Source: Salvia splendens (Eukaryota; Streptophyta; Magnoliopsida; Lamiales; Lamiaceae). Taken from it: DNA of 64,000 nucleotides. The first letter of the stretch is position 1, and every line of letters starts with the position of its first letter. Below, one piece after another: positions 1-64,000 of this stretch. The notes below the pieces were generated by a model. The model was not told the DNA's origin, searched no databases, and saw only the letters and a list, made by a program, of their open reading frames with translations. The DNA lies in the NCBI RefSeq assembly GCF_004379255.2, contig NC_056035.1:20295902-20359901 (forward strand), written 5' to 3'. The position numbers were made by a program, and so were the translations under genes.

Positions 1-740
1 TAATTCACATATCACATCATATGTCAATATTTTTATGAGACGATGGAGTATTCAATTGTCGCCTAGGTAGTGGAGCGCACAGAGAGATACTCTGAATGAC
101 AGACATACAACGACACAATGCAAAATATAAATAGACAAGAGAGATACGCCTTACTACAACTTCCTAGACAACGAGATTAGGTAGAGATCTTGATTTATAC
201 AGTTTACTACTCCTATTTGGGTTGGTGCCATATCACACCAAAGCGAATTAATCGTAAAATTTATTTCATAATTTTTTGCAAACTAAATTAAAATGTATTA
301 TTATCAATTTATCATTAGCCCAAACCTAAACAATTAAACCCTTGTTTCCACGAAATCTAAATTATTTTTTAAAAATAGTATCAAATCAAATCAAATCAAA
401 TAAAATCAAATAGAGTAGCTGTATCCTAATAATTTAATGGGAAAGGCATTGCCACCTAATTGCTTGAATTCATGTTAACTTCTAATAAAGGCTCCATCCG
501 CCTAATAAATGCATTCGCCAAAATTAGAGGACTCAGTTGCCCAACATCGTCACGTTACTACTCACCACTCCCAATTTTAGTAGAAAAATAAAATAATGTA
601 TTACTATTAGTACTACTAATCTAAGTAATAAAACTGCCTCTTTGTTATGTACACATGATGTGGGAGCAATAATGTTTGGAATAACATATTTGGAGCAATA
701 AAGTCAGTGAAAACATTTTCACTGACTTTATAAACTAAAA
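1..740. other. AT-rich intergenic or intronic stretch, no gene seen
   Basis: No coding exon is visible on either strand. If the GDSL gene to its right is intact, this stretch is part of its third intron. I looked on the minus strand for the conserved C-terminal GDSL blocks and did not find them. Confidence 0.5.
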
Positions 741-742
741 TA

Positions 743-964
743 CTCCTTCCATCCCACAAAAATATAAATATTTGGAATACCATAAAATTAATATACAATT
801 AATTAATAAAGTAAAAGAGGATAAAAATAAAGTAATTATAGTGTTGTTTGTGGATAATGATGCCTATCTTATTAGAGAGAAAAAAAGTAACTAAAATTAA
901 GAGGGGATATTTTTACGAAACATCCGAAAATAAAAAATATCATTATTTTATGAAATGGAGGGAG
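743..964. mobile_element. Stowaway-like MITE
   Basis: About 222 bp. It starts CTCCTTCCATCCCACAAAAATAT, ends with its approximate inverse ATGAAATGGAGGGAG, and is flanked by TA on both sides. The ends are somewhat diverged from the CTCCCTCCGTCC consensus, suggesting an old copy. Confidence 0.7.
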
Positions 965-966
965 TA

Positions 967-1544
967 CTATTTTAAAGATAATGAAATCTAATAAAACTAG
1001 ATAAGTGGGATATTGATATACACAAATACGAAGAAGATAATGAAATCTAATCAAACTAGATAAGTGCGATATTCAGATACACAAATACGTGTAACCCACT
1101 AATTATAGTGGCATTAATTATCTCTTATGCAATTATTAAAGACCCTTGAACAAAACGCATCTAATTAACTCAAAAAAGACTTGATTTAGTTGACTTTTAT
1201 CACCATTAATCATTTTATTACATTCAAATACAGCTATTTATAATTATAGATGCCTATAAAAAATTGTAAGCCCGGATTTTTTCAATAAAATGAAAAGGAA
1301 ATCCAACTGATAATCATCGCCCATTTTAGAAAAGGACGTGTATAATTCAAATACTATCGCACCCCACAACTTCCAATTTTAAGATAAGAAAAGAGTCACG
1401 CAATTTATTTTTTTGGTTCAATAAATTAATTCCAAGTAAAATGTAACGATTTTTGGTGCTGTAAATTAAATCCAACCACACATACCAAAAATTAAAAATC
1501 TTGAACTCCTATTTCTAATGAAGTAAAATAAAATGAAGTGTTAC
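967..1544. other. AT-rich stretch left of the last visible GDSL exon
   Basis: Low-complexity AT-rich DNA without a supported exon. It follows a good 5' splice site (GTAACA) at the end of the third GDSL exon, so it is intronic if the gene continues leftwards. A short direct repeat containing ATAATGAAATCTAAT occurs near 980-1060. Confidence 0.4.
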
Positions 1545-2858
1545 CTGCATAGTTCCACCTTCGGCAAGAAAAGCACCGTAATCGTTGCCGGAGAGGCAGA
1601 CGAGAACAAGAGACGACTTCAAGTCCGATTTGGTGTAGACGGAATCATGCACAAGTTTGTCGTAAAATCCGATCTGAGTGCTCATATTGGGCAAGAGATC
1701 TCCTATTGTGTTGAACACACCACTCCCTCCATATGCGAAATTCAGCCCATTCCGCAACTTTTTCCCTCCCATTTCCATCCATTCATACGCTAACGGTGAC
1801 TTCACTTCCAAGAACTTGGCTGTTTATTTTATTAATATCAGTTAATGTCACAAAACGTACTAGTTCATTGACTCATGAATTATCATGCTGGCCAAATATG
1901 ATAAAGACGGATTTAATTTAGAAGAAAATTAATTTATTTAACCTATAATTGCATGGACAATGATATTACAAGAAACCACATCTATCAGCATGAAAATAAC
2001 TCTTCAACAATATTATTATTTGGGTGATTAATTTAATGAGATATACATATCGTGTAGGAAATCAGAAAAGTAATTACATGCCAGCTGGATATATAAATAT
2101 CTATCTATATATAATATAATCTCAAAACAAAAGCATCAAGATTCAAAACCAGTAATGAATAAAGTGGTGCATGTGTGTGACACTACTCGATGATGGTAAA
2201 GAGAAACCGTGTTATTGTTTTTATTTTCAACAAAAAAACATAAATAATATATTAGTCCACCAAACCAAAAAAAGAAAAGCGAAGGAAAGCAGAAAAAAAG
2301 ATAAAGTGAATAAATGATGGTATACAATGTGTTGATGCTGAAAAAGCAAAGAAAAAGATACGTTTATTTTTTAATCAACTCTAATTAATTACTCGCATAA
2401 TAATTAATTTCATTTTCTGCATTCGTTTTAAAATGGAGAAAGAGTAAAGTTAAAAAAAAAGAATAACGTAGATACGAGTATATGGTTACCAATGTAGTCA
2501 GTGAGGATGCGGCCATCAGAGAAGCGGCCCGCGGGTTTCCCGGGGAAGGTGGAGCCGTACGGCTCATTCCACGAGTTTCCTAGCGATTTTCTGATGTTGC
2601 CCGTGTCTGCGTATGAGTCCCCGAATACGAATAGCTTTTTCGGTCTCAAACTTCCATCGGAAATTTCATGCTTCTGCCGCCGGTGATGGTGGTTGAGAGG
2701 TGAAGCTTGAATGCATATGTATCCTTCAAAATAAAGAAAATTATGTTTATATTAATTTCAAGTTTGAGAGGGAAATTAAAAAGAGAGAGAGAGAGTGTAC
2801 CTGAGGAGAGGAGGAAGCAGCAATAGAAGAAGGAAAAGAAGAGTTTAGAGGATTCCAT
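1545..2858 (-). CDS. GDSL esterase/lipase, 5' part (exons 1-3)
   Basis: Member of the SGNH/GDSL plant lipase family, resembling the At5g03610-like subgroup; such proteins are usually secreted acyl-ester hydrolases. Exons, minus strand: 2801-2858, 2490-2705, 1545-1819, all with GT-AG borders and summing to 183 codons in frame. The start at 2858 opens a hydrophobic signal peptide (MESSKLFFSFFYCCFLL) and lies about 35 bp downstream of a TATA box. Block I is KLFVFGDSYADTGN, with the catalytic Ser at about residue 50. The oxyanion Gly block (NFAYGGSGVF) and block III (SGNDY) are in exon 3. Missing: the C-terminal half, including block V with the catalytic Asp and His. No matching exon occurs in the 1.5 kb to the left edge, so the gene either has a long intron crossing the window edge or is truncated. 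The family is certain; completeness is unknown. Confidence 0.88.
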
Positions 2859-2891
2859 TGGAGAGATGTGGAGAATGAAGAATGTTGATGA

Positions 2892-2898
2892 TTTTATA
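2892..2898 (-). promoter_or_regulatory. TATA box of the GDSL gene
   Basis: TATAAAA on the minus strand, 34 bp upstream of the ATG at 2858. This implies a very short 5' leader. Confidence 0.55.
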
Positions 2899-3134
2899 CT
2901 TTGCAAAGGCATGGGCTCTCTATTTTTAAATTTATAATTTTGTAGCCCACTCCTTTGATGATTACACTTATATTATGCTATGAGTGTTCTATTCCATTTT
3001 GTTTTCTTGTATCATGCTCCTTATGCATATTGTAAGTTTATACTCCTCCGTCCATCAAAATGTTCGCGCGGATCTCAAGAAATGTGAAAGAAAGAAAGTT
3101 AAAAAAGTTAATGAAATGTGGTCCTATTATTATA
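2899..3134. other. GDSL upstream region with a MITE end fragment
   Basis: AT-rich promoter-side sequence. Around 3043-3058 a CTCCTCCGTCCATC motif resembles a Stowaway terminus, but its partner end is not evident. No gene. Confidence 0.4.
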
Positions 3135-3334
3135 CGCTCCCCGTCCTATTAAATATGAAATATATAATTTTCGGCACGAGAGTTTATGTAATGTTATTTT
3201 GTGAATAATGAAGATAGAGTAAAGTAAGATAGATAAAAAAGTAGAGAGTGTTATTTTTATTTTTAGAAATGTTTCATTTTTTTATGGGACAGTCCAAAAA
3301 GAAAAACGTTTCACTTTTAATTAGACAGAAGGAA
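3135..3334. mobile_element. Stowaway-like MITE
   Basis: About 200 bp between TA dinucleotides. It begins CGCTCCCCGTCCTATTAAAT and ends with the diverged inverse TTAGACAGAAGGAA. Internally it carries the family-typical TATGAAA..TTTCA segments and a GTAAAGTAAGA tract. Confidence 0.6.
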
Positions 3335-3424
3335 TATATTACTTTTATAATAAAATATGGATGTAATGAGTTATTGGAAAGTGGATACACTAACCAAAAA
3401 CGGAAAAGAAAACAAAGTGGACAA

Positions 3425-3613
3425 TATTTTGTGAATGGACCAAAATGATCCATTTTTCTTTTTAGTTTGTCCCAACTAAAATAACTAATTACTAAAAATA
3501 GAAACATCTTTTATCTCTATTTTATTATTTTTCTCTTACTTTATTTTATACACTTAAACATATAAAATAAAACTATATAAAATCTCATGTCATCCTAGGG
3601 AGGGAGGAAGTAG
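3425..3613. mobile_element. degenerate Stowaway-like MITE fragment
   Basis: Ends in AGGGAGGGAGGAAGTA and contains TCTCTTACTTTATTTTATAC like other copies here. The left end (near GGACCAAAATGATCC) is not clean, so borders are approximate. Confidence 0.4.
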
Positions 3614-4426
3614 AACTAAAAATCTAAAATAATATATGTATGGTGAGAACAAGAACTCTTTTAGGGATAGGGATAGCCTTAGGTTTCTCACTTGTTCTAA
3701 TTAGCACAATAGTTATGTTGACTTTGTAATGGGAAAGTCGAAAATTGATAACACTACATATGAATAAGTTGTCCTTTGACCAAAATAAAAGAAAGATGTA
3801 GATTTTTTTCCCCTTGTTTCTTGTGTGTGTGTGTGTGTGTGTGTGGTGATAGTGTAGTTGTTGGAAGTTGGGGAAATATAAATGCGAACCTCCACATATC
3901 ACTTTTCCAAGAGTTGGATGTATTAATCATTTGAGTGGGGATTGAACTCCGAATTAAAGTTGGATGACAAAGTTGAAAGAATATGTTTTCTTATCTTCTT
4001 TAATTTTCTTTTAATTTTTTCTAAATAATTTTAATGTCCATATTAGAGTTTGTAAACTTGCTCGGGCCGACTCAGCCTAATATTGATCAGGCCCATTATG
4101 AGTTGGTCTATATATGGGATAGTGGTTGGGTCAGGCTAGGCCCTTCAGTGAAACAAATTGATTGGACTTATTGATTGAAGTGGTTTGTAACTGGATGTTT
4201 CTCAACTCCAAGGCCGAATATTTCTATAATTTTTAATTATATTTATCTTACTTTTTCATATTAGTTTAGATTTTTCAAAATTCTTCCTTACATTTTGAGT
4301 TTCTTAAAAATAAAAACAATAAAATAAATTTAAATGTGCATATTTAATTAATAAATAGTAATAAGATATTTTATGGAGTATAATTATAAAATCATCCAAA
4401 GTATATGTACTAGTACTGTAAGGTAG
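3614..4426. other. intergenic, no gene seen
   Basis: AT-rich with a (GT)n microsatellite near 3821-3844. No coding exon on either strand. Confidence 0.5.
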
Positions 4427-4570
4427 TGATAAAATGCATACTACATCTTTCTTACAAACTTCAAACTATGATATGTACCGTTAGATTTCTAGATTTGATT
4501 TCAAGAAATAACAAATAACATTAATAAAATATATCAATACAACGTTAATCGATTGACAAATAATGTTACA
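4427..4570. repeat. half copy of a foldback MITE family
   Basis: Contains the family core (ACTTCAAACTATGATATG, a CCGTTAGATTT motif and AACAAATAACATTA) shared with the foldback elements at 6935-7400, 22365-22563 and 24590-24815. Only one arm is present here; the neighbouring larger foldback begins where the second arm would be expected. Confidence 0.6.
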
Positions 4571-4577
4571 GAAAATC

Positions 4578-5330
4578 GTTTCCAAATATTTGAGACAGAG
4601 TTGCATATTAGAGTCACCACTAGTTGTATGACTGGGCTTATATAAGATTAAAATCATTTAAGCCCAGTATTTGGCCCATTACTTAATCTAGATTCCAAAT
4701 TGAAGCCCCCATTTAATTATATTTCCGAAAGGGGAAGTCCTAAACTCAACATTAAGTTTTAGGGTTTAATTTTATTTACCTTTTTTTAAATCAACATTAG
4801 TGACCTAAAAGTAAATTAGCTCAATTTACATGTGTAATACTATCGAGTAGCACAAAATAAAATATCACATACAGTAAATCTCAATATTTCCCACAAGCAG
4901 CTTTGAATTGTTGTAGTGTAATTGGGTTATAATTTTGGTTCATTTTCAGAAACCCCACGAGGATTCGCTTTAAAATATAACCCAGTTAGAATACAACAAT
5001 TCAAAGTCGCTCATGGGAAATGTTGAGATTTATGTGATCTATTATTTTGTACTCGATAGTGTTACACGTGTACATTGAGATGATTTACTTTTCATGCTAT
5101 TGATGTTTGATTAAAAACAAGTAAATAACATTAAACCCTAAATTTTAATTTTGAGTTTAGGACTTCCTCTTTCGGAAATAAAATTAAAAGGGGGCTTTAA
5201 TTTGCAATGTAGATTAAGGTAAAACAATGGGCCAAATACTGGTCTTGAATGCTTTTAAACTTATGTAAGCCCAATCATGCAACTAGTGGTGATCACTCTA
5301 TTATGCATCTCTGTCTCAAATATTAGGAAC
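4578..5330. mobile_element. 753-bp foldback element with about 360-bp arms
   Basis: The left arm (4578-4936) and right arm (4972-5330) are near inverse copies. Matching blocks include AATATTTGAGACAGAG/CTCTGTCTCAAATATT, CACCACTAG/CTAGTGGTGATC, GGAAGTCCTAAACTC/GAGTTTAGGACTTCC and GGGTTATAATTTT/AAAATATAACCC. The loop is only about 35 bp. There is no reading frame and no clear target duplication. A transcript would fold into a very long hairpin. Confidence 0.75.
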
Positions 5331-5605
5331 CCAAAATGAGAATCATATCTCCAATTCCAATTACAAAGATTATCGACATTTCACTAGTAAATACCATTTG
5401 TGGTCCATCGATCGTATCACTATATAATGCAATATGTATAGTACTTATTTTATTTATATGCACCAAATTAAGCAAATACCATTTGATATGAATTGTCTTG
5501 ATCTCGAGGATGACGTAAATTAAACAATAGGAGTACCATTTTATATGAAGTGTCTTGATCTTGAGGATGACGTAGATTAATACAATACGATATGGAGAAG
5601 CTCTA
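5331..5605. other. intergenic, short duplication
   Basis: Contains a tandem near-duplicate: TACCATTTGATATGAATTG...GAGGATGACGTAAATTA at about 5476-5523 and a second copy at about 5535-5580. No gene. Confidence 0.5.
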
Positions 5606-5606
5606 C

Positions 5607-5656
5607 CTAATACTAATACTAATACTAATACTAATACTAATACTAATACTAATAAT
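5607..5656. repeat. (CTAATA)n microsatellite overlapping the LysM stop codon
   Basis: About eight hexamer units. On the minus strand the unit reads TATTAG, and the first TAG provides the stop of the LysM frame, so the last residues of that protein (RYY) come from the repeat. Confidence 0.85.
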
Positions 5657-5951
5657 ACCTATTTTTGAAAGGTGTAATCTTGATAACCAAACCAGGGAAA
5701 ACATCATCCGGATCATGGATATGTGGATTCTCCTCAACTATAAACGGGTCGCCGCACTTTTCGCTTATCGTGTGCAGCGTCTCTCCTTGTCGCACCACGT
5801 ATATTTCGTCGCAAGCCCCTCTACTGTCCGAGAACGTATGGTCCGCCTCGCCCCCTTCCCCGGGCTCGCAGCAGCTCAGCATTAGCATCATGGCCAACAA
5901 TAGTGCCGTGTATCATGAAACGGCCTCGGCTAACGTTGTAGACGACCTCAT
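5649..5951 (-). pseudogene. small secreted LysM protein with a nonsense codon in the signal region
   Basis: Single-exon frame for a plant protein with one LysM domain; such domains bind N-acetylglucosamine polymers. The LysM core is intact: IYVVRQGETLHTISEKCGDP, then an IVEENPHIHDPDDVFPG segment and VIKI. It is close in pattern to At5g62150-like proteins of about 90-100 aa. The natural start appears to be the ATG at 5951 (MRSSTTLAEAVS), but codon 13 (5913-5915) is TGA. After it the frame stays open through a hydrophobic stretch (ALLLAMMLMLSCC) to the stop at 5649. The next ATG (5891) would give 80 aa but leave only a stub of the signal peptide. The frame is otherwise undamaged, so the lesion is young or is a sequencing error. 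A TATA box lies at 6011-6018. Confidence 0.85.
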
Positions 5952-6010
5952 GTTTGATTAGGATTTTGTCTTTTTTTCTTTTTATATGATTTTGGTGTTT
6001 GGGTTTTAGG

Positions 6011-6018
6011 TCTATATA
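6011..6018 (-). promoter_or_regulatory. TATA box of the LysM gene
   Basis: TATATAGA on the minus strand, 60 bp upstream of the ATG at 5951. It supports 5951 rather than 5891 as the ancestral start. Confidence 0.55.
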
Positions 6019-6934
6019 TGTGGGGTATTTGTAGTGTGATTTTGTTTGATTTAATGGTTTTGGTTTTGGTTTGTTTGTGGTAGTTGTTGAAGTGGGTGCA
6101 GTTTAGTTGCTTCAAGTAGTATTAATTGTGCCATTATATGGATGGTTTATTGCCAAGTATATATTCATTCTAATTCTTTAAATATAGACGAAATCAATCT
6201 TTGAAAAACATACATCGATTTGATACATGATCATCTATTTGATTTGTGTCAAATACTATAATTTTGGGTAATTTGAAAAATGACATGTTATGCTATAAGT
6301 ATGTTCATTTTCCATGGGTTTCAGCCAAAAACCAAATTAATTGGTAATAAATTTTCAAATACTAGAACGAATGTAGTATAAGGTAATTAGCTGATTGAAA
6401 AATTAAATTTATAAATATTTGATAATTTTATTAGAATGGTCTATTTAGTCTTTTGGCGGGCGTTCAAACTGATATTTTTCAATGGGTTGGTAACTGTCAA
6501 CAAATGGCATTTAATTATAATAAGTCCAATGTTACTGAGAGGAAAACTTATTGTACGTTTAACAATGAGATTAAAGATAAGATAATGTGAGTAAGGCAGA
6601 ATTTTGAAAATATATACTACTACTTCACAGCTCGCACAACTCTATGTACCTAATTAAATTTATAAATCACACTCCCACCATCCCCGAAAAATTAACAAAC
6701 TTATAAATGACATGAGTTTTAATATGTAATTAGTAAAGTAAGATAAAGATGAGATAAAGTATAAGAGAGAGAAAAAAATAGAGTAATGAGTGTTAGTGTA
6801 TTATGAGATCCGTATTATAAATGATGTGTAGGGTTATTATTTGTTGAAAAACTTTCCATATTTAGACTTTATCTAATTTTAAACAACGTCCCAAAAGTCT
6901 ATTTTTTGGGGACGGGGTGAGTATATATGAAGGT
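6019..6934. other. intergenic, promoter side of the LysM gene
   Basis: T-rich then AT-rich sequence; a diverged MITE-like segment around 6660-6920 (CACTCCCACCATCCCCG ... GGGGACGGGGTGAGTATA) resembles an old Stowaway copy. No gene. Confidence 0.45.
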
Positions 6935-7400
6935 AGTGGTAAAATACAAGCCGCATTTTTTCTACAAACTCCAAACTATGATATGGATCGTTAGATTTCA
7001 TGATTTGATGTCAACAGATAACAAATAATGTCAACACAATGCAGGGCTCGGACATAGAAAAAAATAACAATAGGGGCTGTCATTTCTAAATTTTGTTTCA
7101 AACATATATTTTTTAGTGTTTTAGATAACTTTTAAGGACTTTTATACAATAATTTATATTAAACTTAAATAAATTTCCAAAATTTATAAAAAAAATGTTT
7201 AAAAATATTTTTATTAGGGGCTCGAGCCCCTCTCCACTTCTACATGGGTCTACCATGACACAACGTCAATTGGTTGATAATGTTGACATTGTGTTGATAT
7301 TTTATATTAACATTATTTGTCATCTTGTTAACATCAAATCTTAAAATCTTATAATCTAGATCATAATTTGAAGTTCGTAAATTATATAGAGTTCGAATTT
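6935..7400. mobile_element. foldback MITE interrupted by a later insertion
   Basis: The left arm (about 6941-7041) and right arm (about 7258-7400) are inverse copies (ACTCCAAACTATGATATGG versus ATCATAATTTGAAGTTCG; GTCAACAGATAACAAATAATG versus CATTATTTGTCATCTTGTTAAC). The arms are split by a 216-bp insert at 7042-7257. Confidence 0.7.
7042..7257. mobile_element. hAT-like insert inside the foldback MITE
   Basis: Starts CAGGGCTCGGACATAG and ends CTACATGGGTCTACCATG. It is flanked by ACACAATG on the left and ACACAACG on the right, an 8-bp duplication with one mismatch. Terminal inverted repeats are weak, so the class is inferred mainly from the duplication length. Confidence 0.5.
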
Positions 7401-8349
7401 GATTATGTTTATAATATGTATTTGTAATCTAATACTAGTAACTAACTAACTTTAAACTAATGTCTTTTTATGTCGACTACTTGAGTTAAATTTCAAAGTA
7501 TTTTATGGCCATGTAATTTTTGGCCAAACTTTTTAAAAAGGAGAGGTGGTTTAACTGCTTTATTAATTGGCGCGACGATAATAATTCTGACATTTGACTT
7601 GTTTCATTTATTCATATGAGCTGAAAAAGTCGGTCCTAATACTTGACGTGTTAATTAAATAATTGTGTAGCCACTATCTCTTTGACTCTATAATTCTAAT
7701 AATTCATCTTCCCATACTAATCCATGAAACGATCAACACTTTTTTTGTGGCTATTATTGACGATCAAAATCACAAAAGAGGTTGAAATGCTCCAACGTCG
7801 GAGTCAAAATATTGATGCAGTTGGTTCACATGTATATTTAATTTATTGCCTTCTAATAAGTAGAATTTGTAAAATAGCTTTCATAACTGAAATTTGGGAG
7901 AGAAAATTATAATTAACAAATTGAGGATACAAGTCAAAATTGCCCCCTTTCCCTTTCCAACAAGATTCCCACAAAATTATTACTACCATTTTTAGCTTGC
8001 TAAATCAGCTATATAAGGCCCAAAAAACATTCAGGCTTAAATTGGACTTGATGTTTAATTTGAAATATTAATTCAACTTTTTAGTAATCTTAGATTGATT
8101 TCTTCTGCTTGGATGTTGTGATTCATGACTTTGAGCCAAAACCAGGCATGGAAGCGCAATTTGTCAACTGATACAGTTAGTATTAAATGACATCACATAT
8201 TCAGTTGCAATCCTTATTATACAAGTAAATGCTCATGTTTGAACCCTCAAATCTCCCACTACCAAAAACTCAAACATGTGTAAGCAATGGCTTTGCATCA
8301 TCTAATAGCCTCGCAAAATATGAACGAGGAGATAAAAAGTTTCGTCCTT
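7401..8349. other. intergenic, no gene seen
   Basis: AT-rich DNA without a credible exon. The longest open frame (62 codons near 7724) has no recognisable composition or motif. Confidence 0.5.
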
Positions 8350-8357
8350 AAATGAAC

Positions 8358-8835
8358 TAGGTGTGGCAAATTATGCGGATTATCGAGTCAACATGATAAT
8401 GACCCAATCCAATAAAGCTCAACCTGAACCTAACCTGCTAAGGAAAATGTCAATCCAAATACAAACCCAATTTGCTACCCTTAAACCCGAACCCGTTAGC
8501 GACACTGTATAATAAGAATTGACACGACATGATAACAATCCAAACCCGATATTACACGATAAATCAAAATTTTAAACTTGATTTTACATGATAAAATCAA
8601 TTTTTTTTTCATGATTTAAATCTGATTTACAAGAAACTAAATAACTAAAGCAAAGTATTTTTTAAAAAAATAAATAATAAAAATAATAATATTATTTCTT
8701 AATGGATTATCCGTATCCAACCCTAACTCAACCAAATTTATCGACTTTTAATAGGTCAACTCAATAAGGACACAAACTCAATAAAGATCGACCCAAATTC
8801 ATTACTTTCATGCGGATTCATAATTGCCAACCCTA
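8358..8835. mobile_element. hAT-type MITE with exact 8-bp target duplication
   Basis: 478 bp, starting TAGGTGTGGCAAATTATG and ending CATAATTGCCAACCCTA. The flanks are AAATGAAC on both sides (8350-8357 and 8836-8843). The interior (GACCCAATCC, AACCCGATATTACACGAT, CGTATCCAACCC) matches the element at 27338-27897, so they are one family. Confidence 0.88.
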
Positions 8836-9174
8836 AAATGAACAATTGAGGAAAGATTAAAACTAATTCTGAAGTACTACTACTTATAGATTAAAAATTT
8901 TAACATCTAAAACTAAAATATTTTCATCCCTAAGTGCAGTAAGCGTGCAGCCATTAATAGGCATCTCTAATTCACACTTGAGGAAAATGAGTGTAAAAAA
9001 TTAGCAAAAATCATGTTAAAGGATATTTACTTTACACCTGAGAGAGAACATGTTTGGAAAATAAAAATCAAGATTATAAAGTTGCAGCAGCACTGGAAAT
9101 GAATTCCTGCGTTCAAGAGTTTTTCAAATAGCAATAAATTGGCACAATGTACAACAAAATATTGATGTTAAGAG

Positions 9175-12100
9175 CTAGGGCTTCACTAAAATTTCATTTA
9201 CATAGTTCAGAACTCCTTCAATATTAACTGTCCACGCCACAGACACGGGGGAGAACTCCGTCCATGGGTTGCTCGTATTCCAGCTGCGTTCAATAATTTC
9301 GACACAATCAGATAACCTCACAAAGAATGCATTTTTAAGTTGCAAAAAAACAAAGAACAAAGAGGCGACGTACTTCTTTAGTCCTTGATCCATTATGGTA
9401 TGGCCGACGCAGATGCCCTGTGTCTCGACCCTTACAACTCCCTTCTTGAATGTAAAAAGATCAGGTCTCACTAGTGCAACGAAACTAACAGGATCATGCA
9501 GGAAAATTCCTGTGTAAAAATGAATTTCTGATGTCAGAAGGAAACTCAATTATGAATTCTAATTTGTGTGCTATAACTGAAGGATTACCGTAAACTCCAT
9601 CAGATTTAACATGCCAGTCGCGGTAAAACTTGCACATATCGCATATAAGTTGTGCATGCCTTCCACTCGACTTCCTTAGCTCTTCAAGGTGCATGTCTGA
9701 AGACGAGATGTTCAAATGGGATGTTACTTGTATAGTATATAATGGAACAGTGAGATAGTTGGAGCTTTAGTTGATATTTAGAGAGGTATCGGAACCTGTC
9801 AGTTTGACTTGCGTTGTGATGTTTATGCCAACAACATCGATATTAGCCCCAGAAGTGAACACAACATCTGCTGCTTCTGGATCTCCATATATCTGTTAAT
9901 CACATAGGAGCAAATCAAATAAATAGAAGACAGAATTTACATACATCAAAATAACTCGATTCCACATTAGCCTTTATAAACAAATAATAAAAGGAGCTGA
10001 TTACATACATTTGCCTCAGCAGCGGGATTAACATTTCCTAATGCAAAGAAAGCTCCACCAAGTATCACCAGTCTCTTAATTTTACTAGCAAACGACGAGT
10101 CCCTTTTTATAGCCTAAATAGAGGAAAAAGAAGACTTGCTTATAAAGTACCATTGAGCCGATCAGAACATTCGTGGATCAATGACAAATAGATCGCTTAC
10201 CAAAGCAATATTTGTTAGAGGTCCCAAAGCAAGTATAGAGACTTCACCAGGAAATTCAGAAACCTTATCGACCAAAAATTCAGGCGCAGATTTGTCACAT
10301 TTCCCAGATTGGGGAGGATCGAGGAAAATGTTCCCCAATCCATCTGATCCATGGACAAAGTCAGCAATGCGTGGCTTTCCTCTCTGAATCAGATTTCATT
10401 ATGGTCAGGCTGTTGAGCATATTATAACATTAATATAAAAAATAACATCAAAGCATACTTTGTGAATCGGTGATCACTGGCAATTCACAGAGTATGACAG
10501 TCACAGATATTGAGTCAATTTATGTTACACGAGATATAGTTGTAAAATGGAGGCTGACACCCCACCTTTTCCCAACAGAGAGCTTCAGGAAAACAGACGT
10601 GTACTAAACAGTTCCACACTAACTACTTGGTCACAAGACAGTCCCGTTCCATTTGAGCTTTCTTAAACATGAATAATAAAGTAATATATGGCATCAATCC
10701 CAGTCTCAGCTCCGCGTTTAGGATTTTGGCTGTTCTAACCTCAAATTAGCTTAAGACCAAATGGTATAAGAGACTACATGTCAAGTAAGAGAAAAAATAA
10801 ACAACACTTAAAGATGTAGCGTGATGGGGGGGGGGGGGGGAATTGAATTCAAACAGTAACACATTCAAAGTAGCTACTATTAAATAAAAATGCAAAATGA
10901 AACCTCAAATATTGTGAATTTGATACTAAGATGGTAAATCACTGAATCACATAAAAATGAAGCCATATTTTACCTTTAATGGCTCAAAACTACCCTCTGC
11001 AACTGGAACATCTGAACGTCCGGCAATCTCACACTATCATTTTGCACAACAAATAGTTATCGGTCACGAACACGTCCAAAACATAAGGTACTTAAGCATA
11101 CACCCAAGAAGGATAATGACCCTAAACCCATGATGGGACATACCAGAAGCAATGCATTATGGGTTGCAGCCTCTGTATTGACATTGCCAAATACTGTTGT
11201 TAATCCTAATATATCCAATTCAGGTGACTGAAATGCCATTATTATCGCCATGCTATCATCTGAAATTCAATATAACATCCTTTGTTACAACACTGTTACA
11301 GTTCAGTAGGCAGCAAGCCGTCGAGCGCTCAAATTAAAGAACCATCTGAATCTTGGACCTTTTACATAAATAAGTGTGCATTCTCCATGATCCCCCTACT
11401 TACTTAAGAAGAGGAAGCTTGAATTTCAGAAATTAAAACAAAGGTCTGATTGTTATACATACTTGTGAAGTTGTGCTCGCACAACATAGACCAATATCTA
11501 ACTGCTTGACATGAGCCGTATGCTATAATCTATACATGTGCAGGCCTAAATCAACTAAAACTCAATATCATAATGAGTTGTTGTTCAATATGCAAGATTG
11601 TATCTTGAGATTAAATATGCAGTGTGTTTGGTTCATGAGATTGAATCCCACGACTCAATGAGAGTGTTTGGTTTGCAAGATTGTATCCCGGGATTAAATA
11701 TGTAGTGTGTTTGGTTCATGAGATTCAATTACACAACTCAATGATGGATAATCATGGGATAGTTAGTCATAGCTCAACCCCTATGACTAAAATAATCTCA
11801 CCACTCAATCCTTAATTACATCTTAGTACTCCCTCTGTCCCATTAGAAATGAAACATTTTCCTTTTTGGTCTGTCCCATTAAAAATGAAACGTTTCTAAA
11901 AATGGAAACAATACTCTCTCTACTTTATTTTCTCTCTTACTTTACTCTCTCTTCATTAACTCACAAAACAACACTACATAAAATCCCGTGCCGAAAAGCA
12001 AATGTTGCATATTTAGTGGGACGGAGGGAGTATGATTTTATCTTGAAAACCGAACACTACCTAAATGGATAATCATGTGATAATTGGTCATAGTCAACCC

Positions 12101-12735
12101 CCAAACTAAAATAATCTCACAGCTTAATCCTAGATTATATGTTGCTACTATTTTATCTTAGGAAACCAAACATCACCAAGAGAACACTGAAAGATATAAC
12201 AGATTAGTGCGCTGGAAAGCAGAATTGTGAAGAGATTGTCTCTCAATTTAAATTTACTTAAAGTAGAGATAAATAATTAGGGTTAACATCTCAAAATTGA
12301 ATTAGCAGGAAAAGATTGGGCAAAAAGATGGAATGTTTTAAACTGCTGGTACAAATATCTTCCATCAGATAGATTTGATCTACCCTACATCCACATAGAG
12401 TTCTATCTATCTCTCAGTATCAGTCAGTTCACCTTTTGCAAAGGCGAATTGGACCTCTCTCTCTCTCTCACACACACACACTGACACACACAGATTCAAT
12501 TGGATCAATGCAATCAAAAAGAAGTTTGATACTAATTGTTTGAACCTCAAAATCCGAACTCAGATACGACTGGAAAGATGCCACATTTGGAAGACGCACA
12601 ACATCGACAAAAAGGCATCGAATAGCAGAATCAAACAGTAGCGGGGCTGAGAATCTAACCAATGCCGGGATCGGTGTCAATGATAAGCTTTTCACGCTTC
12701 GTCGAACAGCAATTTCCAGAAATCACGCTCGACAT
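9175..12735 (-). CDS. URH2: uridine/inosine nucleosidase (nucleoside hydrolase)
   Basis: Nine exons: 12660-12735, 11144-11259, 10974-11033, 10201-10383, 10009-10113, 9796-9892, 9589-9696, 9374-9509, 9175-9283. All have GT-AG borders and together make 990 nt, or 329 aa, normal for the family. It belongs to the inosine-uridine-preferring nucleoside hydrolases, which hydrolyse the N-glycosidic bond of ribonucleosides in purine/pyrimidine salvage, probably in the cytosol. The Ca-binding DTDPGIDD signature is at residues 20-27, split across the exon 1/2 junction. Other hallmarks are ILGLTTVFGNV, IADFVHGSDGLGN, ALGPLTNIAL, VILGGAFFALGNVNPAAEAN (161-180) and the C-terminal LHDPVSF (about 252-258) carrying the conserved His and Asp. 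It matches the Arabidopsis URH2 type better than URH1 (DMCKFYRDWHVKSDGVYG, VRVETQGICVGHT). No lesions. A TATA box lies at 12808-12816. Confidence 0.96.
10828..10841. repeat. poly-G run in URH2 intron 3
   Basis: A run of about 14 G on the plus strand (poly-C in the transcript), within the intron between exons at 10974-11033 and 10201-10383. Confidence 0.8.
11580..11745. repeat. tandem repeat, about 80-bp unit, in URH2 intron 1
   Basis: Two adjacent copies of a unit containing GCAAGATTGTAT, GATTAAATATG, AGTGTGTTTGGTTCATGAGATT and ACTCAATGA. A third diverged remnant follows near 12062-12170 (GGATAATCATGTGATAATTGGTCATAG), on the other side of the Stowaway element. The whole resembles an old repeat split by that MITE. 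Confidence 0.7.
11829..12030. mobile_element. Stowaway MITE in URH2 intron 1
   Basis: 202 bp with TA on each side. Left end CTCCCTCTGTCCCATTAGAA, right end TTTAGTGGGACGGAGGGAG. It is a clean full-length copy and a useful reference for judging nested copies elsewhere in the window. Confidence 0.9.
12450..12492. repeat. CT/CA microsatellite in URH2 intron 1
   Basis: A (CT)n run followed by (CA)n, near the 5' end of intron 1. Confidence 0.8.
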
Positions 12736-12807
12736 CACCACTGTTTTTGGCGGATTCGATTGAAACTATAAAATTGAAAAGTGAAATCTCTGAATAAAAC
12801 TTGGAGA

Positions 12808-12816
12808 TTATATATA
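12808..12816 (-). promoter_or_regulatory. TATA box of URH2
   Basis: Minus strand reads CTTATATATAATC about 75 bp upstream of the ATG at 12735. Confidence 0.55.
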
Positions 12817-13259
12817 AGCGTTAAGGATTTGGAAGATCTCGCAATTGAAAAGTATAATAAGAAAAAAAAAAAGATAAAATGCACAGCTAAAGAGTCAGCT
12901 GTAATTCTGAGGGTGTGTAGATTAGAAACGTATCATTATTCGTAACGCCATGTGATCCATTATTCATATGAAAACAATTCTTTATTTATATGTTGTTGGG
13001 ACATGTGGCAGTTTCTGATTAGCTTTTCTGGTTATTCGATTTTATGCTTCTTGTTTATAAAACTTTGTGGCCTAGAAATTTGTGTTTAATAATTCCGTTG
13101 TCTCTACAATGCGTACAGTCGTTTTTCCTGAAAAAAACAATTTAATTTAGGCTTGGGCTGGTTACATCATCTAAATAAATGATCAATTTTATAAAATCGA
13201 AGCACAAAGAATTGAAGTAGGAATTGGGGGTTTGATGATGAGATCAATAAGGAGATCTG

Positions 13260-13449
13260 TTATTTAGTTGGTTTAATAATCTCCACGTATATGGGCATCA
13301 CTCCGAGTCCGTCCCAAAGGTACTTGGTCACGACGAATTCGTTGTCTGGCCACAATTCTGAGCCGTTTGAGTTTCCATTGAAAGCACCAATGATACGGAT
13401 CAAACGGAAGAACTCAACCCTAAAGACTCTCGTGTTAGGAAAGACAACT
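13260..13449 (-). other. unrecognised open stretch, possible gene fragment
   Basis: About 63 codons open on the minus strand, ending in TAA at 13260. The composition looks protein-like (FFRLIRIIGAF, ELWPDNEFVVTKYLWDG, LGVMP) and the GC content is above its surroundings. I see no start codon in frame after an upstream stop, and no clear splice partner. I do not recognise the family. It may be a terminal exon or a captured gene fragment. Confidence 0.3.
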
Positions 13450-13537
13450 CATTTAGTCTATATACTTCACTCAAGTTGTTCTCACAACCGATATGGGATA
13501 TTGAATCCGTAACAGTGGCCTACAACTACATAAACAA

Positions 13538-13860
13538 GAGCATCCACAATGGGATAGGGGTTATGCCACGGAGGCGGCACCATTCGTTGTAGGGGCGAGC
13601 GACGGGATTGGGGGTGGGTATTGGGAATGGTGGGCGGAACGTGCTCTACTCATCGCCCTGAGCATGATGCCTGGCGGGGTAGTTTTTTAATCTTCTTACT
13701 CCAGATTCAAAATTCAAAACTCTATGTTAAAATAATGAATAATGCAAATTAATGTGAGATGCATGGCTAGATGATTGATCTATTACAAAAGAGGGGAGAT
13801 GATTTAACGGAGGGATGTATGGCTAGAGGGATAAGACGAGTCTCCCAATTGTGGATGCTC
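13538..13860. mobile_element. Harbinger-like MITE
   Basis: About 323 bp with inverted ends GAGCATCCACAATGGGA and CCCAATTGTGGATGCTC, followed by TAA. The ends match the GAGCATCC(A/G)CAATAG-type termini of the PIF/Harbinger elements at 36560-36863 and 55362-57280. The interior is GC-rich and non-coding. Confidence 0.75.
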
Positions 13861-14887
13861 TAAAATGTTGTTGGATGGGGAATTTCAACAATTTTGAAAA
13901 TATTTAGGAATATATTTGTAATTTTATAACTAAATAATACGTTTATAAAAATATTTTTAACAAATTAGCTATATTAGAGAATTTGAAAATTCTATATGAA
14001 TTGAACGATTTAATTGGTGGAATAGTGAGGCATTGTCAATTGGCTTTTCGCACGAAAAATATGTATGGTCGCATTCAACGGCCTAACTTTGAGGAATGTA
14101 GACTGAATTTGGTAAATTGCAATTGCAATTGCAATTCCAATTCCAATTCCAATTGTGTAAAATAGTAAGGCATGTGGGTCAAGAGAAATAGGCTGTTACG
14201 TATCTTTTTGTCGATCAATTTTAACAGATAAGAGCAAATTTAAAACACTCCGTTCACGTGTATGCACTTGAATATTTCTAATTATAAACAAAGTCTCTTT
14301 TTTCTTTTAAAGAAACCAGAATAAATCCTATGCCCACCCAAGGATAATTAAAAAACGACCCATGTAAGTGGCACAAACAGTAAAAGGAGGATTAAAATGT
14401 TCCATTTTTTTTATATAAACTTCATATGTGGCTTCTAATAGTATTAAATTCATAGTGGAATGAAATCAACAAAATCGAAACTAGACAAATATCATCAAAA
14501 ATACTATATGAGTATAGGTTCTCATGCGGCTGTGGCGACCATTTACCAATATTTGACATAAAAACCTAATCCCACAATTCCTTACTCATGCCTACCTACA
14601 TATTGGAGTACAAATTTACAAAATGCTCTTTTCATAATTGACAAAAAAGAAACCTTACTCCTTTCAAAGTAACATTTCTTCCTCTGAGCATTGTTTTTTT
14701 CTTCATTTGCTGTTCCTGTTTTTCAAATTCACAGGGTTACAAGCACAACATATCTCTGCCCCAACTGACCTGCATAAGCCAAACAGAATTCATTCTGTAA
14801 CATGATAATATAACAGATAATAAAGCTTCAGCTATACTATTTCCGTTAGGGTAATACCAAACGACAAACTTTGGCTCCGGTAATTTC
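13861..14887. other. intergenic and TAF12b 3' region
   Basis: AT-rich DNA with an (AATTGC/AATTCC)n short repeat at 14116-14154. The right part (from about 14650) probably holds the TAF12b 3' UTR. No other gene. Confidence 0.5.
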
Positions 14888-17800
14888 TCATGCAGCTTCA
14901 CGTATTTTAGGATTTGGAGGAGAGCTAATGGTATTGGCAGGTCCTTTTGACAGATGACCTTTTGCACTCCCGGATGCTCCGCTTGTGTTCTTACTGAATA
15001 TGGTTTCAGCAGCTGACATTGACTTTTTTACCTGCAAAGAGAAGAACCAGCACATAGAAAGTTCAACAAATCACAAAATAAAACGATTACCACATTTAGT
15101 ATCAGTCTCGACGCATTCACTCTACTGCTAATTATAGAATTATGGTGACACTTTCATGCAGTAAACTGTAAACATGAAAATAAAGATGCAAAAAACTTAC
15201 AGCAGCAAGCCTCTCCCTGTGTAGCTCATTGACATGCTGGGGACAGATGTAGTATGTTAGAAAACAATCAACCTTTTGTACTGAACATACAACTAAAGAC
15301 CAATTTACACTTATAGAAACTAAATTATATACTAAATCTTACTGGTTTCTTGAACATCCTTATCTCATCTCCGCCGAACCCAGGGAGAGCCATATTCCAA
15401 TTTCTTTCTGATTCCAGATACAAATAGAATTTTAGTACTCCCTGAGAAGGAACTTAAAAAGTACACATGAAAACTAACCCAGATGCAGGAGTATGTCTTT
15501 TGCTTCTAAAGTGGAAGATTTTCGGTGTTTCGCCAACAAGCAACCAAATGTTGTAATCTGTTATTTAGCATTCAAATAAGAATGAAAAAGGAATGAGAGC
15601 AAATCTAAGTTACACAACAATGGTTCATGAATTGTGTTTTGACTTTTGTGTCATAAAACGATACTTCTTGAGCAGTAACAATAGATAAGACCCCAAAGTG
15701 AACAAGACCTTGCCATGAGATGAAAATATGAAGACCAGCGTCAGTTCCCTCTAATGCCATTTTGTTATGCACAAGCAAACAACCCCAAATTTTAGACACC
15801 CCCCCCAAACAAAAAAAAGAAATAAATACTCCCTCCGTCCACAACACCCTTACTGTTGACTAATTTTGGTAATGGACCCACATTCCCCTAACTTATCTCA
15901 CTCACATTTTATTACAAAACTAATATATAAAAGTATGACCCACATTCCACTAACTTTTTCAACCCACTTTCCACTACATTTCTTAAAACCCCGAGTCGAG
16001 TCAAACAGCTTCAATTAATGGGAGACGGAAGGAGTAGTATGTAAACGTATATGAGGCTGAATATTCTAAGAGTACTAAATTTCAATGTTATCAAATAGCG
16101 GATATGGCGGCGCCATGACGCTATGGCATGGCGTTCGGTGGTGGAAACGCCATAGCACCATGTCGCTGCCATAGCACCGCCATATCCAACATTTGACAAC
16201 ATTGCGTGTGTACTGCATTTAGGAATAAGGCATTATGCAAGAAACATGGTGGTTAGAGTGGTATATTATGCTTTATTAATTGTTTAAAGTGTTTTAGATG
16301 GTATATTTTTAATATTTTTTAATATTTTAATTATATATAAATATATAAGTATTATTTTATTTATTTATTTTTTGACCGTCATATCCGCCATACTAATACG
16401 CCGTATCCCTGTGGCGGTTTTTAGGCAAACCGCCATAAGCCGCCATACAAGATTGATAACATTGCTAAATTTTACTGGCATGGTATTCTAATAAAAAAAT
16501 TGCATACCTTAACAAAAAAATGAACAGTCTAGACATCTCAAACATTTGAAAGCTAAGAGTAATAAATGAGCAATGTGTGACTGACAACAAAAAAAAACAA
16601 GTTCATCTGACAGGTTCACATAAGACATGCAGAAAGAAAATATTTCCAGGGTTATATACTAGTTACTAGTAGAAGTTTACAACATTCTATTAGCTAGTAA
16701 ATTGTAATGTAGTTTGGTATTAGTGAGAACTGAGAAGCCGGTATAAATCTGAAGTTTCCAACTTACTGATTCCACAAAGTCCTCGGCAATGTCAACTAGA
16801 ATGTCTTCAACTTCAGGATCTAATTTTTCAGATGGATCAATCTGGAGAATTGAAGGAGGGAACAACTTACTCAGCAGTATTTTGATACATAATGCTGACC
16901 ACAGGCTGCTCAGTGGATGACTCAATAATATAACGAAATGGAGTAGTTTTTAAAAACACACTCAGTAGACCCACACAAAAAATTGAATAACCAACAAACA
17001 GAATTTAATTCATTGATGCATAATCCATTAGGATGCAGAAGTAGAGACATGACAGACAAATATCATATTTAAAGAAGAGAACAAGAGCAAGTTCCTAGAA
17101 TTAATAATATGAACCATACAGCACTAGAAAACAAATCAGACGTACCACAGAACCTTAAGTAGCAAGAGTCATTACATACAACATCAAATAATTTGGATGA
17201 CCACAAGCATGAATAAAAAAACAGAAATCAGGACAGACGTCTTTACCTGATTTACAAGCTCCTGAATGCTGCGCTTACTTAAAATCCTGTTGGAAGATTC
17301 TTCAGTATCTGCAGTGGCAGGTTTATAGAGGGCTCCAGGGTGTGATGCACCAGACACGTTCATGCCAAGAGGTGGCCTTTGGGTTCCAATTCCTGGTCCC
17401 CTGCTCATCTGTTGTTGATGAGTAATGGATCGGGGGGGAGGAAATTGTTGGTTAAAATGATCCTGCGCCTGGCCTGAGGCTGATGGTTGTGGGGACTGCT
17501 GGCCGGAACCAATTGTCTGTTGTTGCGGGGTAGTAGGCATGTGATGGTGATGCTGCTGCGTAATGTGGGATCTCGGTTGAAATGATTGAGGGCTTGTCTG
17601 AGGCCGAAGAGACGGGGTTGGTAGAGGAGGTTTTCCTTGGGTTCCAGAAGACAGCCATGGCTGGTTCTGGGTCTGTGGACTTTGAGAACTACTCGGTGAT
17701 AGTACCCCAGGAGATCCAAGTGAGGAAACTCTGAGCATGCCATGTCCTTGAAAATTCTGATACAAACCAATAACAATGTACGAGGCAATGAGCATGGTTT

Positions 17801-19123
17801 ATTTTTAATTTGAAAGCTTCAATCAACACACATTTTGGTTCTGTCACGAATAAAAAATTCTGGAGATGGCAAGCTTCAATCAATCAGCACTGATACAACA
17901 TTACCAAGCATTACACACGGCTGAAATAACAAAGTCGCATACAATTCAAAACAGAAACTTTTCAAAGCAAAAGAGACGAGACATATGAGTAGAAGGTGGA
18001 GCATACACAAGTCATTCAATTGGTACAAGAGCCTTTGCCATCACAGGAGCCACTCTATTGCAAAACACAATATCTCTCATTACACAATGCCAACAACACA
18101 AGCAAAATATAAGCAGAACAGAAGATTTGACCTACAAATACAAAAATTCCCAAGTCACAAGGGTTGTGCAAAACACATTAGTAAAGCAAACCTCAAGCAA
18201 AAGCTGCACAAGGCGTGAAGTTTTCAAGAACAACAATTACACACAACAAACAATAAGGATAAGTTGTCCAGAGCATAGTAGAAACATTATTTATCTTGTA
18301 CTAGTAAATAATCAGGCATCATAAAATAGAATATAATCAGTTTCTTTTCTCTATCACTACCAATGACAGAGTATGTTAGCGACCTGTGCAGCAGGAGACT
18401 GGTTCGTCGGGCTCGATTGCGGTCTAAGAGATGACTGTGAAGGCCTCAGCTGATTCGAAGACACGCCTGCGGGACGCATTGAAGACGAGGCGCCCAGTGC
18501 ACCCGTCATTCCCATTCCTTGCACCGGCTGCCTTATCTGTAGTACAAACAAGGCCGATAATCACCAAATTCCCCAATTGCATAAACAAAATAGTGGCATG
18601 ATCAATTGAACACCGCAAAGTATGAAAAGGGGGAAAATACATTGCGTTGGAGCCCTAGGTAAAAGTAATTCAATGTTTAACAAATAAGCAGGAATTAAAC
18701 CTGAGGCTGCTGAGCGTAAGCGGGAGGAGTGTGTGAGGAGAACGAGGCAGGCGAAGGGGGGCCGGTGGAGGGGCTATGAGCAGGGACTCCGATCGCCATT
18801 CCAGGGCGAGGCGGTGGCGGAGCGGAAATCGAAGAGGATATTGAGGCGGAAGAAGCAGGCATGGGCGGAGACGGGAGGGAGAAGTGAGAGTAGGGCGGCT
18901 GCTGCCATGGCCGGGTGTTAAACGGCGGCCTTGTTTGGGAATTGCTAGATTGTGTCGCGGCAGGAGGTTTTAGGGATGGCGTGGGGTTTGAAGATGTGAA
19001 TGAAGTGGTAATGGTGGTGGTGGTGTTTGCTGGGGCGGCGGATGTGACGGAAGAGGTGGCGGTTGTAGTTTGCGACGGCGGCGGCGGGTCGGTGGGTTGA
19101 GGAGTGGAAGGCGTTTGATCCAT
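14888..19123 (-). CDS. TAF12B: TFIID/SAGA subunit TAF12b
   Basis: Eight exons: 18701-19123, 18384-18536, 17247-17756, 16767-16841, 15479-15557, 15343-15407, 15201-15236, 14888-15031. The sum is 1485 nt, or 494 aa. TAF12 pairs with TAF4-type partners through an H2B-like histone fold in the nuclear TFIID and SAGA complexes; plant TAF12b (EER4) is also linked to ethylene and cytokinin responses. The first about 350 residues are a low-complexity Ser/Thr/Pro/Gln-rich activator-like region, with a His run (HHHH) in exon 3. The histone fold (about 350-425) runs [68 protein letters not shown]. It is followed by the conserved PGFGGDEIR and ELHRERLAA segments. The start at 19123 opens [12 protein letters not shown]. 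Introns 4 and 5 are enlarged by MITEs. No lesions. Confidence 0.96.
15829..16034. mobile_element. Stowaway MITE in TAF12b intron 4
   Basis: 206 bp between TA dinucleotides. Left end CTCCCTCCGTCCACAACAC; right end GGGAGACGGAAGGAG. The interior (CCCACATTCC..CTAACTT) matches the inner nested copy at 26881-27133. Confidence 0.85.
16083..16464. mobile_element. hAT-type MITE in TAF12b intron 4
   Basis: 382 bp with inverted ends CAATGTTATCAA and TTGATAACATTG. Exact 8-bp target duplication CTAAATTT (16075-16082 and 16465-16472). The subterminal regions are rich in GGCGG/CCGCC-type motifs (GCGGATATGGCGGCGCC, CCGCCATATCC) in both orientations. Confidence 0.9.
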
Positions 19124-19199
19124 TGAATCGAAAGGGGGGAAATTGCGACGGAGGTGAGTGAAGGCAAACATATAAAAGGGGGGAATTACAGTTTCAATA

Positions 19200-19585
19200 T
19201 TTTTATTATAAATATTTTTTGTTTTAGTATTTACTTATTAAATTAATTTGACTAGTTGTAAAATGAATTTGGATTCACCATTTTCCACGCTCACAAAAAC
19301 AAAAATGTTATCAAAAGGGAATTTATTGCTACAAATTGCAATTCATGAGAAAATGAGGTATTTGTTGAAAGTAGGGCTGGTTCATCTGGTCGATTTGGTT
19401 GTTCAATTAATTGGTTAATCGATTAAATTTTTTATGTAATCGAACTGACTTGCTAATCAGTTAGTCTATTAACTGATCGGTTAAAACCGATTGTTAGTCG
19501 GTTAACTGATTTATAACCGTAATAAAAGGTTTGCAGAGATGTGACTGGTCCTAATTTAGTCTGTTAACCGATAGAGACCACCATG
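19200..19585. other. TAF12b upstream region
   Basis: AT-rich promoter side, then a GGTTAATCGATT/AATCGGTTAAC-rich stretch (19365-19575) that looks like one end of a degraded repeat beginning GTAGGGCTGGTTCATC. No gene. Confidence 0.4.
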
Positions 19586-20136
19586 CAGCGACGGAACTAC
19601 ATAGTGCCAAGCCCCCGCGCCAGCGGGGGCTTAGCCGGAACCAAATGCAGATTACCCCTTACACGTCTGTCCTCCGCCCCAGAGAGGGCCTGCACTCCAG
19701 CCGTTCAGAGTCTTCAGACTTGAGCGTCGCCGATACTCTGAATCTGAAAATTGAAAAATGAAGAAGAGAAGACTTGGGCCTAATAGTTTTGGGCTATTTA
19801 TTTGATTGTTGGGCTACATTTTAATTTTGGGCTATAATACCATTTATATACTTCCGCCTTTTTAGTAATATAAACTTATTTTCTAGTCAAATCTAATTAA
19901 AGTAACGACTAATTTTTCAATTAATTTGAATAAATTTTTTTTTAAGTTGAGGCTCTGAACTTTATTTAACGATCTGATTCAGAAATACTCCAATTTTAGT
20001 AATTATGAAATTAATATATGAATTATAATTTGTTTTTATGGATTCTGAAAATAATTAGTTATATATTTGTGTTGTAATTTATGTTCTATGATGTGTATGA
20101 ATTTGATAATATATATTTATTGAACTTTTATTTATT

Positions 20137-20172
<36 letters not shown>

Positions 20173-20177
20173 TATTA

Positions 20178-20543
20178 CTCTTTTCGTCCCATTAAATATG
20201 AAACGTTTGTTTTTCAGTACAAGATTTTATGTATTGTTGTTTTGTGAGTTAATAAAGTAAGAAAGATGTGCATTTCGGCACATGATTTTATGTAGTGTTG
20301 TTTTGTGAGTTCACAACCCGCTGGGAGACTTTCGGCCTTAATTTGCCAGTCTGGTCGAGCAGGATTAATCCGATTCCACCGAAAGTGGGTTCGGAATGGT
20401 CAAACCAAAAAAAAAGGATAGAGAATAAAGTAAGAGAGATGAAAAAAAGTAGAGATAATGTTATTTCTTTTTTATGAAACGTTTCATTTTTAGTGGGACA
20501 ATCCGAAAATGAAAACATTTTATTTTTAATGGAACAAATGGAG
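20178..20543. mobile_element. Stowaway MITE inside the hAT element
   Basis: Left end CTCTTTTCGTCCCATTAAAT; right end AATGGAACAAATGGAG; TA on each side. At 366 bp it is longer than the usual 200 bp because a GC-richer SINE-like segment (20308-20415) interrupts it. Confidence 0.75.
20308..20415 (+). mobile_element. SINE 3' fragment
   Basis: A GC-richer block (ACAACCCGCTGGGAGACTTT ... GGTTCGGAATGGTCAAACC) ending in a run of nine A and breaking the Stowaway sequence. It resembles the 3' portion of a tRNA-derived SINE with a poly-A tail. Pol III promoter boxes are absent, so it is 5'-truncated. Confidence 0.5.
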
Positions 20544-20620
20544 TAGTATTATTTAAAGTTTAGCACCGGCTTATTCGAATTCCTGGTTCCGTCACTGCCA
20601 CCATGCGGCTAATGTGTGTG

Positions 20621-20820
20621 GCGGAGATGTGACTGGCCTCAGCCTTCCGCCTAGTTTGGTGGTTGTAGGAGGGCGTGATCCGCTGCAGGATTGGCAGAGA
20701 CGGTATGTTGAGTGGTTGAGGACTTGTGGGAAACGAGTTGTGGTGGTTGACTGTCCTATCCTACTGCATCCTTTCTCTACATTTCTGGAACTGCCTGAGT
20801 TTGATCAGTTGCTAAAAATA
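20621..20820 (+). pseudogene. carboxylesterase (alpha/beta hydrolase) fragment
   Basis: About 65 codons of a plant CXE/GID1-like carboxylesterase, covering the segment with the catalytic Asp and His. Visible pieces are PPSLVVVGGRDPLQDWQRRY, EWLRTCGK and HPFSTFLELPEFDQLL; in intact relatives this is followed by the end of the protein. The HGG/oxyanion region and the GXSXG nucleophile region are absent. Upstream the sequence runs into the hAT element's target site (CCACCATG). The His lies in LLHPF where family members have a xHAF-type motif. It is a relic or a captured fragment, not a working gene. Confidence 0.75.
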
Positions 20821-20829
20821 TATCCTATT

Positions 20830-21104
20830 TTTTGTAACTTCTTTCTGTCCACATTCTTCACTAATAATGTTATAATTACTTTTTCTTTCTATCTCTTTTA
20901 GTTTACCAATTGTGCATTAATTTCTATATTGTTCCAAATGTTTATATTTTTGTGGGATGGAGGGAGACTAGTTTTTCATTGCGTGATTTGTAGAGTATCA
21001 CCATACGTCCTTCTTCAGCATAATACATATAAGTTCATTTAATGTGATTCATCATCTTGCTAAATCAAATATTCTCAATTGATCATATTTAGAAAGTTTT
21101 TCTA
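20830..21104. other. intergenic between carboxylesterase fragment and transporter
   Basis: AT-rich, including GTTTATATTTTTGTGGGATGGAGGGAGACTAG near 20940, a solitary Stowaway-like end. No gene. Confidence 0.45.
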
Positions 21105-23344
21105 CTAAGATTGATTGCCATCTCTAAAATGTGGATTTTGTTCCTCGACAATACAATAGTCGTCATCCACAACGTCTGTGGCTTCATCACTTCCCCTATA
21201 TTAATGAGTACAAGTCAAGGTTATGAATATGGTGAGACAATCTAGTACTAGTAATCAAATTGCAGAAAGATTAAGAATGGGAAGACATACTTTGTCAAGT
21301 AGATGAAAATTCCCAAAATGACAAGTGCATAAGCTGGATAGTAGAGCCACTTAACCTGAATTAAGCAGATTAGTTTGTTGGTGCCAACACAAAATCAAAG
21401 CAAGGTGTTGAAAATCAAAAAAACCTGTTGCTTGTATATGAAGATTCTGATTAGTAGAACCCACATATCAGATGTGAGTAGAGACAAATTGAACAATGTG
21501 GCTCCACTCATCTGTAGATTTGATAATATAAGAGACATGGGTGCGTTATATTGCTAATTTTTTAAGTTGCTAACTCTGCGAACTCATCAATGTAATGTAT
21601 TAAAAATGTCAACATGATAACATTAAAATGTTAACACATAATGTCAACATAATAAAATATCAACAAAATTATGTGTTAACATTTTTAATACACTGCGTTT
21701 ATGAGTTAACAGAGTTAGCAACTTAAGAAAGTTTGCAATTGATCACACCTCACGAGAAACAAATTTAATGATTGGTTAATTAATGAAAGAATGACCTTTA
21801 AAACAAGAGGCCCCAGTGTGCAGAATGTAAAGCTTGCTATTGTGCAACCAACATATGAATATACCTGCAAATGGGGGAGACTTTGTTAACCCAAGAAGTA
21901 AATGTAATATAATTCCAAAAGTGTGAGTGCTTACTAGTCGAGGAGACCAAGTGATTGAGCCAAGGCTCTTCCTCTCATATGTAGCCCTATAAAAAAAGTC
22001 AAGGAAGGAAGTAGAGCATTATTCTTGCTTCATTGGAAATAGAAGGATACATCCATGATCCAGTGATGAGCATGCCAAACACACCAATCATCGCCATAAC
22101 TTCAATGCGGTCTTTCTTCTTCACACATAGCTCCTGCACCACACATCCAATCATTTGACGGACTAGAGAAGAAGACGAAGAAGAAGAACATGACTTTTTC
22201 AGTACACCAACCATGCCGACATTGCTCATTGCAAGAAATAAAGTTCCTGCAATCACGAGAATATCCCCTAACAGAGGTTCTGAAGCATCTGTAAAATATT
22301 GATTAAATATAATTATTATCTCTGATTGAAAATCAATATTCATAAGAATGTAATCAATGCAAACTCTATATATTGTACAAATTTCAAACTATGATCTGAA
22401 CCGTTAGATTCCAAGATTTGATGTCAATAGATGACAAATAATGTTAACAAAACATCAATCGGTTGACATATTCTGTTGACGTTATTTGTCATCTGTTGAC
22501 ATCAATTCTTGAAATCTAACGCTCCATATCATAGTTTGAAGTTTATAGGAAAGATGCAGTCACCAGATTATCACTACACTATATATATATGATGATGAGA
22601 AAATGCGACCTTGAGCAGTCGGATCATAATCAGAGAGAACGACGAGAGCAAGGCCAAGCAGGGAAAGGCTTACTCCCAAGAAGTGCGAGATGACATAGCG
22701 AGTGCCCAAGAACATCCACGTCAGAAGAATCGCCCACGCGATGGTGCAGCAATCCAGCAAAGTCACGCTTGTGATTGATGTATACTGATAAGCTTTAGTG
22801 ACTGCAACACATCAAAAATGAAAAATGAATTTTCAAAATTCTTATCCTATTTCTAGGACAAGTGAAGATGTGAAAGAATCAAACCAGCATTTTAATTACA
22901 TACCTAGATAGTTCCCCTGCACATCAACAAATGCAAGACAAACATACCAGTACCACGATACCTGTGTCCCAACTCAACCGAATCCGAGTCTCACCAATAC
23001 GCTAATACCAAAACATAAGATTCTATATACTAACAATTGAAGGTTTTTTATATTTTTTTTTTTAAAAAAAAATCAAATTTCAAACCCGTAGTTTCTGCCG
23101 GCGCCACACCAATACGCTACCGTACACGGCAGCCAGAGCCAAATATGAAAAGAACGACACACTCATTGGCGCATCCACACCTTCACCATTAACACATCAC
23201 TACTTATTTGACTTTTCTAGAGAATTAACACCAAATTAATTAATTACTACCTTGATTAGTGATCAAAGATACCGTGAAGCTGACCACGGCCAAATCGAGA
23301 GAAACCAACTGTCCTAAAAATATCAGCTGCAACGTTCGCGACAT
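21105..23344 (-). CDS. SLC35F/DUF914-type membrane transporter
   Basis: Eleven exons: 23251-23344, 23086-23180, 22904-22961, 22610-22801, 22212-22288, 22051-22133, 21935-21986, 21796-21864, 21425-21511, 21291-21355, 21105-21195. The sum is 963 nt, or 320 aa. It belongs to the drug/metabolite transporter superfamily (solute carrier family 35 F, PF06027), a polytopic protein of about ten membrane segments; the substrate in plants is not established. Conserved segments are LGQLVSLDLAVVSFT at the N-terminus, GVDAPMSVSFFSYL, WYWYVCLAFVDVQGNYL, TKAYQYTSITSVTLLDCCTI, LGTRY, LVVLSD, the loop ELCVKKKDRIEVMAMIGVFG, and MSGATLFNLSLLTSDMW near the C-terminus. The tail (DEATDVVDDDYCIVEE) is acidic. The 78-nt (22134-22211) and 64-nt (21987-22050) introns are near the plant minimum. 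Introns 4 and 8 contain foldback MITEs. No lesions. Confidence 0.94.
21562..21727. mobile_element. foldback MITE in transporter intron 8
   Basis: Inverse arms TTAAGTTGCTAACTCTG / CAGAGTTAGCAACTTAA and GTATTAAAAATGT / ACATTTTTAATAC around a short loop, about 166 bp in all. It is a different family from the copy in intron 4. Confidence 0.75.
22365..22563. mobile_element. foldback MITE in transporter intron 4
   Basis: Inverse arms: CAAATTTCAAACTATGATCTG / ATATCATAGTTTGAAGTTTA and GATGTCAATAGATGACAAATAATG / GTTATTTGTCATCTGTTGACATC. About 200 bp, same family as 24590-24815. Confidence 0.8.
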
Positions 23345-23379
23345 GGCTTCTTCTTCCTGCCTTTGGGATCCACTTTATA

Positions 23380-23822
23380 TTTCATCAATGATATCTAAAA
23401 CAAAAACGGGATCATTAATTTAATCTGCAACTCTTTAAATTAGGTGAAATACTAACTCTTTTGCCAACTACTGAGTCAACCCAATACCTAAATTAAAATT
23501 CCTACTCATTTGAGGTTAGTTACTTTGTTGGGCTTCTAAATATAAACAAATCGACGACAAGCTAATTCATCTTCCAACTACACCCAATGACCAAAAGGGA
23601 TAATATTGATATATCGTTCAACTACTTCTTTCGCAATATTGACAACATACCACTACATTGGAACTTGTAAATACTCAAAATAAAATTATATCAAATTCAT
23701 CCAAATGGATTTACAGTAGATTACATATACATTATTGACTACGATATACATGTTTATCAATTTATATGTACATTATTAAATTTTACGGGTCATTTAAAAT
23801 TGGCTCATGAGTAAAATGAATA
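23380..23822. other. transporter upstream region
   Basis: AT-rich promoter-side DNA without a gene. Confidence 0.45.
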
Positions 23823-24028
23823 CTCCCTTCGTTATATGAAAATAGAATAATTAGTTGACACAATTTTAATATTTAGTTGGTAAAGTAAGAGTGAATAATG
23901 TAGAGAAGACTTTTATCTACACTATTCTCTTTATTATTTTACCATTTCTCCACTTTAATTATTTACTATCATTTTTATAAAACAAGTGCTCAAAAGTAAC
24001 TGAGACTGCTAAATCGGGACGGAGAGAG
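23823..24028. mobile_element. Stowaway-like MITE
   Basis: 206 bp between TA dinucleotides; left end CTCCCTTCGTTATATGAAAA, right end TAAATCGGGACGGAGAGAG. Confidence 0.75.
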
Positions 24029-24030
24029 TA

Positions 24031-24205
24031 ATAAATAGTTAAAGTAAAGAAATGGTAAAGTAAGAGAGAGAATAATATTAAGAAGACTCTTCTCAACATT
24101 ATTCTCTCTCTTACTTTACCATTTCTTCACTTTAACCATTTATTATCATTTTTATAAAACGAGTATGCAAAAGTGACCGGGACACCTAATGGCAGACGAA
24201 GGGAG
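24031..24205. mobile_element. partial Stowaway-like copy
   Basis: Shares AAAACGAGTATGCAAAAGTGACCGGGAC with the right part of its neighbour at 23823-24028 and ends GCAGACGAAGGGAG before TA. An internal inverse pair (AGAAATGGTAAAGTAAGAG / CTCTTACTTTACCATTTCT) gives it a hairpin form. Confidence 0.55.
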
Positions 24206-24210
24206 TACTA

Positions 24211-24415
24211 TCCTCCGTCTCATTCAAGATGTTCATCTTTCCTTTTTAGTTTATCCCACCCAAGATGTCCACTTTCTATATTTGAAAATAAATCCCTATC
24301 TCCTATGTCCTCATTAAAATATTCAATTACATGTTTATCTCTACTTACCACACCTATTGACTCCTAAAATCCCGTGCCACTCAAGAATATGGACATCTTG
24401 AGGGGAACGAGGGAG
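24211..24415. mobile_element. Stowaway-like MITE
   Basis: 205 bp; left TCCTCCGTCTCATTCAAGATG, right ACATCTTGAGGGGAACGAGGGAG, TA on both sides. The third such element in tandem after 23823 and 24031. Confidence 0.75.
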
Positions 24416-24589
24416 TAGTTGAAATAATGTAAGTGAATGATGAGGCTCATAAGTGATAGTAGGATAAAAGAGAAGGAGAAATAATTTCCATAAATGAATA
24501 TAGACTATTTCTATACGATAGATAAAAAAAGAAATTCAGTCTATTCTATGGGACGAGGAAAGTATTATATAGTATTGGTAGTGTTAAAA

Positions 24590-24815
24590 TGCAAACTCTA
24601 AATATTGTACAAACTCCAAACTATAATCTGGACCGTTAGAAAATATCAACATATGACAAAATAATAGCAACAAAAAATGTCAAAACAACATCAACCATTG
24701 ACATTGTGTTGACATTTTTAATTGCTGGTATTTTGTCATCTGTTGACATTTTCTAACGGTCCAGATTATAGTTTGGAGTTTGTACAATATTTAGAGTTTC
24801 CATTTGATCACATCT
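24590..24815. mobile_element. foldback MITE with about 100-bp near-perfect arms
   Basis: Inverse arms: TTGTACAAACTCCAAACTATAATCTGGACCGTTAGAAAAT at 24605 onward and its complement ending near 24800. It is the best-preserved copy of the family that includes 22365-22563 and 6935-7400. Confidence 0.85.
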
Positions 24816-24816
24816 C

Positions 24817-25279
24817 ATATAGTAATAACCATTTTGCAGAAAATACACATCTTCCCTTGCATAAATTAATAATTTTAATTAAAATAATTTATTGATATTT
24901 AAAAATCTAAAGTTTAAATTTAATTTTATAAAATAAAATCTAATATTGAAATAAAGAAATAAAGTGAAGGATGACAAAGGAGGAAGAAAATAAATTTTGA
25001 AATAATATCAAATTTAGTACATCATTGAAATATTATCATATTGAAAAAGTTAAAAATGTAAAAAGACCAAATTGTCCAGCTCCCAAAAAGGGCATTTTCT
25101 GGAGAAAACAGTGCAAAAGGACCAATTGTGCATAGACTACTGGAGATATTTTTAAAGTCCAGTGACTACGGCAAGATAAACTCATAGTTCAGGAACCATT
25201 TTTGTAGTTCCCTCTATATAATATTAGTAAACTTAATTTTTAGAGTTACGTTTTTATTTTTAATAAATATATTATTCAA
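24817..25279. other. intergenic, repeat remnant
   Basis: AT-rich DNA. At 25040-25210 there is a block (GACCAAATTGTCCAGCTCC, AAAAGGACCAATTGTGCATA, CTCATAGTTCAGGAACC) that reads like part of a repeated element, but I cannot place its borders. No gene. Confidence 0.4.
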
Positions 25280-26710
25280 GAGTGAACTGCACCAAATAAC
25301 CCTAACTTTTGCACTTGTTGCACCAGTTACCCCTATAAAAAATAGCACCAGAGGGCCTAACAAAATATACAATCACAAACGATGTTTTTTTAGCCATTTT
25401 TCGGACGAAAATGTCCAAATGGATTGAAGGGCATTCTCGTCTGATGATCGCCAAACCTGCACACCTACTTTGCATACCTGGAAAGTTTTGTCAAATCATT
25501 ATATTTGGTGCAGATTTCCTATGATGAGTTTGTGTGAATATTTATCTCTCTCAATTTGATGAGTGTGCATGAAAAAAGTTATATTTACCGAAAACATCAA
25601 AACCTTTCTTAAATTATTCTTCGCACGTTATCTTCATATGCTATTTGTGATATTTACCAAAAACATCAAAACATTTCTTAAATTATTCTTCGCACGAGTT
25701 ATCTTCATATGCTATTTTTATGAAGGTTAATTATATTGCCATAAAGCTACAAATGATGGTGATTTAACTAAGCCATGCATGAAATAAAGACTCGAGATAA
25801 ATATATAAAACATAATATTCCATCGAATAAAAAAATGCAATATGAGATTTTTTGCTCCCTGTAATATTGGAGAAAATGTTTTGATCATGAATAGTTTACT
25901 CAAGCAAATGGACGTAAAGTTGGACAAAATTAAGCTTCATCAAGATGTGTGCCATTTTATTTTAGCGATATCCGCACAAAGCTAATAATATTAAATATCA
26001 CCTATTATTTTCAGTTAATAATTTTTTCCATAGGTCTAGTGTCTTTGGCATTAAGTGCATTTGGTATTTAACTAGTTAAACAAATCATTTGGCATTAAGC
26101 ATGACCATAAAAGAGGGATGTATTTTCAATTAAATTTATGCATCCAGTTAGATAATCTTTTATTTTTCTTATTTAATTTCTTAATAGCACAATGAAAATT
26201 TATTTGTTCTCCAATATAATGAACTTTATTTCACGTTTATCGAATAATTTCCTTTTCCTCCAGAAAAAACCTTTTTCCCATAAACCCCTTCGATAAAAGG
26301 ATAAAAGGTTGCATTAATTTATTCGTACTATTTTATTTCTCTCGAAAATACTAATATTCCTCAATAAAATTTACACTATTATGTCGTTCCATAAGTGAAG
26401 CCCACATATTGATTTTGGATATCTAATTAGTAAAATGGCACATTATTTTAAGAGAGAGAAAATAATCCTTTAAGTCATATCCTCTTGATGTGTCAGTGTG
26501 ACAATACATGCAGCAGGTTGCATGGCAAGGCGATGTCAGCCTGGAGTGTTAATTTGACGAGAATGCCCTTTAAGGGCCTGAGGGTGTTATCGTCCGAAAA
26601 AACTTCTTTTGTGATTGTATATTTTGTTAGGCCCCTCGGGTACTATTTTTTTGTTAAGGGTCATTGGTGCAACAAGTGCAAAAGTTATGGTCATTTGGTG
26701 CAGTTCACTC
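25280..26710. mobile_element. non-autonomous MULE-type element with long terminal inverted repeats
   Basis: 1431 bp. The ends GAGTGAACTGCACCAAAT and ATTTGGTGCAGTTCACTC extend into inverted repeats of roughly 170 bp (shared CTTTTGCACTTGTTGCACCA, GGCCTAACAAAATATACAAT, GGGCATTCTCGTC). Exact 9-bp target duplication ATTATTCAA (25271-25279 and 26711-26719). The AT-rich interior has no transposase. Confidence 0.9.
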
Positions 26711-26752
26711 ATTATTCAATTATTTCGATACCCACACTATTATTACTATATA

Positions 26753-27206
26753 CTCCATTTGTCTCATTAGAAATTAAACGTTTTCTTTTTTTGATTGTCC
26801 TATTAAAAATGAAACGTTTCTAAAATGGAAACAACACTCTCTCTACTTTTTCCCACTTTTACTTTACTATCCATTCATTACTCCCTCCGTCCCACAAAGA
26901 TTGTCTCACTTTGACCGGGCAAGGGTTTTAGGAAATTTAATTAAAAGTGGGTTGAAAAGGTTAGTGGAATGTGAATTCTACTTTTATATATTAGTTTTAT
27001 AATTAAATGTGAGTAGGAATGTGTTAGTGGAATATGAGGTTCACTGCCAAAAATGGTAAAAAGTGAAATGAGATAAATTTTGTGGGACGGAGGGAAATGG
27101 AAAAATGGGACAATCTTTGTGGGGCGGAGGGAGTATCTCACAAAATAACACTACATAAAATTTCGTGCCAAAACAAAATGTTTCATATTTAATGGGACGG
27201 AGGGAG
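26753..27206. mobile_element. Stowaway MITE (outer) split by a second Stowaway
   Basis: Outer ends CTCCATTTGTCTCATTAGAA and TTTAATGGGACGGAGGGAG with TA flanks. Compared with the intact copy at 11829-12030, the sequence breaks after TCCATTCAT and resumes with TCTCACAAAATAACACTACA. The break holds the inner element plus a duplicated TA. Confidence 0.88.
26881..27133. mobile_element. Stowaway MITE (inner, nested)
   Basis: 253 bp; left CTCCCTCCGTCCCACAAAG, right CTTTGTGGGGCGGAGGGAG, with TA at 26879-26880 and 27134-27135 lying inside the outer element. Confidence 0.9.
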
Positions 27207-27337
27207 TATATCTTTAATATCTATTGCTCATTTTTAAATTATCATCTCTATCTCAAACTATGTATTGTTCAAATCGGAATTATTTCTATCGTGTTGACAG
27301 TGAAAATTTTATATACAAAAATTGTTAACAGTAGTTC

Positions 27338-27897
27338 TAGGGCTGGCAATTTTCGACACGACACGATAATCTGACACGAATCCGCACGAAATTATTGGGT
27401 TGGGTCAAGTCTTATTGGATCCGTGTCCTTATCGGGTTGACCCATTAAGAACCCGATAATTTCGGGTTGGGTTCGGGTCGGATGCGGGTCGGATACGGGT
27501 AACCCATTAAGAAATAATATTATTATTTTTATTATTATTTAAAAATATATATATTACTTTACTTTTTTAATTTCTTATAAATTAGGTTTAAATAGTATAA
27601 AATGAATTTTAATTGTGTAAATTAGGTTAAAAATTAAGGTTTAATCGTGTAATATTAGATTTTAATCGTGTAATATCATGTTCGGGTTGTTATCGTGTCG
27701 TGTCAACCCATATTATATCATGTCGATAACGGGTTCGTGTCGGGTGCGGGTCGTGTTCGGATTTGAAGGTAGCAAGTCGGGTTCGTGTTCGGATTTACAG
27801 TTTCCTTAACAGGTCGGGTTCAGGTTATGCCTTATTGGATTGGGTCATTATCAGGTTGACCCGATAACGACCCAATCCGCACGATTTGCCAGCCCTA
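27338..27897. mobile_element. hAT-type MITE with exact 8-bp target duplication
   Basis: 560 bp, TAGGGCTGGCAATTTTCG ... CGATTTGCCAGCCCTA. Exact duplication AGTAGTTC (27330-27337 and 27898-27905). The interior is rich in CGGGTTGGGTC/GACCCAATCC motifs; same family as 8358-8835. Confidence 0.9.
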
Positions 27898-28012
27898 AGT
27901 AGTTCGGACACCACAATATTAAAGTCCTACGTCCGCCGCTGGATATACTAAGGTTGGGATGGAGGAAGTATTTGATAATATTTAACGGAAACTTTAGTCA
28001 TGAAATAATATA

Positions 28013-28197
28013 CTCCCTCTGTCCCTGAAAAATATGAATATTTGGTTTGACATGAATTTTAATGGATAATGGGTAAAGTAAGAGAGATATAGAGAGAAAA
28101 GTTAATTAAATTATTGTTAGTGGATAATGAATCCCACATCTTTAGAGAATTTTTTTTTCAAAATTCGAATATTCATACTTTGTAGGGACAAATGGAA
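28013..28197. mobile_element. Stowaway-like MITE
   Basis: 185 bp; CTCCCTCTGTCCCTGAAAAAT ... TTTGTAGGGACAAATGGAA with TA flanks. Confidence 0.75.
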
Positions 28198-28602
28198 TAA
28201 TAAATTGATTTAAATTTTATTAGATTAAATAGAAATATTATAATTTATAAAATTATCTTTATTTCATAAAGATAGAAAAGCACATCAAGATAAACTATAT
28301 TTATCTTTTTTTTTCATAAAACATCTTTTTGCAATGGGAAGTGCATTTGAGAAATTACTTTTTGTTCATTTTGGTGAAGGTACCATCTTCATCACACAAA
28401 AACTAAATAAAGCAATTATTTTTATTTATATTTTTTTGTTTATTTTATTCTCTTGGAATTCATTATTTTTAACAAATACTTGATCTGTTTCTTAAAAAGA
28501 AAAACTTTGGAAATTACATAGTTTTAATACAAAATTGGTAAAGTAAGAAATATGAAGAGAAGAAAATGAGTAAAGTAAAAGAGAGGAAGAGAAAAAGTAG
28601 TA

Positions 28603-28831
28603 CTCCATCCGTCCCAAGAAAGTTGAGACAAAACTTTTGGACTCGGAGATTAAGAATTTATATTAAATAAATAGGAGAGATAAAAAAAGGAAATATAAGA
28701 GAGAGTAAAGTAAATGATGGAATAAAGTAAGAGTGATTAGATGTTTTGTCTTTTGTTAAAAAAGAAATGACTCAACTTTGTTGGGACGGACTAAAAAAGA
28801 ATACGACTCAATTTTTTTGGGACTGAGGGAG
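28603..28831. mobile_element. Stowaway-like MITE, possibly nested
   Basis: 229 bp; CTCCATCCGTCCCAAGAAAG ... TTTTTTTGGGACTGAGGGAG, TA flanks. The flanks on both sides (TTTCTTAAAAAGAAAAACTT near 28490 and ATATTTTAAGAAAC near 28890) are roughly inverse, so it may sit inside an older element. Confidence 0.75.
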
Positions 28832-28834
28832 TAA

Positions 28835-29700
28835 TTGAATTGGAATTAGTGAATTTTGAGGTTCATTTCTTAAAATAGTAAGTTTATATTTTAAGAAACA
28901 TGAATAGAAAAAAATTAATATTTATTTTAATAAAAAACATATTTTTTCAATTTACCAATAACCGTTAGAGAAGCTATAACATTGTACATAAATTATACAT
29001 GTATATAATATTCTTAAATTTTATTAAAAATTAATTTTGTTATTTATTGTATTATATTATAAGTAGCAATAAGAAAGAAGTAATACAGAAAATTTATGTA
29101 AAATGAATCATGTTTTGGAGCTTGATTCGAATTAATTATAAAATATTTAATAAAAAAAATATTATATTTCTTAAATTTAAAAATATTTAAGTTAAAATAA
29201 AATAAAAATTCAAAGTGTTGCAAAATGATTAGTATAAAGTTTATTTAAATCAATTAATGTTTATAAATTCATTTTTAATGTAAAATATTTTATAAATTTC
29301 AATTATATACATTTATCGCTACCCTAAAATATTTTAGATATGTGGCTTCTTATAACCAACAGTAATTTGAATAAAAAATGGTCTAGTAAAATCAGTTTCT
29401 CAAGCCCCAAAATAATAAAGAAAAAAAAAACATTCCCGAGGGTGGATAAATATAAAATGGTGACAGAGTTTGTTAAGATATTTTCGTAAATGAAATGACA
29501 TAATAAATTGAATATAGATAGATAGCAGTAGAAACAAAAACAAAAAAGAAGGCGGGCCGTCCAAAAAAGCAGTAATTTTCTGGACCCCATTCCCTTCTTC
29601 ATTTATCCCTCTTTCACATTTTGCTTTCCTTGCTGATTAAAAACTCTGTAAAGGGCAAAAACTGGAGGACCTTCCCATTCCAAATTCATCCTCCTTTTTT
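28835..29700. other. upstream region of the A20/AN1 gene
   Basis: Very AT-rich (28900-29330), then mixed sequence. From about 29580 it becomes pyrimidine-rich, typical of a plant 5' leader. No other gene. Confidence 0.5.
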
Positions 29701-29801
29701 GCTCTTCCCAGATCATTCACCCATATTTAATCCCTACTAACCTCATCAATTCTATAATCCATATCTCCGTTTTGTGTGTTGGAAAGGGGAAAAAATAAGC
29801 C

Positions 29802-30260
29802 ATGGCCGAAGAGCACGGATTCCAATCTCCCGAAGGCCACCGCCTCTGCGCCAACAACTGCGGCTTCTTCGGCAGTCCAGCCACCCAGAATTTCTGCTCC
29901 AAGTGCTATCACGATCTCTGCCTCGAGAACTCCGCCGATTCCACCTCCGTCTTCCCCGCCCCGTTGACCACCGGCGGCGGAGGATCTTCCGCTCCGGCGC
30001 ATCACGCGGCGGCGGCTGTATCGATCTCCCTCCCTGAGAAGGCTCAGATCCAGGCTGCGCCGGCGGCGGCGAACAGGTGCTCGGCGTGCAGGAAGAAGGT
30101 CGGGTTGACCGGATTCCGGTGCCGCTGCGGGGTGACGTTCTGCGGGACACACAGGTACCCCGAGAAGCACGCGTGCAGCTTCGATTTCAAGTCGGTGGGG
30201 AGGGAGGCCATTGCGAAGGCCAATCCGCTGGTCAAAGCGGAGAAATTGGAGAGGATATGA
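29802..30260 (+). CDS. A20/AN1 zinc-finger stress-associated protein (SAP)
   Basis: Intronless frame of 152 aa, as usual for this plant family. SAPs act in abiotic-stress signalling; the A20 finger binds ubiquitin or carries ligase activity in characterised members. The start ATG at 29802 is in good context (GCCATGGCC). The A20 finger has Cys16, Cys20, Cys32 and Cys35 (CANNC..CSKC). The AN1 finger (93-125) has Cys93, Cys96, Cys107, Cys109, Cys114, His117, His123 and Cys125 ([35 protein letters not shown]). A Gly/Ala/Ser-rich linker with GGGG and HHAAAA separates them. The C-terminus ([20 protein letters not shown]) is the family-typical end. GC content is much higher than in the flanks. A Harbinger derivative begins 355 bp downstream. 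No lesions. Confidence 0.97.
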
Positions 30261-30614
30261 TGATGAAGCTTAGATTTGATTTTTCATTTTCTGTGTGTGG
30301 ATGAATGGATGGTGAATTCAAGTTAAGCAGATCGATCGATCCTTCCGTTTAGATTTGGCCGCCGTTGTAGTGAATTCGATGTGTATAATTTTTGCATTTT
30401 CTTAAATTTACTATGATTTCGTTTAACATTTACGCTTCATCACCAGTTTAATTTCCAGCTATTGATGATTTGAATTTACGTTTAATAACAAAACTATCTA
30501 TTTTTTAAAAAAGAAGCTGGTATCGTACATTCGTACATATAGTGGTATGAGAAAAAAATAAAAGAGGGTGAAAAGTCTATCAGATCAGTGTCAGTGGATC
30601 GTTGATTTCATGAA

Positions 30615-32050
30615 GGCCATCCACGCCATCGTTCCGTCGCGGAGAGACTGAACGCTCGAGCGACGCGTTGCGGCACACCGACCCGTCCCTGCGAGACAAG
30701 AGACGGGCTGTCTCGCCACGCAACGTGGTGCGCCCCTGCACCATGCGTGACGCCCACTCGCGGGCCCGCGAGCGGGCATCGTTAAGCGCTAACGCAATAA
30801 ATCTTTTTTTAAAAAAATCCGAATTTAAAAAAAAAATTAAAAAAAATTGTAAACGGTAATATTACCGTTTAGAGTAAAGTCCTAATTTGGTCCTTAACAT
30901 ATTGCGTTTTTTTTTATTTTGGTCCAAAACATTATCTTTTGAATTATTCGGTCCCTCACATTTGAAATCGGATCACATTTGGTCCATTTTGGACGGTTCC
31001 GTCAAATTTTTGACGGTTTTAATTACCGGGTCACAAATCCGTCACTATCAAAGAGAAACTGATCCGTCACTAATCCGTCACAAATCTATCACAAATCCGT
31101 CACTAACATGTCACTAATCCGTCACTAATTATCATTTTAGTCATTTACGTGTAAGTTACATAAATTAGGAAGAAATTGAGGCATGAAAGTACTATTATTA
31201 GAATAATGATAATTAAATACTAATATATTAACTAACTAAAATATAGAATAGTAAGTGGTATCAAAAAGTAGTACTTCTACTTTTTATTGTTGAAAATCGA
31301 CGGACACGTATTTACATGTTTCTATATGTAGCCTAATAAAATTTGACTCTTTTTCTATAAGTAAACAATTATATACACTTTCATTTAATTATAAAGTCTA
31401 ATAAAGTAAATACCTATATTTATATACTTTACAAATACTAATTTTATGCATGTGTACGTAGTGACGAATTAGTGACGGATCAGTTTCTCCCAGTTAGTGA
31501 CGGATTAGTTACGGATTTGTGACATGGTAATTAAAACCGTCAAACATTTGACAGAACCGTCCAAAATAGACCAAATGTGATCCGATTTCAAATGTGAGAG
31601 ACCGAATAATTCAAAAGATAATATTTTGGACCAAAATAAAAAAAACGCAATATGTTAAGGACCTAATTGAGACTTTAGTCTACAGTTTATATCCAATTTT
31701 TTCTTCTTCTTTTTTTTTTTATTTTTTAATTAATTTTTTTACTCTATAAATACTCTTAATTCATCCTCATTTCACACACAATTTTTTTTATTTTTTAAAA
31801 TTTTAATTTGTAATTTTTTTTATGTTGTGTGTTTTTTAATGAAGTGTGTTTGTTTTAATTGAATTGAGTTGGAAATAAAAATAAAAAAATGAAATTGAAT
31901 GAATAGTAATTTAAGGGACGGTTTAAGGGACGGTTAAGGGACGGATGGTTGCAGGTTCCGTCCCTTAGTTAAGGGATTGAGTAAAAAAGTACAGTGGACC
32001 CCTCAAATAGTAGTTTAAGAGACGGTATAGAGACAGCGTAGTGGATGGCC
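30615..32050. mobile_element. Harbinger deletion derivative interrupted by a MULE-like element
   Basis: Ends GGCCATCCACGCC and GTAGTGGATGGCC, followed by TAA. Without the 809-bp insert at 30872-31680 it is about 630 bp. It shares with the ORF1-bearing elements the subterminal CACTCGCGGGCCCGCGAGCGGGC, the AATATTACCG motif, the promoter-like TCTATAAATAC (31744) and the right-end GGGACGG repeats. No coding capacity remains. The left flank is GAA rather than TAA, so that border is less certain. Confidence 0.75.
30872..31680. mobile_element. MULE-type MITE with about 210-bp terminal inverted repeats
   Basis: 809 bp, GAGTAAAGTCCTAATTTGG ... CCTAATTGAGACTTTAGTC. Flanking 9-mers TACCGTTTA and TACAGTTTA differ at one base. 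The arms share CTTAACATATTGCGTTTTTT, CATTTGAAATCGGATCACAT, CCGTCACTAA and others. Tandem TCCGTCAC motifs cluster at 31040-31125. No transposase. Confidence 0.85.
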
Positions 32051-32370
32051 TAAGGCCACTCGCAACGCGTCACACGGGTGGCCCGTCACTAAGAGACGAG
32101 ACGGCGGCGTGACGCGTTGCAGCGCTCCGTCTCGTCCCAAACCCGCTCTGCGTTCTGTCCCACCGTGACGAATGGCGAGACGTCTCGCCACGAGCCAAGC
32201 CGACGTGGCACGCTCCGGCGCCATGCGTGACGTCCACTCGCCGGACCGCGAGTGGGCATCGTCACGCTGATGCAATAAATTATTTTTTAAAAAACAATTC
32301 GAATTAAATAAAAAAAATAAAAAAATGGTAATATTACCGTTTTTCCTTTTTTTTTTTAATTTTTTTAGTC

Positions 32371-32378
32371 TATAAATA
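32371..32378 (+). promoter_or_regulatory. TATA box of the Harbinger ORF1
   Basis: TATAAATA in the context GTCTATAAATATTCC, about 105 bp before the ORF1 ATG. The same TCTATAAATA leader precedes ORF1 at 61598 and, on the minus strand, the transposase at 57057-57064. Confidence 0.6.
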
Positions 32379-32475
32379 TTCCTAATTCAACCTCATTTCA
32401 CACACAAATACACATCTATTCTTCTCAAATCATCTCCATTTCTTCTCCAATTTTCATCTAACCTCTCAACACAAA

Positions 32476-33597
32476 ATGTCCGGCGACGGAAACTCTGGCG
32501 GTGGCGGCTCCGGCGGGTTCGACATCAACGCGTTCGGCGACTGGGGGGCATGTACAATGTCCTAGGTGGTGATTCTGGTTCGTCGACGCCGGGCACCCAG
32601 GGTTCGTCGACGTCGGGGGTACCAACCACCCCATTTTGATGTGGATACATACGCCCGTCCCTCCGCCCCGAGATATTCGCATGGATTATCCCAGATTCGA
32701 GAGGATTATTCCGTTGAACCCACTCCGGAAGAAGGCCGAGGCGGTGGAAGCTCCAGGGTGGAGGTGGACGAGGAGGAGGAGGATCTAGGCCGGCATCCGT
32801 ACGGCCCCAAAGAAACGTTGGCGGTGTACAACGCCTGGATCAGCGTCTCCTACGATCCCATCGTCGGGAATCAACAACCACGGAAGTGCTTCTAGGAAAA
32901 GGTCACCGAGGCCTACCACGAGATTAAGCCGAAGGGGTCCCGCCGCCGCACATATAAGATGCTCCGCGCTCACTTTGACCGAGTTGACAGAGAGGTCAAA
33001 AAATTTTGCGCCATCTACAAGAGTGAAACGGCTCCTTACCAAAGCGGAGCCACGGGAGCCGACATTCTGAGGTCGGCTTTGCGAGTCTACTACGACGACA
33101 CCGCCAAACAATTCAAATATGTCGATGTTTGGGAGGTCGTCAAAGACGAGGAAAGGTGGGCCGGCGGTGTGAGGTCCAGCTCGGGCTCGACCTCGAAGCG
33201 CACGAAGCACACGGCGGGTGGCCAATACTCGTCTAGTGAGGGCGGTTCGGGCAGCACCGCAGGTGAGTTTACCTCGCAGGAGGTTGAGGGCACGACAGAC
33301 GATGCCGGGGGGTCCTCCCCTGGGCGCCGTCGGCCGCAAGGGAGAAATGCGGCGAATGCGGCTAGAGGGAGGTGGGGCCGAGCCGAATCAAGCCAGGCGG
33401 GTTCGGGGGCACCCTCGAAATCCCTAATGTCCATGTATATGACAGCCACAATGACGGACACTTCTCGCATGACGCCTCCCCAATACCAAGCCTATCTTGC
33501 CGGAATTGAGTTTATGGCAAGACAACTTGGTATTCCGCCTCCAGGTGGCTTCAGTGCACCTCCACTGCCTTCAGGGGATGATTCGCCGGCAGAGTAG
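32476..33597 (+). pseudogene. Harbinger ORF1 (Myb/SANT-like, NAM-associated) pseudogene
   Basis: Degraded copy of the intact gene at 61708-62895. The start MSGDGNSGGGGSGGFD at 32476 is preserved, then the frame is lost near the GDWGA segment (about 32540). The frame open from 32566 stops at a TAG (32893-32895) where the intact copy has a Trp codon (KCFWEK). The remaining frame to 33597 keeps the DNA-binding/NAM-associated region (HFDRVDREVKKFC, YKSETAPYQSGATGADIL, FKYVDVWEVVKDEERW) and the Arg/Ala-rich basic tail. So there is at least one frameshift and one nonsense mutation. In active elements this protein works with the transposase to bind element ends. Confidence 0.88.
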
Positions 33598-34345
33598 TTT
33601 TTTTTATTTTCTATAAAATTGTATTTTAAATTATGTAATTTTTATTTTTTAGGATTTTAATTATGTGTTTTTTTTTATTTTTTTGAATTCTAAGTTGTAT
33701 TTTTATTTTATGTTGTAATTTTATTATTTTTAATGAAGTGTGTTTTTATTAATTGAATTTGTTGGAAATAAAAATAAAAAATGAAATTGAATGAATAGTA
33801 ATTTAAGGGACGGATAACAGATGGAGGGTTGCAGGTTCCGTCCTAGAGTTAAGAGATGAAGTAAAAAAGTACAGTGGGGCCCATGAATAGTAATTTAAGG
33901 GATGGATAAGTGACAGGTTGCGGATGACCTAACCAGTGTGTCACGCTATAACCAGTGGCAGACACACATCCAAGGGTGGAAGGTCTTAAGCTCTCCCCAA
34001 ATTATATTTTCTTTTATATTTTGTACTTCAAAAAAATTCAAAATGTTTGACAAAATGTCTTTAGTCCTCACCAAATTACTGTATCTGAAGTCTAAAATGT
34101 AAAAGATTGAATAAGGAGGGGCTGAAACTTGAAATTGCAGAACAAAGTTTAAAAAAATGGCTGCCGTTGCCGGTTGAAGAAGAAGATGAGATAACCAAGG
34201 CTAATTAAATTAATAATAAAAGTAAAATTTGCAAATTTCAAGTCCCCTGCCTATAGGCTACACCCATATCACATGTTCTACATTTATTAGTACGTTTTAG
34301 TGTTTTACAAATGTTTAATTATTGCATTGTAATTTAAAAATATTA

Positions 34346-34577
34346 GTCCATCCGTCCTAACTAAGTTGAGACAAAACTTTTGGATACGAAGATTAAGAAA
34401 TTGTGTTGAAAAGTAGGAGATAAGGAATAAAGTACGAAATACAAATAAAGAGTAAAGTAGATGATGGAATAAAGTAAGACTAATTGAATATTTTATTTTT
34501 TTTGTTAAAAAAGGAAATGACTCCACTTAGCTAGGATATCTGAGAAATATGACTCAACCTAGTTGTGACTAAGGGAG
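34346..34577. mobile_element. Stowaway-like MITE nested in the hAT element
   Basis: 232 bp; GTCCATCCGTCCTAACTAAG ... CTAGTTGTGACTAAGGGAG with TA flanks; same subfamily as 28603-28831 (shared GTTGAGACAAAACTTTTGGA). Confidence 0.75.
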
Positions 34578-34816
34578 TACATGTTTTCATTACTCTTATT
34601 AAATACAATAAGTTCAAATATTTATCTTTTGACTCATTAGTCATTTTAAAATTTTGATAACCTTTTTATCATATATTATATTATTAATGACGTGGATTCC
34701 ATCCAATACAACTAATACTATTTCAAATAGTTTATCAATTTATGTTTCATACTATATCAATTTCACTATAAAACTCGTCTCGTTGCAGAAATCTCTATTT
34801 TAAATGATGAAAGAAG

Positions 34817-35044
34817 TATAAACTCTCTCATTCCCTAAATAATATGCAACTTGGATTCAGCACGAGTTTTAATGCAAAATTAGAAAGTAAGAGAGATATA
34901 GAAAGAAAAAATAATTAAAGTATTGTTAGTGGAGAATCGGCCCCACCTCATTAGAGAGAAAAGTGTTTCCAAAATTAGAAAGTGTAAATTCTTTGGGGAC
35001 GGGCTAAAAAGGAAAGAGTACAGATTCTTGTGGGACGAAAGAAG
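34817..35044. mobile_element. Stowaway-like MITE nested in the hAT element
   Basis: About 228 bp; CTCTCATTCCCTAAATAAT near the left, TCTTGTGGGACGAAAGAAG at the right. Same subfamily as 28013 and 37822. Confidence 0.65.
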
Positions 35045-35441
35045 TATTAACTAAAAAAATTTACTGTACAGCCCCTCCCAAAAAATATTTCTGCGTCTGC
35101 CACTTGCTATAACGTATGATTATAATTTTAGAGGATGATACAAACTACTAGTAAAACTTGTTTGCACATCAAATTTTGGATAATTAGTTTAGCTAGCATT
35201 GTTTTAAAACAAATTTAGCATGATAATATGCTGATTCATGGCGTCAACTTGTAACATTAATAATCTTGAAGTTGCACACTAATGTTGACCTAAATAATAA
35301 CATCAACAATGTAATTCATGAGTAAAGCAATTTTCTGTTTTTCTCAGTGGTCAATATCAAAGAAGAGGATGAGAATTGTGATTTTATAAAAAGTCCGTGT
35401 TTAAGTTTCATAGGTATGATAGTAATGGATCTAGGATAGTA

Positions 35442-35653
35442 CTCCCTCCGTTCCTTGTTAATAGAGGCATTTCTTTTCGACACGAAGTTTAAGAATAGTG
35501 TGTTAAATAGATGGTGAAAAAAGTAAGAGAGAGTAAAGTAAGAGAGAATAAAGTAAAAAGAAGAATTACTTTTTGCTAAAAATAGAAATGACTCAATTAA
35601 CTTGGAACTTCCCAAAATAGAAAAATGACTCTATTAACATGGAACGGGGGGAG
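35442..35653. mobile_element. Stowaway MITE
   Basis: 212 bp; CTCCCTCCGTTCCTTGTTAAT ... ATTAACATGGAACGGGGGGAG, TA flanks; same subfamily as 53777-54005. Confidence 0.85.
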
Positions 35654-36559
35654 TACAATTTTGTAGGGGTTGAATCAATAAAAGTGAACGAATGAGGGGA
35701 TGAATGAATATTTGTTTCTTTAATTATAAGTAAAATTAATTTCACAAATTTGGTTTACAAAAATCTCAAACCATCAGCATTTTTCATCTCCCTCTTAAAC
35801 ACTCTTTGCATATCGAGGCGGCGACATAGCATTTACTGCCGAGACCATCTTCATTCTCCAAATCAAACATCACTTGTGATCATATTTTTACAATTAAGCT
35901 TGCAATAAAATTTGTTTTATCGTTTTTATATATAATCCAGCGTCACCCCCGACTTGTCGTTCAAATTCAACTTTACTATTGACAACACAAAAGAGAATCA
36001 AATCTAATGATAATATTTACAAGTACACGAAATTGAATGTGAATGTGAATGTAATTGAATTATAATTCAAATCCAAATTCTTTGAGAGGTAAAAATATAC
36101 CATAATTGATATGACGTTTGTGTGCGTGTGCGCGCTTGCATTGTGTATGTAGTGTGTGTGCACGCACATTGTGTATGTAGTGTGTAGTGGGTGTGTAGGG
36201 TGTGCAGTGTGTGTTGTGTGTCTATAGTGCGTGTTGTTATGAAGGGTGCCCAATTTTATAGCAACTATTTGGAATTCAAGTGATATACTTTTGATATGAA
36301 ATTCAAATTGCGGAATTGAGAGAAATTAAAATTGTAATTTAATTTCAAATCCAAAATTTTACGGTACCAGACATTGGATTTGAAATTGAAGCCTCTATTT
36401 CAAAATTTACAGTACATTTGAATTTGGTAACTTGTTTAATTCTAAAATTTTGTGAGTTAAATAAACATAAAATTGCGTACCTTTTGTTGTAATATATTTT
36501 TTGAACAATTAAGAGAAGAGGTTTATACATGACAACTTAAATGAATACGAGTTGACTAA
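35654..36559. other. intergenic with a GT-rich microsatellite
   Basis: At 36118-36240 there is an imperfect (GT)n/(TGTGTATGTAG)n tract. Around 35790-35865 the minus strand has a short protein-like stretch (ENEDGLGSKCYVAASICKEC, then stop) that I cannot assign. No supported gene. Confidence 0.45.
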
Positions 36560-36863
36560 GATCATCTGCAATAGCGGGTGTCCCGACGGATGTTCGCTAT
36601 TGCAGCGGAAGAGGCGGACGCGGACGTCCCATGCGGACGAGAGGTCGTCCGCGGGTGTCCTTATGAATTTTAATTCCGTAAAATTGCATATTTGTGAATT
36701 TGTGAATTTTGATTATTGGGATGTCCGCCGGGATGTCATTGGGTGTCCGCTATTATGGAGTGGGATGTCCTTATGACGTGGCAGTGCTGTGGGATGTCCT
36801 TACGACGTGACAAGAGGTGTTTTGGGATGTCCGCCGGGACATCCGTCCCTATTGTGGATGCTC
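36560..36863. mobile_element. Harbinger MITE of the 55-57 kb transposase family
   Basis: 304 bp, GATCATCTGCAATAGCGGG ... CCCTATTGTGGATGCTC, with TAA on both sides (36557-36559 and 36864-36866). Subterminal GGATGTCC/GGACATCC and GCGGACG motifs match those of 55362-57280, so it looks like an internal-deletion derivative mobilised by that transposase. Confidence 0.85.
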
Positions 36864-36866
36864 TAA

Positions 36867-37821
36867 TCTAAGACCATCTTTAACTACACACCAAAACAAA
36901 TTTTTGGTGGAGAAAATTTCACCAACCATACACTAAATCTAAACCCAAATCCAAATTCATTTTTTGATTTTTCTATGGAACAACGGAAAATATGGGGAAC
37001 AACACCAAATATGGTGCTATACTAGTTTAAAAACGAATTTAAATTTACTGTAAATAGTCGGAGATGGCGTGTAATTTCGCTTGAACACTTCATTTTGCTG
37101 AAATTTAAAATTCTATAGTGTTTAAGCTGAAGGAGAACATTGGAGACTTGATCACGCAGTTAAATTTATTTTATGTGCATAATATTTTTTTATCTGCCGA
37201 AGAATATTGAAAATTTGAAACTACAGAATAATTTGAAACTACAGAATAATTGCAACAAGAAAAACACTAAAATAAGGAATAAGAAAAGTAGTTATGTAAC
37301 AGATGAGGGTTGAAAATTGATTTAATTTGTGGTGCAAGGAATATGTGATTATTTTATGTGATTGGTGACGATTCAATGAACCAAATTTGGTTGCGAATGT
37401 AGCACAGGATACGAGCAAACCCTATTCACCCATTTGTTTCGTGATACATGTGTGCTTACATAATTGAACTATTCAAAAGAAACAAATCTGAAAATGCAGA
37501 CTATCAAAAATAAAAACCAAAAAATAAAATAAAATTGCATATTATTAAAAATAAACAAAAATAATTGAAATCATTATACAAGTACCATAGATCATTTCTC
37601 TTATCGTCAATTAATTTTAAGATAGAATAATACGATATTTTTATTGTGCACTGACCTAACAATATATCTGAAATATGGACTAAATTTAATTGATCGAACA
37701 ATATATATCTAGATTGAAATAAAAAAATGACTGTTCCAACAATTATATTGACTTTAAATTCAACTTGATAGCAGACCCGATAATATATACTTAATTTTAA
37801 ATTTGGGTTAGTTTAATACTA
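36867..37821. other. intergenic, no gene seen
   Basis: AT-rich DNA; no supported exon or structured element. Confidence 0.45.
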
Positions 37822-38038
37822 TCCCCGTCTCTGGAAAGTATGAATATTTGGTTCGATACGAGTTTTAATGCATAATTTGTAAAATAAGTAAGAGATATAT
37901 AGAAAAAGTAATTAAAGTATTGTTAGTGGAGAATGAGTCCCACTTCATTAAAGAGAAGAGAGTTTTCTAAATTCAAAAGTTCATATTTTTTAAAGATGAA
38001 CTAGAAAAGAAATAATTCATATTTTTCAGGGACGGAGA
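37822..38038. mobile_element. Stowaway-like MITE, right end eroded
   Basis: Left CCCCGTCTCTGGAAAGTATG; right ATATTTTTCAGGGACGGAG, then a jump to an internal-like sequence (AAAAGAGTTTTCCAAATT), so the last bases are lost or rearranged. Confidence 0.6.
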
Positions 38039-38155
38039 AAAGAGTTTTCCAAATTAATCCAAATTGTGTATAAAAAAGGTTCAATCTCCCTCGAAATTCA
38101 CATTGGATGGTTTGAGGGAGGATGCCTACAAATTAAACAAAAGTAATAAATACTA

Positions 38156-38351
38156 CTCCTCCGTCTCATCAAAAGCGAGTCACTTTCCTTTTTGGGATGT
38201 CCCATTATAACTGAGTCCATTTTAAGCAAAAAATCATCTTTCTTACTTTATTTTGCCACAAACTTTATTCTTTTTCCTCCTCTATTTTTTTTCTTTCGCA
38301 TACTTTCCTCTTTTCATAATTCTTTAAAAGTGACTCACTGATGTGACGGAG
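38156..38351. mobile_element. Stowaway-like MITE
   Basis: Left CTCCTCCGTCTCATCAAAAG; right GTGACTCACTGATGTGACGGAG. Borders are approximate at the right end. Confidence 0.65.
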
Positions 38352-38355
38352 AAAA

Positions 38356-39291
38356 TAATATAATAACAATCCAATCAATGGACAGGAAACTACTATACAG
38401 TAGTAGTACTATATTTTATGAATCACTTTTTCTATTATAAATTAATTTTAGAATTAATCAGTATAAACTTTTATCAAAGGATATATACATGTGTTTTGCA
38501 TGAAAATTATCAAATTCAATTAAAGGTTGTCGATCGATTAATTTAATAACAAGTTTTTTTTCCGGTTAATTGCATATTCTTTCTACTGGTTTGAGGGATA
38601 TTATTCTTAATCATTTTTTGTAAGTAATTAACATCGATCTTTTTGTTTTCCTTTAAATATTCTAAGTCATTAATATAGGAAAGATGCCATTTTCGTAAAT
38701 ATTTAATTCGATACAATTAATCAATTCCTGTCATAATGATTTCTCCAATGAGATTAATGGAGTAAGTTTTATTTATTACTATGGCACTTCATTTATGGCA
38801 CTTCATTTCAACTTTCTACACGATGTTGATTTTGATCACAGCTTTCCCCTTCCATAAAGACTATTTTTCTATAAAGTTAATGCCAAAGGGATTCCATACG
38901 AAGTAGCGTAAAAATCCGATCCATTACAGTTGCCTTCGATCATCATTCTTTTTTTTTAAAAAAAAAAGTAAATATTAATTGAAAATGTTTGTGGAATAAA
39001 ACACTAATTAACGAATTTGAGAATTGAGATATCTAATCAATTGTTATTTTGCTATTGAACGTTTTGTAACCTGTAAGTAGCCTGTATTATATTTATGGTC
39101 CGAGAAAGCACGCTTTGAAGTCCATGTTTCACCTATATTATTAACCCACAAGTTTGATGGGTTAACTAACAATTTTAGAAGTTGAACCAACGTAGCGGAA
39201 TAAAACTACTAATTTGTCCTCCATGCATCTTCCCTATTCTCAGTTTAGCATGATATTTTATATTTTGCACCAAATCTACCGATTAGAAATA
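38356..39291. other. intergenic, no gene seen
   Basis: AT-rich; no exon or structured repeat identified. Confidence 0.45.
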
Positions 39292-39483
39292 CTCCCTCTG
39301 TCCACGAAAAATAAAACACATTTGCCATTTTTTATTGTCAACAAAAAAAAATAGAGCACATTTAAAAAAAGAAAGTTTTCAACAGCATCTCTCTTACTTT
39401 TTCCCCTTCTCTCTTACTTTACCAATTCCACATTAAAACCCGTGTCATTCACAATGTGTCCTATTTTTCGTGGACGGAGGGAG
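39292..39483. mobile_element. Stowaway MITE
   Basis: 192 bp; CTCCCTCTGTCCACGAAAAAT ... ATTTTTCGTGGACGGAGGGAG, TA flanks. A short repeat of its right flank (GGAGGGAGTATAACTAGCAC) recurs at 39519-39540. Confidence 0.85.
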
Positions 39484-39544
39484 TATAACTAGCACAAACC
39501 ATGATAAGGCCATCCGCATCGGAGGGAGTATAACTAGCACAAAC

Positions 39545-39650
39545 CATGAAATTTTCTGTCGATGTTATGTTGTCATCTATTGACATTTTTTACGATGCAG
39601 ATCATAGTTTGAAGTTTGTACAATATATAAAGTTTGGATTTGATTATATC
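39545..39650. repeat. single arm of the foldback MITE family
   Basis: GTTGTCATCTATTGACATTTT, CAGATCATAGTTTGAAGTTTG and TACAATATATAAAGTTTG match the right arm of 24590-24815; the left arm is missing. Confidence 0.6.
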
Positions 39651-40331
39651 CCAGTCATTAATACATCCCCAATCATTAATTATCCTAATTAGTTGTAACA
39701 ACTAACATGTCTGGGTTTTTATAATGGGCTTACCATAATATCCTAAAGCATAATGGGCCACCAAATAATATAGTACTATATTGCCCATGCTGGATTGGAT
39801 CAAGCATCGGGCCGTTGAATTGTATAAATGTTAACTTAAATGCCCCTCCTTCCTAAATTTGATGAAATAACCTTTTTTATGAAACATGATGAAACAATTA
39901 TTAATCTCAAGAAAATCAACAAAATAATTCAACTGAAGTTCTAAGCATCATCTCGTTTAAAGTTCTACAGTACATCGTTGATTTTTTTTTTAAAATCATA
40001 ATTTTAGTAGTGCTTATACGGCCAATGTTGATGCTATGTAAAATGTAGAGATAGTGATGCTCAAATTAATGTAAATATGGAGATTATGTTTACAATAAAT
40101 AATGCATGCGTCACAAGAAAGACTATAGTATACTTGTAGTAAGTCTGAAGATTGAAGGAGGATCATTAGATATTTGAAACTATATTTAATCAAAACTCCA
40201 ATAGCCAATTCTGCATCAAACGGATCCCTGACAAGTTAAATAATATTCAAGTCGAATTATGTAGTACATAAATTGATGAATGAAGGCAAGTTACAATATT
40301 GAAATCGAATTATTTACATGATTGAGCACCA
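39651..40331. other. intergenic and purple acid phosphatase 3' flank
   Basis: AT-rich DNA; the last part is presumably the 3' UTR and terminator region of the phosphatase gene. No other gene. Confidence 0.45.
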
Positions 40332-42080
40332 TCACAACTCATCATTTGTAGATTTTGATAAAGTAGCAAAGTCGTTGCAATGTGTCGACGAGATCAAGCT
40401 CTCCAACCATATCTCATCCGCGGTGACAGAGTTGGTATCGTTGTTGCGGTGCCACAACCAGTGTGCGTGGGTGTTGTTCAACACCCTCAGCCGGCCATGC
40501 CCGAAGCTCGGCTCCCGAAACATTGAGATTGAAGGAGTAGGGCTCTCAAACCTTTTAACCATCAAAACAACAAATCACATTAGTACTGTATTAATCAGGC
40601 GATCACATTTGTAAAGCAAAGGCAACAAAGTTCAAGGGCATTTACGTCATTGCGAGTCCTTCTCTGTTTCCACCATCACCAATTGTGACATGAATTGGAC
40701 CACATTGATCTGCCTTGTTATCATAAACCCTAGTCTGAAAATAAAAAAAATTGTAGTACCACATTTTTATGTCACATAATATTACTATATGTATAACGAA
40801 TTAATACTCACGAATCTTTCATACGCGTGAACATGGCCAGCAAAGACCACATCGACTCGCGCATTGTACAAAATATTTTCCATGGCTACCCTCATAGTTT
40901 CGCCCTCGCCTTTATGGGCAGAATTGGTATTGTACCATGGCGCGTGGATCAATGCAAAAAGCCAAGGGGTTTTGGACCTATCGACGGTTGCCAGGTCAGC
41001 CAGAAGCCAGGCGTACTGATCCGAGTCAGCATCAAAATCCGTGTAAGATCCAAGCATGAGGATGTGGGCCCCTGCCACGTCGAACGAATAGTATAAGTTG
41101 GATTGGGAGTTGCTTTCTTGGTAGGGCATTAGCCATCTAGCGTTGTAGGCTGTGAAACCCTGAGGGTATATGATTGGGAAGGTTTCGATCTCGTGGTTTC
41201 CTTCGGTGACCATCCATGGCCTGGCGCTCGCGTACGGCTCCACCAGCTGTCCGAACGAGTCCCATAGCGGCTGCTGAGTGTCCGCGTAAGACAGATCTCC
41301 AGGTAGGAGGAACACGTCATAGTCCCTACTGCCCACGTGGGCTAAGGTTGACTCTGTCCATTCCGTCTGTCCTAGGTCACCTGTGTATAACAGAGGCGGA
41401 TGCAGAAATTTATTTTAATAAAGACTAAATATCTAAAGAAAATAATATTAATACATTTTTTTTCATAATAAGATATTTTACACACGATTCACACAAAATA
41501 TAAAAAATATAAATAGAAATTACAAGAAAAAAAATTTGGTCCCCACACGTAGAATAAGCTTTGCTTACCGGCAACAGCGAATTCGATGGGGAACGCGGAG
41601 GGAGGGGTCCGGAAAGTGAACTCGGGCCCACCGCCGCTGCATCTGTAGTAGTAGGTGGTGCTGGGGTCCAATGGACCAATCTTGACGTGGTGAATTTCTC
41701 CTGAGGTGTAAAAGAAGTAGCGGTATGACATACTATCCTCGCCTGTGGCGGACGCGCTGTATTGCCCGGCCGCTTTCCCGTATTCGACGACGGATTGAGA
41801 TTTTTCTTCCGTTATCCACGAAACCCTCATGTAATCCTTCCCTGCCAATGAAATGTGTACCTGATTTTTTAAAAAGATTATTAAACCAAAAAAAAATAAA
41901 TTAAATTATGTACTAGTATGATTTTACGAGAACATGTGTGTGAAATAAAATAACCTGTTGGGGAGCAGATTCAGGCCCTTTGAATTGCCGGAAAATGACG
42001 GGGCGGGGTGGCGGACGAGTGTATTCTGGTGAAACTACCGGTGGTGCGAAAGCCAAACATAATAAGAAGAGGAGCAACAT
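40332..42080 (-). CDS. purple acid phosphatase (PAP22-like subgroup)
   Basis: Five exons: 41955-42080, 41569-41860, 40812-41380, 40646-40734, 40332-40551. GT-AG throughout; 1296 nt, or 431 aa. The enzyme is a secreted or vacuolar binuclear-metal phosphomonoesterase. The N-terminus is a signal peptide (MLLLFLLCLAFAPPVVS). A fibronectin-like N-terminal domain follows (VHISLAGKDYMRVSWITEE, STTYYYRCSGGG). All five metal-ligand blocks are present: GDLG (about 140-143), GDLSYAD (167-173), GNHEIE (200-205), the His of LIHAPWY, and GHVHAYERF. The C-terminus has VTIGDGGNREGLA and REPSFGHGRLRVLN. The size fits the short plant PAP group near PAP20-22. A TATA box is at 42141-42147. Such genes often respond to phosphate starvation, but I did not identify a PHR1 site. 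No lesions. Confidence 0.95.
41385..41420. repeat. short transposon-end-like sequence in PAP intron 2
   Basis: ACAGAGGCGGATGCAGAAATTTATTTTA resembles a hAT-type terminus (CAGTGGCGGA.. family), but no partner end is visible in the 188-bp intron. Confidence 0.3.
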
Positions 42081-42140
42081 GCTTTTTCAGGCGTAATTGA
42101 CTAGTGATTTAATTTGATGTACAGTTGGTAATATTCCTAC

Positions 42141-42147
42141 TTATATA
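42141..42147 (-). promoter_or_regulatory. TATA box of the purple acid phosphatase gene
   Basis: Minus strand TATATAA, 61 bp upstream of the ATG at 42080. Confidence 0.55.
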
Positions 42148-42149
42148 GA

Positions 42150-42544
42150 TTTTTCTTCTTAGAAACATAAGTGTTTGACCAAAATTGGTGATTTAAGGTA
42201 TAATTAGATTAGGTACACACATTCATCTAATTAATATTAGGCTAAACTTTGCATATTGACTCTCATATTTAAAATATAGTAAAATTTTATAAGAAAAATG
42301 ATAAATAATAAATTTTGAAAATGGGTTTCATAATATCACAAACTTGGTCCTAATTTGGCATTTTTCATTAACTCGCAAAATTTATGAACTTATCTTTTAA
42401 TTGTAATGTATTTTCTATAAAATGAGGAAAACACTGTTTTCATGAGAAATCCACTACAAAATCTAAGCGCATGATTTTCATGATTAAATTTTAAATTTAT
42501 GGGAAGGGTAGTGATTTAGAGACATAATGTCTCTATGGCATAAT
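42150..42544. other. PAP promoter region and copia target site
   Basis: AT-rich. The copia element sits about 470 bp upstream of the PAP start codon, oriented in the same direction as PAP (minus). Confidence 0.5.
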
Positions 42545-42549
42545 GCCCC
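42545..42549. repeat. copia target-site duplication (left)
   Basis: GCCCC, repeated exactly at 47600-47604 on the other side of the element. Confidence 0.9.
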
Positions 42550-43028
42550 TGTTAGAATAGTATCGAGAAACACAATCAAGAATCAATGAACAAGAATGAT
42601 GAACACACTTTGGGAAAAATTTGGAAAGCTTTCTTGAGAAAAATCTAAAATGGATGTTATCTGTTACAAACTGAAAACATCTCTCTCTCGTTCTTATGTA
42701 TGAGAACCGAATAAGAGAGCTTAACAACTAACAAACTAGAAAGCTGAAACAAACACAAAAAACTGTTACAAATCCAACGGCTAGTTGAATCTACGGTTGA
42801 CATTCAATCTTGCAGATGGCGCGCTTGATCGGACGGCTCCTGAAGCTCGGGAGCTGTGACCTTCTTCTCGGCAGCTCGGGACTCTTCTCGGCAGTTACGA
42901 GCTCGGGACTCTTCTCGTCAGTTACGAGCTCGGGACTCTTCTCGGCAGTTACGAGCTCGGGACTCTTCTCGGCAGCTCGGGACTTTACTATTTTCCTCAC
43001 ACTCAGCAACTAATAATCATTATTCACA
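42550..43028 (-). repeat. 3' LTR of the copia element
   Basis: 479 bp. Contains three tandem 27-bp units (42891-42971; unit includes GTTACGAGCTCGGGACTC) flanked by partial units. Offset to the other LTR is 4571 bp throughout. Confidence 0.95.
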
Positions 43029-43059
43029 ATCTCCACCTTGAATATTATTTGCTGAGTGA

Positions 43060-46000
43060 TCAACTTCTTTTACACATCCCAACCAACTTCAAACACAACT
43101 CAAACTTCTCCCTCGGTAAGGTTTTGGTGAGCATGTCGGCTGGATTTTCCAAGGTGTCTACCTTAAACACCTTCACCCTTCCCTTCTCTATCTCTTCACG
43201 AATGAAATGCAGACGCACATCTATGTGCTTGCTCCTCTCATGAAACACATTGTTCTTAGCTAAGCTGATGGCACTTTGGTTGTCACAACCAATGGCTACT
43301 GCCTTCTGACTAACACCAAAATCTGCAGCTATCCCCTTCAACCAAAATGACTCTTTCACAGCTGCTACCAAGGCCATATATTCGGCCTCTGTGGTGGACA
43401 ATGCAACCACACTTTGCAAGCTGGATTTCCAGCTCACTGCACTTCCATATAGGGTGAAAATGTAACCTGACTGGGACTTTCTACTGTCAATATTCCCAGC
43501 ATAATCACTATCACAATAACCCACCAACGCATCCCCTTTTACCTCCTTATTTCCCTTGAACAGGATCCCAAGGTTTCCTGCTCCATTCAAGTACTTTAAT
43601 ATCCACTTCAAGGCTGACCAATGCTCCTTGCCATGGTCACTCATGAACCTGCTGGTTACACTGATGGCTTGAGCCACATCTGGCCTCGAGCTGATCATTG
43701 CATACATGATACTCCCCACAATATTGGCATAAGGGACTTTCTGCATCTCAGCTCTCTCTTCCTCAGTTTGTGGCTTCTGCTCAACAGACAATCTGAAGTG
43801 TTGGGCCAGAGGAGTTGCTGTAGGTTTTGTGTCTTGCATCTTGAACTTTCTGACCAATCTCGAAATGTAATCAGACTGGTTCAACCAAATCTCCTTCTTG
43901 GATCTATTTCTAACAATGTTCATGCCCAAGATCCTTCTAGCATTCCCAAGATCTTTCATATCAAATGCTGACTTCAGATCCTCTTTGATCTCTTGAATCA
44001 CCTTCTTGCTTGAACCAGCAACTAGCATATCATCCACGTACAAGAGCAAATAAGCCACCACCAGACCCCCTTTCTTCTTGATATAAACGCATTCATCATA
44101 TTTCGATCTAGTGAAGCCATTTGCCAAGATATGATTATCAAACTTGATATGCCATTGCCTACTAGCTTGCTTGAGGCCATATATACTCTTTTTCAATAGA
44201 CAAACTTTGTTTTCCTCCCCAGCTTTGGCAAAGCCCTCTGGCTGTTGCATAAAGATTGTTTCCACCAAATCTCCATGCAAAAAAGCCGTTTTCACATCGA
44301 GCTGCTCCAGCTCCCAGTCCAGCCTTGCAACCACTGCCAAGAGAGTTCTTATGGATGTGTGCTTCACCACAGGAGAGAAGACCTCACTATAATCAACTCC
44401 ATACTCTTGTGTGAAGCCCCTTGCTACAAGTCTAGCCTTGTATCTGATTTTCACATTATCAGCCGACTCCAATTTCTTTTTGAATATCCACTTGCAGCTC
44501 ACAATCCTTCTTCCTTCAACTTTGTCTACCAATATCCATGTCCCATTTTTCAGCAAGGAGTCTATCTCCTCAACCATGGCTTTCATCCACTCACTTCTTT
44601 CTTTGCATTCCATGGCAGCTTTATATGTGGCTGGTTCCCCAAACTCCACCTCCTCAGCTACACATAATGCAAAGTAAAGCATCTCTGAGTCAGCATATCT
44701 GGCTGGCATTTTGACATTCTTTCTCCTGACTCTATCTCGAGCTAACTGATATTGACTGAGATCCTCAGTCTCTGCATCTGACCCTTCTTGTGGCTGATCA
44801 ATATTTCCATCATTTGCTCCACCTGGAACCACCTCTTCAGACTCCACTTCAGGCTCCACCTCAGGCTGTATTCCAGATCTCATAGCTTCATCAGATACTG
44901 CAGCAGCCTTTGCAGAACCTTGTGACTTATTGAAGGGCATCACAAACTCATTGAAGACTACATCTCGGCTCACAATGATCTTGTGATTTCCAGGTTCAAT
45001 GCTCCAAAGCCTGTATCCCTTTACACCAGGTTGGTATCCCAGAAGCACACATTTCACTGCCCTTGCATCCAGCTTACTTTGCTTGAGGTGTGCATAGGCT
45101 TGGCAGCCAAATATCTTGAGATCTGAGTAGTTTCCATATGTCCCATACCATTTAAAGTCTGGAGTGTCACTCTCAATGGCTGAAGAGGGACATTTATTCA
45201 ATAATTTCACAGCAGTTGCAGCAGCTTCAGCCCAAAATTTCTTCTCCATTCCTGAACTGAGCAACATACACCTTACTCTCTCTAATATGGTGCGGTTTGC
45301 CCTTTCTGCCACCCCATTTTGTTGGGGGTTTAGTGGAACGGTTTTGTGGCGTCTGATCCCTCTATCCTGGCAGAATCTATCAAATTCTTTTGACAAAAAT
45401 TCGAGTCCATTGTCTGTCCTCAGACAGCCCAGAGATCTGCCTTTCTCTCTTTCAACCATAATGCACCAATCTCTAAACTTAGTAAAGGCCTCAGATTTTT
45501 CCTTCAAGATATATAGCCATATTTTTCTGGAATAATCATCTATTATGGTCATATAATACCTCCCTCCTCCAACTGAATTCACAGGGGAGGGTCCCCACAA
45601 ATCACTATGTGCATAATCAAGAGGTGCTTGTGATAGATGTTTACCTTTTGGATAAGGGAGCTTCTTTGACTTGCCAAGAATACACTCTTCACATGGCTCA
45701 CCATTCTTGCTTTCCAGCCCATGAATAACTCCCTTTTTAATCAACTCCTTAATGCTCCCAGCTGCTGGATGCCCGAGTCTCATGTGCCAAGTTTTCACAG
45801 ATTCTGGCACAATGTTGTTCAGTTGACTGCCCCTGATCCTGACTGCAGCTCCACACAAGTAATAGAGGCTTCCCTTCCTCTCTCCATGCATAATCACAGT
45901 GGCCCCCTTCTTGATTTTCATCACTCCATCCGAGGACTCAAAAGTGCACCCCTTCTTCTCAAGCATCCCTAGTGATATAAGGTTTCTCTTCACTGTGGGG

Positions 46001-47055
46001 ATCAGCCTAACATCGCTCAAGATTTTCTCAGAGCCATTATCCAGCCTGAGTTTTACATTCCCTATAGCTTCAACATGACATACTTGATTGTTCCCAAGTA
46101 TAACTGTCCCAGTTGACTCTCTCAAATCAGAGAAAAATTCCACACATGGACATATGTGGAAGCTGCACCCGGAGTCAAGAATCCATGAACTCCCATCCTC
46201 ATATGCCATAATATTCAATACCTCAGGGGACTCCTCAGCTTCTTCCACAAAATCAGTGGTGTTCTTCCCCTTTCCAGATTCAGCAGCTTGTTTCTTTTTC
46301 CAAGCGAAGCAATCCTTCTTTAGGTGACCCGGCTTCTTGCACCAAAAACAAGCTCGAGTCTCCTTTTGATCAATTGAGGGTGCCTTGCTATTCTCACCAA
46401 TTTTCTTGAACATCTTCTTGGCTTTGAACTTTCTGACATTGAGGCTCTCTGGAACAACTTCAGCCTCCTTGCATCCCTTCTTGTGCAGTTCTTTGGCCCT
46501 CAGAGCATTTTGAACTTCTTGGAAAGTAACCGTGCCTTCCCTTCCAAAGAGTATGGCATCTCTCAATTGATCATAGGACTTTGGCAAGGCATTTAATAAT
46601 AGTATGGCCTTGTCTTCATCACCAATGGAAACATCAATGTTTTCCAAATCATCCACTGCCTTATCAAAGTCTTCCAGCTGCTCTAGTATTCCCTTTTCCT
46701 GCGAAAACCGGTATGAATATAGCCTCTGCTTCATGAAGAGGCGATTTGCGAGGGACTTTGTCATGTATAGATCCTCAAGTTTCTCAAGAACCCCAGCGGC
46801 GGTTGTCTCTTTTGCAACTTCCCGCAACACCTTGTCGCCCAAGCACAGCACCACCGTGCTGTGTGCCTTTGCAAAAACCTCTGCGCGCTTGGCCTTGGCC
46901 TTTTCATCGAGCACTTGGCCTTCACCTTCCTTGCTCGCCGGCGCCAGAGCCTCAGACAAACCCTGCTGGATCAACATCGCCTTCATCTTCATTCTCCAAA
47001 GGCTGAAGTCGTTTTTCCCGGTAAATCTTTCTGCTTCGAATCTTGAAGCCATCAT
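43060..47055 (-). CDS. copia gag-pol polyprotein
   Basis: 1331 aa from the ATG at 47055 (MMASRFEAERF), similar in length and order to Tnt1-type polyproteins. Gag (UBN2-like) comes first. The zinc knuckle CFWCKKPGHLKKDC is at about 236-249. The aspartic protease has WILDSGCSFH (DSG at 294-296). The integrase has the GAG-pre-integrase His/Cys region (TWHMRLGHPA) and the core with D..D..E (HSDLWGP, RTDNGLEF, NGVAERANRTI). The reverse transcriptase has ARLVARGFTQ, KTAFLHGDL and the catalytic YVDDM. The RNase H has GYCDSDYAGN, ALSTTEAEYMAL and ENPADMLTK. There is no stop or frameshift in 4 kb. The frame is also open upstream through the leader into the 5' LTR, but the ATG after the primer site is the sensible start. 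Confidence 0.97.
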   Translation of the reverse strand: MMASRFEAERFTGKNDFSLWRMKMKAMLIQQGLSEALAPASKEGEGQVLDEKAKAKRAEVFAKAHSTVVLCLGDKVLREVAKETTAAGVLEKLEDLYMTKSLANRLFMKQRLYSYRFSQEKGILEQLEDFDKAVDDLENIDVSIGDEDKAILLLNALPKSYDQLRDAILFGREGTVTFQEVQNALRAKELHKKGCKEAEVVPESLNVRKFKAKKMFKKIGENSKAPSIDQKETRACFWCKKPGHLKKDCFAWKKKQAAESGKGKNTTDFVEEAEESPEVLNIMAYEDGSSWILDSGCSFHICPCVEFFSDLRESTGTVILGNNQVCHVEAIGNVKLRLDNGSEKILSDVRLIPTVKRNLISLGMLEKKGCTFESSDGVMKIKKGATVIMHGERKGSLYYLCGAAVRIRGSQLNNIVPESVKTWHMRLGHPAAGSIKELIKKGVIHGLESKNGEPCEECILGKSKKLPYPKGKHLSQAPLDYAHSDLWGPSPVNSVGGGRYYMTIIDDYSRKIWLYILKEKSEAFTKFRDWCIMVEREKGRSLGCLRTDNGLEFLSKEFDRFCQDRGIRRHKTVPLNPQQNGVAERANRTILERVRCMLLSSGMEKKFWAEAAATAVKLLNKCPSSAIESDTPDFKWYGTYGNYSDLKIFGCQAYAHLKQSKLDARAVKCVLLGYQPGVKGYRLWSIEPGNHKIIVSRDVVFNEFVMPFNKSQGSAKAAAVSDEAMRSGIQPEVEPEVESEEVVPGGANDGNIDQPQEGSDAETEDLSQYQLARDRVRRKNVKMPARYADSEMLYFALCVAEEVEFGEPATYKAAMECKERSEWMKAMVEEIDSLLKNGTWILVDKVEGRRIVSCKWIFKKKLESADNVKIRYKARLVARGFTQEYGVDYSEVFSPVVKHTSIRTLLAVVARLDWELEQLDVKTAFLHGDLVETIFMQQPEGFAKAGEENKVCLLKKSIYGLKQASRQWHIKFDNHILANGFTRSKYDECVYIKKKGGLVVAYLLLYVDDMLVAGSSKKVIQEIKEDLKSAFDMKDLGNARRILGMNIVRNRSKKEIWLNQSDYISRLVRKFKMQDTKPTATPLAQHFRLSVEQKPQTEEERAEMQKVPYANIVGSIMYAMISSRPDVAQAISVTSRFMSDHGKEHWSALKWILKYLNGAGNLGILFKGNKEVKGDALVGYCDSDYAGNIDSRKSQSGYIFTLYGSAVSWKSSLQSVVALSTTEAEYMALVAAVKESFWLKGIAADFGVSQKAVAIGCDNQSAISLAKNNVFHERSKHIDVRLHFIREEIEKGRVKVFKVDTLENPADMLTKTLPREKFELCLKLVGMCKRS

Positions 47056-47120
47056 CGACACCGATTCAATCTGATTTTGATCGATACTCTTGCCGGATAG
47101 TTCCCACAGACGGCGCCACT

Positions 47121-47599
47121 TGTTAGAATAGTATCGAGAAACACAATCAAGAATCAATGAACAAGAATGATGAACACACTTTGGGAAAAATTTGGAAAGC
47201 TTTCTTGAGAAAAATCTAAAATGGATGTTATCTGTTACAAACTGAAAACATCTCTCTCTCGTTCTTATGTATGAGAACCGAATAAGAGAGCTTAACAACT
47301 AACAAACTAGAAAGCTGAAACAAACACAAAAAACTGTTACAAATCCAACGGCTAGTTGAATCTACGGTTGACATTCAATCTTGCAGATGGCGCGCTTGAT
47401 CGGACGGCTCCTGAAGCTCGGGAGCTGTGACCTTCTTCTCGGCAGCTCGGGACTCTTCTCGGCAGTTACGAGCTCGGGACTCTTCTCGTCAGTTACGAGC
47501 TCGGGACTCTTCTCGGCAGTTACGAGCTCGGGACTCTTCTCGGCAGCTCGGGACTTTACTATTTTCCTCACACTCAGCAACTAATAATCATTATTCACA
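47121..47599 (-). repeat. 5' LTR of the copia element
   Basis: Reads base for base like the LTR at 42550-43028, including the 27-bp tandem units at 47462-47542. It presumably contains the element's promoter. Confidence 0.95.
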
Positions 47600-47604
47600 G
47601 CCCC
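47600..47604. repeat. copia target-site duplication (right)
   Basis: GCCCC, matching 42545-42549. Confidence 0.9.
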
Positions 47605-47829
47605 TATGTCACTTTGCCATAATTATATTTTATATTGTGACTAATTTACCCTATTGTTATTTTAGAAAGACAAATCTTAAATTATGAAGTTTAATTAACA
47701 CATGCTTACATTCAATGTAATCATAATTTTAATTAGACTATTTAAAATCTTAATTAGAGTATTATTAAATGCACGTTTGATAATTTTATGAGAAATGCTC
47801 ATAAAAAGTTTAAAATATAAAATTAAAAA

Positions 47830-49200
47830 TGATTGTTCTTATAAATAAAAATAATTGTTTTTATAAATAAAAATTATTAATTTTATAAATAATATAATTC
47901 TTGTGAGTAAAAGTTATTAATATTATTTTATTAAATAAAATTTATTCTATTCATTGTCGTAATAAATAAAGTATATTTTTATTTTATGAATAAAGTAATA
48001 AATAATAAAGTATATTTTTATTGTTGTAATAAATAAAGTATATTTTTATTTTCAAGAAAAAAAATTATTTTATGAATAAAAATTATTATTGTAAACAATG
48101 AATTTAATTAGTTTTAAAGCATCAATCGTCTTTTTCATCATATGTGATTACTTAAACCTTTTGATTTATTGGATAGATGGGAGCTTATTACCAATTGAAC
48201 TAAACTTTATAATCGAATAAAAAATTTTATTTTTAGAAATAAAAGTTATATTTATTATGAAAATCATATTTTTTAAATATATTAACTTTATTAATCTATT
48301 ATATAGAATTATTATTCTTTTGAATAAAATTTATTACTTTAATTTTTTAAACATAAGTAATCATTCATGAGAATAAAAGTTACTAAATTATTGTTTATGC
48401 AAAATTAAAGTACATTGTAAAACACAAAAGTTATTGTTGTTTTGATTAATAATATAAATTATTTGTTTCAACGAATAAAAGTTACTACTATTATTTATTG
48501 CGAACAAAAGTTATTGTTTATTGTGGACAAAATTTATTTTAATTTTTCTATGTACAAGAGTTATTATGATTGTGAAAAAAAGTAATCATTTGATGAATAA
48601 AATGTATTTTACTATAGTTGTTAATAAAAGAATTATTGTAATAAAAAATTATTTTTCTTTAAAAATAGTTCTAAGAAATAAAAATTATTACTCCAATAAA
48701 TAAAAGTTTTTATGCTTATGAAGAAACTGTACTATTCTTGTAAATAAATATTACTATACCTTTTGCGAGTAAAAGACTGTTATTGTAAATAAAACTTAGC
48801 AATATTATTTTGTGAATAAAAGTTACTATTAGTTTAATAGATAAAAATTAACATTGTTTTAATTAATAAATAATTTTGTTCTATTGAATGAAAAGATAGT
48901 ATTATTTTTTTGAATAAAAGTTGTGAATGAAAGTTAACTTTTTTGGGAATGAATAAAAGTTATTCCAAAATTCTAGTGAATACAAGTTTGTGTGAATAAA
49001 AATTATACTATTTTTGTGAATTGAAAATTTTGTTTTTATGCATAAAAGTTGTAATAATTAAAAGCCATTGCTTTTGCAAATAAAAATATTTGCTAAAAAA
49101 AATAATTTTGCGATTTTTGTAAACAACGTTTACTTTCTTATAGATAAAAAGGTTGATCATAGTGAAGTACATAAAAGTTATTGTTCTTATAAAGAAATAA
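47830..49200. repeat. degenerate AT minisatellite, AATAAAAGTTATT-type units
   Basis: About 1.4 kb in which variants of (G)AATAAAAGTTATTATT(G/T)T recur dozens of times at irregular spacing, largely in one orientation. There is no reading frame. It looks like a very old tandem array or a slippage-expanded sequence. Confidence 0.7.
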
Positions 49201-49262
49201 AATGTGATAACTAATATTGATTAAATAGCTAAATATAAATTTAAATTACCCTAATTAATCAA

Positions 49263-51826
49263 TCTATCTATACATATATAAAAGTTGAGTTTTGGGGGCA
49301 TTTTGGGAATTTAAAATTTTGGTTTGGGATTAAAACAATTTTAGTTAGTGAATAGGTCTATACTATAGTCCGTCTCTACGTTTTACAAAATTAATTATAT
49401 AATAATAATTAATAATCAATTAAGAGAATGTAATTAATATAATTATACCATTAATTTCTCTAAACGTTATAAGTTTTGGATACTATTGCAATTACCTAGA
49501 ATCTATAATTATATAATAAGTGTAATCATATGACCATCTAAATATTCTAAGCGTTTTTCATAAAACGGTTGGCTAAGATATTGAGGTCATGTTAATTAAT
49601 TAATACTAATTAATTATGAGAATGAATACTCCTGCACCATTGCTAATTAATTATGAATTAATTGTGAAAAATAAGAGTACTAATTATATACTAATAGTTG
49701 TGTATAACCGACTGTTTCATTGTTGAGGCCATGATATGTCAATAATTATATACTCCTACCTCCTACGTTTCATATTATTGTAAATGAATTCACGTGATTA
49801 ATGATTTCTTAATGTGGTCAAATTAATTTCAAAATGGTTAAATTAATATGCAATTGATTATCATAATTTTATCATAAATAGTGAACTTGAAAAGTTTTTA
49901 CAGAGCCTTATGGTTATTTTTTTAGCCTATAAATATGTCATTTGGAGGCCTACTATCCACACATACCTACTTATCTTATACAGTACTCCTAAAACTCAAG
50001 CTTGATATTTTTGTTCTTACTAGGAAGAAAGGTTGACACCATGGAACCATTCCATATCTTGCTGAATGGTCTGGAGTTTCCTCAGTTTATTCGGTTATCA
50101 AAAATAGTCGCATTCATATTTATAAGGCTAACACTCATGGAGCCAAAATCAATATCATCGTTTAGAGTGTGGTTTTCATGATCATGCGATATGTTGTTAG
50201 GCGGTATTGTTTTGTGCATCGTTTAAAATTTGTATGCAAATTATATGTGTTTTGTTTTGTAAATATGCGTTTCTCGACAACAAACTGTGTCAGAGATGAG
50301 GGTAGATGGACTGGCCATGGATGAAGGCCAATGATGTGGTAGTATTTATGTGTAGCATCATCGCTAGCATACTCCAGTCCGGTTTGCAAGTTTGGATTTA
50401 GTCTTTTCATGTAATTATTATTAGTTTGATTAATTGTAAATTCATTCATATTTCTTTTCATAACTTAACCAATTGATGTTGTTTCAGATGATCCTCATTC
50501 ATGTATTTGAATTAGAGTGTGATAAATTTTTATATTTTGTTATTAATTTATTTTGAGTTTAATATATTTTGGTCAATGATTCATGGTTAGTAAATACATT
50601 TTTTATTTACAATTTTATATAATTATATTATTTCCAATTACATTTAATTAATTTCTAATTTAAATTAATATTTTGAAATATCTTACATTATAGAAAGTTT
50701 ACATATCCAGTAATTCGTAAGATGTTATAATCCTTAATCTTATATAATATTTTAAATTATTAAGATATCTTTATTTTAGCATTAAATAATGTTGTAGTTA
50801 TTATAATTGGAATCTTATTTCACAGGTGATGTGAGTGGATTCATTTTCTATTTCTCAGAAATTAATCAAATCATGTTGTTTCATATGATTCTCACTCATA
50901 TATTGTGAATCAGATAGCTCCAAATCTTTATAATTTGTTATTAATTATTTCGAGTTTAATAAGTATGTTTTAGTTGTATAATTCATAATTAACATTACAT
51001 TTTTTTACAATTTTTATATAATGGTATTATTTCTGATTCCATTCAAGTTAATTTATAATTTAAAATTAATTTTTTAAATTATCCTAATCTGTGCATTCAT
51101 TTTTCAAAATTTGATAACATTTACGTAACGCTTAGTTTTTAATTTTTGGAAAATTAAAAGGTTTAAAAATTTTTAATAATAGGTGAAGAAAGTGAAAATT
51201 TTGAGGAGTTATCTTCTATTTTTTGGACTATAAATATATGACATTAGGTAATTTATCCACTCACATATTTTTTTTCATCACGTTTTTCACTCCCTCCATA
51301 TTTTCCAATACTCTTCATATTGTTTAACATGAAGTTATGATATTCTTTTTATTTTTTTCTATTATTAAAGTTTGTTTTAAAGTGATTAACAAAGTAAATT
51401 TGAACTGGGACGGTGGGAGGATTTTATTTATATTTGGCTCAATTATTGGTCATGATGATTATATTTTAACATTAAGGGTTTATGATTTAGGTTTCAAGGT
51501 TTGGGTTTTTAGCGTATTAGGGTCACTATATTGCAATGTAATGAAGCTCGACTATGATAAAATATAGTACTAATTTAAATGGATACAGAATACAAAAAAG
51601 ATTACACACAATTTTGTGACAATATTATTCTGCGTCGGCGCTTTTATCTTCAAAATATAATTTTAAAACCGTTTTGAGGTTTGAAAAGCTATCGTCCAAT
51701 TTTAAAACTTGCAATACTACCAATTTGTTTTCGGAATCAAAACTTAATCTTGTGTTAATCAATTAACAATTTAAAATCGTATGATAAAAAATATTTCGCC
51801 GTGCATCGCACGTGGGTTAAAACTAG
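49263..51826. mobile_element. Helitron-like element
   Basis: Begins TCTATCTATACATATATAAA after an A and ends ...TTAAAACTAG before a T. The 3' terminus carries the hairpin CGTGC-ATC-GCACG about 11 bp before CTAG. These are the classic Helitron features (5' TC, 3' hairpin plus CTRR, insertion between A and T, no target duplication). 2564 bp, AT-rich, no Rep/helicase gene, so non-autonomous. Two TATA-like sites (CCTATAAATATG near 49925, GACTATAAATATATG near 51228) lie inside. Confidence 0.85.
50477..50970. repeat. diverged direct duplication inside the Helitron
   Basis: About 97 bp at 50477-50573 (TGTTGTTTCAGATGATCCTC ... TTTTGAGTTTAATATATTTTGG) recurs in diverged form at 50872-50970 (TGTTGTTTCATATGATTCTC ... 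TTTCGAGTTTAATAAGTATG). Confidence 0.7.
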
Positions 51827-52530
51827 TTACTATAAAGTAACAGTTTTTATAGTATATGAAACTGGAGAGAAAAATCAATATTTTTTTTGTAAATAATAAC
51901 GTATTAATAAAATCAAGTCGGAAGTAAAAAATTAGAGCAAACTAAGAACTATTTTTTATTAAATTATTTGCACTAAAATTTATAAAAACTAATTTGATTA
52001 GAAACTCATGCATCTTAATATATAAAGACAACAAAAGTTATAATATTTTAAATTTAAATATATGCCGATAAATAAATGCAATAAGAGTAGAGACACAAAA
52101 TGAAGATTGTCCATCATTAATATATGGACCCATGTTAACAAATACTCCTTAATTAGACCTAATTAAAATGGTAGTACAATTTAATGTAAAGGATAGTAAA
52201 GTAAATATACAAAATATTAATTTAACTAAAAATAAAATATGGTATGCAATTACTATAAAATCCCCATTATGGGATAGACATTATGTCTCAAAATCATTTC
52301 TCTTATGGGAAAATATGAAATTTTGGTCAAAGTTTGTAATTTTAAAAACTAATTTTTCAAAGATTATTCAAAAATTATTTTTATTACATTAAAAGACATT
52401 CAAGGACTTCGTGGAATACTGACGCACAAATAAGTGTTCACACTCCTGAAAGGGAACAAACCATTCGAAAGTAACGTATAGTAAGTTTTTTCCAAATCTG
52501 CCGTGAACTTGGAATCTAATGTAATAAATA
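51827..52530. other. intergenic, no gene seen
   Basis: AT-rich DNA; an open stretch of 74 codons at 52168 has AT-driven composition and no motif. Confidence 0.45.
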
Positions 52531-52539
52531 TATAGGTTT

Positions 52540-52678
52540 TGGTCCGCGGGGGTAGCACAATTGGTTCCGAAGAGAGAGTAAAGTAAGAGAGAGTATTGTT
52601 TCCATTTTTATAAACGTTTCATTTTTAATGGGACAGACCAAAAAGGAAAACGTTTCACTTCTAATGGGACAGAGGGGG
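52540..52678. mobile_element. SINE-like head joined to half a Stowaway MITE
   Basis: GGTCCGCGGGGGTAGCACAATTGGTTCCGAAG resembles the start of a tRNA-derived SINE. It runs directly into the right half of a Stowaway (GAGAGAGTAAAGTAAGAG ... TAATGGGACAGAGGGGG), whose left half is missing. Confidence 0.45.
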
Positions 52679-52679
52679 T

Positions 52680-53776
52680 ATGAAATATCTAGATTTTGAT
52701 GGTAAAATTTAATATCACCTAAAATTATGAAAAGAAATACTCCAATTTCAAAATGTAAAACTAATCACTTATAATAGAAAAATCTAAAATAAAAAATTAA
52801 CCACTTTGCAATGTGATAAGAGAGTATTGAGTATTAGGTTTTACTGTTTTAGGATTATTAACCAGCTCCACTAACTTCTTTACATAATCATTAGTGTATA
52901 TAGTTTACATATTGATGAGTGTGGGAATAATTGTCAAACTTCTCATTGACTTCTTGTCAATCTTACCATATTTGAAAATGAAATTTAAATTTATAACTTT
53001 AATATTTTTCTAAGCAATCTCATAATGATCAAAATCGAAATTAATATGGAGAAATCAAATATGATAACAAAATGACATTATTTTTTTTTTATCATAACAA
53101 CGTATGTTTTGAGTGTTAGTTAAACAATGTGGTTCTAATGTATTCCCGCTAATTTTAATTTTGGCCATTGTGGAACAATTAAAAAATTATTTTTTAATTA
53201 AAAAGTTACTATAAGATTGATCAAGAAATTAACAAAAAAAATGTGTTTTAAATAACAATTATATGAATTAGATTATTTGTTTTGGAGAGAGCACATGATC
53301 AGCCACGATCTACCTATATGGATAAACTTTTCACTGGACTCTACATCTATATTGCAAAACAATATGCATCGAGCATCCATCAAAAAATATAATAGATAAT
53401 CGAGTTTGCTATGTATTTATTTATTGCTAAATAACATGTAACACGCCGAGTTAGGGCTAGTTGCATACCAATTAACATGGCAACGTGGAAGCAATAAATG
53501 CAAATAAATAAACTTTTATTATTTTTCATAAATAATATAATGAATACATTAAAAACACAAAAAAATACTATTTCTTAAATTGACCAAAACAGGCTGATCG
53601 ATTATAATACAAATTAACAAAGTCAATGTACTGATGTTCCCAACTTCTTTCTCAAATTATACAATATCCTCAAATAGATGGCCTCGCTAATACATTGGCC
53701 TTTGGCCGTGCTAATCTGATTAAGTGACAATGTTTTGCAAGTATACCACGTTTTCGAATCTACTTCCATAGTAGTA
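52680..53776. other. intergenic, no gene seen
   Basis: AT-rich DNA without exons or paired repeat ends that I could identify. Confidence 0.45.
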
Positions 53777-54005
53777 TAGACATTTCTTTTCGGCAGAGAG
53801 CTTAAGAAATATCGTGTTAAGTAAATTAAGTAAAAGAAGAATAAAGTAGGAAATGATACAAGTAGAGAGATGAAGATAGAATAAGTAGAGAGAGTAAAGT
53901 ATGTGAGAAGAAATGTGTTGACTTTAACTGAAAGGGGAAATGACTCTACTACTATGGAACGTACTAAAATGACAAAATAACTCCACTACTATGGAACGGA
54001 GGAAG
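53777..54005. mobile_element. Stowaway-like MITE
   Basis: Right end CTCCACTACTATGGAACGGAGGAAG before TA; left end diverged (near CTTCCATAGTAGTATAGAC). Same subfamily as 35442-35653. Confidence 0.65.
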
Positions 54006-54126
54006 TAACTTATAAGTTGGATTTAGATCCTGCATAATAATAATACTAATACTAATAATAATAGTAATGAGATGATGTAGATATAGATTTAAATGGCGTT
54101 CTTCCATTTTTATAGGAAGGAGTACA

Positions 54127-54282
54127 TTTTTTTTTACCACAGGTGTACTGAATTTGTTTTTGGCGGAATCTGACTAATCTTGTTCGATGGAATTTGAAAA
54201 TCTCCCAACGGGTGGTGGGATTTGAACTCATGACTTTAAGGTTACCACAACTCCACGCTACCAACTGAACTACCGACAGTTT
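54127..54282 (-). mobile_element. tRNA-derived SINE
   Basis: On the minus strand it starts CTGTCGGTAGTTCAGTTGGTAG, a box-A-like region. Box B, GAGTTCAAATCCC, lies about 35 bp further. The body contains ACCCGTTGGGAGATTTTC, and it ends CAGTACACCTGTGGTAAAAA with an A-run tail. About 156 bp with both Pol III promoter boxes recognisable. A tail fragment of a related copy is at 60728-60795. Confidence 0.75.
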
Positions 54283-54399
54283 CAGAAGAGGAATCAAGAA
54301 CGTATATTTTAGGAATGTACCATATTCATAAATCGGACCACATGACACATGTACAACTGAGATTGACAACGTTGTAGCTATCCTAAGTATCACACTCAA

Positions 54400-55361
54400 T
54401 CAACCCTCAAAAGTCTAATCATATTTCATGCCAAGTCGCACATTTCGTGACTTCATCCAATTCTTTCAGACTGACTTTAGGTGGCCAGAAAGAAGCTTCA
54501 CGTAGTGGTGAACGTGGTCCATGATCCATGTTTCATTTGTTGAACCATAATTTTAATCATCTCCAATTTTATGGAGTACTAAGGCATATTCTTTGTATAA
54601 TTAATTAATTTCGTACCATATGATAGCTGTAGATGGACTTCTCATCAAACTCTTATATACTTTAATCAACGACTTTCTCAACTTTAAAATTATGTGAAAT
54701 GGAATATGCATGAGATCATTCCTTGTACAGAATTTAATAAATTAGGCAAATTAACAAAGATTAGTATTGATTACGCCAAAATAGTATGTTATTCATTTTT
54801 TCCTAGTCCTATGCCTTGCTTCAAAGTTTCTCTATTTAATTTACTTTGTTTTTCTATAAGATGTTTTTATCAGTTATTCAATCATTATTAACGTTACTAA
54901 GAACATAAAAGGTTATATATAGTTGTAGATTTGGACTTATTCCTACAAACAGAATATATTTACTTGATTTATTATGATCCCTTCTTGATATGATGAAATA
55001 AAATGATGGAATGAAATATGATTCCTACTTCGATTCTATTTTTTTTGTTTTTTTTTGTTTGGTACGATGGAATGAATCAGGGTATAGAATGAAAATGCAA
55101 AGAAAATGTAAAGAAATTGTCATTTTAATTCTATCTTCATTCCATTAAATTTTAGTTTCATTTTTTCATGTTCGTTCCATTCCATTTTACCAAAAAGGGT
55201 CTAAGAAATTATATTATTTATAATAAAAGTGATACCTGGGGTTTGGGGGATGCATTGCAGGGTGACGCAAGTCACACGGGGTGGGAAAGGGGTCAGCCTG
55301 TCACGCCACGCCCCACTCTCGGCCCATTTGGTTGCCATGATGTTGCTGACGCTTTGCCTAA
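54400..55361. other. intergenic with a GC-rich block
   Basis: AT-rich up to 55230. The block at 55240-55350 is GC-rich (GGATGCATTGCAGGGTGACG, CACGCCACGCCCC) and may be a piece of another Harbinger-type terminus. I could not find its partner. No gene. Confidence 0.4.
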
Positions 55362-55701
55362 GGGCATCCGCAGTGGTGCGGATGTCCCGACGGACATCCC
55401 AAAAACACCTCCTGCCACGTCATACGGACTTCCCACTGTGGATGCCACGTCATACGGACATCCCACTGCACAGTGGCGGACATCCCCAAGGACATCCCGA
55501 CGGACTTCCCACATTAAAAAAATCACTAATTCACCAATTTAACAATTTACGGAATTAAGTAATTTACGGAAGAAAAATTCGAAACGAATACGGAATAAAA
55601 ATTTCATCAATTAAAAAAACGAAAAGTACATTTCACCAAAATAAAAAAATACATTTCAACAATTAAAAACTCCATCAACGACGACCCCTCCGCTACCATA
55701 C

Positions 55702-56976
55702 TTATTCAATTATATCGTTCTGGAGTCGAACATGGGCTTGTTTTTGGCGCATGTTGGCGAATGCACGGACTCGCTCGACATCGTCATGGGGTATCCCCAT
55801 GCGTACATTGCCAGTGGCCACGCCGTGGCTTGGACCCGCAGCCGTAGCATCATCGTTGGCCCAATCGGTCAGCGCTGAGCCTTCATCTTCGACAATCATG
55901 TTGTGCATGATAATACATGCGTACAGGATGTCGGCGATGCTGTCAACATACCAAAGCCGTGACGGACCCTTTACTACCGCCCATCGAGACTGGAGCACAC
56001 CAAATGCCCGCTCCACATCCTTGAGCGCTGCCTCCTGACGTTGCGCAAAGTATATCTTCTTTTCATCCGTTGGGCATCTGATCGTCTTCACAAAGACGGG
56101 CCATATCGGGTATATCCCATCCGCTAAATAATAGCCCATACCCATACTGTGCTGGTTTCCGTTGGCGACGAAACTGACGGCCGGACCGACGGCCATGCAC
56201 TGGTCGTTGAAGAGGGGCGACGACTGGAGGACGTTGATGTCGTTTTTAGACCCGGCTACTCCAAAATAGGCATGCCAAATCCACAATCGGTAGTCAGCTA
56301 CTGCTTCAAGGATCATCGTGATATTCTTGGCCTTGAAACCAGTAGAGTACATCCCTTTCCAGACAGCGGGGCAGTTCTTCCATTCCCAGTGCATACAATC
56401 TATGCTGCCTAACATCCCCGGAAACCCGTGCTGATTCCCGTGCATATCCAGCAGAGCCTGACAATCTTCGGGGGTAGGCTTCCGAAGATACCTATCCCCG
56501 AATATCTCCCTAACGCCCTGATAAAAATACTTCAGGCAGTCGCGGGCAGTCGTCTCGCCGATGTGGAGGTACTCGTCGAACATGTCGGCCGCACCTCCAT
56601 ATGCCAACTACCTAATTGCGGCAGTGCACTTCTGAATCGGCATGTGGCCGGGTTTACCAGCCGCATCCTCCCGCACCCTAAAATACCCGTATCGACGCTT
56701 CAAAGCGCCCACGATACGCAGAAAGAGCGGACGAAGCATCCTAAAGCGTCGCCGGAATACGTTCTACCCAAACCGTGGCTCCGGCGCAAAGTAATCATTG
56801 TACAACCGACCGTGGGCAGCGAGGTGATCCCGGGGCACTATAGTGCGATGATGTATGGGTCGAGGCACCGTGCGTGTATCATCCGCATCATATGTTCATT
56901 GTTCATAATGCCCACCACCACCACTACCACTACCACTACCACTACCACTACCACTACCACTACCACTACCAGACAT
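55702..56976 (-). pseudogene. PIF/Harbinger transposase with three nonsense codons
   Basis: The natural start is the ATG at 56976 (MSGSGSGS..., a Gly-Ser stretch encoded by a GGTAGT repeat at 56920-56972), and the frame then runs to a TAA at 55702. In-frame stops interrupt it at a TGA after GHYEQ, a TAG after EPRFG and a TAG after KCTAAIR. The last gives an undamaged 301-codon stretch below 56607. Family features are the N-terminal PRPIHHRTIVPRDH, NVFRRRFRMLRPLFLRIVGA, the DDE domain (SIDCMHWEWKNCP with the first Asp; GSKNDINVLQ with the second), YYLADGIYP, and the C-terminal ERAFGVLQSRWAVV and HNMIVEDE. Related to HARBI1-type nucleases. Because all three lesions are single substitutions, decay is recent. 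Confidence 0.92.
56920..56972. repeat. (ACTACC)n repeat in the transposase N-terminus
   Basis: Nine or so hexamers; minus strand GGTAGT encodes the Gly-Ser run after the initiator. Confidence 0.85.
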
Positions 56977-57056
56977 TACGGAAATATAAAAGAAATTTAG
57001 AGAGAGAGAAACTTGTTAAAACAAGTGGTGCGAATGAAATGAAATGCAACGAGACG

Positions 57057-57064
57057 TATTTATA
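57057..57064 (-). promoter_or_regulatory. TATA box of the Harbinger transposase
   Basis: Minus strand TATAAATA within TTCTATAAATACG, about 80 bp upstream of the ATG at 56976. Similar to the TCTATAAATA boxes of the ORF1-only elements. Confidence 0.6.
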
Positions 57065-57340
57065 GAATTTTTCAAAAAAAAAAAAATGCTAAAATCGGGA
57101 ATTCCGCGCCTACGTCCGTGGGAGTCAACACAATGGCGGACGTCCCGACGGACGTCAGCGGAAAGGCGCAGACATGCGGTGTCCGTATCGGACGTCCGTA
57201 TCCGCTGAACAGTTGCTCAATGGCGGACGTCGCGCACGACGGTCTGACATCCGCGAGGAAGTCCGCTATTGCGGATGCTCTAAATTTCGATTTGTATACA
57301 TACATAAATATATTCTGTTACTATAAACAATTGAATATTA

Positions 57341-57605
57341 CTCCTTCCGCCCAGGCTAAGATGACACATTCATTAACCGACATGGGATTTTATGAGTTGT
57401 TGGTTAAAGTGTTTAATTGGAGAGAGGAAAAGTGGATGAAAGTATTAAAATAGAGAGAGAAAGAAAGATGAATATTTTAATAGGAGTGAAAAAAGTTGTT
57501 GGGTGTATTAATTGGAGAGAGAAAGTTTCCAAAAAAGGAAATGTGTCATCTAAGTTGGGACAAACTAAAAATGAAAACGTGTCATCTTAAGCGGGACGGA
57601 AGGAG
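57341..57605. mobile_element. Stowaway-like MITE
   Basis: 265 bp; CTCCTTCCGCCCAGGCTAAG ... GTCATCTTAAGCGGGACGGAAGGAG, TA flanks. Confidence 0.75.
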
Positions 57606-57644
57606 TAGTTAGTATTAAAATTTATTTTTTAAAATAAATTTATA

Positions 57645-57923
57645 GTCTATCCGTCCCAATTAAAATGACACACTTTCCTTTTATTTTGTTTAAAATAAGA
57701 TTATACTACATTTATATTTTTGGAAACAATAAAGTAATTTTTTCTCTAATTGATACACTCAACCACTTTTTCTTCCTCCAATAAATTATTCAACTCTTAT
57801 TCTCTCTTGTTTTATATTTATACCTATATTTTGTCTCTCCAATTAAAAATATATTACCAATAACTCTAAAAATATTGTACCAATTAATTAAGAAATGTGT
57901 CATCTTAGGTGAGACGAAATGAG
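57645..57923. mobile_element. Stowaway-like MITE
   Basis: About 279 bp; GTCTATCCGTCCCAATTAAA ... GTCATCTTAGGTGAGACGAAATGAG; same subfamily as 57341-57605, in tandem with it. Confidence 0.7.
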
Positions 57924-58286
57924 TACTAATGATTCATACTTAAAGTCAGATCTTTTTATTAATTACGGTGTGCTAATTTAGGTACGTGTGTTATGAGTAC
58001 AAGGACAAGCCTAATAAATGTGGGGTGATACACGCATAGAGTGTGTTATTAATTAGTTTTTTTAAAAATATTATTAGATGATTTCACTAATAATGGTAAA
58101 TTTCTCTATTTATGCAGGTCTATCTTGAAACTAATATATAGGTTTAATAAATCAGGGGATGATACATTGGCTACTGTGTCCGAGAAAAAAAAATTGGTTT
58201 ATGTTGAGACAAGGAGAAATCATGTTTAGAAAGCTTTTTTCCTTTTCGACATAATTTATAAAAAATAGGAAAATCTCATCAATTAC
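57924..58286. other. intergenic, no gene seen
   Basis: AT-rich; no exon identified. Confidence 0.45.
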
Positions 58287-58495
58287 TTTGTCGTTCTATT
58301 CAGAATGTTGAACTTTCTTTTCTAATTTATTTTATTCGAGATATCCAATTTTTATATTTAGAAAGAAATCCTCCTCTCATCTCTTTTCACTAAAATATTC
58401 AATTACATTTTTTCTTTCTATTTATTCCATATAATAATTTATTCTAAAATCTCGTGCCACTAAAAAATATAGACTTCTCGAGTGGGACGGAGGAA
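58287..58495. mobile_element. Stowaway-like MITE, left end diverged
   Basis: Right end ACTTCTCGAGTGGGACGGAGGAA; left end TTTGTCGTTCTATTCAGAATG. Same subfamily as 24211-24415. Confidence 0.55.
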
Positions 58496-58578
58496 TTACT
58501 AAACTTTTTCCTTATCTTTTGTCCAACACTTCAAGAGGATTACACCATTTCTTTTTCATATATACGGTATATTAAATG

Positions 58579-58748
58579 GAATGAGATCCTCTGCTGTGGT
58601 GGGGAGCATAGCAGAGCTGCTGCCCTCACACATACAAATATTTTAATAATAAATTTGAATTATTAAAAACAAAATTTAATATAAAATATTTTTTTGTGAG
58701 GGGCAGCAGCCTTTGCTGTGCTCCCCACCACAACATGGGATCCCTTCC
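58579..58748. mobile_element. GC-rich foldback element
   Basis: Arms GAGATCCTCTGCTGTGGTGGGGAGCATAGCAGAGCTGCTGCCC and its near inverse GGGCAGCAGCCTTTGCTGTGCTCCCCACCACAACATGGGATCCC around an AT-rich loop. The flanks TATTAAATGGAATGAGATCC (58568) and TATTAAAGGAATGAGATCCC (58750) form a roughly 20-bp direct repeat. Confidence 0.75.
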
Positions 58749-58754
58749 CATATT

Positions 58755-59037
58755 AAAGGAATGAGATCCCTGCTGTTGGAGTTCAGTACTTGTGTCAAAG
58801 GATAATTAAGTTGTCAATATTACAGATTAAGTTATAGGAGTAACAAATACACGTGAAAATTGGTTATACATTATGGGCCATAGCAATTGAAGAGAGTAAA
58901 TATTTATTTGTATTATAAGCAGAAAGCTAACCCAAAAGGATACGAAAAAATCAAAAAGATCTTAGATGTATCTAGTAGACTAGTACTAGTACACTAGTAC
59001 TCTAGTTATGTGATGTATATACATTAGAATACTTTAA
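58755..59037. other. intergenic, no gene seen
   Basis: AT-rich DNA left of a Harbinger insertion site. Confidence 0.45.
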
Positions 59038-60606
59038 GGGCATGTTCAGTGTTTCAGATATAGCGAGAAATGGGCTCTTTTCCATACAAATATGGCCGTT
59101 CAATGTTTAAGTATTATTTCTGGACAGCCCGATCCGAAATGGAAGGCCCGCACTGTTCATTTCAGTTTTTTAGAGAAATCAATTCTTCCGAGTGAGACAA
59201 GAAATGATACAGCATTGCGAACCCCACCCAGAAATGAATGCACTTTTCCGGAGTTGCCCCTCACATTTTCATTTCCCCCCCCCCCCTTGTCTCTCTCTTG
59301 TGTTCTCAATTTTTCGTTTCCCCCTCTTGCATCGGAAACCCTAGGCCATCAACTTCAACACAATTTTCTGCAGAGAACTGCCTCACCACCTCCGTCAGCG
59401 TTTAATAAACGACAAAAATTTGCCGCCTCCAAGGTAATGGTGTACATATATATATGCCAAGTAGTCGTGCGGTGGTGGGTAAAAAATGGGTTTTGAGATT
59501 GACGATCTCGGTTCGTTTTTGCAGGGAAGATCCAGTTGCAGAAACGTTGAACCGTGTGCAATTCTTCACGTCTACAGGGTTTGGTGCAAAGGGGCGGCTG
59601 AGAAGGTTGAAATTAACCAGGTACTTTATATTGACGACCGCTTGGTCAAATCTGCAAATCTGAGTTGTATGAATATACATGGCTACTATGTGTTATGAAG
59701 TTTTCCTGTATTTAATTTGTTTATTTTACCCACCACGATCCGGATAGAGCAATGTACTATTGTGCCTCACTGGCTTCTCTGTACCATATGAATTCATAGT
59801 ATTTGTTGGGTATAATTTAGCACAACTGCAGACTTGGGATTTGTTTTCCTATACAGGGTGGTAATTTAATCAGCTGTATATAGATATAATTACAAACAAT
59901 GACAACGTCCAATGCTGCTAAGTATGCATTCTTGATGATGATGATGATGATGATGGAAGACATTATGCTCGTTTACTGAGCAGAGACCACTCTACTTGTA
60001 CATAGGTACATGACCGCGCGCAGTAGATCGGCCAAAAGGAGATTTTAGACCACGCCAGACATTTCAGTTTGCTAAAAAAAATTCCAGATCAGATGAAACA
60101 CCTAGATCGTCTAGTTAAACTTTCAAATGTAGATTCTATAGCTAATCTTTGTATGGACGTGAATACCTTCGGTAGACTTTGTCAAATTCTATCACAAAGG
60201 GGTGGGCTGATAACTGGGAAGTCCCTACCCGTTGAGGAACAAGTAGCAATATTCGTTGGGGTTCTGGCACACCACAATAAAAATCGCGTAGTCAAATTCA
60301 GGTTTAGGCGATCAGGTGCAACAGTGTCATATTACATGCAAAAGGTACTTTATGCCGTTTTGAGCTTACATGATGTGCTGCTAAAGAAACCCACACCAGT
60401 AACAGCCGACTGCACAGATAATAGATGGAGGTGGTTCGAGGTAATGGAAATTTTTAGTCTATTAATCTTCTCTAATGTGAAATCTAAGCCTCTATTTTAA
60501 TCAAATACTTGTTTCTCAGGGTTGCCTTGGTGCATTGGACAGGACGCATATCAATGTGTTGGTCAGTAATGAGGACAAACCAACCTCTACAACACTGAAC
60601 AGACCC
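59038..60606 (+). mobile_element. PIF/Harbinger element with truncated HARBI1-like gene
   Basis: 1569 bp, GGGCATGTTCAGTGTTTCAG ... ACAACACTGAACAGACCC, with TAA on both sides (59035-59037 and 60607-60609). It is a separate lineage from the GGATG-ended Harbingers here. It contains the 5' part of a transposase gene and a (GAT)n run near 59933-59955. The catalytic domain is deleted. Confidence 0.88.
60069..60593 (+). pseudogene. HARBI1-like transposase, N-terminal fragment
   Basis: Exon (60069-60440) followed by an intron (60441-60519, GT...TTTCTCAG) and the start of the next exon. Recognisable segments are MDVNTFGRLCQILSQRGGL, EEQVAIFVGVLAHHNKNRVV, FRRSGATVSYYMQKVL, VLLKKPTPV and RWRWFE, then across the splice GCLGALDRTHINVLV. 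The last block carries the first Asp of the DDE triad. Shortly afterwards the frame runs into the element's right terminal repeat, so everything beyond the first catalytic residue is deleted. The splice site position after RWRWF is where this family normally has it. The likely N-terminus lies upstream of 60069 but is not resolved. Confidence 0.85.
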
Positions 60607-60609
60607 TAA

Positions 60610-61209
60610 ATACATAAATCTCGTTTCCTCTGTTTCACCCAAATTTGTTGATTTAAAAGTATGTCTGGTTCTTTTTAACTGAATATTAAAGGTCTGATTA
60701 AGCCTAAATCATTATGGAGTAGTATCAAATTTTTTTTTGTTTAACCACATGTGCACCGAATCCGTCTTTTGACGGATAACGCTGAGCAGTACACAATAAT
60801 ATAATCGGATACCCACTCATATAATTTATTGTCATTTTCTCCACTTTAGACTTATGAGGGTAATTTGTAATTTGTGAAAATTTATTATACATTTAATCAT
60901 ATATTTTTAACATTTAATATTTTTCACATAGAGGGAATACAAAAATCAAAATTTTAAATGATAAATTTTTATACTATAAATTATAGAAGTAGCATTAAGT
61001 GATAGAAATTGAGTGAAGCAGATAATGATAGCATAAAATTAATGGAGGCAAAATTAGGGTAAGAAAACAAAATAGAAATAGGAAGGGTTGGTGTGATGAA
61101 AACAAATCGTAAAATACCGAGAATGCCCCTGTGGTGCCAGGTAGGCCATGAGGACCCCCCAAAATAGACCTAATCATTGTATCAACAACTTAAAATCCTT
61201 GTATGATTA
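60610..61209. other. intergenic, probable LITTLE ZIPPER promoter region
   Basis: AT-rich DNA with a SINE tail fragment at 60728-60795 (minus; GATTCGGTGCACATGTGGTT plus A run). It would have lain directly upstream of the LITTLE ZIPPER leader before the Harbinger inserted at 61210. Confidence 0.45.
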
Positions 61210-61597
61210 GACCATCCACAACGGGTCTCGCCGGCGTCTCGCGTCTCGTCTCGCTCAACGGGTCTCGCCGGCGTCTCGCGTCTCGTCTCAGCGAGACGAG
61301 ACCCCGGCGAGACGCGTTGCAGCCTCCATCTCGTCCCGCGTCTCGTCGCGCGTCTCGACTCGGCGAGCCACGAGACGAGCTGTCTCGCCACGCGCCTAGG
61401 CGACGTGGCGCAGCCCGGCGTCGTGCGTGACGCCCACTCGCCGGCCCGCGAGTGGGCGTCGTCACGTGCTGATGCAATAAATATTTTTTTTTAAAAAAAA
61501 TTCGAATTTAAATAAAAAAAAAAATTTGTAACGGTATTATTACCGTTTTTTTGTTTTTTTTTTATATTTTTTTTGTTTTTTATTAAATTTTTTACTC

Positions 61598-61605
61598 TAT
61601 AAATA
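61598..61605 (+). promoter_or_regulatory. TATA box of the Harbinger ORF1
   Basis: TATAAATA in CTCTATAAATACTCC, 110 bp upstream of the ORF1 ATG. Confidence 0.65.
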
Positions 61606-61707
61606 CTCCTAAACCCATCCTCATTTACACACAACTACACATCTATTCTTCCTATCATCTAAATTTTCTCTCAAATTTTCGCTGAAATTTTCATAACCCA
61701 ACTCAAG

Positions 61708-62895
61708 ATGTCCGGCGACGGCGAGGGCAACTATGGCGGCTCCGGCTCCGGCGGGTGGGATCTCAACTCATTCGGCGATTGGGAGAACATGATCAACACA
61801 TTGGGCGGTGGAGGTTCGTCAACGCCGGGGACCCAGGGTTCGGCGACGCCGGGGGGGTACCAACCACCCAATTTTGACCTTGATGCATATGTTCGTCCCA
61901 ACGTCCCGCGGTTTTCGCAGGGATTATCCCAGATCCGGGAGGATTTTCCAGTTGATCCCACGCCGGGAGTAGGCCGAGGCGGTGGAGGTGGGCGAGGCGG
62001 TGGAGGTGGCCGAGGCAGTGTACAACCCCAGACGGGCGAGGACGAGGAGGAAGAAGAGGAAGAGGAAGAGGATCTTGGCCGACATCCGTACAACAACCTC
62101 GAAACGATGGCGGTGTACAACGCCTGGATCACGGTCTCGTACGATCCCATCGTCGGGAATCAACAAACCCGGAAGTGTTTCTGGGAAAAGGTTGTCGAGG
62201 TCTACCACCAAATAAAGCCGAACCGCTCCCGCAAGCGCACAGTTAAAATGATCCGCTGTCACTTTGACCGAGTCGACCGACAGGTCAAAAAATTCTGCGG
62301 CATCTACTCGGCGGAAGAGGCGCGCTACCAAAGCGGCGCCACGGCCACCGACATTTTGACGTCCGCTTTGCGCGCCTACTACCAGGACGAGGGACATCAA
62401 TTCAGATTTGTTGATGTTTGGCGCGCCGTCAAGGACGAGGAACGATGGGCCAGCGGTTTCCGCTCCAGCTCGGGCTCAAACTCGAAGCGCACGAAGCATA
62501 CGGCGAGTGGCCAATACTCGTCTAGTGCTGGTGCGTCTGGTGGTGACACTGCTGAAGGCATCAGCCAACATGATGCTGAATCCCAGGAGTTTGCGGGTAC
62601 GGTCGGCGATGCAGGAGGATCCGCGAGTAGGCGCCGTCGGCCGCAAGGGACGAAGGCGGCGAAAGCGGCTAGAGCAAGGAAGGGCCGAGGCGAATCAAGC
62701 CAGCCGGCCTCAGGATCGGGCTCGCGAGGAGGCTCGGACACACTTATGGTGGCGTACATGACCGCCACAATGGCGGACACTTCCCGCTTCTCGCACTCCC
62801 AATACGCGGCCTGGTGGAACGGAATTGTGCATATGGCAGCACAACTTGGCCTTCCGACTCCCCCTCAACCTCGACCGCCTCCGGAGGATGATTAG
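61708..62895 (+). CDS. Harbinger ORF1: Myb/SANT-like protein with NAM-associated C-terminal domain
   Basis: Intact 395-aa single-exon frame; plant databases often label such proteins misleadingly as glutathione S-transferase T3-like. Layout: a Gly/Ser-rich N-terminus (MSGDGEGNYGGSGSGGWDLN), a Gly-rich GRGGGG stretch, an acidic run (EDEEEEEEEEED), then the DNA-binding region. That region has ETMAVYNAWITVSYDPIVGN, FWEKVVEVYHQIK, MIRCHFDRVDRQVKKFCGIY, YQSGATATDIL and FRFVDVWRAVKDEERW, followed by an Arg/Lys/Ala-rich basic segment (RRRRPQGTKAAKAARARKGR). In known PIF/Harbinger systems ORF1 binds element ends and helps the transposase enter the nucleus. No lesions, in contrast to 32476-33597. Confidence 0.92.
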   Translation: MSGDGEGNYGGSGSGGWDLNSFGDWENMINTLGGGGSSTPGTQGSATPGGYQPPNFDLDAYVRPNVPRFSQGLSQIREDFPVDPTPGVGRGGGGGRGGGGGRGSVQPQTGEDEEEEEEEEEDLGRHPYNNLETMAVYNAWITVSYDPIVGNQQTRKCFWEKVVEVYHQIKPNRSRKRTVKMIRCHFDRVDRQVKKFCGIYSAEEARYQSGATATDILTSALRAYYQDEGHQFRFVDVWRAVKDEERWASGFRSSSGSNSKRTKHTASGQYSSSAGASGGDTAEGISQHDAESQEFAGTVGDAGGSASRRRRPQGTKAAKAARARKGRGESSQPASGSGSRGGSDTLMVAYMTATMADTSRFSHSQYAAWWNGIVHMAAQLGLPTPPQPRPPPEDD

Positions 62896-63240
62896 CCCTT
62901 CCGATTAATTTTTTTTTATTTTGTGTGTTTTTTTATTTTGTGTGTTTTTTTTATTTTGTGTGTTTTTTTATTTTGTGTGTTTTTTTATTTTGTTTTAATT
63001 TTAATAAAGTGTGTTTGTTTAAATTGAATTGGGTTTTAAAAAAAAATTATAAATTAAATTGAATGAATAGTAATTAAGAGACGGTATAGAGACGGTTAAG
63101 AGACGGAGCGTTGCAGGTTCCGTCTCTTAGTTAAGAGATGGAGGCAAAAAGGACAGTGGGGCCCTCAAATAGTGCTCAAATAGTAGTTAAGAGACGGTTT
63201 AAGAGACGGTATAGAGACAGCGTTGTGGATGGCCTTATAC

Positions 63241-63361
63241 TCTCTGTATTTTTGTGTTCCCTTATTTTCAATTTTTTGTCACACACATTCTCTTTAGAGC
63301 CTTCAACAATTCTTCCTCCTCCCCTTCCAAAAGGTGATCTTTTTTGAAAACCTACGACAAG
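63241..63361 (+). other. LITTLE ZIPPER 5' leader exon (inferred)
   Basis: Pyrimidine-rich, ATG-free sequence ending CTACGACAAG before GGTAAGATAG, a good 5' splice site. A matching acceptor (AACTGTAG) lies at 63631-63638 just before the coding exon. Transcription start unknown. Confidence 0.5.
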
Positions 63362-63373
63362 GGTAAGATAGAG

Positions 63374-63478
<105 letters not shown>

Positions 63479-63648
63479 TCACCAACGAAGTTAGGCAATA
63501 TTTCTAGTAACCCTTGATTTGTTTCCCACCAACAAACCAAAATCTCAACTACTATGCATGCTCTGATGCTCATGTTATTTAATTAATTACTTCCATGTTT
63601 GTTTAATTAATTAATGACAAGTTTATTCTTAACTGTAGACAGGAAAAA

Positions 63649-63818
63649 ATGGAAAAGCTAAACTCGAAATTGCACTTGAGAATTACTACATAATGCAGGA
63701 GAATGAGAGGCTGAGGAAGAAGGTGGAGCTTCTCAACCAGGAGAATCAGGCGCTTCTCAATGAGCTCAAGCACCGCCTCGCCGCCGCCTCCTCTTCCGCC
63801 GCTAAGGCCAACAAGTGA
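63649..63818 (+). pseudogene. LITTLE ZIPPER (ZPR) protein gene with a 1-nt frameshift
   Basis: ZPR proteins are tiny leucine-zipper proteins that dimerise with class III HD-ZIP factors and block their DNA binding. The expected start MEKLNSKLHL (ATG at 63649) is present. One base is then missing (TTGAG where TTGGAG would keep the family reading LENYYIM), so this frame ends at TAA (63691-63693). The correct frame resumes through ENYYI into an ATG at 63693 that overlaps the stop (TAATG). From there an intact 41-aa product (MQENERLRKKVELLNQENQA, LLNELKHRL, then an Ala/Ser tail) reaches TGA at 63816-63818. The zipper heptads are complete. So the locus either yields a shortened zipper by re-initiation, has just lost function, or contains a base-call error. 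The family is confidently recognised. Confidence 0.88.
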
Positions 63819-64000
63819 GGCCAATAATCATCAAGATATATTATAGGAGTATTAAGGAGAAATGACACTAGAAATATAATCACCTTTTGTAGTAGTATCA
63901 GTTAAAGTCTTTTTATTTTCTTCTTGTTTGTCACTCCAGTTATATTATTCTAGAAATGAATATTTTGTTTTGTTACTATTATGGTTGTTTCATATTATTG
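63819..64000. other. LITTLE ZIPPER 3' flank
   Basis: AT-rich sequence to the window edge, probably 3' UTR. Nothing else seen. Confidence 0.4.

Follow-up and report, generated by a model that had tools for sequence, protein, structure and literature searches.

The Salvia splendens genome appears to hold a Harbinger transposon of the Pong lineage that is split into two elements, A with the transposase gene and O with the ORF1 gene, whose products would act in trans on the matching ends of both. We give this reading a probability of roughly 0.7. Harbinger transposons usually carry both genes in one piece. Here, single-gene copies are bounded by exact target site duplications (TSDs), their ends match in pairs, A and O are both present in many near-identical copies, and no two-gene A/O element was found among the matches compared. 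The A/O pair was recognized from an ORF1-only element (O1) within a 64,000-nucleotide stretch of DNA (the window), which also contains a transposase-only element (T) whose matching partner, an ORF1-only element termed OT, lies elsewhere in the genome. The transposases of T and A, together with the TSDs and the short terminal inverted repeats (TIRs) of the G..CATCC.CA type in A, O, T and OT, are those of the Pong lineage of the PIF/Harbinger superfamily.

The ORF1-only element O1 and its relatives

O1 (61210..63234, forward strand) is 2025 bp long, has the TIRs GACCATCCACAACG / GGCCATCCACAACG and is flanked by a TTA duplication at 61207-61209 and 63235-63237. Its single gene has a TATA box, TCTATAAATA (61596..61605, forward strand), with a counterpart in element A, followed by an intact 395-aa ORF1 frame (61708..62895, forward strand). 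The final 220 bp (63015..63234, forward strand) contain CGTCTC subterminal repeats. A sequence-only reading of the window had described O1 as an intact ORF1-only element and O2 as a broken one, and both descriptions hold. O2 (32054..33929, forward strand; TSD TAA/TAA) is an old element that is colinear with O1 and has an ORF1 broken by frame changes and a stop.

A third member, O3 (30615..32050, forward strand), had been taken for a MITE. It is instead a relic of the O family that has lost ORF1 while retaining the promoter and the 3' region, with a nested insertion at ~30872-31688. O3 adjoins O2 across a single TAA, and its flanks (GAA and TAA) do not match. The three elements are colinear although they differ at ~19-25% of aligned sites once the leftmost 150 bp are set aside, with the ends of O2 and O3 offset by 1-2 bases in the O-family alignments and end comparisons. 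On the basis of this colinearity, the possibility that members of the O family arose by separate internal deletions was rejected. No transposase match was found in O1, O2 or O3 (best E 0.83). The shared box ahead of the genes was noted correctly: TCTATAAATA has four occurrences in the window where chance would give 0.51. Each lies within a T or O element, those in O1, O2 and O3 being copies of a single promoter.

The O1 ORF1 protein is likely a Myb-like, putative DNA-binding helper. Its Pfam matches, PF14303 (8.9e-4) and MADF (0.13), both fall short of the cut-off, as does, slightly, the Myb_DNA-bind_6 match (2e-4) of P0003, a relative of the OT type. A structure model with a mean pLDDT of 58 has three helices (130-144, 155-169 and 179-206); a Foldseek search with the model returned a Zeste match at E 4.4 and nothing at E 0.001. 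Protein database searches with ORF1 gave few relatives, at least three among the matches listed in one and two in the other. By substitution pattern, the O1 ORF1 shows constraint. The O1/O2 omega of 0.50, from a Nei-Gojobori count, is lower than in each of 300 simulations of neutral evolution (mean 0.78, minimum 0.52), with count and simulations both made by custom scripts; for the Myb core alone, omega is 0.43 and does not lie below every simulation (minimum 0.36). Under simulated neutrality, an O1 frame free of stops arises with a frequency of at most 0.005 for branch lengths of 0.10-0.20.

Copies of A and O across the genome

Element A is ~2.03 kb in length, as is O1, and encodes a DDE transposase of the PF04827/PF13359 kind (3.8e-95) containing the stretches VDCMHW, LADGIYP and KDVERAFG, which presumably hold the catalytic D, D and E. 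The A and O loci chosen for close reading were hand-picked rather than random. All 16 A copies in this set are 1991-2030 bp long with identical 3-bp flanks (12 TAA or TTA, 2 TCA, 1 TGA and 1 TTG). The 418-aa ORF is present in 14 of them, and none of the 16 has an ORF1 match (best E 0.95). O was found at nine loci including O1. Six could be delimited, all with matching TAA or TTA flanks and none with a transposase match (best E 0.83); the remaining loci (L043, L045 and L048) were left out of the counts since the stretch ended early or the end pattern was unmatched. Mean pairwise divergence is 1.2% among the 16 A copies and 1.5% among the six O copies. Most frames are open: at least 106 ORF1 matches occur in the genome, 93 of 106 having no listed stop and 13 having stops, and 95 of the best 100 A transposase matches, all at least 99% identical, have no stop (five do). 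B and L019 are further transposase-only elements; a partner for L019 was not found in the same genome.

The T/OT pair

T (55362..57280, reverse strand; 1919 bp, TSD TAA/TAA) had been proposed as a stand-alone transposase element. The TSD, a PF04827 match of its transposase frame (2.4e-86) and the lack of any ORF1 match within T agree with this, but the gene is a pseudogene, as three in-frame stops follow its MSG start and precede the open 293-aa part (55702..56583, reverse strand). The Gly/Ser run behind MSG is encoded by a hexanucleotide microsatellite (ACCACT x 9.7). In addition, GAGCATCCGCAATAG, previously listed as the end of a third element, is the other end of T itself. No relatives of the T transposase were found among viral contigs, and a sequence search against the PDB gave no match.

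OT (G000:C15:22968440-22970573, TSD TAA) is an ORF1-only element with ends in common with T. Four 1.6-kb stretches picked from 40 matches to the OT end contain OT-type ORF1 sequence, in one case as fragments only, and no transposase match was found in these four stretches. Both T and the examined OT copies are decayed.

Pairwise matching of the ends

The comparison of ends separates the two pairs. A and O1 are 84.3% identical over the 5' 300 bp and 98.6% over the 3' 220 bp; T and OT are 87.7% and 95.4% identical over the same lengths. The ends of A or O1 compared to those of T or OT are 37-46% identical. For T and O1, the 300-bp and 220-bp ends are at 37% and 45%, which is the level of shuffled sequence (20 shuffles per end; means 41-42%, maxima 46-48%). 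The A/O1 alignment runs through the TATA box and on into the beginning of the 5'UTR. T and OT are alike across the TIR, the subterminal repeats, the TATA box of the T gene (TCTATAAATA at 57057..57066, reverse strand) and most of the 5'UTR, until ~25 bases before the start codon. On the basis of their ends, the apparent partner of O1 is A and that of T is OT.

The sequence-only reading had regarded T and O1 as two halves of one system with related ends, each perhaps mobilizing the other. The likeness is confined to the 15-bp TIRs, where 9-11 of 15 positions are alike in a comparison that leaves out the right end of O2 and both ends of O3, and this resemblance is a generic Pong-type match. Since the ends behind this common TIR are at the shuffled level, T and O1 are not considered partners. 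The subterminal motifs are also different (CGTCTC in O1, GGACRTCC in T). A supposed joint signature, MSG followed by Gly/Ser, was rejected, since the A transposase begins with MDPF and the OT ORF1 with MEHH, the run in T being a microsatellite. Thus, the bipartite idea survives in the form of partner pairs that reach beyond the window, while the pairing of T with O1 does not.

Harbinger transposons drive Tourist-type MITEs, and three supposed MITEs in the window, O3 among them, had been tied to the supposed T/O1 system. The MITE at 36560..36863 (no strand assigned; TSD TAA) is of the T/OT type and matches the gene-distal end of T with 80% identity over 197 bp. The MITE at 13538 resembles O and T at the TIR only, and its proposed link is not supported. 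A PIF-type element at 59038-60606 was overlooked in the sequence-only reading even though it lies inside the span considered.

Search for elements carrying both genes

Whether most family members carry both genes was addressed by distance. Of the 106 ORF1 matches, none has a scored transposase match within 6 kb, whether among the 150 PF04827 matches or among the 100 A matches, two lists that overlap; the closest are 16.5 kb (PF04827) and 16.9 kb (A) away, start to start. Among the candidates scored, this check, which the sequence-only reading had named as its own refutation, thus favors the bipartite idea. Since these searches scored the best 100-150 of 14,000-20,000 candidates, a two-gene A/O element could be missed. 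The distance test also misses defective copies, because two A copies (L028 and L032) have a defective O copy directly adjoining. In L028, A and the defective O each have their own TIRs and duplications, and so the locus is read as two neighboring elements. At the level of individual elements, a match to just one of the two genes was found in every one of the 16 A copies and six O copies, as well as in T and OT.

The same genome does contain two-gene Pong-like elements (L012, L014, L018, L013 and L022). Like A and T, these have a PF04827 transposase and TAA/TTA duplications, together with a detectable ORF1; however, they are 3.8-4.1 kb long, hold both genes inside one TIR pair and belong to another transposase clade. 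The 150 PF04827 matches were sorted 84/66 by hand, by score and frame. No clear ORF1 was found in 4 of the 14 loci of the two-gene clade.

A proposed two-part system and its alternatives

In the proposed system, A would supply only the DDE transposase and O only ORF1. Because A matches O in its TIRs, subterminal repeats, promoter and 3' region, proteins made in trans could act on both. The ORF1 protein of O would bind the common ends and the transposase of A would cut them, such that neither half would move without its partner. Exchange between partners, for example by template switching during gap repair, may keep the ends alike. T and OT would be the transposase and ORF1 halves of a second, older pair. 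An extended version, an obligate bipartite lineage in which the genes have long been separate in this clade, with several pairs having pair-specific ends, a recent joint amplification of A and O and exchange that keeps ends matched, is about evenly balanced between true and false.

A fairly unlikely alternative is that A and O arose by internal deletion from a two-gene parent that mobilized the resulting single-gene copies, the scheme suggested for Harbinger-Snek. Deletion from one parent would leave common 5' and 3' ends, as seen, and there is precedent: Harbinger-Snek has many intact solo-ORF variants beside full elements (PMC8437027), PePIF1 is described with copies that lack ORF1 (PMC6327408) and two Medicago M-lineage elements are reported without ORF1 (PMC2213677). 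Yet the parent is absent among the matches scored, the ORF1-only form is colinear in O1, O2 and O3 despite their divergence, the junction between like and unlike sequence falls near the start codon in both pairs, and most ORF1 and A frames lack a listed stop. It is quite unlikely that transposases of the A/T clade are self-sufficient, with ORF1-only elements being passengers that have an open frame. Nothing in the data demonstrates that A depends on O, and some Medicago MtPH-E elements are reported to have a transposase and no orf1 (PMC2213677), but the constraint on the O1 ORF1, the predominance of stop-free ORF1 matches and the occurrence of two end-matched ORF1 partners, O and OT, argue otherwise. 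Mutual mobilization of T and O1 is highly improbable. The Pong-type TIRs and TAA/TTA duplications of the two would suit it, but the sequence behind the TIRs is unrelated, the subterminal motifs differ and each has a better-matching partner.

Comparison with known systems

The split reading of A and O may be compared with rice Ping, Pong and mPing, which similarly combine a DDE transposase, a separate ORF1 protein, 15-bp TIRs and TAA duplications (PMC2836001; PMC9921582). Ping and Pong require both proteins, and either element can be the source of each (PMC2836001); in a yeast assay, ORF1 and transposase may come from different elements (PMC2836001; PMC9921582). Ping and Pong differ in having both genes in one element, while the Salvia elements have one gene each. 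Harbinger-Snek of sea kraits and sea urchins is similar in that multi-copy, intact transposase-only and DNA-binding-protein-only variants occur together in a genome, and the relatives described from sea urchins carry one protein each (PMC8437027). The difference lies in the sea kraits, where full-length copies with both genes are present and the authors read the solo copies as likely deletions (PMC8437027). Solo-ORF Harbingers are therefore already published, beside full-length copies; in contrast, Salvia A/O has no two-gene copy among the matches scored, and two pairs with pair-specific ends. The Medicago MtPH-E elements that bear a transposase with no orf1 found are low in copy number, and the account of them reports no ORF1-only partner (PMC2213677). 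The top-ranked results of literature searches, in which solo-ORF Harbinger-Snek did appear, included no description of a bipartite Harbinger.

An obligate bipartite lineage, if true, would parallel among DNA transposons the multipartite viruses, in which the genome is distributed among several particles. Should the genes persist on separate elements, autonomy would be a property of the pair, with consequences for identifying autonomous copies, for modeling bursts and for understanding what restrains cheating. With a recent, high-copy and mostly open-framed A/O pair, the question becomes testable, both in terms of whether the halves move alone and how their matched ends are kept.

ORF1-only elements in the window

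O1 (window 61210–63234, 2025 bp) is flanked by TTA on both sides and contains an intact 395-aa ORF1 downstream of a TATA box. O2 (32054–33929, flanked by TAA on each side) is related to it but older and broken. O3 (30615–32050, mismatched flanks) is a relic in which ORF1 has been deleted, the promoter and 3′ region have been kept, and a nested insertion is present. The three are colinear, no transposase match was found in any of them (best E 0.83), and O1 and O2 differ at 23–25% of aligned sites. The ORF1-only layout therefore probably predates their separation and would not reflect unrelated deletions. The frames, the duplications and the absent transposase match bear out the sequence-only reading of O1 and O2 as an intact and a broken ORF1-only element, respectively; the MITE that it placed at 30615 is O3, a member of the O family.

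A Nei-Gojobori comparison of O1 and O2, made with a purpose-written script, gave a dN/dS of 0.50 over 340 codons, a value undercut by none of the 300 neutral simulations (minimum 0.52, mean 0.78). Taken singly, the Myb core (0.43; simulated mean 0.77, minimum 0.36) and the remainder of ORF1 (0.56; simulated mean 0.80, minimum 0.46) are suggestive only since neither value falls below its simulated minimum. The O1 ORF1 has no stops, compared with approximately 4–7 expected from simulation if it had been unselected for about half of the O1–O2 distance; the simulated frequency of zero stops was at most 0.005 at branch lengths of 0.10–0.15 and 0.07–0.11 at 0.05. ORF1 has been kept. Weak Pfam scores, the three-helix part of a predicted model (mean pLDDT 58) and its relatives, with no strong match among them, hint at a Myb identity.

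T is not the partner of O1

O1 had been paired with T (55362–57280, 1919 bp, transposase on the minus strand) as partner elements with related ends. The structure of T, with TAA at both sides, a PF04827 frame and no ORF1 match, agrees with the transposase-only element proposed, but its gene is not intact: three in-frame stops lie between the MSG start and an open 293-aa part, and this copy is thus dead. The Gly/Ser run after MSG, which had been regarded as a common gene start, is an ACCACT microsatellite in T. Likeness between T and O1 is limited to the 15-bp termini, where 9–11 positions agree. Inside the termini, identity is 37% over the 5′ 300 bp and 45% over the 3′ 220 bp, the level of shuffled sequences (means 41–42%, maxima 46–48%, 20 shuffles each), and the subterminal motifs differ, being CGTCTC in O1 (sparse in O2 and O3) and GGACRTCC in T. 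As a result, T and O1 were discarded as a pair.

A probable transposase-only partner for O1

A PF04827 search was made of the 806-Mb S. splendens assembly (G000), and 84 of the best 150 of 14,831 candidates scored were sorted into one near-identical family, A. With the A protein as query, identity was 99% or more across 417 or all 418 residues in every one of the best 100 of 19,643 candidates, and five of these had stops. The O1 ORF1 gave 106 rows (best 105 of 16,583 candidates) with 89–100% identity, 13 with stops; copy numbers for both A and ORF1 are lower bounds. Copies for close study were chosen by hand, and for A comprised L023, L024, L025 and L028 among 20 ten-kb transposase loci and 12 further loci at 3 kb (n = 16).

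The A element is 2.03 kb long, and its ends are of the O type. Identity between A and O1 is 84.3% over the 5′ 300 bp, continuing via the TATA box into the 5′UTR, and 98.6% over the 3′ 220 bp. Since the O1 3′ end is nearer to A than to its own relative O2 (80.1%), the A and O ends appear to have been made alike after O1 and O2 split. All 16 A copies are 1991–2030 bp long with identical 3-bp flanks (12 TAA or TTA, 2 TCA, 1 TGA and 1 TTG), 14 retain the 418-aa ORF, and none has an ORF1 match (best E 0.95). Nine O loci were examined, including O1; the six that could be delimited are 1960–2025 bp long, have matching flanks and lack a transposase match (best E 0.83). Copies differ pairwise by 1.2% on average in A (16 copies) and by 1.5% in O (6 copies), which makes both sets of sampled copies recent and similar in age.

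A probable older pair and the transposase clades

T has a probable ORF1-only partner of its own, OT (G000:C15:22968440–22970573, 2134 bp, in L020/L051), with TAA on both sides. Identity between the two is 87.7% in the first 300 bp and 95.4% in the last 220 bp, in an alignment that covers the TIR, subterminal repeats, TATA box and 5′UTR and stops approximately 25 bases short of the start codons. The ORF1 of OT is broken (protein relative: P0003), and identity to the O1 ORF1 is approximately 31% (147 columns). The first 260 bp of OT were searched against the assembly (best 40 of 1,664 candidates scored); four 1.6-kb stretches chosen among these rows all contained OT-type ORF1 sequence (fragments only in L053) and no transposase match. 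T and OT are probably remnants of an older pair with a different end type.

A tree of 36 transposases has a 99/99 split (midpoint root): one side holds the main L009–L022 transposases together with a rice and a Brassica protein, and the other holds A, B, the second L019 transposase, T and named Salvia relatives. No ORF1 match was found in the delimited elements of the A/T side, namely A (16 copies), B in L026, L019 345–2304 and T; L027, L021_9483 and L020_1219 lie outside this delimited set. B is a further transposase-only family (L026 4054–5979, 1926 bp, 440-aa ORF, TSD TTA, ends GAGCATCTGTAACC / GGGCATCAGTAACC). Additional ORF1 genes at L010 ~6575–7608 and L015/L050 8099–10160 have other Pong-type ends (GGCCATCCGCAATGGGG; GAGCATCCACAATGGCG), the L015 element being flanked by TAA and TCA, and are possibly halves of further pairs.

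Search for a two-gene parent

Among the matches listed, none of the 106 ORF1 rows lay within 6 kb of the best 150 PF04827 rows (nearest 16.5 kb) or of the best 100 A rows (nearest 16.9 kb), two lists that overlap. As far as these lists reach, this check, called for by the sequence-only reading, favors the divided layout. Weighing against it, two A loci among the 16 have an O copy directly next to A that is defective and so damaged that the 106 rows do not include it. The A and O copies of L028 are each bounded by TIRs and duplications of their own, which makes them neighbors rather than a single element, whereas the O copy of L032 extends past the end of the fetched stretch. The same approach did recover two-gene elements, with ORF1 and transposase between TIRs and matching duplications, in L012, L014 and L018 (3.83–3.96 kb) and in L013 and L022 (3.97–4.11 kb). 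An ORF1 match lay near the transposase in 10 of the 14 loci L009–L022, with no clear one in L009, L017, L019 and L020. A two-gene element could exist outside the matches listed.

Neighboring elements

Sibling elements adjoin, 3 to ~18 bp apart, at window 32050–32054 (O3 and O2), L028 6182–6195 and L032 2368–2387 (A and defective O) and L019 333–345 (two elements with the same end), as if insertion favored the flank of a relative. Between T and O1, the sequence-only reading overlooked a PIF-type Harbinger element (59038–60606, ends GGGCATGTTCAGTGTT / GGGTCTGTTCAGTGTTG, TSD TAA), whose broken frames are suggestive of a PIF-lineage transposase. The MITE at 13538–13860 (TIR GAGCATCCACAATGG; left flank CAA, right flank TAA), which the sequence-only reading thought might be cross-mobilised by these elements, resembles O and T at the TIR alone. 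An intact 1331-aa polyprotein, presumably copia-type, at 43060–47055 has a copy of one 27-bp tandem repeat array on either side, at 42873 and at 47444, as would fit a young LTR retrotransposon.

Known systems and proposed working

Solo-ORF variants resembling A and O are described for Harbinger-Snek of sea kraits, where many are intact; sea kraits also have full elements, and the authors read the variants as likely deletions (PMC8437027). The sea urchin relatives that those authors found encode only one protein each. MtPH-E of Medicago resembles A and T in having a transposase and no reported orf1 (PMC2213677). Among the top matches in the literature searched, mostly outside subscription journals, there was no description of a bipartite Harbinger.

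Movement of mPing requires both proteins, supplied by Ping, Pong or both (PMC2836001). By analogy, the A transposase and the O ORF1, expressed from similar promoters, would act in trans on ends common to both elements, via putative binding of those ends by ORF1; neither A nor O would be autonomous, and the pair would be. The layout may go back to a single split that preceded the divergence of A and T, in which case exchange would have kept partners alike, or there may have been several splits. The data are compatible with either, and the near-identical 3′ ends of A and O1 favor exchange. The elements are classed as Pong-lineage PIF/Harbinger transposons whose layout is divided.
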